A DNA stretch of 44,051 nucleotides from Bacteroidota bacterium (GTDB lineage Bacteria; Bacteroidota; Bacteroidia; CAILMK01; JAAYUY01). A program made the position numbers and the translations under genes. How positions within the stretch are numbered: position 1 is the stretch's first letter; each line of letters starts with the position of its first letter. The notes below the pieces were generated by a model that ran no database searches, was not told the DNA's origin, and saw only the letters and a list, made by a program, of their open reading frames with translations. This document shows, one piece after another, positions 1-44,051 of this stretch. Where the stretch lies: NCBI GenBank assembly GCA_018698135.1, contig JABINZ010000219.1:1-44051 (forward strand), read 5' to 3'.

Positions 1-295
1 GGGTCAACATGTGCCGGACTGTCACGCAAAAAATGTATGAAAATCCATAAAATTACACCGTGTATTAGGGGGTCAGCTTAGTCCGGAATATCCAACTGGT
101 GACGAACAAAAGATTATTGAATGGATAAATAGAAACCTACTGGTTAATTGGGTTGAATATGATGGGAATTTTAGTTTAATGGAATCACAATTAATATCTA
201 AATACTTACCTCTTTTGAACTTGTCAAAAAATCCTTTTGCTTTGAAGGAAATAGCTGATTTGAGGGCTGAGTGTGTTAGGGTTGCGACAAGTTAA
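1..295 (+). pseudogene. GIY-YIG family protein, C-terminal part, frameshifted, runs off the left edge
   Basis: The plus strand encodes the C-terminal half of a GIY-YIG-domain protein. Bases 1-42 read GSTCAGLSRKKCMK in one frame. From 41 a second frame reads KSIKLHRVLGGQLSPEYPTG and runs to TAA at 293-295. The tail has the family pattern of an E followed by LxxxxLPLLNLxxNPF and an LRAEC motif. Removing one A from the AAAA run at 40-43 joins the two frames into one continuous protein. The break is therefore a one-base frameshift, or a sequencing error in a homopolymer. The N-terminal catalytic part lies outside the window. The family assignment is from memory of conserved motifs. Confidence 0.6.
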
Positions 296-314
296 TTACT
301 TAAATTATATTCTT

Positions 315-467
315 TTAAAGTTGTGTGATCTTACTAATAAGATTTTTCTCCACTTCTTCATTTTCCTCAACAAATCCATATAATTCACTCCATGAAATAT
401 TTTTTTTAAATATGATTCCTCTTGTTCTACATATAAAATCAAATTCCTGTTGTATATATTGGCTCAT
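315..467 (-). CDS. Small hypothetical protein, 50 aa, overlapping the DUF1643 gene
   Basis: A short ATG-to-TAA reading frame begins inside the 3' end of the DUF1643 gene, overlapping it by 29 nt in another frame, and continues 124 nt past its stop. It starts MSQYIQQEFDFICRTRGIIF and has a charged C-terminal half (EENEEVEKN). No signal peptide or membrane segment is visible. The overlap suggests translational coupling to the upstream gene. It fills most of a stretch that would otherwise be empty. I do not recognise it; the alternative is a chance ORF. Confidence 0.5.
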   Translation of the reverse strand: MSQYIQQEFDFICRTRGIIFKKNISWSELYGFVEENEEVEKNLISKITQL

Positions 468-993
468 TGAGTTGTTCTTTTAAATAATATTTCAAATCAA
501 ATTTTGTAAGTCCGTATTTATAAGCAGCTCTTGAGGGATGTCTGGGATGTCCACTTTGAGTCAATGAGCCAATTTTCAACCATTCAATATCTAAATGATT
601 AATTGAATCATTAATGTCCTTGAGGCATTTTGAGAAAAAAGGTCTAATATTAATGGTTTCACCCCATGCAGATAGAATTGAGCATTTCTTATAGTTACTT
701 AATAATTCACCAATCTTTTCAATATTTTCCTGATGCAGTAATTTATTTAATGTTTTATCCACATTTTCTGGAACAGGAGTCCTTTGTGCATAAAGATTAA
801 GCATTACAAAACTATCAAAACCAGCATTTTTAGCAAATGTCATGGTTTTGGATATAGTCATATCTGGCTTATTCTCATCTGCTGTACTAGGATTCAGTCC
901 TAATACAAATAAAGGATTCAGTCCTTTAGTTCCTAATACAAATCTGGCTTTGTTGTCAGGACTGTTATTATATATTTCCACACTGTATTTCAT
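439..993 (-). CDS. DUF1643 domain-containing protein
   Basis: A 184-aa soluble protein matching DUF1643 along most of its length. Near the start is RFVLG followed by LFVLGLNPSTADENKPDMTI, the hallmark GLNPSTAD...DPTI-type motif. Then come FAKNAGFDSFVMLNLYAQR, an AWGE motif around residue 110, and GSLTQSGHPRHPSR near residue 145. The biochemical function of DUF1643 is not established; members are often found on mobile elements and in accessory regions. The start is ATG preceded on the minus strand by GAAAG. A repeat block (1017-1244) lies just upstream and a 50-codon ORF overlaps the 3' end. Confidence 0.85.
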   Translation of the reverse strand: MKYSVEIYNNSPDNKARFVLGTKGLNPLFVLGLNPSTADENKPDMTISKTMTFAKNAGFDSFVMLNLYAQRTPVPENVDKTLNKLLHQENIEKIGELLSNYKKCSILSAWGETINIRPFFSKCLKDINDSINHLDIEWLKIGSLTQSGHPRHPSRAAYKYGLTKFDLKYYLKEQLNEPIYTTGI

Positions 994-1016
994 CTTTCAC
1001 TTGCTGGTAAGGTTGT

Positions 1017-1244
1017 GGCTCGTATGTTTGATTTCAATTAGTATTAAAAATATAAATTTACATTAAAAAGATTTAACAACAAACCGATATGGGGGTGATT
1101 GGGTCACCGTCTGAATTTCCTTGAATTCGTTTTTGTAAAGATCAACTGATACTTAACGAACCGCCCAGCACTAGAGACCTGTATGTAAAACGATGTGAGA
1201 GGTGTCCTCCGCTTAACGATGGTGGAGTCATCCAATCGATTGTG
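1017..1244 (+). repeat. Intergenic repeat copy A, 3' end resembling group II intron domains V-VI
   Basis: A 228-bp non-coding block that recurs, diverged, at 2286-2526. Identical stretches in the same order are GGCTCGTATGTTTGAT (1017-1032), TATAAATTTACATT (1051-1064), GATATGGGGGT (1086-1096), GAGACCTGTATGTA (1174-1187), TTAACGATGG (1213-1222) and TCGATTGTG (1236-1244). The right part (GAACCGCC, GAGACC, GTATGTA, GTGAGAGG, then CGATTGTG) resembles the domain V-VI end of bacterial group II introns, but its stems are decayed. It occupies nearly all of the gap between the DUF1643 and GIY-YIG genes. The intron assignment is inference from remembered consensus; the repeat itself is seen directly. 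Confidence 0.65.
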
Positions 1245-1259
1245 CGCTCGTTCTATTAA

Positions 1260-2201
1260 TCAACCTTCCCCACCTTCAGTCATATTTCCAAGAGGGCTGT
1301 GTTCGGAAATATAATTCTTTTCAACCTTTTTGCACTCTCTTCGTATTCCTTCAAAAACTATTTTTTGCTTTACTTTCTTATGATACTTTTGAATGAATTT
1401 GGATTTGAATAAATGAGCTTCATCACTATAAGCACCTCTAATATGTTGCTCAAATCTTTCTTGAGGGTTTGCAGCAATACCAACATAAAAAACAAATAAT
1501 TCACACTCTAAAGTATAGACATAGCAGTATTCTTCATCATTAGCACTCTCGCCTTCATCTACTTGTAATATCTCTAATTCCCTTTCATACAATGACATTT
1601 CTGTGGCGTTCATCTCGTATTCTTTAGTAATGAAATTATCGAGCCTATCCAATAATTCATTTCCTGGCATTAATAACGACATTATTTTTTGATATAGCTC
1701 CTCTGTTTCCTCTGCTTTAATTTTTAATAGATTAGGATGTTCAATATAAAATTTCCAACCCAACCTGTCGTATCCTGAATTTTGAAAAAAATCTTGTTTT
1801 GAGTTATAAATTTCATTCCACAAGGAACAAATTTTATGATTCCATATCTGATATTCATTTAAAAAGGTCTTTACAATGTTTTTATCAATGCAATACCTTG
1901 CATATGAACGATGTACTTCAGTTCTATCAGGGTGATAAGTCAATTGAGATATTATCTTTTTTGTAAGCTTTTCTTTAAATGAGATACACTTCTTATAAAC
2001 TTCAATTGCTCTATTTTGTAGGGATGGTGGTGGTGAGTGTTTACAATATTCAACCAATAGTTCATTGGTTTTATAATTTTCCATGATGTCAGAAATTCTT
2101 TTAAAATCAGGATACATCTCACGCCATTCGTCAAAGTGTCCAAGTACCTCTTTCCGCTCAGTTTCTAAATCGTCTAATAGTTTTCGTGTATCATCAGTCA
2201 T
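1260..2201 (-). CDS. GIY-YIG nuclease-domain protein with helical N-terminal region
   Basis: A 313-aa protein with two parts. Residues 1 to about 220 are charged and mostly helical, without a domain I recognise. Residues from about 224 to the end form a GIY-YIG domain. The two tyrosine signatures are YVYTLE and YVGIA, the catalytic arginine is in ERFEQH, and a glutamate sits in KKVEKNYI. The terminal NMTEGGEG supplies the family Asn and Gly-rich end. GIY-YIG domains cut DNA or RNA using a divalent metal. The key residues look intact, so an active nuclease is plausible. The stop codon lies 15 nt from repeat copy A and the start 84 nt from copy B, giving a module-like layout. Confidence 0.75.
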   Translation of the reverse strand: MTDDTRKLLDDLETERKEVLGHFDEWREMYPDFKRISDIMENYKTNELLVEYCKHSPPPSLQNRAIEVYKKCISFKEKLTKKIISQLTYHPDRTEVHRSYARYCIDKNIVKTFLNEYQIWNHKICSLWNEIYNSKQDFFQNSGYDRLGWKFYIEHPNLLKIKAEETEELYQKIMSLLMPGNELLDRLDNFITKEYEMNATEMSLYERELEILQVDEGESANDEEYCYVYTLECELFVFYVGIAANPQERFEQHIRGAYSDEAHLFKSKFIQKYHKKVKQKIVFEGIRRECKKVEKNYISEHSPLGNMTEGGEG

Positions 2202-2285
2202 TATGCCAATCTATAAATTCATACTTTATTCCTTCCATTCAGTTTCAAGTTTGCACTGTCGCCCATGCATGACCGCTAATGTTTA

Positions 2286-2526
2286 GGCTCGTATGTTTGA
2301 TATTATTAATTGCGAGTATAAATTTACATTTAATAGATGAAACAACAAGCCATAGAAGGGATATGGGGGTAGAAGGACTCAACATCAGAATTTCCTGTAA
2401 TTCATTTTTGTATAAAGAGCAGAATACTGATACCACCTTTCTGAGACCTGTATGTACAGTAGTGGAGTCTATGCTGAAACTCAGGGCAAATTATTTAACG
2501 ATGGCGAAGCCATGTACTCGATTGTG
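2286..2526 (+). repeat. Intergenic repeat copy B, 3' end resembling group II intron domains V-VI
   Basis: The second, diverged copy of the block at 1017-1244, in the same orientation. Shared identical stretches lie at 2286-2301, 2317-2330, 2360-2370, 2443-2456, 2495-2504 and 2518-2526. Here the right part reads ACCACC, then GAGACCTGTATGTA, then GTACTCGATTGTG. The last piece is closer than copy A to the CTACTCGAT ending typical of group II intron domain VI. Like copy A it ends about 10 nt before the stop codon of the next minus-strand gene. No reverse transcriptase is encoded. Confidence 0.65.
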
Positions 2527-2536
2527 TGCAGTGTTT

Positions 2537-3274
2537 TCAGTCCCAATTTTTCAAGTAATTTAATAATTCAGCCATAATATCTTTCCAAATTGTTTGTCTT
2601 AATTCCTTTGGCTTTTCTGTCGGATTTATTTCTTTCATTTTAGCATCTACAATTGCTTCTACCGAAGAAGTCCACGAATTCTCAATATCAATTACTTCAT
2701 TGATTGATAAAAATGCAGCTCTCCTTAAATGATATGTTACATCTGAATGATTTTTATTTTCATTCATAACGTTCTCTAATTGTTCTTTTTGATCATTCCA
2801 CTCTTTAATCCTAACTTCCTTGCCAGAAAGAGCTTTTTTATGTAAATTAATTATTGGAATTAGATGTTCATCATAATAAGCTACATCATTAATGATTTCG
2901 GTCAGCAAGTAAATCTGCCATTTGTATAATAATTTCGAATAATCCGTTCCAACTTTGCAAGACATTAAAAAATTCTTGTAAAAAGCAACTTCAGAATGTT
3001 CTTGATTAACACTAGATTCCTTTGAATTATGATGATTTATAGTTCTAATTAAAAATGCTAACCACAAAGGAAGTCCTAATTTTTCAGGATACAACTCAAA
3101 ATTCTCAATTAAGCAATCAGATTGTTCAAATACTCTTACATTGCTTAAAAGTTTTTCAGCAATTTCAGTAGGACTCTTTGGAATCAGTTTCTTTTCTGTC
3201 CATATTTTTAAATTTTTTAAATGAATATCTTTTTGATTTGCATCATTATGAAAAGCTAATAATCTTGATTCCAT
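2537..3274 (-). CDS. Hypothetical protein, 245 aa
   Basis: I do not recognise this protein. It is soluble, charged and mostly helical, with several conserved-looking tryptophans (LKIWTEKK, LPLWLAFLIRT, LLYKWQIYLLTE, IENSWTSS, TIWKDIM). No catalytic motif, signal peptide or clear membrane segment is visible. I chose the ATG at 3274 (MESRLLAFH), which follows an A-rich stretch; a GTG eight codons upstream (3298) is possible but weaker. It lies between repeat copy B and the promoter region of the AAA+ cluster, transcribed away from that cluster, and looks like a single-gene accessory module. Confidence 0.65.
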   Translation of the reverse strand: MESRLLAFHNDANQKDIHLKNLKIWTEKKLIPKSPTEIAEKLLSNVRVFEQSDCLIENFELYPEKLGLPLWLAFLIRTINHHNSKESSVNQEHSEVAFYKNFLMSCKVGTDYSKLLYKWQIYLLTEIINDVAYYDEHLIPIINLHKKALSGKEVRIKEWNDQKEQLENVMNENKNHSDVTYHLRRAAFLSINEVIDIENSWTSSVEAIVDAKMKEINPTEKPKELRQTIWKDIMAELLNYLKNWD

Positions 3275-3549
3275 TTTTGTTTTTTTTACTTTGCACACTA
3301 TTGACTATCTGCACCAGTGTAGCATATAATTTATGTACCGAAATAGGTCTAGTAGCTGTTTTCAGTATATTAAGCCATTTTTGTAATAAATAGATTTTTT
3401 ACATAAAGCCATTTCAAATTTACTAATTAATAATTTGATCGCATATTATTGAAAGGACTGTGAGCATGATTATTTTATTCAATCCCTATAATATTCAATC
3501 TTATTTAGCAATTTCAGAAATCAAAATTTAAAGCACACCTTATTTTTAT

Positions 3550-3585
3550 AGCGACATTCTTTGGCGTCCATGACGCTTACTTTTG
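3550..3585 (+). promoter_or_regulatory. Imperfect inverted repeat and -7 element upstream of the AAA+ gene
   Basis: AGCGACAT at 3550-3557 is mirrored by ATGACGCT at 3570-3577 (one mismatch, 12-nt spacer). An inner GCGTC-CAT-GACGC hairpin lies at 3564-3576. The Bacteroidota-type -7 element TACTTTTG follows at 3578-3585, 20 nt before the start codon. The same AGCGACAT half-site forms a perfect inverted repeat before the WYL regulator transcript (6688-6706). Operator function is inferred. The rest of the gap from 3299 to 3549 shows nothing I can name. Confidence 0.4.
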
Positions 3586-3604
3586 TATTAAATTAAAACA
3601 AAGC

Positions 3605-4732
3605 ATGATGTCAACTTATCAAACGGGAAGGTCATATCTTCATACAAAGACACATATTTATAAAAATCGCACTTCAAAAAATAGGTTTAGCGATGTGTTT
3701 ATTGATACAAATGGTTCCTATTTGAATCCACATAATCTTTTTATGGCATATTTCAACACCATTCCAAATTGTATAACTGAAATTGCTATTGATTGTAAAA
3801 AAGCCAGAGTGTGGTTCGAAGATAATTTCTCTGCTGAGATTAAGGAGACTCACTATAATAAAAGATACATAAAAGGTAGTAGACAAGCTGAATTTGACGA
3901 CATATATCATTTAATTTATGAGGATTTAATAGTTTATTTTGATACAAATCAAGATGATACTTACTTCCTATTTAAGAATACCCAAATCCACAAAGTCAAT
4001 GAAATTATTTCTGAGATTAAAAAGATAAAGAAAAGGCGAAGAAATAAATATAAACCTGAGATTTCTTTAATGGTAAATGGAAGTAGTGGGATTGATATTA
4101 AATCATTTAAAGTAACTCAACCTAAGCTTAGTATAAATGATAATTATAATGATGATTTTATTGATGTGCATAAAACAATTACAAATAGACTTTCAAAGAA
4201 AAATGATAAGGGCTTAGTCATTTTGCATGGAAAACCTGGGACAGGAAAAACCTCTTATATTCGTTACCTCATTACAAAAATTAAGAAACATGTAATTTTT
4301 TTGCCCCCGAATATGGCTGCTGCTATTTCAAATCCCAACTTGATATCTTTACTTATTGACAATCCAAATTCAATTTTTGTTATAGAAGACGCAGAGAACA
4401 TTGTTATTGATAGAGAACATAATGGATATTCACCCGTTTCTGCCTTATTGAATATTTCAGATGGTTTACTTTCAGATTGCCTGAACATTCAGATTATTTG
4501 CTCATTCAATACTGACATTTCCAAGGTGGACAGTGCATTGATGCGAAAGGGTAGATTAATTGCAAAATACAATTTCAAAGAGCTGGAAATCCAAAAAGCA
4601 AATGAACTTTCAAAAAAATTGGGATTTAGTTCCAGTTTCGAATCTCCAATGACTTTGACTGAGATTTACAATCAGACTGAAAGAGATTTTCAACAGGCAA
4701 AAAGAAGAAAATCAATTGGTTTTAATGCTTAA
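3605..4732 (+). CDS. AAA+ ATPase
   Basis: A 375-aa protein. Residues 1 to about 185 carry no recognised domain and include a very basic stretch (EIKKIKKRRRNKYK). Residues 190 to 330 form an AAA+ module: Walker A GKPGTGKT at 209-216, Walker B IFVIEDAE at 257-264, sensor-1 region CSFNTD at 299-304 and RKGR at 314-317, where the arginine finger of BCS1-like ATPases falls. These proteins form ring-shaped ATP-driven remodelling machines. The gene opens a same-strand cluster with an unknown protein and a PD-(D/E)XK nuclease, so it may power or gate that nuclease. ATGATG gives two possible starts one codon apart. Confidence 0.8.
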   Translation: MMSTYQTGRSYLHTKTHIYKNRTSKNRFSDVFIDTNGSYLNPHNLFMAYFNTIPNCITEIAIDCKKARVWFEDNFSAEIKETHYNKRYIKGSRQAEFDDIYHLIYEDLIVYFDTNQDDTYFLFKNTQIHKVNEIISEIKKIKKRRRNKYKPEISLMVNGSSGIDIKSFKVTQPKLSINDNYNDDFIDVHKTITNRLSKKNDKGLVILHGKPGTGKTSYIRYLITKIKKHVIFLPPNMAAAISNPNLISLLIDNPNSIFVIEDAENIVIDREHNGYSPVSALLNISDGLLSDCLNIQIICSFNTDISKVDSALMRKGRLIAKYNFKELEIQKANELSKKLGFSSSFESPMTLTEIYNQTERDFQQAKRRKSIGFNA

Positions 4733-4771
4733 ATTCGGGATAATAATCAGAATCTTGAAAACAGGAAATTC

Positions 4772-5359
4772 ATGATTTTAGCGATGGAATTAGAAAAAAT
4801 GAAACATGAGTTTGATATTCCTGAAAAATGGAATGCATTTTTAAAACAAATAGATCAAAAGCAAATACTTGTTAAAGAATGGGTGCTTAAATTTAAAGAG
4901 GAAGCCAGTAACTATTTCAAAACAGTAGATACGGTAAAGGATTGGTCATTTAAAGCTTATGAAGATCAGTACCTGCAATGGTTCTTAACCGAACATGGTG
5001 AAAAATCACTTAGCCTGGCATTTGGAAAATTTGGAAAAGTCGTGTTCTATTGTGATTCTTATGTTTATGACATAAATAAAATTGCTGAATATTTAAAAAC
5101 AGAAAAGTTTAAACCTCTAATAAGTAATGGGATTGATCATCTTACAAATTCAATGTCGCAATCTGGAGCAATGGGCATCAAAAACTTTTCATTTAGCAAT
5201 TCAGCTGATCCAGAATTTGATCCTGATCAGTTTGCCTGGATTGCTGGAAACAGAACAGACATTTTAGTAAAACAAATAGCTGAACAAGTGAATAAATTTC
5301 AGAAAGATGGGGAGATGGTGGAATTACTAAATGAATTAATTAAGTTGACAAAATTATGA
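4772..5359 (+). CDS. Hypothetical protein between AAA+ ATPase and nuclease, 195 aa
   Basis: I do not recognise this protein. It is soluble, with no signal peptide or transmembrane helix. It has a helical N-terminal part (KEWVLKFKEEASNYFK), a central aromatic region (WFLTEHGEKSLSLAFGKFGK, VVFYCDSYVYDI) and a helical C-terminus (MVELLNELIKLTKL). It lies 39 nt after the ATPase and 72 nt before the nuclease on the same strand, so it is probably a third component of one system. Internal methionines at codons 5 and 10 (MELEKMKHE) are alternative starts. Confidence 0.65.
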   Translation: MILAMELEKMKHEFDIPEKWNAFLKQIDQKQILVKEWVLKFKEEASNYFKTVDTVKDWSFKAYEDQYLQWFLTEHGEKSLSLAFGKFGKVVFYCDSYVYDINKIAEYLKTEKFKPLISNGIDHLTNSMSQSGAMGIKNFSFSNSADPEFDPDQFAWIAGNRTDILVKQIAEQVNKFQKDGEMVELLNELIKLTKL

Positions 5360-5431
5360 ATTAAGTATTAAATTGTATGGATTACACAGTCTATCCACTT
5401 TTACATTGTTAAAGATTTAATATGAAATATT

Positions 5432-6607
5432 ATGGATGAAATAACCAAAATTGAAAACCTCCTGATTCAAATAGGAGCAATTAATAAAAGCTATGAAAAA
5501 ATAGCCAAACTCACTGGTGAAAATTTTAATATTTTTGAAGTATTGGGATTAACTACCAATGAGGTTAGAACGCATTCAGCTTTCATTGCAGAACTATTAA
5601 ATCCAAAGGGTTCTCATGATCAAAATGAAGTTTTTTTAAAGCTCTTTTGTGAGCAGTTTAAGATCATTGATTTTGATGTTGAAACTGCATTAGTAGAAAT
5701 TGAAAAGCATACTGGCTTTATAAATGAAGAATATACTGAAGGTGGAAATATCGATATTATTGCTTCAGATGCTAATAATAATGCAATTATAATTGAGAAT
5801 AAAATTTATGCCCCCGATCAAAAAAATCAGCTTCTGCGTTACTTTAACTATGGAAAGAAGAACTGTAAATCTTTTAAAATGTTTTATTTGACACTTTTCA
5901 ATGATGAAACTAATTTGGGGAAAAATGGATTAGAGGAAAATGATTATACAAGCATTTCGTATTCTCATGAGATTTTGACATGGTTAGAGGCTTGTCGAGA
6001 GAAATCAACAAACCATCCTATTCTTCGAGAAACAATTACTCAATATATAAATTTAATCAAAATACTAACAAATCAAACAACAAATACAATTATGAAGGAA
6101 GAAATTTTAGCCAAAATAAAAAATAATAGTGAATATATTAAAGCTTATTTTGAATTAACTAGGTCAGATATACGGGATGGTGTTAATAATCATTTAGTAG
6201 GAGAATTGAAAAAGCAGATGGAGGAATTAGCTGTAGAATTGAAGATTGATTTTGCAGATGATTCTTTACTAAGTAAAAATGGGTTAGGATATTTTACATT
6301 TAAAATTAGAAATTCAACAAAAGGGTTTTATTTAGGATTTGGAAGTTGTGCAGCATATCATAATTTCTTTTTTTTGGTAGATTGTAATGATGAATATAGA
6401 GAAAATTCAAAAAAAGAAGTATGTGAAAGAATAGGTAATAGAGGAAAGGATTTTGATGAAATTTGGATACAAATGTTTGATAACGATATACGATATTGGC
6501 ATAACTCTTATAAACCATGGCATATGATTCAAAATGGTGAAATGAAAGATTATGTTAGGACAAAACTTAAGCATATTATTAGTAGTCTAGACGGATTCGA
6601 TTTATAA
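5432..6607 (+). CDS. PD-(D/E)XK nuclease family protein
   Basis: A 391-aa protein whose first 200 residues match the PD-(D/E)XK nuclease superfamily (PDDEXK_4, PF14281, by motif). It has an acidic/aromatic lead-in (FNIFEVLGLTTNEVRTHSAF), then the core GGNIDIIASDANNNAIIIEN with Asp108 and Glu122 followed by Lys124, and a Gln-containing helix (DQKNQLLRYF). All expected active-site residues are present, so DNA or RNA cleavage is plausible. The C-terminal half (about 205-391) is lysine- and aromatic-rich and unassigned; it may be a sensor or target-binding part. No methyltransferase is nearby, which argues against a classical restriction-modification system. A perfect hairpin lies 81 nt downstream. 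Confidence 0.8.
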   Translation: MDEITKIENLLIQIGAINKSYEKIAKLTGENFNIFEVLGLTTNEVRTHSAFIAELLNPKGSHDQNEVFLKLFCEQFKIIDFDVETALVEIEKHTGFINEEYTEGGNIDIIASDANNNAIIIENKIYAPDQKNQLLRYFNYGKKNCKSFKMFYLTLFNDETNLGKNGLEENDYTSISYSHEILTWLEACREKSTNHPILRETITQYINLIKILTNQTTNTIMKEEILAKIKNNSEYIKAYFELTRSDIRDGVNNHLVGELKKQMEELAVELKIDFADDSLLSKNGLGYFTFKIRNSTKGFYLGFGSCAAYHNFFFLVDCNDEYRENSKKEVCERIGNRGKDFDEIWIQMFDNDIRYWHNSYKPWHMIQNGEMKDYVRTKLKHIISSLDGFDL

Positions 6608-6687
6608 TAGAACCACTTTAAGTATTACTGACTTTATACCTCTTCTGCAAATAGGATTTCACCATAATTCATAAGAAATATTTTAGC

Positions 6688-6723
6688 AGCGACATATTGT
6701 GTCGCTCTAATTGATTATTTTTG
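6688..6723 (+). promoter_or_regulatory. Perfect inverted repeat and -7 element before the acidic protein/WYL pair
   Basis: AGCGACATATTGTGTCGCT (6688-6706) is a perfect 7-bp inverted repeat with a 5-nt centre. Nine nt later comes TATTTTTG (6716-6723), a TAnnTTTG -7 element. The next gene starts 108 nt downstream. The same half-site precedes the AAA+ gene (3550). It could be an operator for the WYL regulator encoded just downstream, or a terminator hairpin for the nuclease gene, since a T-rich tract follows. Confidence 0.45.
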
Positions 6724-6831
6724 TTCCAAAATATATAAAATCTTTGAGAATACTATCCAGAAATATAGCTTCAAATTAATCCACAATGCGATGGCATATA
6801 TTGGAAATAACAAGAAATTAAATAGAAAAAC

Positions 6832-7101
6832 ATGTTTATAGTAAAAGGGAAGAAAATTGACTTCAAAGAAGAACTAACTCAAGTTCGAAAAGAATTTGAA
6901 AAACTTGAAGATGCTGAAAAATATGCTAATGAATATTTGGATGGTTATACGATAACTGATGCAGATACAGGTGAAGGAATTATAGAGCAAGAAGATTCTA
7001 ACGCAATTACAGAAGCCTCTTTGGATAATATGTATCCAGATAGGCACGATAAAGATTTTGACCAAGACCAAATTTCAGGTGAGGACTTTTTTAAGGATTA
7101 G
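6832..7101 (+). CDS. Small acidic protein, 89 aa
   Basis: I do not recognise this protein. It starts MFIVKGKKIDFKEELTQVRK, is lysine/glutamate-rich in the first half, and becomes strongly acidic (DADTGEGIIEQEDSN, then DRHDKDFDQDQISGEDFF). No membrane segment or cysteine is present. It is followed after 9 nt by the WYL regulator, so the two are almost certainly co-transcribed. An acidic partner could act as a DNA mimic, regulator partner or antitoxin-like factor, but that is guesswork from composition and position. Confidence 0.65.
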   Translation: MFIVKGKKIDFKEELTQVRKEFEKLEDAEKYANEYLDGYTITDADTGEGIIEQEDSNAITEASLDNMYPDRHDKDFDQDQISGEDFFKD

Positions 7102-7110
7102 TAATAAATT

Positions 7111-8031
7111 ATGTCAAAACGAGCCTACATATCCCGTTACCTGCTAATTCTTAAAAAGCTGAAGGCAAAGCCATACAGCTCTTATGAAGAATTGCAAAGT
7201 TATATCGCAAATCAGGTTGAGTACTTGCAAATGCAGGATGATACTTTGAAAATTGCCTTTTCAAAACGGACATTGCAAAGGGACATTCGGGAAATCAGCA
7301 ACAATTTTGGAATAGATATCGAATTTTCGAATAAAGAAAAGGGTTATTATATCAGCCAAAGCGAATCAGAAAACATGAATTTCCAGCGAATGATTGAAGC
7401 ATTTGATATGTTTAACTCCCTAAATCTTGCCCAGGATTTAACTCCATATATATTTCTGGAAAAACGTAAACCCCAGGGAACTGAAAATCTTTATGGTTTG
7501 CTACATGCCATAAAAAACAAGTTTCAGATCAAGTTTGAATATCACAAATTTTGGGAAGATATTATAAGTCAAAGAATAACAGAACCATATGCTTTAAAGG
7601 AATATAAGAATCGCTGGTACGTTTTAGCAAAAGACTTGAAAGATAACAATGTAAAAAGCTTTGCTCTCGACCGACTCTCTAACCTTGAAATAACAAAGAA
7701 TACTTTTGAATTCCCCAAAGATTATGATGTTGAAGAAAGTTACCGCCATTGTTTTGGCATTATAAGTCCAGATGAAGGTGATAAACCTGAGGAAATTGTT
7801 CTTTCATTTGATCCATTCCAGGGAAAATACATCAAAACATTGCCACTTCATGAAAGCCAAGAAATATTGGTTGATAATGAAAATGAGCTGAAGGTCAGCC
7901 TTAAATTATACATTACTCATGATTTTATCATGGAATTACTTTCTTTTGGAGAAAATGTGCTTGTTCTTCAACCTGAGTCTTTAATGAATGAAATTAAAGA
8001 TGCTCATTTTAATGCATTTAATTTGTATTGA
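7111..8031 (+). CDS. WYL domain-containing transcriptional regulator
   Basis: A 306-aa protein with an N-terminal winged helix-turn-helix (about residues 1-85; the recognition part includes FSKRTLQRDIREISNNFGID) and a WYL domain (about 135-200; EPYALKEYKNRWYVLAKDLK, then SFALDRLSNLEI). A WCX-type C-terminal extension follows. WYL proteins sense nucleic-acid or nucleotide ligands and often repress phage-defence operons (BrxR and CapW are characterised examples). It lies 9 nt after the acidic protein and downstream of the AAA+/nuclease cluster. Shared AGCGACAT inverted repeats ahead of both transcripts fit it as the local regulator. Confidence 0.85.
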   Translation: MSKRAYISRYLLILKKLKAKPYSSYEELQSYIANQVEYLQMQDDTLKIAFSKRTLQRDIREISNNFGIDIEFSNKEKGYYISQSESENMNFQRMIEAFDMFNSLNLAQDLTPYIFLEKRKPQGTENLYGLLHAIKNKFQIKFEYHKFWEDIISQRITEPYALKEYKNRWYVLAKDLKDNNVKSFALDRLSNLEITKNTFEFPKDYDVEESYRHCFGIISPDEGDKPEEIVLSFDPFQGKYIKTLPLHESQEILVDNENELKVSLKLYITHDFIMELLSFGENVLVLQPESLMNEIKDAHFNAFNLY

Positions 8032-8685
8032 AAGCATACTTAATGCAATGTCATATGAACTATAAAATCACGAATTTTTGCAAAATCGGGGTAGTTATAA
8101 ACTTATAACCCTCATCTATCAATATCTCAACAATCTGAGCAATATCCCGACATATCTTTGACGCAAAAAAGATGATGGATTGGAAAGAAACCTGGTTGGA
8201 ATTGCCAAAAAACAACCAAAACTACTACTTCCGAATGATGGATCATCAAAATTATAAGTATGAATAATTTACCAGAAATATCCAATCACCTTTAGCATTG
8301 TAAAAAGGGTCATGCACAACGCATTTAAACCAAGCTGATTTAAGAACAAAAATCATTTCCTTTAAATTTTAGCAAATTCTTATTGCCAACCTGACTAACT
8401 CAGGAAGCATAACTTTGCTGTAAGATGTGTAATAGCATTTATCATGTATTAAATTCATTATCTGAGTGTTAATTTCAACAGTAATAAAATATTGCACTCA
8501 GATTGTGATGATATTGAAAAATAAATCCTAAATTTGAGTAAAGTTCTTATAATAATAATGTGAAATAATGGTCAGGCCCTTTTTAGGCCCCAAAAAGTAG
8601 CAAAATTGCGTTTCACTAATGTTTCATCTAAAAATTCACAAAGCTTATAAATCACTGATAATTAAACAATAACAGAATATGGTCA
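8032..8685. other. Non-coding right end of the island
   Basis: No convincing gene is seen in this 650-bp stretch. It contains a short palindrome (GTTATAAACTTATAAC near 8091-8106) and a perfect 9-bp inverted repeat ATCTGAGTG (8460-8468) / CACTCAGAT (8495-8503). A 31-codon frame at 8172-8267 (starting MMDWKETWLELPK) is preceded closely by TATCTTTG, but I cannot support it as a gene. The inverted repeats could be recombinase or accessory-factor sites near the attachment end. Confidence 0.4.
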
Positions 8686-8705
8686 GACTCCCCTCTTGGG
8701 CACAA
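8686..8705 (+). other. Probable attachment-site remnant: 3' end of a tRNA-Leu gene
   Basis: GACTCCCCTCTTGGGCACAA reads as the last part of a tRNA-Leu: T-loop end GACT, T-stem 3' strand CCCCT, acceptor 3' strand CTTGGGC and discriminator A. Upstream bases (TATGG in place of AGGGG) do not pair with the T stem, so the rest of the tRNA is absent. A strong terminator follows 10 nt later. This is what remains when an element integrates into a tRNA-Leu and carries its own copy of the 3' end. The intact tRNA should then lie left of the window. Confidence 0.6.
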
Positions 8706-8715
8706 TTTAACTTCT

Positions 8716-8748
8716 AATCCATTCGAAATCAATCGGATGGATTTTTTT
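8716..8748 (+). terminator. Rho-independent terminator
   Basis: AATCCATTCG (8716-8725) pairs with CGGATGGATT (8734-8743) over 10 positions including one G-U, with an 8-nt loop and a run of seven T at 8742-8748. It follows directly on the tRNA-Leu 3' fragment and no protein gene ends nearby, so it is best read as the original terminator of that tRNA. Confidence 0.75.
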
Positions 8749-8851
8749 ATGTCTACTCTTTAGCTTTTCCATTGATACCTATTGTTATTATTAGCTACAT
8801 CTTACTCCATAATAATTAATTGGTTTATTATAAAAATGATAACTTTATTTC

Positions 8852-9262
8852 ATGAAACTTCTCATGTTATTTTGCAGCAATTTTGCATTTGCTACCAAGA
8901 ACAAGGGGCTTGATGATGTGGCTGATTTTTTTGAAGAGAAACAGTTTATGGATGCATTGGTTGGATTTATTCATGTGGAGGAAAAAGATCAGGAAAGACC
9001 AAAACGAATTGAGGATAATTTGGTGAAAAACCTGAAATGGGGAGCTAGAAAAAACAATACGGATACAGTAATCGTTCATTCTTTTGCTCATTTATCAGAC
9101 AGCAAAGCTGAGCCTGAATTCACAAAAAACTTACTAGATAAAGTGACCAAGCGAATGCAAAATGCTGGATTTGATGTTACGCAAACACCATGGGGCTATT
9201 TCTTGGATCTCAATATACAAGCACCCGGAGAATCGTTGGCACGGGTTTTCAAAAGTTTTTAG
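8852..9262 (+). CDS. Stand-alone threonyl-tRNA synthetase editing-domain protein
   Basis: A 136-aa protein that resembles the archaeal-type N-terminal editing domain of threonyl-tRNA synthetase (PF08915), a fold related to D-aminoacyl-tRNA deacylase. Seen features are the N-terminal MKLLMLFCSNFAF strand, the VHSFAHLSDSKAEPEFTKNL block at 75-94, and the end TPWGYFLDLNIQAPGESLAR, which matches the family's PFGW...GHPLS region. It is the right length for the domain alone, with no catalytic or anticodon-binding part. The likely role is hydrolysis of mischarged (Ser or D-amino acid) tRNA in the cytoplasm. It is the first gene right of the island boundary. Confidence 0.75.
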   Translation: MKLLMLFCSNFAFATKNKGLDDVADFFEEKQFMDALVGFIHVEEKDQERPKRIEDNLVKNLKWGARKNNTDTVIVHSFAHLSDSKAEPEFTKNLLDKVTKRMQNAGFDVTQTPWGYFLDLNIQAPGESLARVFKSF

Positions 9263-9365
9263 TGAGGATTACAATTGCTGACTTCTGCATGAATGGATTT
9301 CTCAAATAAATTATGTTGCCAACTTAGCCTTGTTTAACACTTAACAAGTGCAATCTATTTCTCTC

Positions 9366-9806
9366 CTAAAAGCGAACCAAATCAATCAATTTAGCATGCA
9401 TTTCCTTGCCCACCATTTTGGATCCATCTTCAACAATGGCATTGGTTATCGCTTTAATATCATCAGTGTGTTGCCAATGTTTTTGCACTATACTATCATC
9501 CAAATTAGTAAAAGCATAGTTTAAGACAACAGCTGCCAAAACAATATCATCTGCATAGCCCATCGTTCCTGCAAGTGCTTCGGGAAATAAATCAAATGGC
9601 GAAAGAAAATAAGATATGGCAACAGCCAGATTTGCTTTATCTGCAATTTGAACTTCCTTTTCAAGAGACAATTTGCACATGAATTCAAATAACTGTGGTG
9701 TCCATTTTAAATGACGTGCAAACTCACTTTCGTGTCCTTTGTTTTCAAGCCAATAATTAATCCTGATTTGCAATCGATCTACAAAATCATTTTCCTGCTC
9801 TGCCAT
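9366..9806 (-). CDS. YkvA family protein (DUF1232)
   Basis: A 146-aa protein with the DUF1232/YkvA motif in its centre: KANLAVAISYFLSPFDLFPE followed by GYADDIVLAAVVLNYAF. Family members have a short hydrophobic hairpin around the SPxDLxPD motif and are thought to be membrane-associated; the molecular role is unknown. The N-terminus (DFVDRLQIRINYWLENKG) and C-terminus are soluble. The gene is monocistronic and converges on the editing-domain gene. Confidence 0.8.
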   Translation of the reverse strand: MAEQENDFVDRLQIRINYWLENKGHESEFARHLKWTPQLFEFMCKLSLEKEVQIADKANLAVAISYFLSPFDLFPEALAGTMGYADDIVLAAVVLNYAFTNLDDSIVQKHWQHTDDIKAITNAIVEDGSKMVGKEMHAKLIDLVRF

Positions 9807-9981
9807 ATAAATTCCTTTAGTAAAAAATAAACCTATTTTTTATTCGTTAATGCCTTGTAGTACAAGAATCTAAGTTACAACAATTCAATTTATTTCTTAT
9901 TTTGAAAAATTATTAGGATTATTGTAACAAATGAAAAGGCATTGTCGTCCTAATGTAATCAACACCAATCAAAGCTGAAAG

Positions 9982-12540
9982 TTGAAAACAATCTTAATAT
10001 CCATTACTTTTATCCTAATCAGTACAGTCCAATTATTTGCTGGTTATATTAGTGGCCGAATTACTGACACTCAGGGTGCCCCCCTTGCATATGCCAATGT
10101 TTATGTAAAAAACACTTCATATGGAGCCAGTTCAAACCTGAAAGGAAATTATTTTCTGGAACTTAAAAAGGGGAGTTATACCATCGTTTATAGTTTTGTT
10201 GGTTATGAATCACTTGAAAAAGACATTATAATAAATGAAAAAGAAGCAGTTAAGCTGAACGTTGTTCTCAAAGAAGCTTCGCATGAATTGACTGAATTTG
10301 AAGTAGTCGTAAAAAAGGAAGATCGTTCAAAAGAAATCCTTAAAAATGTGAGGGAAAATCGCAAATATTATTTGTCGCAAGTAAACTCCTACTCCTGTAA
10401 AAGTTATCAGAAAACATCGCTGGAAAAAGAATTGATAAAAATAAAAGCCAAAGACAGTATTATCAGCAAAAAAGATACTTTAAAGGAAGTTTCGGGTGAT
10501 ATGTTGGCCCATTTGAAGAAACAAAAAATGAATCTGATAGAGTCTGTATCAGAAACCTATTTTAAATCTCCATCCACCTATAAAGAAATTGTTTTAGCTC
10601 ACCACGATTATATTCAAAAGAAGGTGAATGTCGATCAATCTGCAGAAGTTTCTGTAGGAATTGAATATGGCCAACACGACATTGCACCAACACGTTTTCG
10701 AGCTGAAAATCCATATCTTGTTTATACCGATATTGCCAGTTGTGACTTTAATTTTTATAAGAACAACATTGATTATCCTGCCATCAGCAATAAGCCCTTG
10801 CTCTCTCCCATTGCAGCGAGCTCTATGCTTAGCTATACGTATAAATTTCTGGAATCGTTTGAAGAAGATGGACATGTTATTTATAAAATACAGGTGAATC
10901 CAATCTTCGAATCAGAAGCACTCTTTTCCGGTGTGTTGTATATTGAAGACAGCAGCTGGATGTTAAAATCAGTTGACCTATCCATTAACAGAGCTACCTT
11001 ATTTTTCTGTAAAGAATTCAGGATTATCCAAAATTATGAGGAAATAACAAAAGATGCTTACTTGCCTGTGCGAAGAGAATTTACCTATACAATAAAAGAT
11101 GGGCGCTATAATTACCTTGGAAATACCCGAATCAATCATTCCAATTATGAAATTAATCCTGATTTTGAAGCAAAGTTTTTCAATAATGAAATCAAACGAT
11201 ATGAAGTAGATGCATTCGATAAAGACTCTACTTATTGGCAGGAAGAAAGACCATTAACATTACAAATCGAAGAACTGGATTTCATTCGAAAAAGCGATAG
11301 TATTCAGGAATATTTTGTCAGTGACGAATACTATCATAAAATCGATTCTGCTTTTAATCGTATTAATTGGTGGTGGTTTTGGCTAACGGGTGTAGGACAT
11401 CGAAACAGGGCAAAAGGGAACGAATTCTATGTCAGTGGTTTAGTTGAACAAATAAATCCTTTAGGTATTGGAGGCTACCGACACAAACTTCCGGGCTATT
11501 ATAATAAAGATTTCAAAAATGGGATGAAACTTGAAACCCGTGGATTTATTGATTATGGATTTAATAACAAAGACATTAAAGGTCAGCTTGGAATTGGCTT
11601 AACATACCTTCCCCTAAAATTCGTAAGAACATTTATTGATATTGGTGATTTTTACACACAAATCAATGAATTTGCTTCATTCGAACAGATTTTCAGCCGA
11701 AGCAATTATGTTCGAAAAAAATCAGTTATTATTACCCAGCGAATGGAAATTGTTAATGGTTTGTTTGGAGAATTAACACTTGACTATTCTGATCAGGACC
11801 CTATTAAAGATCTGCAGCTTTCCGAATGGTCTGAAATAATTTTTGGTGAAATAAATAAACCCACCGATTTTGTACGCTACAAAAAAGCGGAGGTAAAACT
11901 GGAACTAAAATATAGATTTAAGCAAAAGTATATCCTGAAAAATGGTCGAAAAATAATTATTGGTACTGATTATCCTGAGCTCGACTTCATTTATCGAAAA
12001 GGAATACCCAATTTGTTTAATAGTGAAGTCGATTATGATTATATCGAACTGGGTGCACATTACGATATGGATTTAGCTCGTTTGGGTTCATCTCGATGGC
12101 GTGTGCTGGCAGGTTCCTTTATAAACAAAAAGAACCTGCGTGTACTGGAGCACAAATACTTCAGAGGTTCCGATTACTTCTTCTTTTCAGATCCTCTGCA
12201 ATCTTTTCAATTAATGGGTCCGACATTAAGTACAGCTGATGAATATTTCAGAGCAAACTACATTCATCATTTTGAAGGCACAATAATGAACAAGATTCCT
12301 CTTATTAATCGATTAAAACTTGGATTATCGGCTGGTGCAGGCACACTTATTATTCCTGATATTAATTTTAGACATTTTGAAGTTTTTGCAGGCATTGAAC
12401 GCGCTATCCGAATAAAACAGCAATTATTCCGTTTTGGTATTTATGCAGTAACTGCCGATAACTCCTTTGAAGCTGCTGATTTCACTTGGAAATTTGGTAT
12501 TGATTTCTTCAATAGTTTTACAAATAAGTGGGGGTACTAA
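9982..12540 (+). CDS. DUF5686 outer-membrane protein with carboxypeptidase-like regulatory domain
   Basis: An 852-aa protein with a signal peptide (MKTILISITFILISTVQLFA). A CarboxypepD_reg-like beta-sandwich covers about residues 20-100 (ISGRITDTQGAPLAYANVYV, KGSYTIVYSFVGYE). A long DUF5686 region follows, ending in alternating strands that look like an outer-membrane barrel. This domain order is a standard Bacteroidota envelope protein; substrate and function are not known, though the fold is TonB-receptor-like without a recognisable plug. The start is TTG at 9982; no ATG gives a sensible signal peptide. It is flanked by oppositely oriented genes, so probably monocistronic. Confidence 0.8.
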   Translation: MKTILISITFILISTVQLFAGYISGRITDTQGAPLAYANVYVKNTSYGASSNLKGNYFLELKKGSYTIVYSFVGYESLEKDIIINEKEAVKLNVVLKEASHELTEFEVVVKKEDRSKEILKNVRENRKYYLSQVNSYSCKSYQKTSLEKELIKIKAKDSIISKKDTLKEVSGDMLAHLKKQKMNLIESVSETYFKSPSTYKEIVLAHHDYIQKKVNVDQSAEVSVGIEYGQHDIAPTRFRAENPYLVYTDIASCDFNFYKNNIDYPAISNKPLLSPIAASSMLSYTYKFLESFEEDGHVIYKIQVNPIFESEALFSGVLYIEDSSWMLKSVDLSINRATLFFCKEFRIIQNYEEITKDAYLPVRREFTYTIKDGRYNYLGNTRINHSNYEINPDFEAKFFNNEIKRYEVDAFDKDSTYWQEERPLTLQIEELDFIRKSDSIQEYFVSDEYYHKIDSAFNRINWWWFWLTGVGHRNRAKGNEFYVSGLVEQINPLGIGGYRHKLPGYYNKDFKNGMKLETRGFIDYGFNNKDIKGQLGIGLTYLPLKFVRTFIDIGDFYTQINEFASFEQIFSRSNYVRKKSVIITQRMEIVNGLFGELTLDYSDQDPIKDLQLSEWSEIIFGEINKPTDFVRYKKAEVKLELKYRFKQKYILKNGRKIIIGTDYPELDFIYRKGIPNLFNSEVDYDYIELGAHYDMDLARLGSSRWRVLAGSFINKKNLRVLEHKYFRGSDYFFFSDPLQSFQLMGPTLSTADEYFRANYIHHFEGTIMNKIPLINRLKLGLSAGAGTLIIPDINFRHFEVFAGIERAIRIKQQLFRFGIYAVTADNSFEAADFTWKFGIDFFNSFTNKWGY

Positions 12541-12748
12541 ATCTAAGTCAAAAATTAACTTATATCCTTTATTATACAACAGACATTTATTGTATTTGTC
12601 AATCATTTTGAGGCCACAAGTGCAACAGCGCATATTCAAAAAATACTAACCATTAAGGATTAAAAATCCATAGGATTGGATTATGAATGAAATTCATTTG
12701 CAAAAAACCAAAGTCCTATTGAATTGTTTCCTTAAAAATCACCCACAA

Positions 12749-13585
12749 TTAATATATTGGCTTTTCAGCTTGAAGCCATCTATCAGCTAATAATAGCTCC
12801 AATGCTCTTTCATATCTTTCCTTTGACAAATCACTATCATTAAAGTACATATTGAAGTATGCATTATTAGGATTATCAATCTCCTGAATTGCATAGTTCA
12901 GATTTTCAATAGCCTGACTTTTTTCACCTTCCTTAGAAAGCTTCCATGCATATATATAATAGTTTTCAGGTACATTGAGTTCCGGATACTTTGTATTTAT
13001 ATGTCTGAATCGATGCAACTGACTTTCTTTTGAAACAAACGTAATGACGATTAAAAGCATGACAATAATTGAAACCATGTAACTCAACTTAAGTTCAAAT
13101 CCTTTTTTGAATAGAAAAAACAAGGACACGATCATAGATATGGCAGCAGGAATGAACAACAGATTTGCTGCTGGCCAATTTGAAATTTTAAAAGTAAAGA
13201 AAATGCTACTAATGCCAATTGATAAAAAAAGAGCACCGAGTATTTTTTTATGATTCTTTTTAAATGTATACACAAAAGCCCATATTGAACCCAGGAAAAG
13301 CAATGAGCTACCTATAGTTGATAATAAGCCTCCACCAGCCCAATATTGAATTTTAAACAACAATCCCAATAACATGAGGCTGGATAAAGCTAACATTCCC
13401 GCTTCAATTCTTTGTTTTTTCCTTGATAATGAAACAATGCCATATAATAAAATACCAACCAATAGCAAGGCAAAACCGATGGCAAGTATTGCATTTGCTC
13501 CCATAAAAATAATGATTGATTTTCCAATTATGCCGGCTAAAATCAGGCTAAAGGAGAACAAAAGAATAGTTTTAATGACTTTCAT
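12749..13585 (-). CDS. Multi-pass membrane protein with soluble C-terminal helical region
   Basis: A 278-aa protein with about six transmembrane segments in the first 190 residues (for example TILLFSFSLILAGIIG, AILAIGFALLLVGILLYGIV, MVSIIVMLLIVITFV). A soluble tail follows that looks like one or two TPR-type helices (YYIYAWKLSKEGEKSQAIEN, then SKERYERALELLLADRW). Two loops carry similar FKIxxWxxG/A phrases (FKIQYWAGG and FKISNWPAA), as in a duplicated membrane unit. I do not recognise a named family. It is divergent from padR across 274 bp. Confidence 0.65.
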   Translation of the reverse strand: MKVIKTILLFSFSLILAGIIGKSIIIFMGANAILAIGFALLLVGILLYGIVSLSRKKQRIEAGMLALSSLMLLGLLFKIQYWAGGGLLSTIGSSLLFLGSIWAFVYTFKKNHKKILGALFLSIGISSIFFTFKISNWPAANLLFIPAAISMIVSLFFLFKKGFELKLSYMVSIIVMLLIVITFVSKESQLHRFRHINTKYPELNVPENYYIYAWKLSKEGEKSQAIENLNYAIQEIDNPNNAYFNMYFNDSDLSKERYERALELLLADRWLQAEKPIY

Positions 13586-13792
13586 TGTCGAAATATTTTA
13601 CTGATACCGTTTAATAAACAAAATCAAAGATCACAAAAAACATTTAATTTGAATAGATACTGTGCATTTGAATCATCAATTTGATTCCTAAAATGTTGAT
13701 ATTTATAAGCTAAATCTTCGTTTGCATAGTCGTTTGCATCTTTCTGTCTGTATGTTATTCAAGTTCTGATTTCTGTATTTTAAAATATTTAC

Positions 13793-13833
13793 TACTATGT
13801 CTTGCATAGTACTGTTTTTTATATATATCTTTG
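13793..13833 (+). promoter_or_regulatory. Promoter of the PadR-PspC operon with PadR-like operator
   Basis: A -33 TTG (13802-13804) and a -7 TATCTTTG (13826-13833) are separated by 21 nt, matching the Bacteroidota sigma-factor consensus. Over the -33 lies a perfect 7-bp inverted repeat, TACTATG (13793-13799) and CATAGTA (13805-13811). PadR-family operators are short inverted repeats of this ATG/CAT style, so autoregulation is likely. A second TTGCATAGT lies at 13722-13730. Confidence 0.6.
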
Positions 13834-13859
13834 CATTGGATTTTACTTAGAACCGAATT

Positions 13860-14186
13860 ATGAATATTGAAAATTCAAAAGCACAAATGCGAAAAGGAGT
13901 ACTCGAATTTTGTACTTTATCCGTGTTAAAAAAGCAAGACTCTTATGCGTCCGACATTATTGGTGAACTCAAAGAAGCAAAACTAATCGTTGTTGAAGGC
14001 ACCCTATATCCACTACTAACCCGATTAAAAAATACTGGTTTTCTTAGTTATCGCTGGGAAGAATCGACTCAGGGACCACCGCGCAAGTACTACCAACTAA
14101 CCGAACAAGGCGAAAAATTCCTGGAAGAATTAAAACTTGCTTGGAAAGAATTAAATAAAAGTATTGAATTGATTAATAAGAAGTAA
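13860..14186 (+). CDS. PadR family transcriptional regulator
   Basis: A 108-aa winged helix-turn-helix protein of the short PadR-s2 type. The family signature is clear: QMRKGVLEFCTLSVLKKQDS, SYASDIIGELKEAKLIVVEG, TLYPLLTRLKNTGFLSYRWE, and GPPRKYYQLTEQGEKFLEEL. PadR proteins repress neighbouring membrane or stress genes and release on ligand binding. Its stop abuts the ATG of the PspC gene, the common PadR-PspC operon of Bacteroidota. An operator-like palindrome overlaps its promoter. Confidence 0.92.
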   Translation: MNIENSKAQMRKGVLEFCTLSVLKKQDSYASDIIGELKEAKLIVVEGTLYPLLTRLKNTGFLSYRWEESTQGPPRKYYQLTEQGEKFLEELKLAWKELNKSIELINKK

Positions 14187-15743
14187 ATGAAACGAACATT
14201 CACAATTAATTTAAATGGCATTGTATTTCATATTGATGAAGATGCCTATGAAATGATGCAACAGTATTTAGGAAAAATTAGTCATCATTTTAAGAGCACA
14301 GATGAAGGAAAGGAGATTTTGGCTGATATAGAATCACGCATTGCTGAGCTATTTCAGAACAGGATTAAAGAGGGAAAAGAAGTTATTACAGATGAAGATG
14401 TTAATTGGATGATAGACATTATGGGCAAAGCTGAAGAAGTTATTGGAGCGGATGCTGAAAATGAATCATCACAACAGAAAAACCATCATGGGAAACGCTT
14501 TTATCGTGATGCTGATGATAAAATGCTTGGCGGAATTTGCAGTGGGATAGCCAATTATTTCAATATCGACCCGGTCATTCTCAGGATAATCCTTGTCGTT
14601 TTGTTTTTTGTGTCAGCAGGCACGGTTCTGATTGCCTATTTCATTCTTTGGTTTATTTTACCTGAAGCAAAAACAACTGCTCAAAAGTTGGAAATGAAAG
14701 GTGTAAAGGTTAATATCGAGAATATCGAAAAAACCATTAAAAATGAATTTGAATCTGTTAAAAGCAATTTTAAAAATATAAAAAACTCTCAGGCAGGAAA
14801 TAATTTTCGAGAAGGCATCGAAAGTATTTTTCACGCATTAGGAAAAGTATTTGTTGTATTTGGCAAATCAATTGGAATAATTATTGGCTTTGCCCTTTTA
14901 ATTACTGGTTTGGTTTTATTGCTTGGTCTATCCACTTCCTTTTTTGGTAAAGATTGGTTTTTAGGCCTTTCTCAATGGGGAATAACAAATATTTCATTTG
15001 CCGGTTTGCTTTCCTTTTTAGCCAATCCATCAGTATCCATGCTGGCTTTTCTGGGCATCTGTCTGGTGATACTCATTCCAACCATTGGACTTATTTATGG
15101 CGGAATAAAATTACTATTTGGAATCCGAATAAAGGATCGTGTATTTGGTGGAGCAATGGCATCTCTATGGGTAATTGGCTTTGTATTTCTGATTATTGCA
15201 GGAACAAGTATTGCGCATAATTTTCAGGAATCGACCACATTAAGTTCAAGCTATAAACTGGATAAAATAGATTCGGATACACTGATTATTAAATTGAACG
15301 ATAACAGTATGGATGGTGAATTCTACTTCCTTCAAACAGATGAAGTAAAAATTGGCCAATTCGGCAACGAGAAGAATATTTATTTGCAAACCAATTTTAG
15401 CATTGAAAAAAGTGACTTGGATGTGGCTGAATTAACTATTGAAATTGAATCTGACGGAAAATCGAAAGCACAGGCAAGGAAAAATGCTCAAAACACAGTC
15501 CTGCGATGGGAACAACATCCTAAAGGAGTTCTTCTGCCAAAATACTTCAAATTAGTAGCAGGTGAAAAATGGAGAAATCAGGAAATTGACATCATACTGA
15601 ATATTCCGATTAGCCAGATAATTTATATAGATGAAAGCTTTGAAGACAGCTATATCCGTACTTATGGAAATGTATTTGAAAGAGAATATGATAATTCAGG
15701 AAATCACTACATCATGACCGAATCAGGATTGAAAAAATTATAA
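14187..15743 (+). CDS. PspC domain-containing membrane protein
   Basis: A 518-aa protein. Residues 1-100 form an N-terminal region typical of Bacteroidota PspC proteins (MKRTFTINLNGIVFHIDEDA, then AEEVIG). A PspC domain lies at about 105-165: FYRDADDKMLGGICSGIANY, FNIDPVILRIILVVLFF, ending WFILPEA. Three or four further transmembrane helices follow at about 225-345, then a soluble C-terminal beta-rich domain (about 350-518). PspC proteins take part in envelope-stress responses at the inner membrane. It directly follows padR with no gap (TAA-ATG), so the two are translationally linked and presumably repressed by PadR. Confidence 0.88.
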   Translation: MKRTFTINLNGIVFHIDEDAYEMMQQYLGKISHHFKSTDEGKEILADIESRIAELFQNRIKEGKEVITDEDVNWMIDIMGKAEEVIGADAENESSQQKNHHGKRFYRDADDKMLGGICSGIANYFNIDPVILRIILVVLFFVSAGTVLIAYFILWFILPEAKTTAQKLEMKGVKVNIENIEKTIKNEFESVKSNFKNIKNSQAGNNFREGIESIFHALGKVFVVFGKSIGIIIGFALLITGLVLLLGLSTSFFGKDWFLGLSQWGITNISFAGLLSFLANPSVSMLAFLGICLVILIPTIGLIYGGIKLLFGIRIKDRVFGGAMASLWVIGFVFLIIAGTSIAHNFQESTTLSSSYKLDKIDSDTLIIKLNDNSMDGEFYFLQTDEVKIGQFGNEKNIYLQTNFSIEKSDLDVAELTIEIESDGKSKAQARKNAQNTVLRWEQHPKGVLLPKYFKLVAGEKWRNQEIDIILNIPISQIIYIDESFEDSYIRTYGNVFEREYDNSGNHYIMTESGLKKL

Positions 15744-15863
15744 TCTCATCTTTTTTTCAACCATTATATCAAAAATCAAAATTTGACGTTTATCATAAAT
15801 CAAACTTAAATTGCTTGCATGGAAAATGAAAAGGGAATTATCTCTTAACTTTGCAACACAAGA

Positions 15864-18110
15864 ATGATTATGAGAAAATTCATCCTGATTTTTATCTTTA
15901 CTGCCTTCGTACAATTAGTTGTTGGTCAGAATATTCGAATAGGTAATTGGCGTGCTCACCACAACTACACCGAAGGAATAATTAGTGTAGAAGTAAAAAA
16001 TCGTATTTATACAGCCACTGAAAATGGATTATTTTATGTAGACAAAACTGATAATTCCATTACAACCTGGTCGAAAGTAAATGGCTTTAGCGATGTAGAC
16101 ATTAGCACCATTGCCTATGATGAAAAGTCTGACCTCTTATTAATAGCCTATAACAATACTTTAATAGATGCCGTTCAAGCCAATCGGATTTTTAGTATTC
16201 CTGATATTTTACGCAAATCAATTCCGGGAAAAAAAGCAATAAACAGTATTTACTTTTATGGCAACTATGCCTATTTCTCCTGCAGTTTTGGGATAGTGGT
16301 TTATGACATTGAAAAAGAAGAAGTAAAGGAGTCATATACCGAAATTGATCCGAACGGTACCATTGAAATTTTAGAAACTGCCATTTTTAATGATTCTATT
16401 TTTGCAGCAACAGAAAATGGTATAATAGCAGCCTCCCTTAACAGCCTTAACTTATTGGATAATAAATACTGGAATTACATAAATGTTCAATCCTGTAAAA
16501 AAATAATTCCTTTTAACAACATGCTATATGCTGAGCTTGATGGCTATATATATCGCTATCAAAACGGCCAATGGAATATGTATATTGATAGCCTTCAAAA
16601 TACCTGTAGCGATATTAATGTATGTTATGAAAATTTGGTTATTAGCTTTAAAAGCAAAGTTTTTGAGATCGATAAATCCGGACAAATTACGATTCATCAG
16701 GAAGGTGGAGCTCGATCAGCACTTTTGGATGAAGAGGGTAATTTATGGCTTAGCATGCCCATTTTTGCATTAATAAAAAAAACAGGCAGCAATTATGGAT
16801 TTTATACACCAAACGGACCTTCTTCTAAAAAAACCTGGAATATAGAAGTGATTGATGATGTAGCTTATGTGGCAACAGGTGGTTTAACCTTCACCGGTTC
16901 TCCAGCTTATAATTATGGAGGAATTTATCTGTTTCAAAATGAAAGTTGGCAAAATAAGAATTATATGAATAATGCCACTTTCGTAGATTTTAAGGATATG
17001 TTGAATATAGCTGCTGATCCAATTAGCGATAAAGTTTATTTTGGATCTTATGGAGATGGACTGGCCATATATGAAAACGGCAATTTCATCAATCGTTTCG
17101 ATCAGAATAATTCTTCTTTACAAGTAACGATTTCCGATACCAACCGAATCAATATCAGGGGTTTGTGTTTCGATTCTGACAACAACTTATGGGTCAGCAA
17201 TTTTGGAGCAGATGAGCCTTTGTCGGTACGATATGCTGATAAAAGCTGGGCCTCATTTAGTTTGGGATCTGAAGCAAACAGGGGTATTGGCGAATTGATT
17301 GTTGATGATTCAAAACAAAAATGGATTCTGCTTCCATTAGAGGGTGGAATTATTGTCTTTGATGAAAATCAGCAAGGAGGCAGCACTTATAAAAAACTTT
17401 CTACAAACCAAGGCAATGGAGGCCTTCCTACAGAACGAATTCATAGTATTGCCAAAGATTTAAAAGGGCGCATCTGGTTAGGATCTGAAGAAGGTGTTGC
17501 AATCATCTACAATCCTGAAGATGTTTTTTCAGGCAATAATTTTGATGCACAACAAATTTGGATCAACGATGGAGAAGAATCCGGCTATTTATTAGCCTCT
17601 GAAATTATCAGTGTCATCACTGTAGATGGAGCAAATAATAAATGGATTGGCAGTAAAAATGGTGCCTGGTATGTTTCGGATGATGGCACTGAAATTATCC
17701 ATCATTTTAATAAAGATAACAGCCCCTTACCTACAAGCGATATTAGAGATATTGCAGTAAACGAAAAAACAGGTGAAGTGTTTTTTGCCACTGATTTAGG
17801 GATAGTCTCTTACCGAAACGAAGCCACCAAGGGGGAAGATCAGTTTGGGAACGTATATGCTTTCCCAAACCCTGTGCGACCCGGCTATGAAGGCCCAATT
17901 GCCATCAAGGGATTGGTTACGAATGCCAATGTAAAAATTACAGATATTGCTGGCAATGTAGTAACCGAAATGACTGCCCAGGGAGGGCAAGCTGTGTGGG
18001 ATGGAAAAGACATTTCAGGAAACGCAGTTATGTCGGGAGTTTATTTGGTATTAAGCAGCAATGACGATGGTTCAGAAACGAATATCACAAAAATTCTTAT
18101 TGTGCGCTAA
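15864..18110 (+). CDS. porZ: PorZ-like beta-propeller protein of the type IX secretion system
   Basis: A 748-aa protein with a signal peptide (ending QLVVGQ). The start NIRIGNWRAHHNYTEGIISV is typical of PorZ. Repeated two-component-regulator-type propeller blades follow (VKNRIYTATENGLFYVD, RIWLGSEEGVAIIYNPE, KWIGSKNGAWYVSDDGTEI). A C-terminal sorting-type domain occupies the last 80 residues (YAFPNPVRPGYEGPIAIKGL ... GVYLVLSS). PorZ belongs to the cell-surface PorU-PorV-PorQ-PorZ attachment complex and delivers A-LPS to the sortase PorU. A TAACTTTG -7 element lies at 15846-15853. recO begins on the base after the stop codon. The ATG at 15870 (MRKFIL) is an alternative start. Confidence 0.85.
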   Translation: MIMRKFILIFIFTAFVQLVVGQNIRIGNWRAHHNYTEGIISVEVKNRIYTATENGLFYVDKTDNSITTWSKVNGFSDVDISTIAYDEKSDLLLIAYNNTLIDAVQANRIFSIPDILRKSIPGKKAINSIYFYGNYAYFSCSFGIVVYDIEKEEVKESYTEIDPNGTIEILETAIFNDSIFAATENGIIAASLNSLNLLDNKYWNYINVQSCKKIIPFNNMLYAELDGYIYRYQNGQWNMYIDSLQNTCSDINVCYENLVISFKSKVFEIDKSGQITIHQEGGARSALLDEEGNLWLSMPIFALIKKTGSNYGFYTPNGPSSKKTWNIEVIDDVAYVATGGLTFTGSPAYNYGGIYLFQNESWQNKNYMNNATFVDFKDMLNIAADPISDKVYFGSYGDGLAIYENGNFINRFDQNNSSLQVTISDTNRINIRGLCFDSDNNLWVSNFGADEPLSVRYADKSWASFSLGSEANRGIGELIVDDSKQKWILLPLEGGIIVFDENQQGGSTYKKLSTNQGNGGLPTERIHSIAKDLKGRIWLGSEEGVAIIYNPEDVFSGNNFDAQQIWINDGEESGYLLASEIISVITVDGANNKWIGSKNGAWYVSDDGTEIIHHFNKDNSPLPTSDIRDIAVNEKTGEVFFATDLGIVSYRNEATKGEDQFGNVYAFPNPVRPGYEGPIAIKGLVTNANVKITDIAGNVVTEMTAQGGQAVWDGKDISGNAVMSGVYLVLSSNDDGSETNITKILIVR

Positions 18111-18839
18111 ATGCTTGTCAAATCACAAGGAATTGTCATAAAAAGTACACGCTATTCCGAAAGCAGTGCAATTGTTAAAATATACACACAAGGCTATGGA
18201 ATGACTGCATTCCTAATTCAGGGTATGTACAGCAAAAAATCGGGACTTAAGCCAGCCCTGTTTCAACCACTCCAGGTTTTGGAGCTGGATTTCTATTTTA
18301 AAGAAAACAAAAACCTGCTGAAAGTAAAAGAAGCGCGATCGGCTTTTGTGCTTAATCATTTACATTTCGAAATGAAACGCAGTACAATTGCGATGGTTAT
18401 TTCTGAGCTCATTTATAAATGCATACAGGAAGAAGAAGAAAACAAGGAGATGTATGATTTCCTAGTTTCCAGCATTCATATTCTGGACAATCCAAGCAAG
18501 GATAGCAATCATTTTTTATTATTTTTCATGCTTCATTTCAGTCGGTATTTAGGTTTCTTCCCTGCTAATTCTTTTTCTGATGATTTACCCAACTTTGATT
18601 TATATGAAGGTCGCTTTAAATCCGACATGGGAATAAATACCTTTTTATTAGATACGCAGTCGAGCTTTTTATTGAACCAGATAATCAACACAAATATTGG
18701 GGAATATGATAGCATACAAATCCCTCAAATAGAGCGATTAAAACTCATTGAATATTTAATTGATTACTATAAAATCCACATTTCAGGATTTCATAAGTTG
18801 AGCTCGTTCGAGGTTATCAAGGGATTGTTTTTGAAATAA
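18111..18839 (+). CDS. recO: DNA repair protein RecO
   Basis: A 242-aa protein of the usual RecO length. The N-terminal OB-fold begins KSQGIVIKSTRYSESSAIVK and contains YGMTAFLIQGMYSKKSGLKP, as in RecO. A helical C-terminal domain follows (HFSRYLGFFPA). The zinc-binding cysteines of some RecO proteins are absent, which is common in Bacteroidota. RecO helps RecR load RecA onto SSB-coated single-stranded DNA in gap repair. It abuts the porZ-like gene and probably shares its transcript; the DNA partner recF is at 34.2-35.3 kb here. Confidence 0.92.
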   Translation: MLVKSQGIVIKSTRYSESSAIVKIYTQGYGMTAFLIQGMYSKKSGLKPALFQPLQVLELDFYFKENKNLLKVKEARSAFVLNHLHFEMKRSTIAMVISELIYKCIQEEEENKEMYDFLVSSIHILDNPSKDSNHFLLFFMLHFSRYLGFFPANSFSDDLPNFDLYEGRFKSDMGINTFLLDTQSSFLLNQIINTNIGEYDSIQIPQIERLKLIEYLIDYYKIHISGFHKLSSFEVIKGLFLK

Positions 18840-18849
18840 GTTAAAAGTG

Positions 18850-19212
18850 ACTTGAGTGACTAAAGTGTAAAGTTAATCCCCTCCACCTAAAAGCACAGTA
18901 GGTTTTCAAAACTTCTGAGTTCTCAAATGAGTGGCTAAGATGAGAGATAATTAAACTTTAGGCACTCCATTACTTCAAACTCTAGGCACTTACTTATAAG
19001 ATACAAAGCACCTGGGTCCTCAAATGAGTGACTCAGATGGGAGGCAAATAAGTTTAAAGTGCCTAGAGTGTCTAAAGTATAAAGTTAATCCCTTCCTCTT
19101 GAGAGTATAGGCTTCTTCTGAAATATCTCGATCCTCCAATGAATGACTCAGTTAAGAGATAATTAAACTTTAGGCACTCCATTAAATCCAACTTTAGGCA
19201 CTCTAGGCACTT
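18850..19212. repeat. Imperfect 212-bp tandem repeat with internal inverted repeats
   Basis: The recO-dehydrogenase gap holds a duplicated unit. AGAGATAATTAAACTTTAGG plus ten more bases (18943-18972) recurs identically at 19155-19184. The block CTAAAGTxTAAAGTTAATCC at 18860 recurs at 19072. Both pairs are 212 bp apart. A third motif, AAATGAGTGxCTxAGATGxG, appears near 18924, 19020 and (weaker) 19137. AAAGTGCCTAGAGTGTCTAA (from 19056) is inverted at 19190-19212. The period is too long and the copies too imperfect for CRISPR. Confidence 0.75.
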
Positions 19213-19226
19213 CTACCTCCAGACAC

Positions 19227-20864
19227 TTACCTATCCCTCAAAACCTGCTTTTTAATATGCTGAATATGACCCCTGCCTAAAGCTTTCACTTCACAACCTA
19301 ACTCAAAATATTTTCGGATATCTTCATCATTTAGTATACCAAAACAGTCAATTACAGCCATTGGTCCACCTGCCCATTTTACAATATCCTCCGGATTCAG
19401 GTTCTTATACTCCGTATGTGGGACCGCTAATATCAACGCCTCCATTCCTTTCAAAGCTGAGGGCAAATCATTCTGGACTTTTATATTTTCTAAGCCATCC
19501 TGATTCCTAAAAAATTGTTTCCAGCTATGAGCCTCTTCCATGGGATCGTTTTGCACTTCAAACTCCCACCATTTGTCAACATACGAATCATGTACATGAA
19601 CCCATGCGCCCATTTCAGTCAACCTTCTAACCACAAGCTCACTACCACTATAACGTGTATCACCAACATCTTCACGATAACTTGCACCGCAAATCAAAAC
19701 ATTGGTTCCTGCAATGTATCTATCCAAATTACGCAATGCATCTCGTGTTAATTCAGCCACATGCAAGGATCTTGTGTCATTGGTATCTATGGCTAAAGGA
19801 GTCATTTTAAATACATCATCGCCATCATCAAAAGCAAGTATATGTTTGTAAGCCCAGTATCCTAAGCCACCATCTTTTGGTAAGCAATAACCTCCAATCC
19901 CGGGTCCGGGGAACATAATATTACTGTGGGTTGGACGCATTTTAATGGCTTTATAAACTTTGATCAGGTCTACACCATTTCTTTCAGCGAATAAACTCCA
20001 CTCATTCATAAAAGCCAAAATTGATGCACGATAGGAATTCTCAACAATTTTTGTCGTTTCCGACTCAATGGGTCTGTCCATTACAGTCAATTCAAATTCC
20101 TCTGTATTCAATACTTCTCTCAAGAATTTCTCTACTCTTCCTCGAGCTTCTGCATCACAACCTGAGCACACACGCCAGAAATCACGAATGCTGGATACAT
20201 ATTCTTTCCCAGGCATAACACGTTCAAAACTATGTGACAATAGGGGTATTTCGGCAATTCCCCTATTCTGATATTCCTTTTTCAAAATAGGCCAGGCTAT
20301 ATATTCGGTTGTACCTGGAGCAACAGTTGTTTCAATGAGTGTTAGGCATTTTGGTGGAACTTTCTGTCCAATAGTACGAATGGTTGCTTCCAATGCGGCC
20401 ATATCGGTTTCCCCGCTTTTCATATTGCCCAGTTCTTTCTTCTTGAAATCACATTGCACATCTACGACAACGCAATCGGCTAATTTCAGACAATCGCTGT
20501 CGTAAGTTGCTACAAACGATTTTTTCTTAATGACTGTTCTATCAATAATCTCTGCAACTTCAGGATCCTCAGCAGTTACAGGCGATACACCTCGATTAAT
20601 AACAGGTATCTTCCAATAGCTTCGCACGCTGGGGCGCTGACAACCTATTACAAACTTAGTTGGATTACCACTTTCATCTACAGTGTCGGCTACTATAGCT
20701 GCCATGACAACACCAACAAAACCCAAACCCATTACTACGACAATTTCTTTCCCTTCAGCTCTGGCTTTATCGGCTAATGTTTTTATACGCTTAAATTCAT
20801 CAGCATAAGCTTCCTTTGCTGGAATTGCAAATTTTTCCCCTGATGGGGTAATTGAGTAATTCAT
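19227..20864 (-). CDS. Nucleotide-sugar dehydrogenase (UDP-glucose/GDP-mannose dehydrogenase family)
   Basis: A 545-aa NAD-dependent dehydrogenase that oxidises a nucleotide sugar to its uronic acid, most often for capsule, O-antigen or exopolysaccharide. The Rossmann motif GLGFVG is at 46-51, the central helix KIVENSYRASILAFMNEW at 272-289, and the catalytic Cys327 in GGYCLPKD. The C-terminal domain contains LICGASYREDVGDTRYS, the KGD/RxD-type substrate site. It is longer than typical enzymes (about 430 aa) through an N-terminal extension and a loop near 140-150. I use the ATG at 20864; an upstream in-frame start (20987) would add 41 residues with no family resemblance. The substrate is not determined. 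Confidence 0.85.
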   Translation of the reverse strand: MNYSITPSGEKFAIPAKEAYADEFKRIKTLADKARAEGKEIVVVMGLGFVGVVMAAIVADTVDESGNPTKFVIGCQRPSVRSYWKIPVINRGVSPVTAEDPEVAEIIDRTVIKKKSFVATYDSDCLKLADCVVVDVQCDFKKKELGNMKSGETDMAALEATIRTIGQKVPPKCLTLIETTVAPGTTEYIAWPILKKEYQNRGIAEIPLLSHSFERVMPGKEYVSSIRDFWRVCSGCDAEARGRVEKFLREVLNTEEFELTVMDRPIESETTKIVENSYRASILAFMNEWSLFAERNGVDLIKVYKAIKMRPTHSNIMFPGPGIGGYCLPKDGGLGYWAYKHILAFDDGDDVFKMTPLAIDTNDTRSLHVAELTRDALRNLDRYIAGTNVLICGASYREDVGDTRYSGSELVVRRLTEMGAWVHVHDSYVDKWWEFEVQNDPMEEAHSWKQFFRNQDGLENIKVQNDLPSALKGMEALILAVPHTEYKNLNPEDIVKWAGGPMAVIDCFGILNDEDIRKYFELGCEVKALGRGHIQHIKKQVLRDR

Positions 20865-21165
20865 ATAATAATCATTTAAGGAGTGAATATTTTTCAGTAT
20901 TATTAAAACACAATTTAAGGAATATTTTATAAAAATCACAAAGCAGTCACTTTCCCGATTTTGGACAAATGGTTCATATAAAGACAATGCTGTTTAATTC
21001 TTTTCCAATCATAAGAAGCCTTGAAATATTGCTAAGCGAAAACACACATGCGAAAAAATTCATTAATGATAAGCCACTATTATTGTATTACTTAAGATGT
21101 ATTATTTTCAGCCTACTTAATAGAAACTGAAGGTTTGTAGTGCATTAATTATCAATAAGATTGAG

Positions 21166-21173
21166 TACATTTG
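21166..21173 (+). promoter_or_regulatory. Possible -7 element (TACATTTG) before the C25 peptidase gene
   Basis: TACATTTG matches the TAnnTTTG consensus and lies 87 nt upstream of the peptidase ATG in the 396-bp gap after the divergently transcribed dehydrogenase. No well-spaced -33 TTG is seen, so the call is weak. The rest of the gap shows no gene. Confidence 0.3.
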
Positions 21174-21260
21174 TATACATAATAGGTCCGGAACAATACA
21201 TTGTATGGTTTTTGAACATTCAGTATCAAACTTAACGTTTTTCCATACTGCTACAAAATT

Positions 21261-23543
21261 ATGATCAATCGACTTTATATATCGAGCCTAACATTTCTAC
21301 TGAGTATTGTCTTGTATCTTACATGCAATGCACAAACATCACATGTAAGTTTTAACAAAGACATTAATACAACTGTACTCGAGATCAGTGATCTTAATGC
21401 ACAAAGCAAAACGCTTACGTTCGAAATTCCTCAGATTGAAATCATCGACATTAAGAAGAACAAACAGCTCTATCATGAAATAAACATAGCCGGCTCAGGA
21501 CTTACTACTTTACAAGGATATCCCCAATTACCTCGTTTTACCAGATTTATTGAAGTACCTGCGGGAAAAGAATTGGCAGTAGACATCATTTCGATCGAAA
21601 CTGAAAGAATCGAAAACATCAGACCTGTTCCTTATCAAAAGCCACAAAACAGAAATGATTATTTAGCATCTATTCCAACAGAATTTCAAATAGACAATAC
21701 ATATTACACAGGTAACTCTATTTATCCAACAAATTATGTTTCCTTGGGAGAAGCAAAATACTTTGCCTCAAACCGAATTGTTGATCTACAGATAAATGCT
21801 GTTCGATACTTTCCTGAATCGCATAGTATTGAAGTTGTAACAAAACTAGAATTAAAATTAACTTTTAATAGAGTTAAGCTTACTGAAGAAGAAAAAAGCA
21901 TTTCTTCTTCAAATGCGATGAATCGTATAAGCAACAGTTTGGTTGAAAAATATGATTCTAAAAGCAGAAATGCATCGGATGGAATACCTCCTCAAATGCT
22001 CATCATTACGCATGACGATTTTGCACAAAGCATTAAACCATTAGCCGAATGGAAAAACAGACAGGGGATTAAAACAAGAGTTATTAAACTTTCTGATTTA
22101 TCCAATAAAAGAGAACCTCAGGATATTAAAAACCTGATAACTTCCTTTTTACAGGATAGTGCAAACATGGAAGGTTTGGAATATGTTTTATTTATTGGTG
22201 ATGTCGATTTCATTCCAGCTTTCAATGGAGTATACAATGCTTTAAACGACCATTCTTATGCAACCATTAATGATGATGATTATCTTCCGGATCTAATTGT
22301 TGGGCGATTTTCTGTCAACACGGTTGAGGAATGTGATATTTATGTTGAAAAAACCATTAACTACGAACGCTATGTTGTTGTTAATGACAGCACCAATTGG
22401 TTCAATAAAGCCGTTAGTGCGGCAAGCAATTCTCATTTAGACGATTTGCATGGCCAGCATGTGACAGCTGAATTTAAAAGCAATGGCTTTGATCAGGTAA
22501 ATAACCTGAGAGCTACTCAGCAGAACTTTACAAACCACCATATATTAAATGCATTAAATGCTGGCAGAAGCTGGATGTTTTATATTGGCCACGGAGATGA
22601 AACTGCCTGGTTAACCACGGGAACATTCAGTCGCAACACAATTAGTACAGGTTTACAAAATACAAATGCACTACCAGCCATTATAAGCGTTGCCTGTTCA
22701 AACTCAGATCTTGACTTTGCTTACGGTGATTGTTTTGCAGAAAGATTCATGAATGTAGGCGTTGATAAAGGTGCTGCCATATTTTTGGGCGCAACAGAGC
22801 TAACACCATTTTTCCTATCAGACACTTTGGGCAAATATGCTTTGTTCAGTTATTTGAAAGGAGAAACAGAAACATTTGGTGAAGCCATGATTTATGGTAA
22901 AATGAAAATGTATGAAGCATTTACCGATAATTCGGCAAATTCTGAAACCAAGGAAACCATGCAACATTTCCTAATCCTTGGAGATCCAAGCATGATGCCT
23001 TATACACAAAAACCCAAGAACATAAGTAGCAATCGATTAACTCAAATTAAACCGGGTTTTGCTGATTTTACATTTCAGGTAAAAGCAGAAGGAAAAGTAG
23101 TCAAAAATGCTTTAGTATCTATATCAAGTGAAGATTATAGTATTCATGAAGTGGCCTATACCGACCAACATGGTTATGTCAGTTTCTCATTTTATGCAGC
23201 AGATACAGGCCAATTACACATTGTAATATCCGGAAGAAACTTAATTGCTTATGAAGGTGTAATTAAAGTAACAAATTTCCTTGGAGTTGATGATGATCAA
23301 ACAGACAAAATGCAAGTTTGGCCAAATCCTTTCACTAATCGAATCAATATCATTGCTGGAAATGGATCTACTTTACTTCAAAAAGTTGAATTGTTTGATA
23401 TATCCGGAAAACTGGTATTTTCACAAAACAATATCAATTCCAGCAAATTCAGTTTAACACCTCCTGTTATGGAGCCTGGTTTTTATCTCTTAAAAACCAC
23501 CAATATTGATGGCGAAATTTCCATAACAAAATTGAGTCACTAG
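21261..23543 (+). CDS. Gingipain-like C25 family cysteine peptidase, T9SS cargo
   Basis: A 760-aa secreted peptidase. A signal peptide covers about 1-24. A propeptide-like beta domain covers about 25-225 (LQGYPQLPRFTRFIEVPAGK). The C25 catalytic domain spans about 243-575: PPQMLIITHDDF, YVLFIGDVDFIP, the His444 motif YIGHGDETAW and the Cys479 motif SVACSNSDLDF, both matching the gingipain dyad. A small Ig-like domain and a T9SS sorting domain (MQVWPNPFTNRINI to the end) follow. It is too short and has the wrong domain order for the sortase PorU, so it is read as cargo. Export would depend on the T9SS to which the nearby PorZ-like protein belongs. Confidence 0.88.
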   Translation: MINRLYISSLTFLLSIVLYLTCNAQTSHVSFNKDINTTVLEISDLNAQSKTLTFEIPQIEIIDIKKNKQLYHEINIAGSGLTTLQGYPQLPRFTRFIEVPAGKELAVDIISIETERIENIRPVPYQKPQNRNDYLASIPTEFQIDNTYYTGNSIYPTNYVSLGEAKYFASNRIVDLQINAVRYFPESHSIEVVTKLELKLTFNRVKLTEEEKSISSSNAMNRISNSLVEKYDSKSRNASDGIPPQMLIITHDDFAQSIKPLAEWKNRQGIKTRVIKLSDLSNKREPQDIKNLITSFLQDSANMEGLEYVLFIGDVDFIPAFNGVYNALNDHSYATINDDDYLPDLIVGRFSVNTVEECDIYVEKTINYERYVVVNDSTNWFNKAVSAASNSHLDDLHGQHVTAEFKSNGFDQVNNLRATQQNFTNHHILNALNAGRSWMFYIGHGDETAWLTTGTFSRNTISTGLQNTNALPAIISVACSNSDLDFAYGDCFAERFMNVGVDKGAAIFLGATELTPFFLSDTLGKYALFSYLKGETETFGEAMIYGKMKMYEAFTDNSANSETKETMQHFLILGDPSMMPYTQKPKNISSNRLTQIKPGFADFTFQVKAEGKVVKNALVSISSEDYSIHEVAYTDQHGYVSFSFYAADTGQLHIVISGRNLIAYEGVIKVTNFLGVDDDQTDKMQVWPNPFTNRINIIAGNGSTLLQKVELFDISGKLVFSQNNINSSKFSLTPPVMEPGFYLLKTTNIDGEISITKLSH

Positions 23544-23720
23544 ACATTTTTCAGCGCTCACTATCTCTTCCGATTCAAATAAATCCATTTATTTCTTATT
23601 TTACTATTAGCCAACAGGCTTTTTAAATGCAATTATTGAAAGACTTTATTTAATCTCATACCCTTATTCTACTAAACAATAATCCGTAACTTTACCCTTT
23701 TGAAGTCTTTAACATTAACC

Positions 23721-25640
23721 ATGGGAAGAGATAAAAAACAAACTCCAAAGAAAAAAGTCCAACAGCCAATTAAGAAAAATAACTCACCCATTTTTTGGAT
23801 AATTGGCATTTTAACAGCCACGATAATTGCTTATTTACCTGCATTCAAGAATGGACTTTTGAATTTCGATGATATTGCCTATGTAAGCGAAAATCCATAT
23901 ATCCAGCAGTTTAATTGGAATAATATTGTTACGCTATTCTCAGAATTCTATTATGGTGGATATTACCCCCTAACATTGTTGTCTTTTATGATAGACATTC
24001 AATTAGGTGGGTTGGATCCAGCTATTTTTCATTTTACCAACATCCTATTGCATTTGGCAACTACGCTATTAATTTTTGTTTTTATCCGACAGTTATTTGA
24101 TCGAATTGAAATTGCCATTATTGCTTCACTACTTTTTGGATTACACAGCTTACATGTCGAATCAGTTGCATGGGTTACTGAACGTAAGGATGTACTTTAT
24201 GCCTTCTTTTTCTTTGCTTCCTTGATATCATACAATCTTTATTTATCTAAGAAGAAACAGAAATACTTTGTTTGGGCGCTCTACCTTTTTCTGATGTCGG
24301 TTTTGTCAAAAACGATGGCAGTTGCACTTGCACCAACATTGATTTTATTAGATTGGTATCAAGGTCGAAAGCTCCTCGATAAAAAAGTTATATTAGAGAA
24401 AATACCATTTTTTGCCATTGGAATTTTGTTTGGGATTTTAGCCATTTTATCACAAAGTTCAATTGGAGCTATTGCGGAAGAAAACACCCTTCCCATAGTC
24501 CATCGATTTGTTTTTGCCTGCTATGGTTTTAGCATGTATATATTAAAAACAATTATTCCTTTTGGATTGTCGGCTTTTTACCCTTATCCGGTTGCAATTG
24601 GTGAATCAATTCCAGCCGTTTATTGGCTTTCGACACTACCACTTATTGCCAGTGTTTTCCTGCTTATTTATCTGTTTAAAAAGAAATTAAATGACTACGC
24701 ATTTGCATTTCTGTTTTTCGTCTTGAATATCATTTTGGTCCTTCAAATTCTGCAAATAAATGATTTTGTAATGGCCGATCGATTTATGTATGTCGCTTCA
24801 CTTGGTTTGTTCCTTATTCTAGGATTTCTTTATCGGGATGCCCTGCAAAAAAACAAAAGTCGATTAAACCTTTTACGTGGAGCTGTGCTTGTTTATGCAA
24901 TTTTTCTGTTATTTCAAACTAACAAGCGCTGTGAAGTATGGAAAGACAGTGTAAGTGTTTGGAATGATGTTATTGACAAGTATCCAGAAGTATACAAAGC
25001 ATGGAATCAGCGAGGCATGGCTAAGGCTGATGAGCTGGGAGACTATACAGCCGCTTTAAAGGATTACAATCAAGCGATTAAACTAAACCCCAACTTTGCA
25101 ACAACCTATTTAAACAGAGGATTTGTGCGCATGCAACAAGGCGATACAAGAGGTGCAATTGAAGATTATGATAAAGCCATTGAATTGCTTCCTGATTATG
25201 CCATGGCCTTTAATAACAGGGGGATTACCAAAGCCAATAGTGGGGATATTGATGGAGCTATTCAGGATTTTGGAAAAGCCATTGAAATTGATAATAGATA
25301 TGTAAGTGCTATTACAAACAGAGGATTGGCTCTGGCCAGCAAACAAGACTGGGAGGCATCTATGGCCGACTATAACAAGGCTATTGAAATTGAGCCCTCT
25401 TATTATGCTGTCTATAATTACAGGGGACTATCCTATACCAGAGAGCGAAAAATCAATGAAGCGCTGGCTGATTTCAATACCTGTTTGGAACTCATGCCCG
25501 ATCATGCTGAGGCACTTTATAACAGAGGTGTCATTCGTTTACAAATGAATCAGAAAAAATCAGCTTGTGAAGATTTAAGAAAATCTGCTAATTTAGGTTT
25601 TGAAAGAGCATATGGTATGCTTGAGCAGTATTGTAATTGA
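23721..25640 (+). CDS. Integral membrane glycosyltransferase-like protein with C-terminal TPR repeats
   Basis: A 639-aa protein. Residues 1 to about 400 contain around ten membrane helices and a first periplasmic loop with the acidic FDD pair (NGLLNFDDIAYVSENPYIQQ) and YYPLTLLSFMIDIQLGG. This pattern belongs to the TMTC/PMT-like GT-C mannosyltransferases. Residues about 440-635 hold six TPR units (YKAWNQRGMAKADELGDYTA, AFNNRGITKANSGDIDGAIQ, ALYNRGVIRLQMNQKKSACE). The probable role is sugar transfer from a lipid carrier to extracytoplasmic proteins, with the TPRs as docking surface. I use the ATG at 23721; a TAACTTTA -7-like element at about 23687-23694 supports it over the TTG at 23700. Confidence 0.8.
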   Translation: MGRDKKQTPKKKVQQPIKKNNSPIFWIIGILTATIIAYLPAFKNGLLNFDDIAYVSENPYIQQFNWNNIVTLFSEFYYGGYYPLTLLSFMIDIQLGGLDPAIFHFTNILLHLATTLLIFVFIRQLFDRIEIAIIASLLFGLHSLHVESVAWVTERKDVLYAFFFFASLISYNLYLSKKKQKYFVWALYLFLMSVLSKTMAVALAPTLILLDWYQGRKLLDKKVILEKIPFFAIGILFGILAILSQSSIGAIAEENTLPIVHRFVFACYGFSMYILKTIIPFGLSAFYPYPVAIGESIPAVYWLSTLPLIASVFLLIYLFKKKLNDYAFAFLFFVLNIILVLQILQINDFVMADRFMYVASLGLFLILGFLYRDALQKNKSRLNLLRGAVLVYAIFLLFQTNKRCEVWKDSVSVWNDVIDKYPEVYKAWNQRGMAKADELGDYTAALKDYNQAIKLNPNFATTYLNRGFVRMQQGDTRGAIEDYDKAIELLPDYAMAFNNRGITKANSGDIDGAIQDFGKAIEIDNRYVSAITNRGLALASKQDWEASMADYNKAIEIEPSYYAVYNYRGLSYTRERKINEALADFNTCLELMPDHAEALYNRGVIRLQMNQKKSACEDLRKSANLGFERAYGMLEQYCN

Positions 25641-25688
25641 CAGCAAATCGGGGATTTGAGATTGCAGGTTGAATTAGAAATCCGAATT

Positions 25689-26264
25689 TTATGTATCCAT
25701 TTCCAGAATATCATCTGCAATTTCATCCATCTGGGTATACCAGGAAATTCCAAATCGTCTAATCAAAGCATCTTTCAAAAACACATAAAGGGGAACTCCC
25801 TCTTGTTTACCTAATACTCTTGCCGGACTACAAATATGCCACTCGTTATAACTAACCGAAACCATCTCTTTAACCTTGCCCAAACGAACAGGATATAAAT
25901 GACACGAAATTGGTTTTCGAAAGTCTATTTCATTATTTAAAAATGCTTTTTCAATGGCACAACTGTAAATGCTTTTTTCATGATAGACAAAAACACAATC
26001 GCGACCATTTACACAGGTAGTAACCAAATCTCCATCGGGATCAGTTTCGTGGAAACCATCTTTTTTAAGAAGTTCCAGACCAGCAGCAGTCATGTAAGGT
26101 TTAATCTTTTCCAGATTATCCGCTACAACTTTAACTTCTTCCTGCTCTAATGGAGCACCAAAATCTCCTTCCACACAGCATGCACCTAAGCAATTGGGTA
26201 AATCACAAATAAATTGTTCTTTAAATAAATCGAAGGAAACAAGCGTGTTATCAATATGTACCAT
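25689..26264 (-). CDS. DUF3109 family cysteine-rich protein
   Basis: A 191-aa cytoplasmic protein with the DUF3109 pattern: FICDLPNCLGACCVEGDFGA near the N-terminus (Cys20, 25, 29, 30), then CVNGRDCVFV, CAIEKAFLN and ISCHLYPVR. The cysteine arrangement resembles YkgJ-type zinc or iron-sulphur clusters; the reaction is unknown. The gene is common and single-copy in Bacteroidota. It converges on the TPR glycosyltransferase and follows the large outer-membrane protein gene by 35 bp on the same strand. Confidence 0.85.
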   Translation of the reverse strand: MVHIDNTLVSFDLFKEQFICDLPNCLGACCVEGDFGAPLEQEEVKVVADNLEKIKPYMTAAGLELLKKDGFHETDPDGDLVTTCVNGRDCVFVYHEKSIYSCAIEKAFLNNEIDFRKPISCHLYPVRLGKVKEMVSVSYNEWHICSPARVLGKQEGVPLYVFLKDALIRRFGISWYTQMDEIADDILEMDT

Positions 26265-26299
26265 AGCAAAATTATTAAAGCAAATATCGATAATTTCAC

Positions 26300-29200
26300 T
26301 TAGCGAATGACATAGTTAAGTCGTAACATGCCCCAAAACTCTTCATAAAACTGAGAACCAATACCCGACATTTCAAATGAACCATAACCCAGTTGAGCAG
26401 TAAGATCCATGTTTTTTATAATTCGATAGGTTAGCTCAAATTTGTGCACCTGACGAAAAGATTGTGAACTGAATAAGGCAGGTTCAACACTAACGGTATT
26501 GGATGAAATTGCAGCTCTGATTCTATTATTATTGGTTTTCCAGCTAAGTCTGAAACCAAGGGTGTATTGTAAACTCAAATCAGTCGTGTCAACACTTTGA
26601 ACAAAGCTCTGATAGAAAGCACTGAAACCAATATTATAAGGAAGCTGCTCCATGATGTTCACATTAATAGAACTACTGGTTTGATCTGATATATTTACTA
26701 TGCTATGCTGATTTAAATAATGATTATAGGAAACACCTAAATTATGTTTTACTGCACCCGTTTTAAAATGATAATTAGCCCCTGCGGTTGCATGTTGAAT
26801 AGCCGAACTTTGATATGCATTACCCGTCTTGGTCATCCATTCATTGCGCAAATACTGACGCATGGAGAATGAAAAAACAGGCCATTTTTTCGAATAATTG
26901 AAGTTCAGCTTCGCTCCTGCAATTTGGGTGTTTTTTGTAACGGATTGTATTTCTGAAAGATTATTCACATAATTTGTATACGATAATACAACATGAACTC
27001 TTTTCTTCCAAAATGAAAACCGATCGTCAATACTATACTTTAATCGGTCATTTAGTAAATATGGATTCCCGAAAGAAAAATAAGTGCTACCAATGCGATC
27101 AAATTTGAAATAGAAATGCTGTTTCAGGATATTCAATTTTGCTTTTGCATAAAGAGCCAAAGGAGGTCGATTATTCCAATTAAGTGGCTTGGTTGTACTA
27201 TTTAGGGTAATTAACCATTTGAAGTTCTCAGGAAAAAAGGGGAGATCTGATCCAAACAATTCATCAATTTGGTATTTGGTAAAAACACCTTTGCGTATAT
27301 CATCGGTTGTAACACTCAAGGCAACACCAAAATCTGCTTCAAAAATATTATTCCTTGATTTCACCTGATTGCTGGCACCAAACACAAAATTCTGACTCGC
27401 ATAACCACCATATGTAATTGAATTAGTGTCGTCAGTTGCTTGTAAGAAAATGATGTTAAACGTTGTATTGTCGATGGCATTGAATTTCAGGTTTAACACC
27501 GAAATATCTCTTTGGTAATTCCCTTCCAATAAGTAAGATGAATCGGGCTGTAAATTTGATGGAGGAAATCCTTGTCCATCCATATATATATGCGTGGATC
27601 CCTCAACGCTTCGTGCTACTTCTCCTTTGGCATAAGAGATTTCCATTCCTCTATGCAGGAAAGAAACATTAACGCCCCTTATTGGCTGACCATATAGAAC
27701 CTGCTTATGAAAATAAGGATTGAAATCACCAATATGCAATTTAAACTTCTTTGTTTCCAAACCAGTCATAAAGCGATTTCGATAGGGAAGAAAAGTATTT
27801 TCCTGATTACTCAAACTAATCCGTACTGGAATATCGAGCTTTTTATAACTGATTTTACCATTAAAACGTAAACTATTGTACTGATTGGGTTCTTGCCTTA
27901 AATAGGAATCGGGTCCACTTAATTTATTATACCTGGCAGAAGTACTTAAGTATCCTTTAAAGCCCAGTTTATTAGTCGTTTTTTCAAATGATGAGTTGCT
28001 GTATTTTTCTTTTTTCATTTTTCTATTAGCAATGAAAAATGACCAGTTTTTAAAATAGATTTGCTTGTTTACATCCCTGAATCGGAGCTCAATGTCATAG
28101 ATATCTGGTCGGACTTTGGTTGTGAATAGAGCCGAAATTGTACGTCCGATAACCCTTACTTGTGAACTAACTTCTGCTGAAGCTATGAAAATTTGAACGC
28201 TACTCGGATCAATTTTTATACGAGGATTCACTTCACAAACAATGAGAATTTCGCCATTGATAACCGTATCTCCTTTATGTGGACATAGAATATTGATCTT
28301 ATCTAATTCACGGAATTCCGACACAACAAACTGAATATCTTCCTCATCTTCAAAATTCCTTTCTTTTTTTGCAGGCGCATTAATCACTCTTTCCCACTGA
28401 AGCTGTTTTCCAAGCTCATTAAATTTGTTGATACTAATTATTACAGTATCCTGATAAAACACTTGATCAATTTGATAACTGAGAACAATTCTTCTTTTAA
28501 AAAGTGAATCAACCTGATTGAAGTATACCTCTTCTCCAGATTTATACTCCCCATCAAAAAACCACTGAATTTGTCCACCTTTGGGATAAACATTCGACTG
28601 ACAAACTATACGATTATTCTCTAATTCGATAGATACGATTTCAGCCAAAAGGCTATGCACATGAACATCCCTGCTTATTCTGCCTATTTTGTGATGCACA
28701 TATAATGATTCAATGCTATCGGCATTCCCACATCCAAAACAAGCGAAACTATCTAAAATAGAAATGGAGTTTGATTTCGTTGGCAAAGCATAAGTAATGT
28801 CATAATCAACATTTAGTTTGGCATTATAGCTCTTTCCTGATTCATTAATAAGTTCTAAATCGGGGGAAATAAATCCATAGGTTGCCAGTCCACTTACAGG
28901 ATTTAATAAGATGTTATCCGATAAAACATCCCATAAAATAGGACCTTCAGCTGAAAAATCCAACTCCATTGATTCAAATAAATCGGTTTTGTACTGAAAT
29001 TTTCTTTCCACCTCGGTATACTCTCTGCTTTGTAGGCTGACGTATAAATCATTTTTGACATGAAGGCCAAACAAATCATCAACAATTTCTGATACATTTA
29101 TTTCGGTTCCCGGTGTTTGGTTTGAAATTACAACATTTGCCTCAGCAATAAGATTTTTATAACTGGCCTTGACTTGAACGGGAGTCATGTATTTATCAGA

Positions 29201-30466
29201 CCTAAATACCCCTTTTGAATTTATTTGAGCATATTTGTTGGGCAGAACTTCCCACACAGCATCTAATTTAACCTCTTCATTGTCCTTAGTAATTCCAACT
29301 AACTGAAACTGAAAACTTCTATTTGGCTCAATGATGAGTTTTTCTGGCACAATTTTCAATTTTTCAAATTGCTTAAAACCATCATTGGTTTCTGAAATAC
29401 TAAACCAAAAAACATCACTATACACTTTTTGATCACCTTTTGAAGCCAAATAATGGCTGCTGATTTGCCATGCATAGGTTTTTCCTTCTTCCAATAGTTC
29501 CGCAAAAGAAGTGTAGTTCAAATAGTTATCTGTTAAAGCTTCTGCGATAAAAACAGGATAATTTGTCATTATTTCTTCGGCAGACTCCTGTCCGTGCATC
29601 ACTTCCACCAGTTTAAAGTCAAAAGAGAAACCCGAAGAAAACCACTGAAAAAACTGAATTCCCGGATCTAAAATTTCCGGATTTTCGAAAACTGAGTTTC
29701 CAGGTCCAATCAAATCGATATCAGGAAAGTTATTATCCAGATAAATACTGTGTTCATCAGTTAATAAAATATTTTCCTGATCATCTAAAACAGCAATAAT
29801 TAATTCATATTCACCTGAAGGAAGAAAGGATGTTTCAGCTGATTTCTTCAGGAATAAATCGGCTTGTCCATTTATTAAATAATCATCAAAATCACGATTC
29901 GTAATAGAAAGAAGATCACCGGGCAGCAATGTTTGCAGGTTTTTTTCTGCTAAAAGCAATTCCCCATAATCAATACTATTTAATAAGAATCGAATTTTGA
30001 CTGTTCTGCTACTTTGATCGTTTGAAAAAATAATATTAAAAATCAATGGATTTTCCATTGCCTTTATCGGATCAAAATCAGATATTCGGAGAAATTCATA
30101 AGGCATCAAATGCAGGTTCAACGACATGCTTGATGCACCATCAATAATCTGAATAGCATCATCAAAAATAAATTGTTGGTTCAAATAATTCAATTGTAAA
30201 TCTCGATAACCATCTGATAGAAAGCTTGGAACATCTAACTCAATACTCAATAAAGTGGGTGTAATTACCTGAGTGGAGAGAATATTAATATCAGCACCAA
30301 AACTAACTGATGGAGCATATAAATCAAAACGAGTATCTTGTGTTTTAACTAAAAGTAAAGATGCTTGACCTTTCGAAAGCACCGATGGTGATAGGGAAAG
30401 CAAATCGACTTGTGAAAAAGTCAATAAAGGGAAAAATGCTATTAAAACCAGAAAGATTCTTTTCAT
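26300..30466 (-). CDS. Very large outer-membrane-type protein with Ig-like domain and C-terminal beta-barrel
   Basis: A 1388-aa protein with signal peptide MKRIFLVLIAFFPLLTFSQ. The N-terminus resembles an IPT/TIG strand pattern (LSPSVLSKGQASLLLVKTQD). Around 260-360 there is a fibronectin-like stretch with FQWFSSGFSFDFKL and KTYAWQISSHYL. About 375-455 looks like a Big_2 Ig domain (KLIIEPNRSFQFQLVGITKD ... INSKGVFRSD). The last 500 residues are alternating amphipathic strands ending LRLNYVIR, typical of a Bacteroidota outer-membrane barrel. A CFGCGN motif near 585 is unexplained. No TonB box, SusC plug or known enzyme is seen. I use the ATG at 30466 rather than the TTG two codons upstream. 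Function unknown. Confidence 0.7.
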   Translation of the reverse strand: MKRIFLVLIAFFPLLTFSQVDLLSLSPSVLSKGQASLLLVKTQDTRFDLYAPSVSFGADINILSTQVITPTLLSIELDVPSFLSDGYRDLQLNYLNQQFIFDDAIQIIDGASSMSLNLHLMPYEFLRISDFDPIKAMENPLIFNIIFSNDQSSRTVKIRFLLNSIDYGELLLAEKNLQTLLPGDLLSITNRDFDDYLINGQADLFLKKSAETSFLPSGEYELIIAVLDDQENILLTDEHSIYLDNNFPDIDLIGPGNSVFENPEILDPGIQFFQWFSSGFSFDFKLVEVMHGQESAEEIMTNYPVFIAEALTDNYLNYTSFAELLEEGKTYAWQISSHYLASKGDQKVYSDVFWFSISETNDGFKQFEKLKIVPEKLIIEPNRSFQFQLVGITKDNEEVKLDAVWEVLPNKYAQINSKGVFRSDKYMTPVQVKASYKNLIAEANVVISNQTPGTEINVSEIVDDLFGLHVKNDLYVSLQSREYTEVERKFQYKTDLFESMELDFSAEGPILWDVLSDNILLNPVSGLATYGFISPDLELINESGKSYNAKLNVDYDITYALPTKSNSISILDSFACFGCGNADSIESLYVHHKIGRISRDVHVHSLLAEIVSIELENNRIVCQSNVYPKGGQIQWFFDGEYKSGEEVYFNQVDSLFKRRIVLSYQIDQVFYQDTVIISINKFNELGKQLQWERVINAPAKKERNFEDEEDIQFVVSEFRELDKINILCPHKGDTVINGEILIVCEVNPRIKIDPSSVQIFIASAEVSSQVRVIGRTISALFTTKVRPDIYDIELRFRDVNKQIYFKNWSFFIANRKMKKEKYSNSSFEKTTNKLGFKGYLSTSARYNKLSGPDSYLRQEPNQYNSLRFNGKISYKKLDIPVRISLSNQENTFLPYRNRFMTGLETKKFKLHIGDFNPYFHKQVLYGQPIRGVNVSFLHRGMEISYAKGEVARSVEGSTHIYMDGQGFPPSNLQPDSSYLLEGNYQRDISVLNLKFNAIDNTTFNIIFLQATDDTNSITYGGYASQNFVFGASNQVKSRNNIFEADFGVALSVTTDDIRKGVFTKYQIDELFGSDLPFFPENFKWLITLNSTTKPLNWNNRPPLALYAKAKLNILKQHFYFKFDRIGSTYFSFGNPYLLNDRLKYSIDDRFSFWKKRVHVVLSYTNYVNNLSEIQSVTKNTQIAGAKLNFNYSKKWPVFSFSMRQYLRNEWMTKTGNAYQSSAIQHATAGANYHFKTGAVKHNLGVSYNHYLNQHSIVNISDQTSSSINVNIMEQLPYNIGFSAFYQSFVQSVDTTDLSLQYTLGFRLSWKTNNNRIRAAISSNTVSVEPALFSSQSFRQVHKFELTYRIIKNMDLTAQLGYGSFEMSGIGSQFYEEFWGMLRLNYVIR

Positions 30467-30598
30467 ACTCAAATGCTAAAAAATTGCATTAATTAGAACG
30501 AATTTAATTTATCTGGCAGGCATTTCCAAATTTATTGCTAAACCGTTATTCTCCCCTCTGAAATAGTAAACAGTTGTATGTTTTTGTTGAGATTATAG

Positions 30599-30661
30599 AA
30601 TACTTCGCTCACTCTTCAGCATTAGTATCTTAATAAAAATCTCACCAAAACCATTGGATGT
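30599..30661 (-). pseudogene. Decayed fragment of the recF 3' end
   Basis: This stretch aligns with the 3' part of intact recF (34303-34367) in the same orientation. Identical blocks include AATACTTC, GCATT, GTATC, ATAAAAATCT and ACCAAAACCATTGG, with about 50 of 65 positions matching and two 1-nt gaps. On the minus strand it reads TSNGFGEIFI, then, after a frameshift, DTNAE and VSEVF. RecF itself has TTNGFGQIFITDTNADRVKE. The fragment lies between the large outer-membrane gene and the split T9SS gene. It marks the far edge of a ~3.7-kb inserted or duplicated segment. The surrounding gap (30467-30697) holds nothing else. Confidence 0.8.
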
Positions 30662-30697
30662 TGAAAAATTCACAAACACATTTCCCAAAAATATAGA

Positions 30698-32635
30698 TTA
30701 CATTTTCAGGAATCTTTTCAAAGAGATTTTATTTTCCCCAACAATTCGAATTAGGTAAAATCCAGAAGGGTACTCTGAAATGTTTACAGCCTTATTTTGA
30801 ATTGGCATTTCAAGTATCATTTTCTGAGAAACTTTTCCAGTTTGGTCAATTATGCTGATACTAAAACTACCTTTTTCAGGACAACTCAAAAGCAATTCAT
30901 TTTCAGCTGGATTTGGAAATATTTCAAATTCAAAATTTCCAAAAAGTTCAATCTGCTGGAATTTAATAACCGTTATTTCGATGCTATCTGTATATGTACA
31001 ATTATTTGAATCAGTAATGGTCACATAGTAGATATGTTTACCAAGCCCAGCTAAAGCTCCATTCACTGTATAAATTGAATCTACGGAGTTATCCTGCCAT
31101 TTATATGCTTTAAATCCTGTTCCTGCACTTAATAAGAGATACTGATTATCATATATCACTGTGTCATTTCCAAGAAAAGTGAATGGTAAAGGATTATAAT
31201 TAATATGAATCATATTTGATGTATCTGAACATCCGTTTTGGTCAGTGACAAGCACAAAATAAGTACCCTGTTGAGTAACTTCAAAGTTATGATTAGTATC
31301 CACCCCATTATTCCAATCATAATATTTGAAATGCATTCCTGCTTCTAAAACTAGAATATCATTATTACAAAGTGATGTATCATTACCCAGATTAACTATT
31401 GGAAGCGGATAAATAGTGATAGAGACAGTATCTGAATAGGTTTGACAATTATACTGATCTGTCACAAGAACAAAATAATCTCCAGATTTTGAAACATTAA
31501 TCGTTTGTGTGGAATCTGTTCCATGATTCCAGATATACCTATCAAAGTTTTTCCCTGCATCCAAAATAATATTAGTATCTGCGCAAATAGAACTGTCATT
31601 GCCTAATTCAACTTTGATATTGCAATTTTTTACAGTAATCTTGATACTATCTATTCCAGCACAGTTCATTGAATCTCTCAGAGTAACATAATAGTAATAA
31701 TCTCCAGCGTTCAATTTACTTCCATCCACTTCAATACTTTGGTTTTTTGAATTGTCATTCCAAGTATATTCCAAATATCCTGAATCAGCAAATAATGTCA
31801 TTTTCTGAGATGTAAATAAAAATGTATCGTTTCCTAAACCAAAGTATGGGAAAGTACACCCAGATACAGTGAGGTTCAATGTATCTCCACCCATACATCC
31901 ATTTGAATCGATAGCCCTTACAAAGATTTGATGTGTTCCTGTTCCTAGTAATGCACCTGATAAGTTGATTGTTTGTGAAGTTGAATTATCAAACCACTTA
32001 AATGCTGAGTAGCCTGATCCTGCAGAAAATCCAATACTTTGATAATTATTAATACTTGTATCGTTGCCAATGTTCATTGATTTAGTACAACCCTGCACTG
32101 TAAGTTTTAATGTATCAGTTGCTACACAACCACCCTGCGTAGAAACCTTAACAGCTATATTATGGGTTCCTAGTCCAATAGCAAAAGCATCCACTAATTT
32201 TGTGGAGGAAAATGTCTGGTCATTCCATAAGTATTCACGATGCCCTTTGCCTGGATTAAGAATAATAGTATCATAGATGAAAATTGAAGTATCATTACCA
32301 AGATCAACACTGAAATTGCACGGGAGACCATAATTATTAATTCTGTAAAGAGCGGATAATCCAAAACACCAAGTAAACCCTTGTTCATTAAACTGAATGT
32401 GATCGGGACCTCTAAACCAATCTTCAAAAACTTTTGTCCAATTTTTACAGCCATCAATTGTAGAAAGGATACTATCTCGGCTTGCAATCAATCCCGTATC
32501 TTTATTGTACATCCTAATTGAACTGATGTCTCTGGATATCCCTGAATTAAGTTTTTTCCAAGACTTACAACTATCTTCAGTCATAATAAGAAATCCATTA
32601 GTTCCTACTGCCCAACCAATTTTATTACTGATAAA
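30698..32635 (-). pseudogene. T9SS cargo protein, downstream part beyond an in-frame stop (LGNDT repeats and sorting domain)
   Basis: Reading in frame from just after the TAG at 32636-32638 gives 645 codons. They begin FISNKIGWAVGTNGFLIMTE, which is the start of another Ycf48/BNR-like repeat (then SCKSWKKL and TIDGCKNWTKV). Six repeats of 85-100 aa follow, each opening with LGNDT or IGNDT and containing a Tyr-x-Trp-Asn-type strand (YLWND, FKWFD, YTWND, YIWNH, YDWNN, YKWQD). The C-terminus is a T9SS type-A sorting domain (FEIFPNPAENELLLS ... GFYLIRIVG). It has no signal peptide, so this part is unlikely to be exported alone. An internal ATG at 32584 could start translation. It belongs with the gene at 32636-34069. 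Confidence 0.8.
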
Positions 32636-34069
32636 CTAAATTTCGCTTATTTCTTCATTTGAATTTGTGTAAACTTTTGTCCAACTTATCCCACCATCTG
32701 TCGTTTTATAAATATTATGTTCATTTGAAAGAAATCCATTGTTTCTGTCAATAAATTGAAAATCTGTATAACAACAACCAAATGAAAATGAATTTGACCA
32801 AGTTTTACCTCCATCTAAAGTTCTAAAAAATTCATAACTTTTTATCCCAAATCCAACAATGCTATCGATGAAAAATAATTTTTTATAATAATTATTTGAA
32901 ATTTTAGCCCAATTTGATCCATAATCATCTGAATAAAGCAAAAAATGACTACCACTTGCCCATACATGATTCTTATGAGCATAAATGCATTCAATAGATG
33001 TATTCGTATCAAACTGGTTTTCCCACGAGGCTCCACCATCATTTGTAAAAAATATTCCTGAAGTAAACATACCACTTGCCCAAGCTACATTAGAGTCACT
33101 TAAACAAGCTGAATTTATAAAAACGATTTCTGGATAAAGAGTTTTCCAGTTTTGTCCAAAATCTGAAGAAAACCCAATAAATGAGCTGCCAACACTATTG
33201 AAGTTACCAGGCCTATATAAATAACAATGCAAGGAGTCGATTAATTCCACCTTATATCCCTGCCCTATTTGTTTACTTTGCCATGTAGTTCCGCCATCTT
33301 TTGTAATAAGTATTTCATTTTTGCATATTACCATTCCATAATTGGCATTAATAAATTCTATATATTCAATATTATGAATACTTATAGTATCCGAAGCCCA
33401 GGTATTTCCTCCATCAACTGTTTTAAATAATCTCCCACGAATACCTGCTACCCAACCCGTATCTCTGTTTAAAAAATAGATACACTTTAAGGTATCCAAT
33501 GTATTCAAATTTTGAGCAGTCCATGATAAGCCACTATCGATGGTTGAGTATATTGTTCCACTATCACCAGACAACCATCCATATGCCTGATCAACGAAAA
33601 AGAGATCATAATTTTGTTTCCCTAAATATTGAGAAGACCATGATTTGCCTCCATCTCTTGATACTTTACACTTGCCATAATACACATTATAGCAAAAAAT
33701 ACTTTGTTCATTTAAAGCAAATATCTTCGTTCCCCATTGAGGATAAAGAGGAGAAATAGAGCTCCAGGTTTTTCCTGCATTTGAAGTTTTACAGAAATAA
33801 GAACCATTGAATCCAAAACCAATATTCTCATTAAGAAAATAAACAGGAGAGATATTCCACTCATTCACCGGAATCCAATGCTTTCCTCCATCCGTAGTTT
33901 TTGCATTTCCCTTATTAGAATATACAATACCGTTTAAGGTGTCAAAAAAATGAATCCTATTTTCATAAGAATTGGCAGGAAGTAATGGATATAGTCTTTG
34001 AAAAGCAGGTTGAGCATTGCTGTTCAAGCAAAGCAAAATTACAAAAAAGGTGAATAAGAGTTTTTTCAT
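32636..34069 (-). CDS. Secreted Ycf48/BNR-repeat protein, N-terminal part, ends at premature TAG
   Basis: A 477-aa product with signal peptide MKKLLFTFFVILLCLNSNAQ and about eleven beta-propeller repeats. Each is marked by a T/S-x-D-x-G-x-x-W motif (TTDGGKHW, TSNAGKTW, SRDGGKSW, TVDGGNTW, TNDGGASW, TLDGGKTW, TTDGGISW) preceded by phrases such as YGWLSGDSG and TGWVAGIRG. The frame stops at TAG in the middle of the next repeat, and the same frame continues with the rest of that repeat and a sorting domain. As it stands the product lacks a T9SS signal and would stay in the periplasm. The whole gene would encode about 1,120 aa. The 175-bp gap to recF shows nothing notable. Confidence 0.75.
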   Translation of the reverse strand: MKKLLFTFFVILLCLNSNAQPAFQRLYPLLPANSYENRIHFFDTLNGIVYSNKGNAKTTDGGKHWIPVNEWNISPVYFLNENIGFGFNGSYFCKTSNAGKTWSSISPLYPQWGTKIFALNEQSIFCYNVYYGKCKVSRDGGKSWSSQYLGKQNYDLFFVDQAYGWLSGDSGTIYSTIDSGLSWTAQNLNTLDTLKCIYFLNRDTGWVAGIRGRLFKTVDGGNTWASDTISIHNIEYIEFINANYGMVICKNEILITKDGGTTWQSKQIGQGYKVELIDSLHCYLYRPGNFNSVGSSFIGFSSDFGQNWKTLYPEIVFINSACLSDSNVAWASGMFTSGIFFTNDGGASWENQFDTNTSIECIYAHKNHVWASGSHFLLYSDDYGSNWAKISNNYYKKLFFIDSIVGFGIKSYEFFRTLDGGKTWSNSFSFGCCYTDFQFIDRNNGFLSNEHNIYKTTDGGISWTKVYTNSNEEISEI

Positions 34070-34244
34070 CAGTTCAAGAGTTAGTTAATTGTAATTATCC
34101 TCCAAATTCAATTGTGAAATACTCTAAATCAAATGATTCTGGTATTTGAAATCTAGATAAAGATAATATATCTTATCGTAATTAACAATTATTCAGAATA
34201 AAGGGATAACAAATGTTTTAATCCGAATTGCATTTATACTAATG

Positions 34245-35345
34245 CTAATTCACTTTCCCATCTTCCACCAAAAATATCTGTATCTCTTTCCCTAACTTTC
34301 CAAATACTTCTTTCACCCGATCTGCATTGGTATCAGTTATAAAAATCTGACCAAAACCATTGGTTGTAATAATATCCATCAGGCGTGTTGTCCTGTCACG
34401 ATCGAGCCTATCGAAGATATCATCCAATAAAAATAGAGGTTCGATGGAAGTTGACGATTTAATAATACTAAACTGCGCCAGCTTCATGGAAAGAAGAAAG
34501 GATTTCTGTTGTCCTTGCGAAGCAAAGCGCTTGGCTGGGTAACCATGAATCTCCAATTCTAAATCATCTTTATGAACTCCAACATTTGTTCGTTGTGTAA
34601 AATAATCTTTTTGAAAACTTTCCTTCCATAAGTCATGAAGGGAAGCATCAATCAATTGGCTTTTATATTTCAAACTTATTTGCTCACTTTGATTGCTTAT
34701 TTGTGCATAATATTTCAGTGTTAATTCACAGAATTCATCAATAAATTTTTGCCTTTTTGTAAAAATTAATTGAACTGGTTTCAACAATTGTGCATTATAC
34801 ACATCCAAAAGTGCAGCATTTCGATTCTCATGCTCAAACATATGCTTGAGCTGTGCATTTCGCTGTAGCAGTAATCTATTGTAGGATATCAATGCATTCA
34901 AATATTCCGAATCGAATTGAGAAATAATCATGTCCAGAAAACGTCTTCTTTCTTCGCTTCCACCAGTAATGAGGCTGTTGTCGTAAGGCGTTACCATCAC
35001 AACAGGAAATTGCCCGATGTGGTCAGATAGCTTCTCATAGTCGACACCGTCCTTCTTTATCTTCTTCTTCATTCCCTTAACAAAGGCACAGAAAAGAGCA
35101 TGAGCCTCCCCATGCTTTTCAATGGAACAGCTAATATTAAAAAAATCCTTTTCGTAATTAATGTTTTGCTGATCGATTGAATTGAAATAACTCTTACCCA
35201 TAGCCAGATAATGAATGGCATCCAGTAAATTGGTTTTACCTGCTCCATTATTTCCCGCAAAACAGACGTATTTTGAATCAAATTTGATATCAAATGACTG
35301 CAGGTTTTTAAAATTTTCGCTATGTAATTCCTTAAGAAAAAGCAT
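34245..35345 (-). CDS. recF: DNA replication and repair protein RecF
   Basis: A 366-aa SMC-like ATPase of normal RecF length. It starts MLFLKELHSENFKNLQSFDI. Walker A GNNGAGKT is at 31-38, the KKDGVDYEKLSDHIGQFPVV block and the SEERRRFLDMIISQFD motif are present, the signature FASQGQQKSFLLSMKLAQF lies near 275, and Walker B EPLFLLDDIFDRLD near 310. RecF binds DNA gap junctions and, with RecO and RecR, directs RecA loading. All motifs are intact. A decayed copy of its 3' end lies at 30599-30661, beyond the T9SS gene. It follows the 162-aa secreted protein gene by 57 bp. Confidence 0.95.
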   Translation of the reverse strand: MLFLKELHSENFKNLQSFDIKFDSKYVCFAGNNGAGKTNLLDAIHYLAMGKSYFNSIDQQNINYEKDFFNISCSIEKHGEAHALFCAFVKGMKKKIKKDGVDYEKLSDHIGQFPVVMVTPYDNSLITGGSEERRRFLDMIISQFDSEYLNALISYNRLLLQRNAQLKHMFEHENRNAALLDVYNAQLLKPVQLIFTKRQKFIDEFCELTLKYYAQISNQSEQISLKYKSQLIDASLHDLWKESFQKDYFTQRTNVGVHKDDLELEIHGYPAKRFASQGQQKSFLLSMKLAQFSIIKSSTSIEPLFLLDDIFDRLDRDRTTRLMDIITTNGFGQIFITDTNADRVKEVFGKLGKEIQIFLVEDGKVN

Positions 35346-35402
35346 ACTGACTTATGACACAAAGATATTGAATGAAACGGATATGAAAAGGAGGATTCAG
35401 AA

Positions 35403-35891
35403 CTACTTCTGCTCAGTATTCTTTAGTTTGTTTTTATCGGCCTGCTCTAATTTAAACATGCTGATTGGAGAAGCTGCATCTATCCTTTGACCATCAACAA
35501 GCAATTGACATAAAATGGTGTAGGTAGAGCCAGTATAAATAGTAAAAGGCTTAAATACCAAATTGAAATTTACTTTCCTTCCTGGAGGAATAGAAATCTC
35601 GTCCAGTTTCCTCATTTTATTTCGATAGTACATACTCATTTTGGGTTTAGCTAAAGGATCATAGTGCTTTCCTCTAACTAAAAAAGCTCCTTGTAATTCT
35701 ACTGTAATCGATTTTCCAGTATTATTTTTTATACTGAAAGGAGCTTCTGAAACTTGTCGGTTTACTGTATACTTCAAGCGAACCACTGAACCCTTAAAAT
35801 CAATTTTTGATGTATCAGCCTGAAATGCATTTGCTTGTGAAAACATATGCAAAACAAGAACAAACAAAAAATACTTTGTTACTATCTTCAT
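35403..35891 (-). CDS. Secreted hypothetical protein, 162 aa
   Basis: A signal peptide (KYFLFVLVLHMFSQANAFQ) precedes about 140 residues of beta-rich sequence. It has an Ig-like character (RLKYTVNRQVSEAPFSIKNN, GKSITVELQGAFLVRGKHYD, PGRKVNFNLVFKPFTIYTGS). The end is lysine-rich. No catalytic residues stand out. The ATG overlaps the stop of the TonB-C-domain gene upstream (ATGA), so the two are translationally coupled and probably act together in the periplasm. I do not recognise a named family. Confidence 0.65.
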   Translation of the reverse strand: MKIVTKYFLFVLVLHMFSQANAFQADTSKIDFKGSVVRLKYTVNRQVSEAPFSIKNNTGKSITVELQGAFLVRGKHYDPLAKPKMSMYYRNKMRKLDEISIPPGRKVNFNLVFKPFTIYTGSTYTILCQLLVDGQRIDAASPISMFKLEQADKNKLKNTEQK

Positions 35892-36301
35892 TCGTTTTCC
35901 TTGACGGGTAATAAAAAGCGAACAGGCATATTAATTAGAACCCGAACATATTCTTCATTTTTAATCCCTGGTTTCCACAAAGGCATTGTTTTTACAGCAT
36001 TTATCACCGCTTCATCAGCTTTTTGACAAAGTGGTCGAATAATTTTGACATTGGAAACATTTCCATCAATTTCAACAATAAATGAAACCATTAACATGCC
36101 TGTACAACCTCTTGAATCTACATCTATTATAGCCTGATGAATGTGTTGCATCATAGCTACTTTGCCACCAATATATTCAGGAACAGAATCAACTTCTGAA
36201 TCCTGATAAACAATTTCCTCGCTTATGATTTGTGCCTGAACTGAAATAACTGAACTTCCTATTAGGAAAAGCAGTACACTTATTTGGATTATCGTTTTCA
36301 T
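35888..36301 (-). CDS. TonB C-terminal-domain secreted protein
   Basis: A 137-aa protein with a signal peptide (IIQISVLLFLIGSSVISVQA) and a TonB-C fold: PEYIGGKVAMMQHIHQAIID, then GCTGMLMVSFIVEIDGNVSN and VKIIRPLCQKADEAVINAVK followed by the MPLWKPGI motif. It lacks the membrane anchor and proline-rich arm of a true TonB, so it is a free periplasmic TonB-C domain, common in Bacteroidota. The role is unknown. It begins 3 nt after the rarA stop and overlaps the next gene by 4 nt, forming an operon rarA-this gene-35403 and possibly recF. Confidence 0.8.
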   Translation of the reverse strand: MKTIIQISVLLFLIGSSVISVQAQIISEEIVYQDSEVDSVPEYIGGKVAMMQHIHQAIIDVDSRGCTGMLMVSFIVEIDGNVSNVKIIRPLCQKADEAVINAVKTMPLWKPGIKNEEYVRVLINMPVRFLLPVKENE

Positions 36302-36304
36302 TCT

Positions 36305-37567
36305 CTAATACCCATATTTTTCTTTCCAAAGAGCTTTCATCTTTTTCCTGATTTCCTCTTCACGACTGTTATTTCCCGGATCGTATAATTTTGTTCCTTT
36401 CACTTTATCTGGAAGAAATTCAAGATCAACAAAATTTCCTTCATGACTATGTGCATATTTATAATCATTCCCATAACCAATGCTTTTCATTAGTTTGGTA
36501 GGTGCATTTCTTAAATGCAAAGGTATTGCCAGATCTCCAGTTTTTTGAACTAAACTGTATGCTTCATTAATGGCCATATAAGAGGCGTTGCTTTTTGGAG
36601 AGGTGGCTAAATAAATTGCTGTTTGGGACAAGATTATTCGGCCTTCAGGCATGCCAATTACGGTAATAGATTGAAAACAGGAATTCGCCAATAACAATGC
36701 GTTCGGATTGGCATTGCCAATATCTTCAGAAGCAAGAATTAACATTCGTCTGGCAATAAATTTAGGATCTTCACCTCCTGCCAACATCCGGGCTAAATAA
36801 TATACTGCAGCATTTGGATCACTTCCTCGCAATGATTTGATAAAGGCCGAAATGATATCGTAATGTTGTTCTCCTGCTTTATCATAAGATGCCAAATTGG
36901 TTTGAATGACTTTGGTTACATTATCGTTCGTTAAAACAACTTTGTCTTTGCCAGATTGAGTCACAACAAGTTCTAACAAATTCAGCAACTTACGTGCATC
37001 CCCTCCTGATATGCGAAGCATAGCTTCCCACTCTTTTATTTCTATTTTCTTTTCTTTTAATATTTCGTCTTTTTCAATTGCATTTGCAACAAGATTTTTC
37101 AAACCTTCTTCTTCCAAGTCCTTTAAAATATAGACCTGACATCTGGAAAGCAGTGCCGAATTAACTTCAAATGATGGATTTTCAGTTGTTGCTCCAATAA
37201 ATAATATCAGGCCTTTTTCAATGGCTCCTAATAATGCATCTTGCTGGCTTTTATTAAAACGATGAATTTCATCCAGAAAAAGAATTACCTGCCCCCCTTT
37301 TTTGGCAATTTCAATAACATGCCTTACTTCTTTTACACCAACTGATATGGCGCTTAAAGCAAAAAACTGCTTATCTAACTGATTGGAAATAATCGATGCT
37401 AAAGTAGTTTTCCCAACGCCAGGAGGCCCCCAGAATATCATCGATGGAATTGTTTTGCCTTCTATAGCCTTACGTAAAATAGCATCTTTTCCCACTAAAT
37501 GCTCTTGTCCGATAAAATCATCGAGATTTTGAGGACGCATACGTTCTGCTAAAGGCTTATCAGTCAT
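36305..37567 (-). CDS. rarA: Replication-associated recombination protein A (RarA/MgsA)
   Basis: A 420-aa AAA+ ATPase. It starts MTDKPLAERMRPQNLDDFIG with Walker A GPPGVGKT at 47-54, Walker B LFLDEIHRF at 97-105, the sensor-1 GATTENPSFEVNSALLSRCQ, and the C-terminal MgsA domain (SAFIKSLRGSDPNAAVYYLA, RMLILASEDIGNANPNAL, YGNDYKYAHSHEGNF). RarA acts at stalled replication forks, interacting with SSB and the clamp loader. Length and motifs are complete. It heads an operon running toward recF. Confidence 0.95.
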   Translation of the reverse strand: MTDKPLAERMRPQNLDDFIGQEHLVGKDAILRKAIEGKTIPSMIFWGPPGVGKTTLASIISNQLDKQFFALSAISVGVKEVRHVIEIAKKGGQVILFLDEIHRFNKSQQDALLGAIEKGLILFIGATTENPSFEVNSALLSRCQVYILKDLEEEGLKNLVANAIEKDEILKEKKIEIKEWEAMLRISGGDARKLLNLLELVVTQSGKDKVVLTNDNVTKVIQTNLASYDKAGEQHYDIISAFIKSLRGSDPNAAVYYLARMLAGGEDPKFIARRMLILASEDIGNANPNALLLANSCFQSITVIGMPEGRIILSQTAIYLATSPKSNASYMAINEAYSLVQKTGDLAIPLHLRNAPTKLMKSIGYGNDYKYAHSHEGNFVDLEFLPDKVKGTKLYDPGNNSREEEIRKKMKALWKEKYGY

Positions 37568-37706
37568 AAAACAATTGATTTTATATACAATTGTACAAAT
37601 TTCGTTGAATGACTTTTAAAACAGAAATAATAATACAAAAAGAGTTAATGGATTTCAAGCAAGAAACCTAAGGCAGCATAATAATTATTGCTCAATATAA
37701 ATATAC

Positions 37707-37933
37707 TAACCCGTTTAGCAGTTGATAAAGAAATGTAGAAACACTTGTTAGATGAATAAAACTCAATTAGGATATTAATGGTTTTTATGAAACTTCAAGA
37801 ATCTTCGTGTAATAACTTCTGTCACGAAGATGCACAAAGGATACACAAAGACACACGAAGAAGAATCATTAAGAAACATACATAAAACACCAATCAGATT
37901 TGACTTATTAAATCTTAACTGTTAAACGGGTTA
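37707..37933. mobile_element. MITE-like element with 17-bp terminal inverted repeats
   Basis: TAACCCGTTTAGCAGTT (37707-37723) is mirrored at 37917-37933, whose reverse complement is TAACCCGTTTAACAGTT (one mismatch). TAC flanks it on both sides (37704-37706 and 37934-37936), consistent with a 3-bp target duplication. The 227-bp interior has no ORF but contains TCTTCGTGT (37802-37810) and its complement ACACGAAGA (37853-37861), plus a degenerate CACGAAGATGCACAAAGG stretch of a kind frequent between Bacteroidota genes. The right TAC overlaps the stop codon of the next gene. The rest of the 37568-37935 gap is empty. Confidence 0.6.
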
Positions 37934-37935
37934 TA

Positions 37936-38835
37936 CTATTGAATTGCTTGGTAAAAACCAGTGTTCTTGATAAACTTTATCACTTCATTCTTGTCTCCAT
38001 TATGTTCAAACAAATACATGGGAGAAGCAGGAATATATACACCTTCGAACAATACATAATAACGATAGCTTGTGTGATGATCATCTCCTAAATTCTCTTG
38101 AATGATATTTTCAATGGCGGTGTCTAATAAAGCTTTGTATTGACCAATACCGTACTTAGTAAGCAGTAATTTTTTCGTTCTTTCAATAATATTATTGTAC
38201 TGCATATTTGGAAATGCTGCTGGTTCAAATACATAAGGGAGTACAATTGTAAGAGCTGAATCGTTTTGATTAATGGCTTCATAATAACGTGAATAGTATT
38301 GAGATAATCGCATATCCTCTTCATAATCACCTGTGCCACATCCAAACCAATAACGATATTTTTTATCAGCTTTGCGAATATATTGATAAGCACTTTGAAC
38401 GTCACCTTTATCAAAAGCGATAGAAGCAAGGTTAAGACAGGATTCATGTTGCAATGATGGAAGAAAATCAGGAATTAATATATTCCGACAGGCAGCCTGC
38501 ATATAATTGCAATCGAACAATTCATAGCCAAACGAGTCTACTGCTTGTGTATTATCAAGTTCTAGCAATTTTAAATAACCTGCTTCTGCTTGGTCGTTTT
38601 TGCCCCGTTTTTGAAAGGAGCTTGCAATGGCAAAATTTGCTTCATCAATCAATGTGTGTTCCGGATAATTTTTTACCAATTTCTTTAAATACTTGGTTGA
38701 CTTTTTGAAATTTTCTTCACAATAGCTTTCTGAAGCACTTTTCAAATATTTACAAGCACTGCTTTTTTGTTGTCCGAACACCGATAGTGTGGCAATAATG
38801 GCAATAAAGCTTAATATTAATCGATATTTATTCAT
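37936..38835 (-). CDS. Secreted TPR-like repeat protein
   Basis: A 299-aa protein with a signal peptide (MNKYRLILSFIAIIATLSVF, then GQQ). TPR-type helices include ENFKKSTKYLKKLVKNYPEH, DEANFAIASSFQKRGKNDQA and LNLASIAFDKGDVQSAYQYI. A tail with WFGCGTGDYEEDM and an HTSYRYYVLFEGVY region follows. It is probably a periplasmic scaffold; no partner is evident. The ATG at 38835 gives a proper signal peptide; a TTG at 38889 would overlap the NUDIX gene end and add 18 residues. Its stop codon shares a base with the target duplication of the adjacent MITE-like element. Confidence 0.7.
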   Translation of the reverse strand: MNKYRLILSFIAIIATLSVFGQQKSSACKYLKSASESYCEENFKKSTKYLKKLVKNYPEHTLIDEANFAIASSFQKRGKNDQAEAGYLKLLELDNTQAVDSFGYELFDCNYMQAACRNILIPDFLPSLQHESCLNLASIAFDKGDVQSAYQYIRKADKKYRYWFGCGTGDYEEDMRLSQYYSRYYEAINQNDSALTIVLPYVFEPAAFPNMQYNNIIERTKKLLLTKYGIGQYKALLDTAIENIIQENLGDDHHTSYRYYVLFEGVYIPASPMYLFEHNGDKNEVIKFIKNTGFYQAIQ

Positions 38836-38885
38836 GAATACTTTTTCATTAGTTAAGCATAGGTTGCAATAGTAACCAATTAATT

Positions 38886-39530
38886 TCAATCTTCCAATGG
38901 AATATTCTGGTATACAGCCAAAAACTCACTGACTATCATGGCTGTTGCACCCCATACAATATGCCCATATAGGTCATAATAAGGAGTTTTATATAACTCT
39001 CCATTAGCCATTTTTAATTCAGTTTCCTTAATTATTTCTGGATTTTGAAGCAAACTTAATGGAACTTCAAAAAAACTTTTCACCTCACTCTGCTGAGGAA
39101 TAAAATCAGGTCTTTTTTCCGAATAACCAATAAATGGGTGAATCAGAAAGCGACTTGGAGGAACCAGTAAATCGCTTAGTTGACCTAAAATATTTACATC
39201 CTTGGGCACAATGGCCATTTCCTCAAATGCCTCTCTTAAGGCTGTCGATTCAAAATCAATATCCTCCTCATCCTTTTTACCACCAGGGAAACTAATTTGG
39301 CCAGAATGAACTCCTTCATAAGCATGACGTTCGGTAAAAACTGTTTGTAATTCATTATCCTTGGGGTATAATAAAATCAGAATACTACTATCTCGTGCCG
39401 GACCTTTTTTCAGCATTTGCTCAGCAAACTCTTTCCTGATTTTTGGAGCCATCTTATATTGAGCATCTTCTCCGGGAAGTTCTTTGGAAAGCATGATCTT
39501 TAGCTTATTAAGGTTAATTATCTCAATCAT
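38886..39530 (-). CDS. NUDIX hydrolase, CoA pyrophosphatase-type
   Basis: A 214-aa protein of the NudL/CoA pyrophosphatase type. The signature YEGVHSGQISFPGGKKDEED runs into the NUDIX box (residues about 83-108, ending STALREAFEEMAI), with the REAFEE metal-binding glutamates intact. The C-terminal FLIHPFIGYSE and SEVKSFFEVPLSLLQNPEII blocks are typical. The expected reaction is cleavage of CoA or oxidised CoA to 3',5'-ADP and phosphopantetheine. It lies 1 nt after the DUF481-like gene's stop codon, so the two are probably co-transcribed. Confidence 0.88.
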   Translation of the reverse strand: MIEIINLNKLKIMLSKELPGEDAQYKMAPKIRKEFAEQMLKKGPARDSSILILLYPKDNELQTVFTERHAYEGVHSGQISFPGGKKDEEDIDFESTALREAFEEMAIVPKDVNILGQLSDLLVPPSRFLIHPFIGYSEKRPDFIPQQSEVKSFFEVPLSLLQNPEIIKETELKMANGELYKTPYYDLYGHIVWGATAMIVSEFLAVYQNIPLED

Positions 39531-39531
39531 T

Positions 39532-40281
39532 TTAAAAAGAATAATTTAATCCATTGCTGATGGAATAAATGATATTAGGTACCGTTTTCGGTGGATTAGT
39601 ATCATACAAAAACTCAAAGATCAGTTTAAAAGCAAATTTCTTGCTCAAAGAAAAATTAAGACTGGTTTCTGATGAAATCCTATAATCAGAAAAATTAGTC
39701 AATAGCGGTTGATAATAGGTTGTATGTTTCAGACTTATTGCTTTAGGGAACTTGTAAAAAAATGCCACATACGAACTGATCCTAACAGCATCTGTTGCTA
39801 ATGTTTCATTTGACAATTTCTCATATTCATACATAAACAAAGGTCCCATGTAAATGCTGCAATTCGTACTATCAAAAAGTTTAAAGCGAGGACCACCACC
39901 AAAAAGGAATCGATGTTCTAATTTGTTAATTGTATTAAACTGGTATTGCGTTAACAATTCTCCTTCGAGAAAACTTGTATTAAAGTCATATTTATAACGT
40001 ATATGCTGAAAGCCTTCATTCAGAAAGGGCTTACCTCCTGCCCTTACATATTTTAAATGATTTAAAAACAAATAGGTTGATTTCTTATGCTGATACTGCA
40101 ATTGAATATCATTCTTCAGCTCAAAAAGTTCAGAAGCATTTTTATCAAAGTCAATGGCTAAAAAAACCTCTCCCTGAAACTTTATTGAATCAGAGCCACG
40201 TTTTTTTTCAATGTTTACCACTTGCGCATAAGTGAAATATCCTGTAAAAACTAAATAGATGAAAAAAACCAATTTTTTCAT
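39532..40281 (-). CDS. DUF481-like outer-membrane beta-barrel protein
   Basis: A 249-aa protein with signal peptide MKKLVFFIYLVFTGYFTYAQ. Alternating strands fill the remainder (FQGEVFLAIDFDKNASELFE, NDIQLQYQHKKSTYLFLNHL, YDFNTSFLEGELLTQYQFNT, KLEHRFLFGGGPRFKLF), ending SNGLNYSF with the terminal aromatic residue of outer-membrane barrels. The pattern of NLEHRxLxGxGxR-type strands resembles DUF481 (YdiY-like) proteins. Function unknown. The gene is just upstream of the NUDIX hydrolase on the same strand. Confidence 0.7.
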   Translation of the reverse strand: MKKLVFFIYLVFTGYFTYAQVVNIEKKRGSDSIKFQGEVFLAIDFDKNASELFELKNDIQLQYQHKKSTYLFLNHLKYVRAGGKPFLNEGFQHIRYKYDFNTSFLEGELLTQYQFNTINKLEHRFLFGGGPRFKLFDSTNCSIYMGPLFMYEYEKLSNETLATDAVRISSYVAFFYKFPKAISLKHTTYYQPLLTNFSDYRISSETSLNFSLSKKFAFKLIFEFLYDTNPPKTVPNIIYSISNGLNYSF

Positions 40282-40341
40282 GTCCCTTTATTACAAATTT
40301 CTAATAATACAAATGTGTCATTCAATAAAGCAAGTATGTTT

Positions 40342-41160
40342 CTATTTATACATTTCTTCTTTCAAAAGGCTAAGGCTATTAATTATTTTAATTGATTCCA
40401 GCATCAATTCCACATCTTGAAAAAGCCTGTTCTTGAGTGAATATGGATTATCTGGATTATCGTACATATCATAATCCATAAATTTTGATATTTTTTCTTT
40501 CGTAAATACCAATAAATGCTTTTCAAGCAACTCTTGAGCCTCTATGCTTCCATTTAAAACACACCAATATAATGGCAAAATATTAAATATCAGTTGAGTA
40601 TGCGTTTCTCCTGTTGGATTAGTATTAAATAATGCTAGTCGTTCTTTATACTTTTTAATAGCACTAATTATTTCATTTTCGTTAAATTTAGGAAATTCAT
40701 AACTAATTTTTTCTGATACTATTAATTTGCCATTTTCAATCTTAAGTATAAAATCTAATAATGGTTTAGCTCCAAATGCATTCCTTGGTTCAGTATTATC
40801 AGGCAAGTTATGTAATAATGAAATTATCCAGTTTCCATACTCAGCACGTATTTGATATTCATATTCATTTATTGATTCAAAAACCTTTTTGTTATGAACA
40901 CAATCAAGAACATAAAATTTTCCAGCAGGCATAATATTTATTCCTTCAAGATATAATCTATTTTTAGAGCAAACCTTAAAATTTCTATTAATCTTAAAAT
41001 CTGGTAATTGTTTTAATTGAGCAAACATTTCATCTTCAAACAAACAATTACAATCTAATTCAGGATTAACTTCATTAACAGTTGAAGATTTTCCATTCGA
41101 ACATTGATTAAAGAATACACCACTCAAAAGAATTAGAAAAAGCAATAATAGATTATTCAT
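40342..41160 (-). CDS. Putative lipoprotein, 272 aa
   Basis: It starts MNNLLLLFLILLSGVFFNQC: a hydrophobic signal followed by a single Cys20 in an imperfect lipobox, as often seen in Bacteroidota lipoproteins. The mature part has a cysteine cluster (ELDCNCLFEDE), a central region PAGKFYVLDCVHNKKVFESI and a helical C-terminus. I know no matching family. The ATG at 41160 lies 11 nt after the AsmA gene stop; an upstream TTG (41178) overlapping that gene would break the signal peptide. Confidence 0.65.
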   Translation of the reverse strand: MNNLLLLFLILLSGVFFNQCSNGKSSTVNEVNPELDCNCLFEDEMFAQLKQLPDFKINRNFKVCSKNRLYLEGINIMPAGKFYVLDCVHNKKVFESINEYEYQIRAEYGNWIISLLHNLPDNTEPRNAFGAKPLLDFILKIENGKLIVSEKISYEFPKFNENEIISAIKKYKERLALFNTNPTGETHTQLIFNILPLYWCVLNGSIEAQELLEKHLLVFTKEKISKFMDYDMYDNPDNPYSLKNRLFQDVELMLESIKIINSLSLLKEEMYK

Positions 41161-41170
41161 GATTTTTATT

Positions 41171-43870
41171 TTACTCAAAAATCTTTTTCAATTTCTTTCT
41201 GGCTTCTTCTTCCAATTGTTTCTTCTTCTTTTCAGCTTCTAGTCTGGCTTTTTCTTCCAGCTCCTTTCTCTTTTTTTCAGCTTCTTGCTTCAATCGTTCC
41301 GTTTCTTGTCTGGCTTTTTCCTCCAACATTTTTTGCTGCTTCTCTTTTTCTTCTAAAAGTCGTTTTTCCAAAGCTTCTTTTTGCTGATCAACAACCTCGG
41401 TAACCTTCTTCTTCACAGCATCTTTAACCGTGTTCTTTGCATCCACCGTTGTAATTTTAACCTTTGGCTTGTCAATTGAACCTGTAATATTTGCACCTAC
41501 CTTTATTGTTTCGCCTATTGGAAGATTCACATTAGACAATCCATATTGTGCCAAAATACTTGTTGATTTTGATTTGAATTCTTCCGCAGGAATATCTATT
41601 TTCAAGACATAATCCATTTTTTTATCCAAGGAATTCCACCCCTTGACATTGAATTTAGTTTTGTCAACTTTAAAATCAGTTGAATCTAAATAAAACTTTC
41701 CGTTCTGAATTTTATAAGATGGGCGGACGTTTTTAATTTCCAGATTCTTGTATTTTTCCATTTGGAGTGTATTGGCCAACATATTAACAGGTGCAAACTC
41801 CTGCACTTTCATTTGATTGATAACCAACTTGCCTTTACTAAAAAGACTTTCCCAAAGTGGTTTCAAATCTTCTCCTAATTCAGATTCGATATCCAACTCG
41901 CCTCCTAATCCTCCTTCAATGAATTTAGCAATGGGGGCAAATTTCTGAACAACTGCAAAAGCCTGATGTGTTTGCTTCACATTTAATTCATCAATTTTGA
42001 GCTTGAATTTCATTTTTGGTTTATCAGGGTTTATGGTTTCATAAAAACCATTTGCAATAATTTCTCCACCCAAAATTCCTGCTCTGAGATTAATTATTTC
42101 AAGTTTACTTTCTTTCAAAATCAACTTGCATAACACATTATCTAAATCAATGTTATCATAAATCAATGTCCCAAAACTGGCATTCATAACAAATTCAATA
42201 TTATCGGGCAATATTACTGCTGTCATTCCATTGCTGCTGTCACTGACTTCTCCTTCATCGCTTCCTTCACCCTTTGTCTCTTTTTCATCGCTTTTTAACA
42301 GGGTATTTAAATTCAGATAGTTAGAATTTATCATAAGATTTCCTGCTAAAACACCATCACTGAATAGATAAGGGATAAAATTGGTTAGTTTTCCTTTGGC
42401 TTCAATGTCGCTATTATCAACCAGTAGATATAATTCTTTTAAATCCACAAACTCAGGAGAGAACTCCAAATGCAATTGAGGAACTTCCAGCATTTTATTA
42501 AAGTCCTCGCTAAAATATTTTAGTGCCACAAAAATCACATTTCCAGAAGCATAAAAATTTTCATATCGCTCATTTTCAATATCAGACATATGCCCCTTCA
42601 ATTTTAAATCTGAATGTACAATTCCTTGCAGTTGTGTTTGCTCATCAAGATTTACAATATTTTTGATCTGGCTTAAATCTATTTTGCCATTTATAGATGC
42701 AGATATGTATGGATCCGATTCAGGCGTTTTTAATAAAACAGATGCATCAAAGGGCTCCTTATCAAGCTCCACATGCATTTTTTTAAGGTTCACCACCGTA
42801 TGATCAATTATGCCATCTGGATTATCAATTTGCAAATCAATAAATACATTATTAATAGCAGCTGGTAAATCGGGATATTTAAACATGCCTTTATTAATTC
42901 CTAAATTAATGTTAAAAGCCGGTATGGACTCACCACCATAAACTCCTTTGAGTTTGCCATTGAAATTAACATCTCCAGAAGCTGATAATCCTTCAAAATC
43001 TTTTGCATAAACAACAGGAATTAATGATATCAAATTCTTGAATTCAGTGGAAGGAGCTTCAAAAGTTATATCCAAATCAATATCCGATTCGGGCATAATC
43101 ATAAAACCATCAAAATTGAGTTCGAAATCATTCAGCTTAAGTGAATTTTCTTTGAATGTATAGGTATATGTATTCAGGTCTAATCCAAAAATAGCATCCA
43201 AAGTTGTATTCACTTTTGACAGGTATTTTATCCCTCCATAGGCAAAATCGGTTTGCTTAACACTTGCTATAGTAGTTAAATCAAATACTTCCTGACTAAA
43301 ATCTCCTTTTCCTTCCAGATTTAAATCTTTCAAATCGATTAGCATATCATACAAATCATCCTGATACACAAAATAGCTATTCGTAATTTTTAAGTCTTTG
43401 ACAGGCAAACTTACTGCTGCTTCATCTGTTTCTTCTTCAGCTTCATCCTCATCAGTTTCCTCAGAAGGAATCATGATATCCCAATTTCCGGTATATTTTA
43501 CTGTATCATTAAGTACGTGCAGATAAATTCGTGCTTCATCCAAGTATAAGGCTTTAACTTCCAATTTCCCTTTAATGGCTTCCATCAAGTTAAGCTTAAC
43601 GGCTAAACTTCCAATATTGGCAATGGTATCACCTTCAAATGGTACTTTGTTGGCAACCGTTAAATCTCTGATTTCAAGATAAAACTTTGGGAAACTTTTA
43701 ATCAGATTTAGCTTAATATCCTCATCAAAATCAACAACCGCATGTAGGTTTGCATTTGCCTGCTCTTTTGCAATTTGAATTATTTTTCCCTTGAAAACAA
43801 AAGGTAAAACAATTATGGCAGCTATTAATAAAAGGATAACAATCCCAGAAATTTTTAGTATTCTCTTCAT
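41171..43870 (-). CDS. AsmA family protein with C-terminal coiled coil
   Basis: An 899-aa inner-membrane-anchored periplasmic protein. It begins MKRILKISGIVILLLIAAII, a single anchor, then AsmA-N features (IIQIAKEQANANLHAVVDFD, KSFPKFYLEIRDLTVANKVP). A long beta-helical middle follows, with an acidic insert (EETDEDEAEEETDEA) and the AsmA-C region (LRAGILGGEIIANGFYETIN, GLGGELDIESELGEDL). The last 75 residues are an unusual Lys/Glu/Arg coiled coil with near-repeats of LEEKARxEAEKK. AsmA-like proteins bridge the periplasm and move phospholipids toward the outer membrane. The ATG at 43870 is chosen because the 31 residues before it do not look like a family N-terminus. Confidence 0.85.
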   Translation of the reverse strand: MKRILKISGIVILLLIAAIIVLPFVFKGKIIQIAKEQANANLHAVVDFDEDIKLNLIKSFPKFYLEIRDLTVANKVPFEGDTIANIGSLAVKLNLMEAIKGKLEVKALYLDEARIYLHVLNDTVKYTGNWDIMIPSEETDEDEAEEETDEAAVSLPVKDLKITNSYFVYQDDLYDMLIDLKDLNLEGKGDFSQEVFDLTTIASVKQTDFAYGGIKYLSKVNTTLDAIFGLDLNTYTYTFKENSLKLNDFELNFDGFMIMPESDIDLDITFEAPSTEFKNLISLIPVVYAKDFEGLSASGDVNFNGKLKGVYGGESIPAFNINLGINKGMFKYPDLPAAINNVFIDLQIDNPDGIIDHTVVNLKKMHVELDKEPFDASVLLKTPESDPYISASINGKIDLSQIKNIVNLDEQTQLQGIVHSDLKLKGHMSDIENERYENFYASGNVIFVALKYFSEDFNKMLEVPQLHLEFSPEFVDLKELYLLVDNSDIEAKGKLTNFIPYLFSDGVLAGNLMINSNYLNLNTLLKSDEKETKGEGSDEGEVSDSSNGMTAVILPDNIEFVMNASFGTLIYDNIDLDNVLCKLILKESKLEIINLRAGILGGEIIANGFYETINPDKPKMKFKLKIDELNVKQTHQAFAVVQKFAPIAKFIEGGLGGELDIESELGEDLKPLWESLFSKGKLVINQMKVQEFAPVNMLANTLQMEKYKNLEIKNVRPSYKIQNGKFYLDSTDFKVDKTKFNVKGWNSLDKKMDYVLKIDIPAEEFKSKSTSILAQYGLSNVNLPIGETIKVGANITGSIDKPKVKITTVDAKNTVKDAVKKKVTEVVDQQKEALEKRLLEEKEKQQKMLEEKARQETERLKQEAEKKRKELEEKARLEAEKKKKQLEEEARKKLKKIFE

Positions 43871-43990
43871 ATTGAACAAATGTGTGTAACTGTAAGAAAG
43901 AATAATCAAATTAAGACCGTTGCATGGTAAATGTGGATAAACACGAGCAAAAAACGAATCCAAGAACCTGTTAATCAGCGCGATAGATTG

Positions 43991-43998
43991 TATATTTG
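43991..43998 (+). promoter_or_regulatory. -7 element TATATTTG of the divergent right-edge gene
   Basis: TATATTTG exactly matches TAnnTTTG and ends 4 nt before the ATG at 44003, implying a very short leader. A -33 TTG is not clear. It lies in the 132-bp divergent gap shared with the AsmA gene. Confidence 0.45.
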
Positions 43999-44002
43999 TA
44001 GT

Positions 44003-44051
44003 ATGAAATTACAAAAAGCCCTATCATTGGCAGACAGTATTTGCGATTTAC
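44003..44051 (+). CDS. N-terminal fragment, possibly DNA polymerase X-type nucleotidyltransferase
   Basis: Sixteen codons from ATG to the window edge read MKLQKALSLADSICDL. This resembles the N-terminal helix of Pol X/PHP-type polymerases and related nucleotidyltransferases, which start with a pattern like MxLxxALxxAxxI and continue into a GSxRR site. The rest of the gene lies outside, so the identity is tentative. A perfect -7 promoter element directly precedes it. Confidence 0.4.
   Translation, partial: MKLQKALSLADSICDL

Follow-up and report, generated by a model that had tools for sequence, protein, structure and literature searches.

A putatively WYL-governed five-gene cassette with paired predicted operators and a PD-(D/E)XK nuclease, probably a phage-defence unit, in a Bacteroidota genome

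The window (the whole 44,051-nucleotide stretch analysed here) is the entire contig C219 of a 4.2-Mb draft genome (G000). It carries a cassette of five plus-strand ORFs (Table 1), separated in order by gaps of 39, 72, 224 and 9 nt; all five genes of the initial annotation are real and intact. Because the contig begins 3.6 kb upstream of the cassette, any island border on the upstream side is not visible. The description of this island as tRNA-bounded did not hold, as ARAGORN found no tRNA in the window and nothing in it matched Rfam at Rfam thresholds. The G+C content is slightly lower in the cassette (0.304) than downstream (0.342). Minus-strand genes for a DUF1643 protein (439-993) and a protein ending in a GIY-YIG domain (1260-2201) adjoin the cassette at the contig end. 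A free-standing archaeal-type threonyl-tRNA editing domain (8852-9262, plus strand; PF08915, E 9.1e-38) is encoded in this bacterial genome as well.

Table 1. Genes and predicted regulatory sites of the cassette (positions in the window)
Feature	Position	Strand	Basis or context
Operator 1, GCGACATTCTTTGGCGT	3551..3567	+	before ATPase gene
-7 promoter box, TACTTTTG	3578..3585	+	10 nt past operator 1
375-aa AAA+ ATPase, YjoB/Bcs1 type	3605..4732	+	Pfam, sequence search, AlphaFold and Foldseek
195-aa protein (W195), family adjoining PDDEXK_4 nucleases	4772..5359	+	homologue scan, neighbourhoods
391-aa PDDEXK_4 nuclease, PADLOC candidate PDC-S26	5432..6607	+	Pfam, PADLOC profile, alignment
Operator 2, perfect palindrome, GCGACATATTGTGTCGC	6689..6705	+	before 89-aa/WYL gene pair
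-7 promoter box, TATTTTTG	6716..6723	+	10 nt past operator 2
89-aa acidic protein, pI 4.2	6832..7101	+	ORF; homology searches
306-aa WYL/WCX transcription regulator	7111..8031	+	Pfam, PADLOC, sequence search

The first gene encodes an AAA+ protein (PF00004, E 1.8e-10), as originally proposed. The Walker A and B motifs and arginine fingers of an AAA core are present, and the Walker motifs, sensor-1 N302 and R314/R317 are invariant or nearly so in an alignment of 14 homologues. A sequence search linked the core to AFG2 and mitochondrial Bcs1, and no membrane helix was seen by eye. The AlphaFold model has pLDDT values of 80-90 in the core and weaker ones, often below 70, in the N-domain. YjoB and Bcs1 were the first 14 Foldseek matches of this model, aligned over most of its length, and VIA-align gave a Z of 15.1 with YjoB (rmsd 7.8 A over 303 residues), with many AAA chains close behind. 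The best structural matches span N-domain and AAA core, and we take the protein to be a probable soluble YjoB/Bcs1-type ATPase. It differs from that family in its placement in a nuclease-WYL operon and in having relatives in jumbo phages, where such proteins have been named BCS1 (PMC7824862). Two viral contigs encode members of the same ATPase family immediately behind a topoisomerase-subunit-like gene (L124, 4584-5834; L125, 4488-5792). Our literature search, with bioRxiv outside its coverage, returned no link of Bcs1 to bacterial defence.

The nuclease belongs to the PDDEXK_4 family (PF14281, E 1e-37). An alignment of 17 homologues shows residues G105, D108, E122 and K124 to be invariant; the D...ExK site is therefore intact, in agreement with the earlier reading. 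Residues 1-386 match positions 1-382 of the PADLOC profile PDLC04980 (E 1.7e-103), essentially the whole length, and by this match and the intact PD-(D/E)XK residues we classify the enzyme as a member of PDC-S26. The PADLOC check that had been suggested therefore returned a defence label, solely as this candidate, which is a single-gene entry there, whereas the window nuclease is accompanied by an ATPase, the 195-aa protein and a WYL regulator. Literature searches found no paper on PDC-S26 or PF14281. Plasmids and viral contigs, considered as a possible origin, held no match to the nuclease or the 195-aa protein. At another locus (L111, 337-1678) a PDDEXK_4 nuclease occurs as two proteins, a short catalytic one and one of 194 aa that matches the C-terminal domain of the long nucleases (E 2.6e-6).

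Neither the 195-aa nor the 89-aa protein, both previously called unrecognised, could be assigned to a known family. Profile and database searches identified none for the 195-aa protein, and searches with the 89-aa protein returned neither relatives nor a family. The 195-aa family can nevertheless be placed with PDDEXK_4 nucleases. It is very rare (4 loci in a scan of 84,980 genomes), and such a nuclease lies directly upstream of the relative in 4/4 loci. The order in Hymenobacter (L120/L077) is a C5 methyltransferase, identified by its motifs, then a short PDDEXK_4 and the 195-aa relative. The second locus is in Symbiothrix; in Prevotella, which like Hymenobacter belongs to the Bacteroidota, the 195-aa gene is fragmentary. 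The fourth, in an uncultured bacterium (G004), has a nuclease fragment at the contig edge and a Bcs1-type ATPase two genes on. In Symbiothrix (L121, 4327-6746) a DEDD exonuclease, the short PDDEXK_4 and the 195-aa protein are consecutive, and there is no WYL gene in the sequenced stretch.

The complete nucleases beside the 195-aa relatives are short (255, 297 and 335 aa) and lack the C-terminal domain of the window enzyme. Gene order differs too, since the window gene lies upstream of a long-form nuclease and its relatives downstream of short forms. As short nucleases without the C-terminal domain adjoin either these relatives or the 194-aa protein of L111, small partner proteins replacing this domain are a recurring theme. 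We considered whether the 195-aa protein is itself a copy of that domain; the order of secondary structure elements looks alike, and profile comparison gave no support, the 194-aa protein of L111 being the only one to match the domain. Its AlphaFold model was poor (pLDDT 47) and was discarded, so the putative role of the protein is read from its position.

The last gene encodes the WYL regulator that had been proposed, with clear WYL (E 7.8e-14) and WCX (E 4.6e-9) domains and a weak HTH_11 match (E 0.1). Two predicted operators with the consensus GCGACA-N5-TGKCGY are present, each followed at exactly 10 nt by a Bacteroidota -7 box, TAnnTTTG. The first lies ahead of the ATPase, 195-aa and nuclease genes, the second ahead of the 89-aa/WYL pair. 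There is no third copy of the operator in the 4.2-Mb genome, and the composite of operator and -7 box is still confined to these two places when one mismatch is allowed. Since TAnnTTTG lies at -12 to -5 in Bacteroidota promoters (PMC9723704), the operator spans about -39 to -23. This paired predicted operator-promoter signature is new here.

The same operator-promoter occurs at WYL loci of other Bacteroidia families. A matching operator precedes the ATPase gene in L038, L039, L056 and L060 and a gene for a 132-aa protein in L043. With up to 2 mismatches there are 35 operator matches in 40 WYL loci versus 3 in a size-matched set of 40 non-WYL loci, counts from a non-random sample because the loci were partly picked via their proteins. 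The half-site ranked first among 90 permuted half-sites, with a few permutations near, perhaps through fit to coding sequence. A 5-bp spacer is strongly preferred at WYL loci, and TAnnTTTG stands at exactly +10 from the operator in 21/26 cases. The GCGACA palindrome with a 3-bp spacer is likewise overrepresented at WYL loci (23 vs 7). In 20 selected, mostly WYL-bearing genomes the composite was found at 12 places, of which 11 belong to WYL loci and the last precedes recA, and the reversed composite at none. The 17-bp operator by itself is unspecific in G+C-richer genomes, where reversed controls match equally often, whereas the composite is specific. The site before recA, an operator-promoter-like sequence, lies at G611:C252:15932-15966 (L170). 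No operator was found in IMG/VR. An SOS box was rejected as the source of the palindrome, which differs from the known Bacteroidota SOS boxes GGA-N5-TCC and CTAA-N5-TTAG (PMC8565304).

In the class, 21 of 395 genomes encode the nuclease and 139 the WYL subfamily (counted at E <= 1e-20). Outside the window, a WYL gene lies within 5 kb of the nuclease at 8/20 places (G235, G096, G047, G581, G490, G166, G144 and G057), where about 0.02 would be expected at random positions. WYL is present in 12/40 other ATPase loci and the nuclease in 3/40 (L048, L051 and L067). L048, from another family, has the order nuclease-ATPase-DEDD-WYL, and L067 combines ATPase and WYL with a short nuclease truncated where the contig stops. 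The co-occurrence anticipated by the initial annotation is borne out for ATPase/WYL and nuclease/WYL pairs, which recur in other families, and not for the exact five-gene set, which was found in the window only among the loci compared. As these pairs recur and both promoters share a genome-unique operator, the grouping of genes in the cassette exceeds chance.

Gene content between ATPase and WYL varies among relatives. The nearest ATPase/WYL relatives (L038, 64/72% identity; L039, 61/70%) encode a DEDD exonuclease and a GmrSD-type restriction enzyme there, and L080, whose WYL protein is 73% identical, has an IetA-like AAA+ protein, a DEDD exonuclease and two GmrSD genes. L060 pairs the ATPase with a protein read as UDG-like, without a Pfam match, and a 230-aa protein of L051 has a UDG match just under the cut-off. 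L056 has only ATPase and WYL, and L084 and L088 have nuclease-DEDD-WYL without the window-type ATPase. ATPase and WYL distances co-vary (Mantel p 0.024), as do those of DEDD and WYL (p 0.0014); nuclease and WYL distances do not (Mantel r -0.04). Judged from these comparisons, the nuclease is an exchangeable part of WYL cassettes, and the predicted switch and its site are kept in related bacteria.

By gene content, the cassette is not BREX, CBASS, CRISPR or a complete restriction-modification system, as had been concluded before: the ten proteins encoded at 439-9806 include no BrxC/PglZ, methyltransferase, cyclase or Cas signature. The closest cassette relatives, with GmrSD and WYL, resemble the GmrSD type IV restriction found with BREX and BrxR, but the window has PDDEXK_4 instead and no BREX genes were seen in it. 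The repressor BrxR recognises a pair of inverted repeats, each with a 5-bp spacer, one ahead of its own gene and one ahead of brxA (PMC9122601); CapW represses until infection makes it let go (PMC9122588). The window likewise has a WYL-WCX regulator beside candidate defence genes, and its two predicted inverted-repeat sites, with 5-bp spacers, reproduce the layout at regulator and effector promoters. By this analogy the regulator may work like BrxR/CapW, although it is only distantly related in sequence and operator sequence, -7 geometry and cargo differ. Repression of that kind would be the simplest reading; the fixed distance from operator to -7 box would also suit an activator, which is possible.

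We consider it reasonably likely that the locus is a locally regulated WYL cassette of two transcription units with a modular nuclease, putatively anti-phage. The WYL protein would bind the operators at both promoters and thereby control its own gene and the 89-aa gene together with the upstream ATPase, 195-aa and nuclease genes. It would most likely repress until infection or damage supplies a WYL ligand, as for CapW and BrxR. The derepressed PDC-S26-type nuclease may then attack incoming foreign DNA or, if all else fails, the host cell itself. For this nuclease the 195-aa protein could serve as a separate recognition or activating subunit, and the YjoB/Bcs1-type ATPase may remodel or load some folded protein, perhaps the nuclease complex. 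The earlier defence assignment, WYL control and gene grouping are supported by the operator common to both promoters, by co-occurrence at other loci and by the candidate label in PADLOC, and the five genes are probably a phage-defence unit.

Whether the parts act together is the main point on which the alternatives differ. It is a real possibility, if short of an even chance, that nuclease, 195-aa protein and ATPase are independent single-gene defences that share only a promoter under WYL control. The varying combinations of genes that lie between operator and WYL fit this, as do L056, L084 and L088 and the single-gene status of the PADLOC candidates PDC-S26 and PDC-S48; against it stand the covariation of ATPase and DEDD distances with those of WYL and the finding of the 195-aa family next to PDDEXK_4 nucleases only. 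The converse, a complex of ATPase, 195-aa protein and nuclease in which AAA+ ATP hydrolysis switches the nuclease on, appears unlikely. The three genes do share one transcription unit and order, ATPase and nuclease meet again in L048, L051 and L067, and AAA+ proteins of other types accompany this nuclease and WYL in L087, L102, L096 and L098 (those of L087 and L102 being IetA-like by clustering with the L080 protein). However, few ATPase loci have the nuclease, the ATPase family is known for protein translocases and chaperones rather than DNA motors, and ATPase, nuclease and 195-aa protein each occur without the others. Of the ATP-gated nuclease activity under WYL control first proposed, WYL control is supported; ATP gating is conjecture, because the nuclease is exchangeable and nuclease-WYL occurs without the ATPase and ATPase-WYL without the nuclease.

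Two further readings concern origin and purpose. The 195-aa protein and PDDEXK_4 could be the surviving restriction part of a modification system whose methyltransferase is gone. We regard this as improbable: the Hymenobacter order would suit it, but no methyltransferase was seen in the other three 195-aa-family loci, as far as sequenced, and the window nuclease belongs to a different, long subtype. Less probable still is a non-defence role in stress or DNA repair, in which WYL would switch the operon on under genotoxic stress in the manner of PafBC or SiwR. WYL proteins that activate damage responses are known (PMC10693628), and the constant spacing and the site before recA are consistent with one; the patchy distribution, the exchange of restriction-type nucleases and the unlike SOS boxes count against it.

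The favoured reading is a regulated cassette with a modular nuclease, a putative WYL-controlled defence locus whose parts are ordinary but whose arrangement is unusual, recurs and has clear bounds. More speculatively, and on balance doubtful, this could be a widespread unnamed Bacteroidota architecture in which the frame consists of a YjoB/Bcs1-type ATPase plus a WYL regulator and its operator-promoter, and restriction-type nucleases are swapped in and armed or assembled by the ATPase. With the operator-promoter signature one can test directly if defence nucleases are served by a Bcs1-type chaperone, and the orphan 195-aa family gains a testable function. Targets of WYL regulators in Bacteroidota are little described, though WYL is known to mark defence loci; the signature marks cassette borders in raw sequence and predicts which genes of unknown function WYL would control.

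Follow-up and report, generated by a model that had tools for sequence, protein, structure and literature searches.

In the genome of a marine Bacteroidota bacterium, a segment of about 3.7 kb carrying a T9SS gene was probably inserted into the 3′ end of recF after the split from the sister species (genome G001), and the recF end was probably duplicated in the same event. We find the end of recF on both sides of the T9SS gene, an empty site in the sister species, the second end at its ancestral position and faster in its change, and the same scar recurring around unrelated cargo at other genes. Insertion and duplication would represent one single event proceeding without a dedicated transposase or integrase, and the scar at several genes suggests a transposase-free way of gaining genes in this genome.

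The window, i.e. the whole stretch of 44,051 nucleotides that was analysed, contains one intact recF, 76% identical to the single recF match of G001, and a second, decayed recF 3′ end on the far side of the T9SS gene (Table 1). A blastn comparison of the window with itself aligned 30599-30661 and 34303-34367 as a direct repeat of 65 bp with 81.5% identity (E 1.2e-8), and the local alignment of the two ends reached a score of 67, whereas 300 Markov shuffles gave at most 33. The same-orientation match reported in the initial annotation is thus real and significant, and its coordinates are right. The reading of the fragment as a frameshifted RecF C-terminus holds as well, although the remnant is longer than had been claimed; beyond the frameshifts its translation continues as EVFYNLNKNIQLFTISEGRITV up to a stop codon near 30529, in parallel to the likewise terminal EVFGKLGKEIQIFLVEDGKVN of the intact recF and KVFGKLGKEIQVLNISDGEINS of the G001 recF. 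The repeat comprises 65 matched bp and spans ca. 122 bp or more. Three-taxon JC distances assign a branch of 0.29 to the remnant vs. 0.11 to the intact copy, i.e. a ca. 2.5-fold difference (990 of 1000 bootstraps), as expected of a copy that arose after the divergence from G001 and was not under selection. A quartet test on the origin of the two recF ends comprised only 0, 3 and 4 sites.

Table 1. Features of the recF region in window coordinates.
Feature	Position	Strand	Basis
1390-aa gene, ancestral downstream neighbour of recF in the genus	26300..30472	(-)	53% identical to G001 1396-aa gene
Ancestral recF/1390-aa gene spacer with conserved block TAAATTAAATTCGTTCTAATT	30467..30528	(-)	alignment to G001 spacer
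recF 3′-end remnant, decayed, frameshifted, at ancestral position, ending in stop codon	30529..30661	(-)	blastn, translation
Putative insert 3′ tail (~36 bp) and junction with recF remnant	30662..30697	(-)	
Putative inserted cargo, T9SS gene of 1123 codons	30698..34069	(-)	Pfam PF14870, PF19081, PF18962; TIGR04183
T9SS gene 5′ region, 175 bp, G+C 24.6%, putative part of insert	34070..34244	(-)	composition, flank alignment
recF 3′ end, intact copy, ~122 bp to stop codon	34246..34367	(-)	matches 30599-30661
recF, intact, 366 aa, target gene	34245..35345	(-)	NCBIfam TIGR00611 recF, 324 bits (cut-off 172)

The empty recF site is known from one sister genome, G001 being the sole genome of the same genus compared. 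There, recF (locus L033, 10819-11922) is separated by 56 bp from the ORF of the 1396-aa gene (6572-10762), the homologue of the 1390-aa gene, and no T9SS gene lies between them, which is the arrangement that the initial annotation had expected of a relative devoid of the T9SS gene. The remnant and the 1390-aa gene are spaced about as closely as recF and the 1396-aa gene in G001, and the downstream flank of the remnant aligns to the G001 spacer with a score of 58, vs. a mean of 23 for shuffled sequences (p 0.001). Spacing and flank match together indicate that the decayed copy occupies the old place, and that it is the intact recF which carries the additional end. An insertion that left recF intact, as formerly claimed, is thus borne out by the order of genes in G001 and the collinear position of the remnant. 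In a further genome (G002) recF is directly followed by a homologue of a 191-aa gene, from which we conclude that the 1390-aa gene itself was gained or lost at the recF spot. A search for a recF remnant beyond the 1396-aa gene of G001, made to see whether that gene had come likewise, was negative (p 0.85). The block TAAATTAAATTCGTTCTAATT upstream of the 1390-aa gene is kept in both species (10745-10821 of L033) and possibly acts as a promoter or operator; a similar block is also present on another contig of the genome (G000:C125, near 5690-5731).

The T9SS ORFs stand alone between the two recF ends, and neither the window ORFs nor Pfam matches revealed an integrase, a transposase or an IS within the insert. 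The T9SS gene is composed of a signal peptide (identified by eye), YCF48/BNR-like repeats, an Ig_7 domain and a Por_Secre_tail that scores 44.8 bits against PF18962 and 39.6 bits against TIGR04183, as is characteristic of type A C-terminal sorting domains. Its product is a predicted T9SS-secreted protein, whose reading frame also contains a TAG. The gene had been described as split and bracketed by the two recF ends; the bracketing stands, but the break consists of a single in-frame TAG (32636-32638, codon 478 of 1123), and the two ORFs share the same frame without a frameshift, the only stops being codons 478 and 1124. The best match in the sister genome (E 3e-21) is attributable to the common repeat and sorting domains. 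A second DNA copy of the insert does not occur elsewhere in this genome, on which ground an origin of the T9SS gene by copying from there was rejected, and neither a donor nor an independent copy of the cargo was found. Relatives of recF in other collections were confined to one GTDB contig (identical with G001), an unrelated weak match and one weak match to a viral contig.

The search for comparable arrangements was restricted to this one genome (G000), which encodes at least 150 T9SS type A sorting tails (127 in G001), and took in the surroundings of 150 of these tails, in pieces of at most 20 kb, corresponding to 94 pieces including the window, 1.55 Mb and ca. 37% of the genome. Another T9SS gene flanked by the 3′ remnant of a host gene, as looked for on the proposal of the initial annotation, was encountered within this portion on contig C221, where a T9SS gene of 704 aa (1732-3846) lies between an intact ywbE (4098-4295, TIGR03833) and a decayed ywbE 3′ end (1630-1709) that reads KSPNHPHGIKVQLDIGEVGRGKSIIE up to its stop codon, the repeat measuring 80 bp. 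The ywbE site is not orthologous in G001; ywbE of that genome (L198, G001:C51, 9505-10758) resides in another neighbourhood, where the next gene is a T9SS gene (322 aa) as well, with no evident remnant. A third case emerged from a survey of all two-copy direct repeats, whether flanking T9SS genes or not. On contig C134, the gene of an M28 peptidase precedes a convergent operon made up of an ECF sigma factor gene, a gene that is anti-sigma-like in its position and a 327-aa gene; behind the operon lies a 64-bp copy of the peptidase 3′ end with 94% identity. The corresponding site of G001 is empty, as the peptidase gene is followed ca. 280 bp on by the next T9SS gene without the operon, and no homologue of the 327-aa gene was found among the family genomes compared. 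In a fourth, mirrored case (L189, G000:C279, 5025-6503) it is the 5′ end of vsr that occurs twice, once on either side of a Bro-N domain gene.

The scar at ywbE, M28 and vsr around different cargo implies that genes other than T9SS genes can form the cargo and that recF is not specifically targeted, so that an event directed at recF, as previously suggested, is not sustained. A special role of T9SS genes as cargo was likewise rejected, since two of ca. 136 testable T9SS ORFs vs. at least two clear non-T9SS cases reveal no enrichment. The two-copy survey yielded 14 direct and 0 inverted pairs under the same filters, some of the direct ones being tandem paralogues or dispersed repeats which were left out as cases; before filtering by ORFs and copy number, the same range of length and distance contained 197 direct and 3 inverted pairs. 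As tandem duplication also favours direct pairs, this strand asymmetry speaks against a random scattering of gene fragments, but is on its own no proof of target duplication.

Several other repeats were recorded along the way. A 160-bp direct repeat of 73% identity in the window (1008-1152 and 2277-2433) brackets a 313-aa GIY-YIG gene (1260-2201, minus strand), which is possibly another insertion with target duplication. Two adjacent direct repeats of 159 bp (18834-18990 and 19046-19202) are 78.6% identical. On contig C23 (L096; 131-264, 4353-4580, 4578-4712 and 13724-13952) two consecutive units each consist of a 135-bp repeat, different T9SS cargo genes and a 228-bp repeat with an attC-like hairpin, and look like cassettes with exchangeable cargo. 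Integron cassettes were discarded, as TIGR02249 gave no match to an integron integrase above cut-off in G000-G003.

Based on these data we propose the following scenario. After the split from G001, a segment of ca. 3.7 kb with one complete T9SS gene and its own upstream region would have entered the 3′ end of recF, and the same event would have duplicated ca. 120–190 bp of the target, namely the recF end and probably part of the spacer. Thereby the 5′ part of recF would have been joined to a full 3′ end beside the new gene, while the old 3′ end stayed behind beyond the insert, next to the 1390-aa gene, and decayed due to its lack of function in this place. The DNA segment might have been captured during the repair of a staggered break, or introduced by template switching, with the target being copied in either process, and the survivors would be those insertions that kept the target gene intact. 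We tentatively prefer this route, although at somewhat less than an even chance, and a single-crossover or one-sided homologous integration of DNA already furnished with a recF end is nearly as likely. The downstream border of the duplication is less sharply defined. The flank behind the stop codon of the intact recF shows some similarity to the G001 spacer (p = 0.019), which hints that the duplication runs past the stop codon, and the duplicated end may extend up to ~45 bp beyond it; duplicated spacer might thus be contained in the recF-proximal end of the T9SS gene 5′ region. The comparison of the same flank with that of the remnant gave p = 0.16, and that of the two post-stop flanks at ywbE p = 0.70.

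A chance similarity or an assembly artefact can be practically dismissed; the genome is distributed over 287 contigs, but the match has an E value of 1e-8, lies at the collinear ancestral place and is complemented by the expected empty site in an independent genome. A plain tandem duplication with erosion of one recF copy, the other option of the initial annotation, falls short because a second event would be needed to bring the T9SS gene. If such a step is added, so that a short stretch at the recF 3′ end was first duplicated in tandem and the T9SS gene entered between the two ends later and independently, the direct orientation of all pairs found is readily accounted for, as tandem duplications are inherently direct. 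However, ywbE, M28 and vsr would all have had to pass through the same two steps, and no tandem-only intermediate was seen, so that we regard this succession of steps as improbable. Tyrosine-recombinase islands enter gene 3′ ends in such a manner that the element restores the end of the target and a remnant is left on the far side. An integrative element with an attachment site in recF might, in analogy, have brought a replacement recF end, and would explain a restored 3′ end on one side and a remnant on the other. In contrast to such islands, there is no integrase in or beside the insert and no fixed attachment site, a shared core of the recF, ywbE and M28 junctions not being apparent by eye, and several unrelated genes served as targets for different cargo. 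A site-specific element at recF was rejected on the basis of the multiple target genes and the missing integrase, and a contribution of this kind appears highly improbable.

A donor in which the recF end of a relative was already linked to the T9SS gene deserves closer attention. One homologous exchange inside recF, either as a single crossover with a circle or, for a linear piece, as homology-facilitated illegitimate recombination in which the other end is joined without homology, would yield exactly the observed anatomy; the 3′ part of recF would in that case come from the donor, and the remnant would be the original end of the recipient gene. Duplications of the lacZ end by single crossover in E. 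coli (PMC3240628) and a similar one-sided model for T6SS effector/immunity arrays with displaced 3′ ends (PMC5361080) provide precedents. Moreover, the similarity in the recent M28 case ends sharply, one base past the stop codon, which counts against our preferred explanation, since such an end is not required of a target copy and would be explained by pre-linked donor DNA. On the other hand, the cargo must already adjoin the same gene in the donor and no such donor was found, and the divergence from G001 is not higher in the intact recF end than in the remaining recF. As both routes presuppose a pre-linked cargo, they account for its spread and not for its first arrival, and shift the origin one step back. 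We consider a donor of this kind possible but less likely than not, and retain the insertion with concomitant copying of the target as the working model.

The build-up of very large and fast-changing sets of T9SS-secreted proteins in Bacteroidota without visible mobile elements is so far poorly explained. It is conceivable, albeit speculative, that whole secreted-protein genes and small operons are acquired and rearranged in this lineage through a general insertion process that requires no transposase and duplicates 60–200 bp of the target, that the surviving insertions are those with a copied gene 3′ end, and that the process helped to build the lineage's set of at least 150 T9SS genes. Remnants of gene ends represent a readable scar of such arrivals, which dates and places each gain and can be counted across genomes.

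Related processes are known from other bacteria. In sequenced E. coli clones, single crossovers of conjugated DNA with a shortened lacZ end produced lacZ-end duplications of 109–950 bp (PMC3240628). These products, as well as those of homology-facilitated illegitimate integration (work cited in PMC5361080), share with the present case a shortened duplicated gene end beside foreign DNA, but they were seen under selection and with donor DNA that already carried the gene end, whereas no donor was found here. Homology-facilitated illegitimate recombination was also proposed for the T6SS effector/immunity displacement arrays of Vibrio cholerae, in which the 3′ end of the old gene is likewise left downstream of the incoming genes; there, the effector gene itself is replaced, while the target is unrelated to the cargo and preserved in our case (PMC5361080). 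The closest correspondence is offered by the insertion with long target duplication, reported for Helicobacter pylori (Nobusato et al. 2000, as cited in PMC1643837 and PMC3031569), where most of the described cases concern restriction-modification genes that differ between strains of a single species. Common features are the presence in one genome and absence from a close relative (recF, M28), long direct repeats of the target, variable in length and single in the empty genome (65 bp at recF, 80 at ywbE, 64 at M28), and, at recF, an insert without IS, transposase, integrase or transposon ends. The Helicobacter cases differ in their cargo, T9SS genes and a sigma operon being found here, although restriction-modification genes are typical of them and not defining; furthermore, the present cases belong to an uncultured Bacteroidota lineage, are older and decayed, and the duplicated part consists of gene 3′ ends. 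Break repair or template switching as the route of such insertions is our own reading. By its arrangement, the recF insert matches a variant of insertion with long target duplication whose cargo types would extend the known range, and a mechanism proposed for restriction-modification genes would thereby apply to secreted-protein genes and regulatory operons as well.
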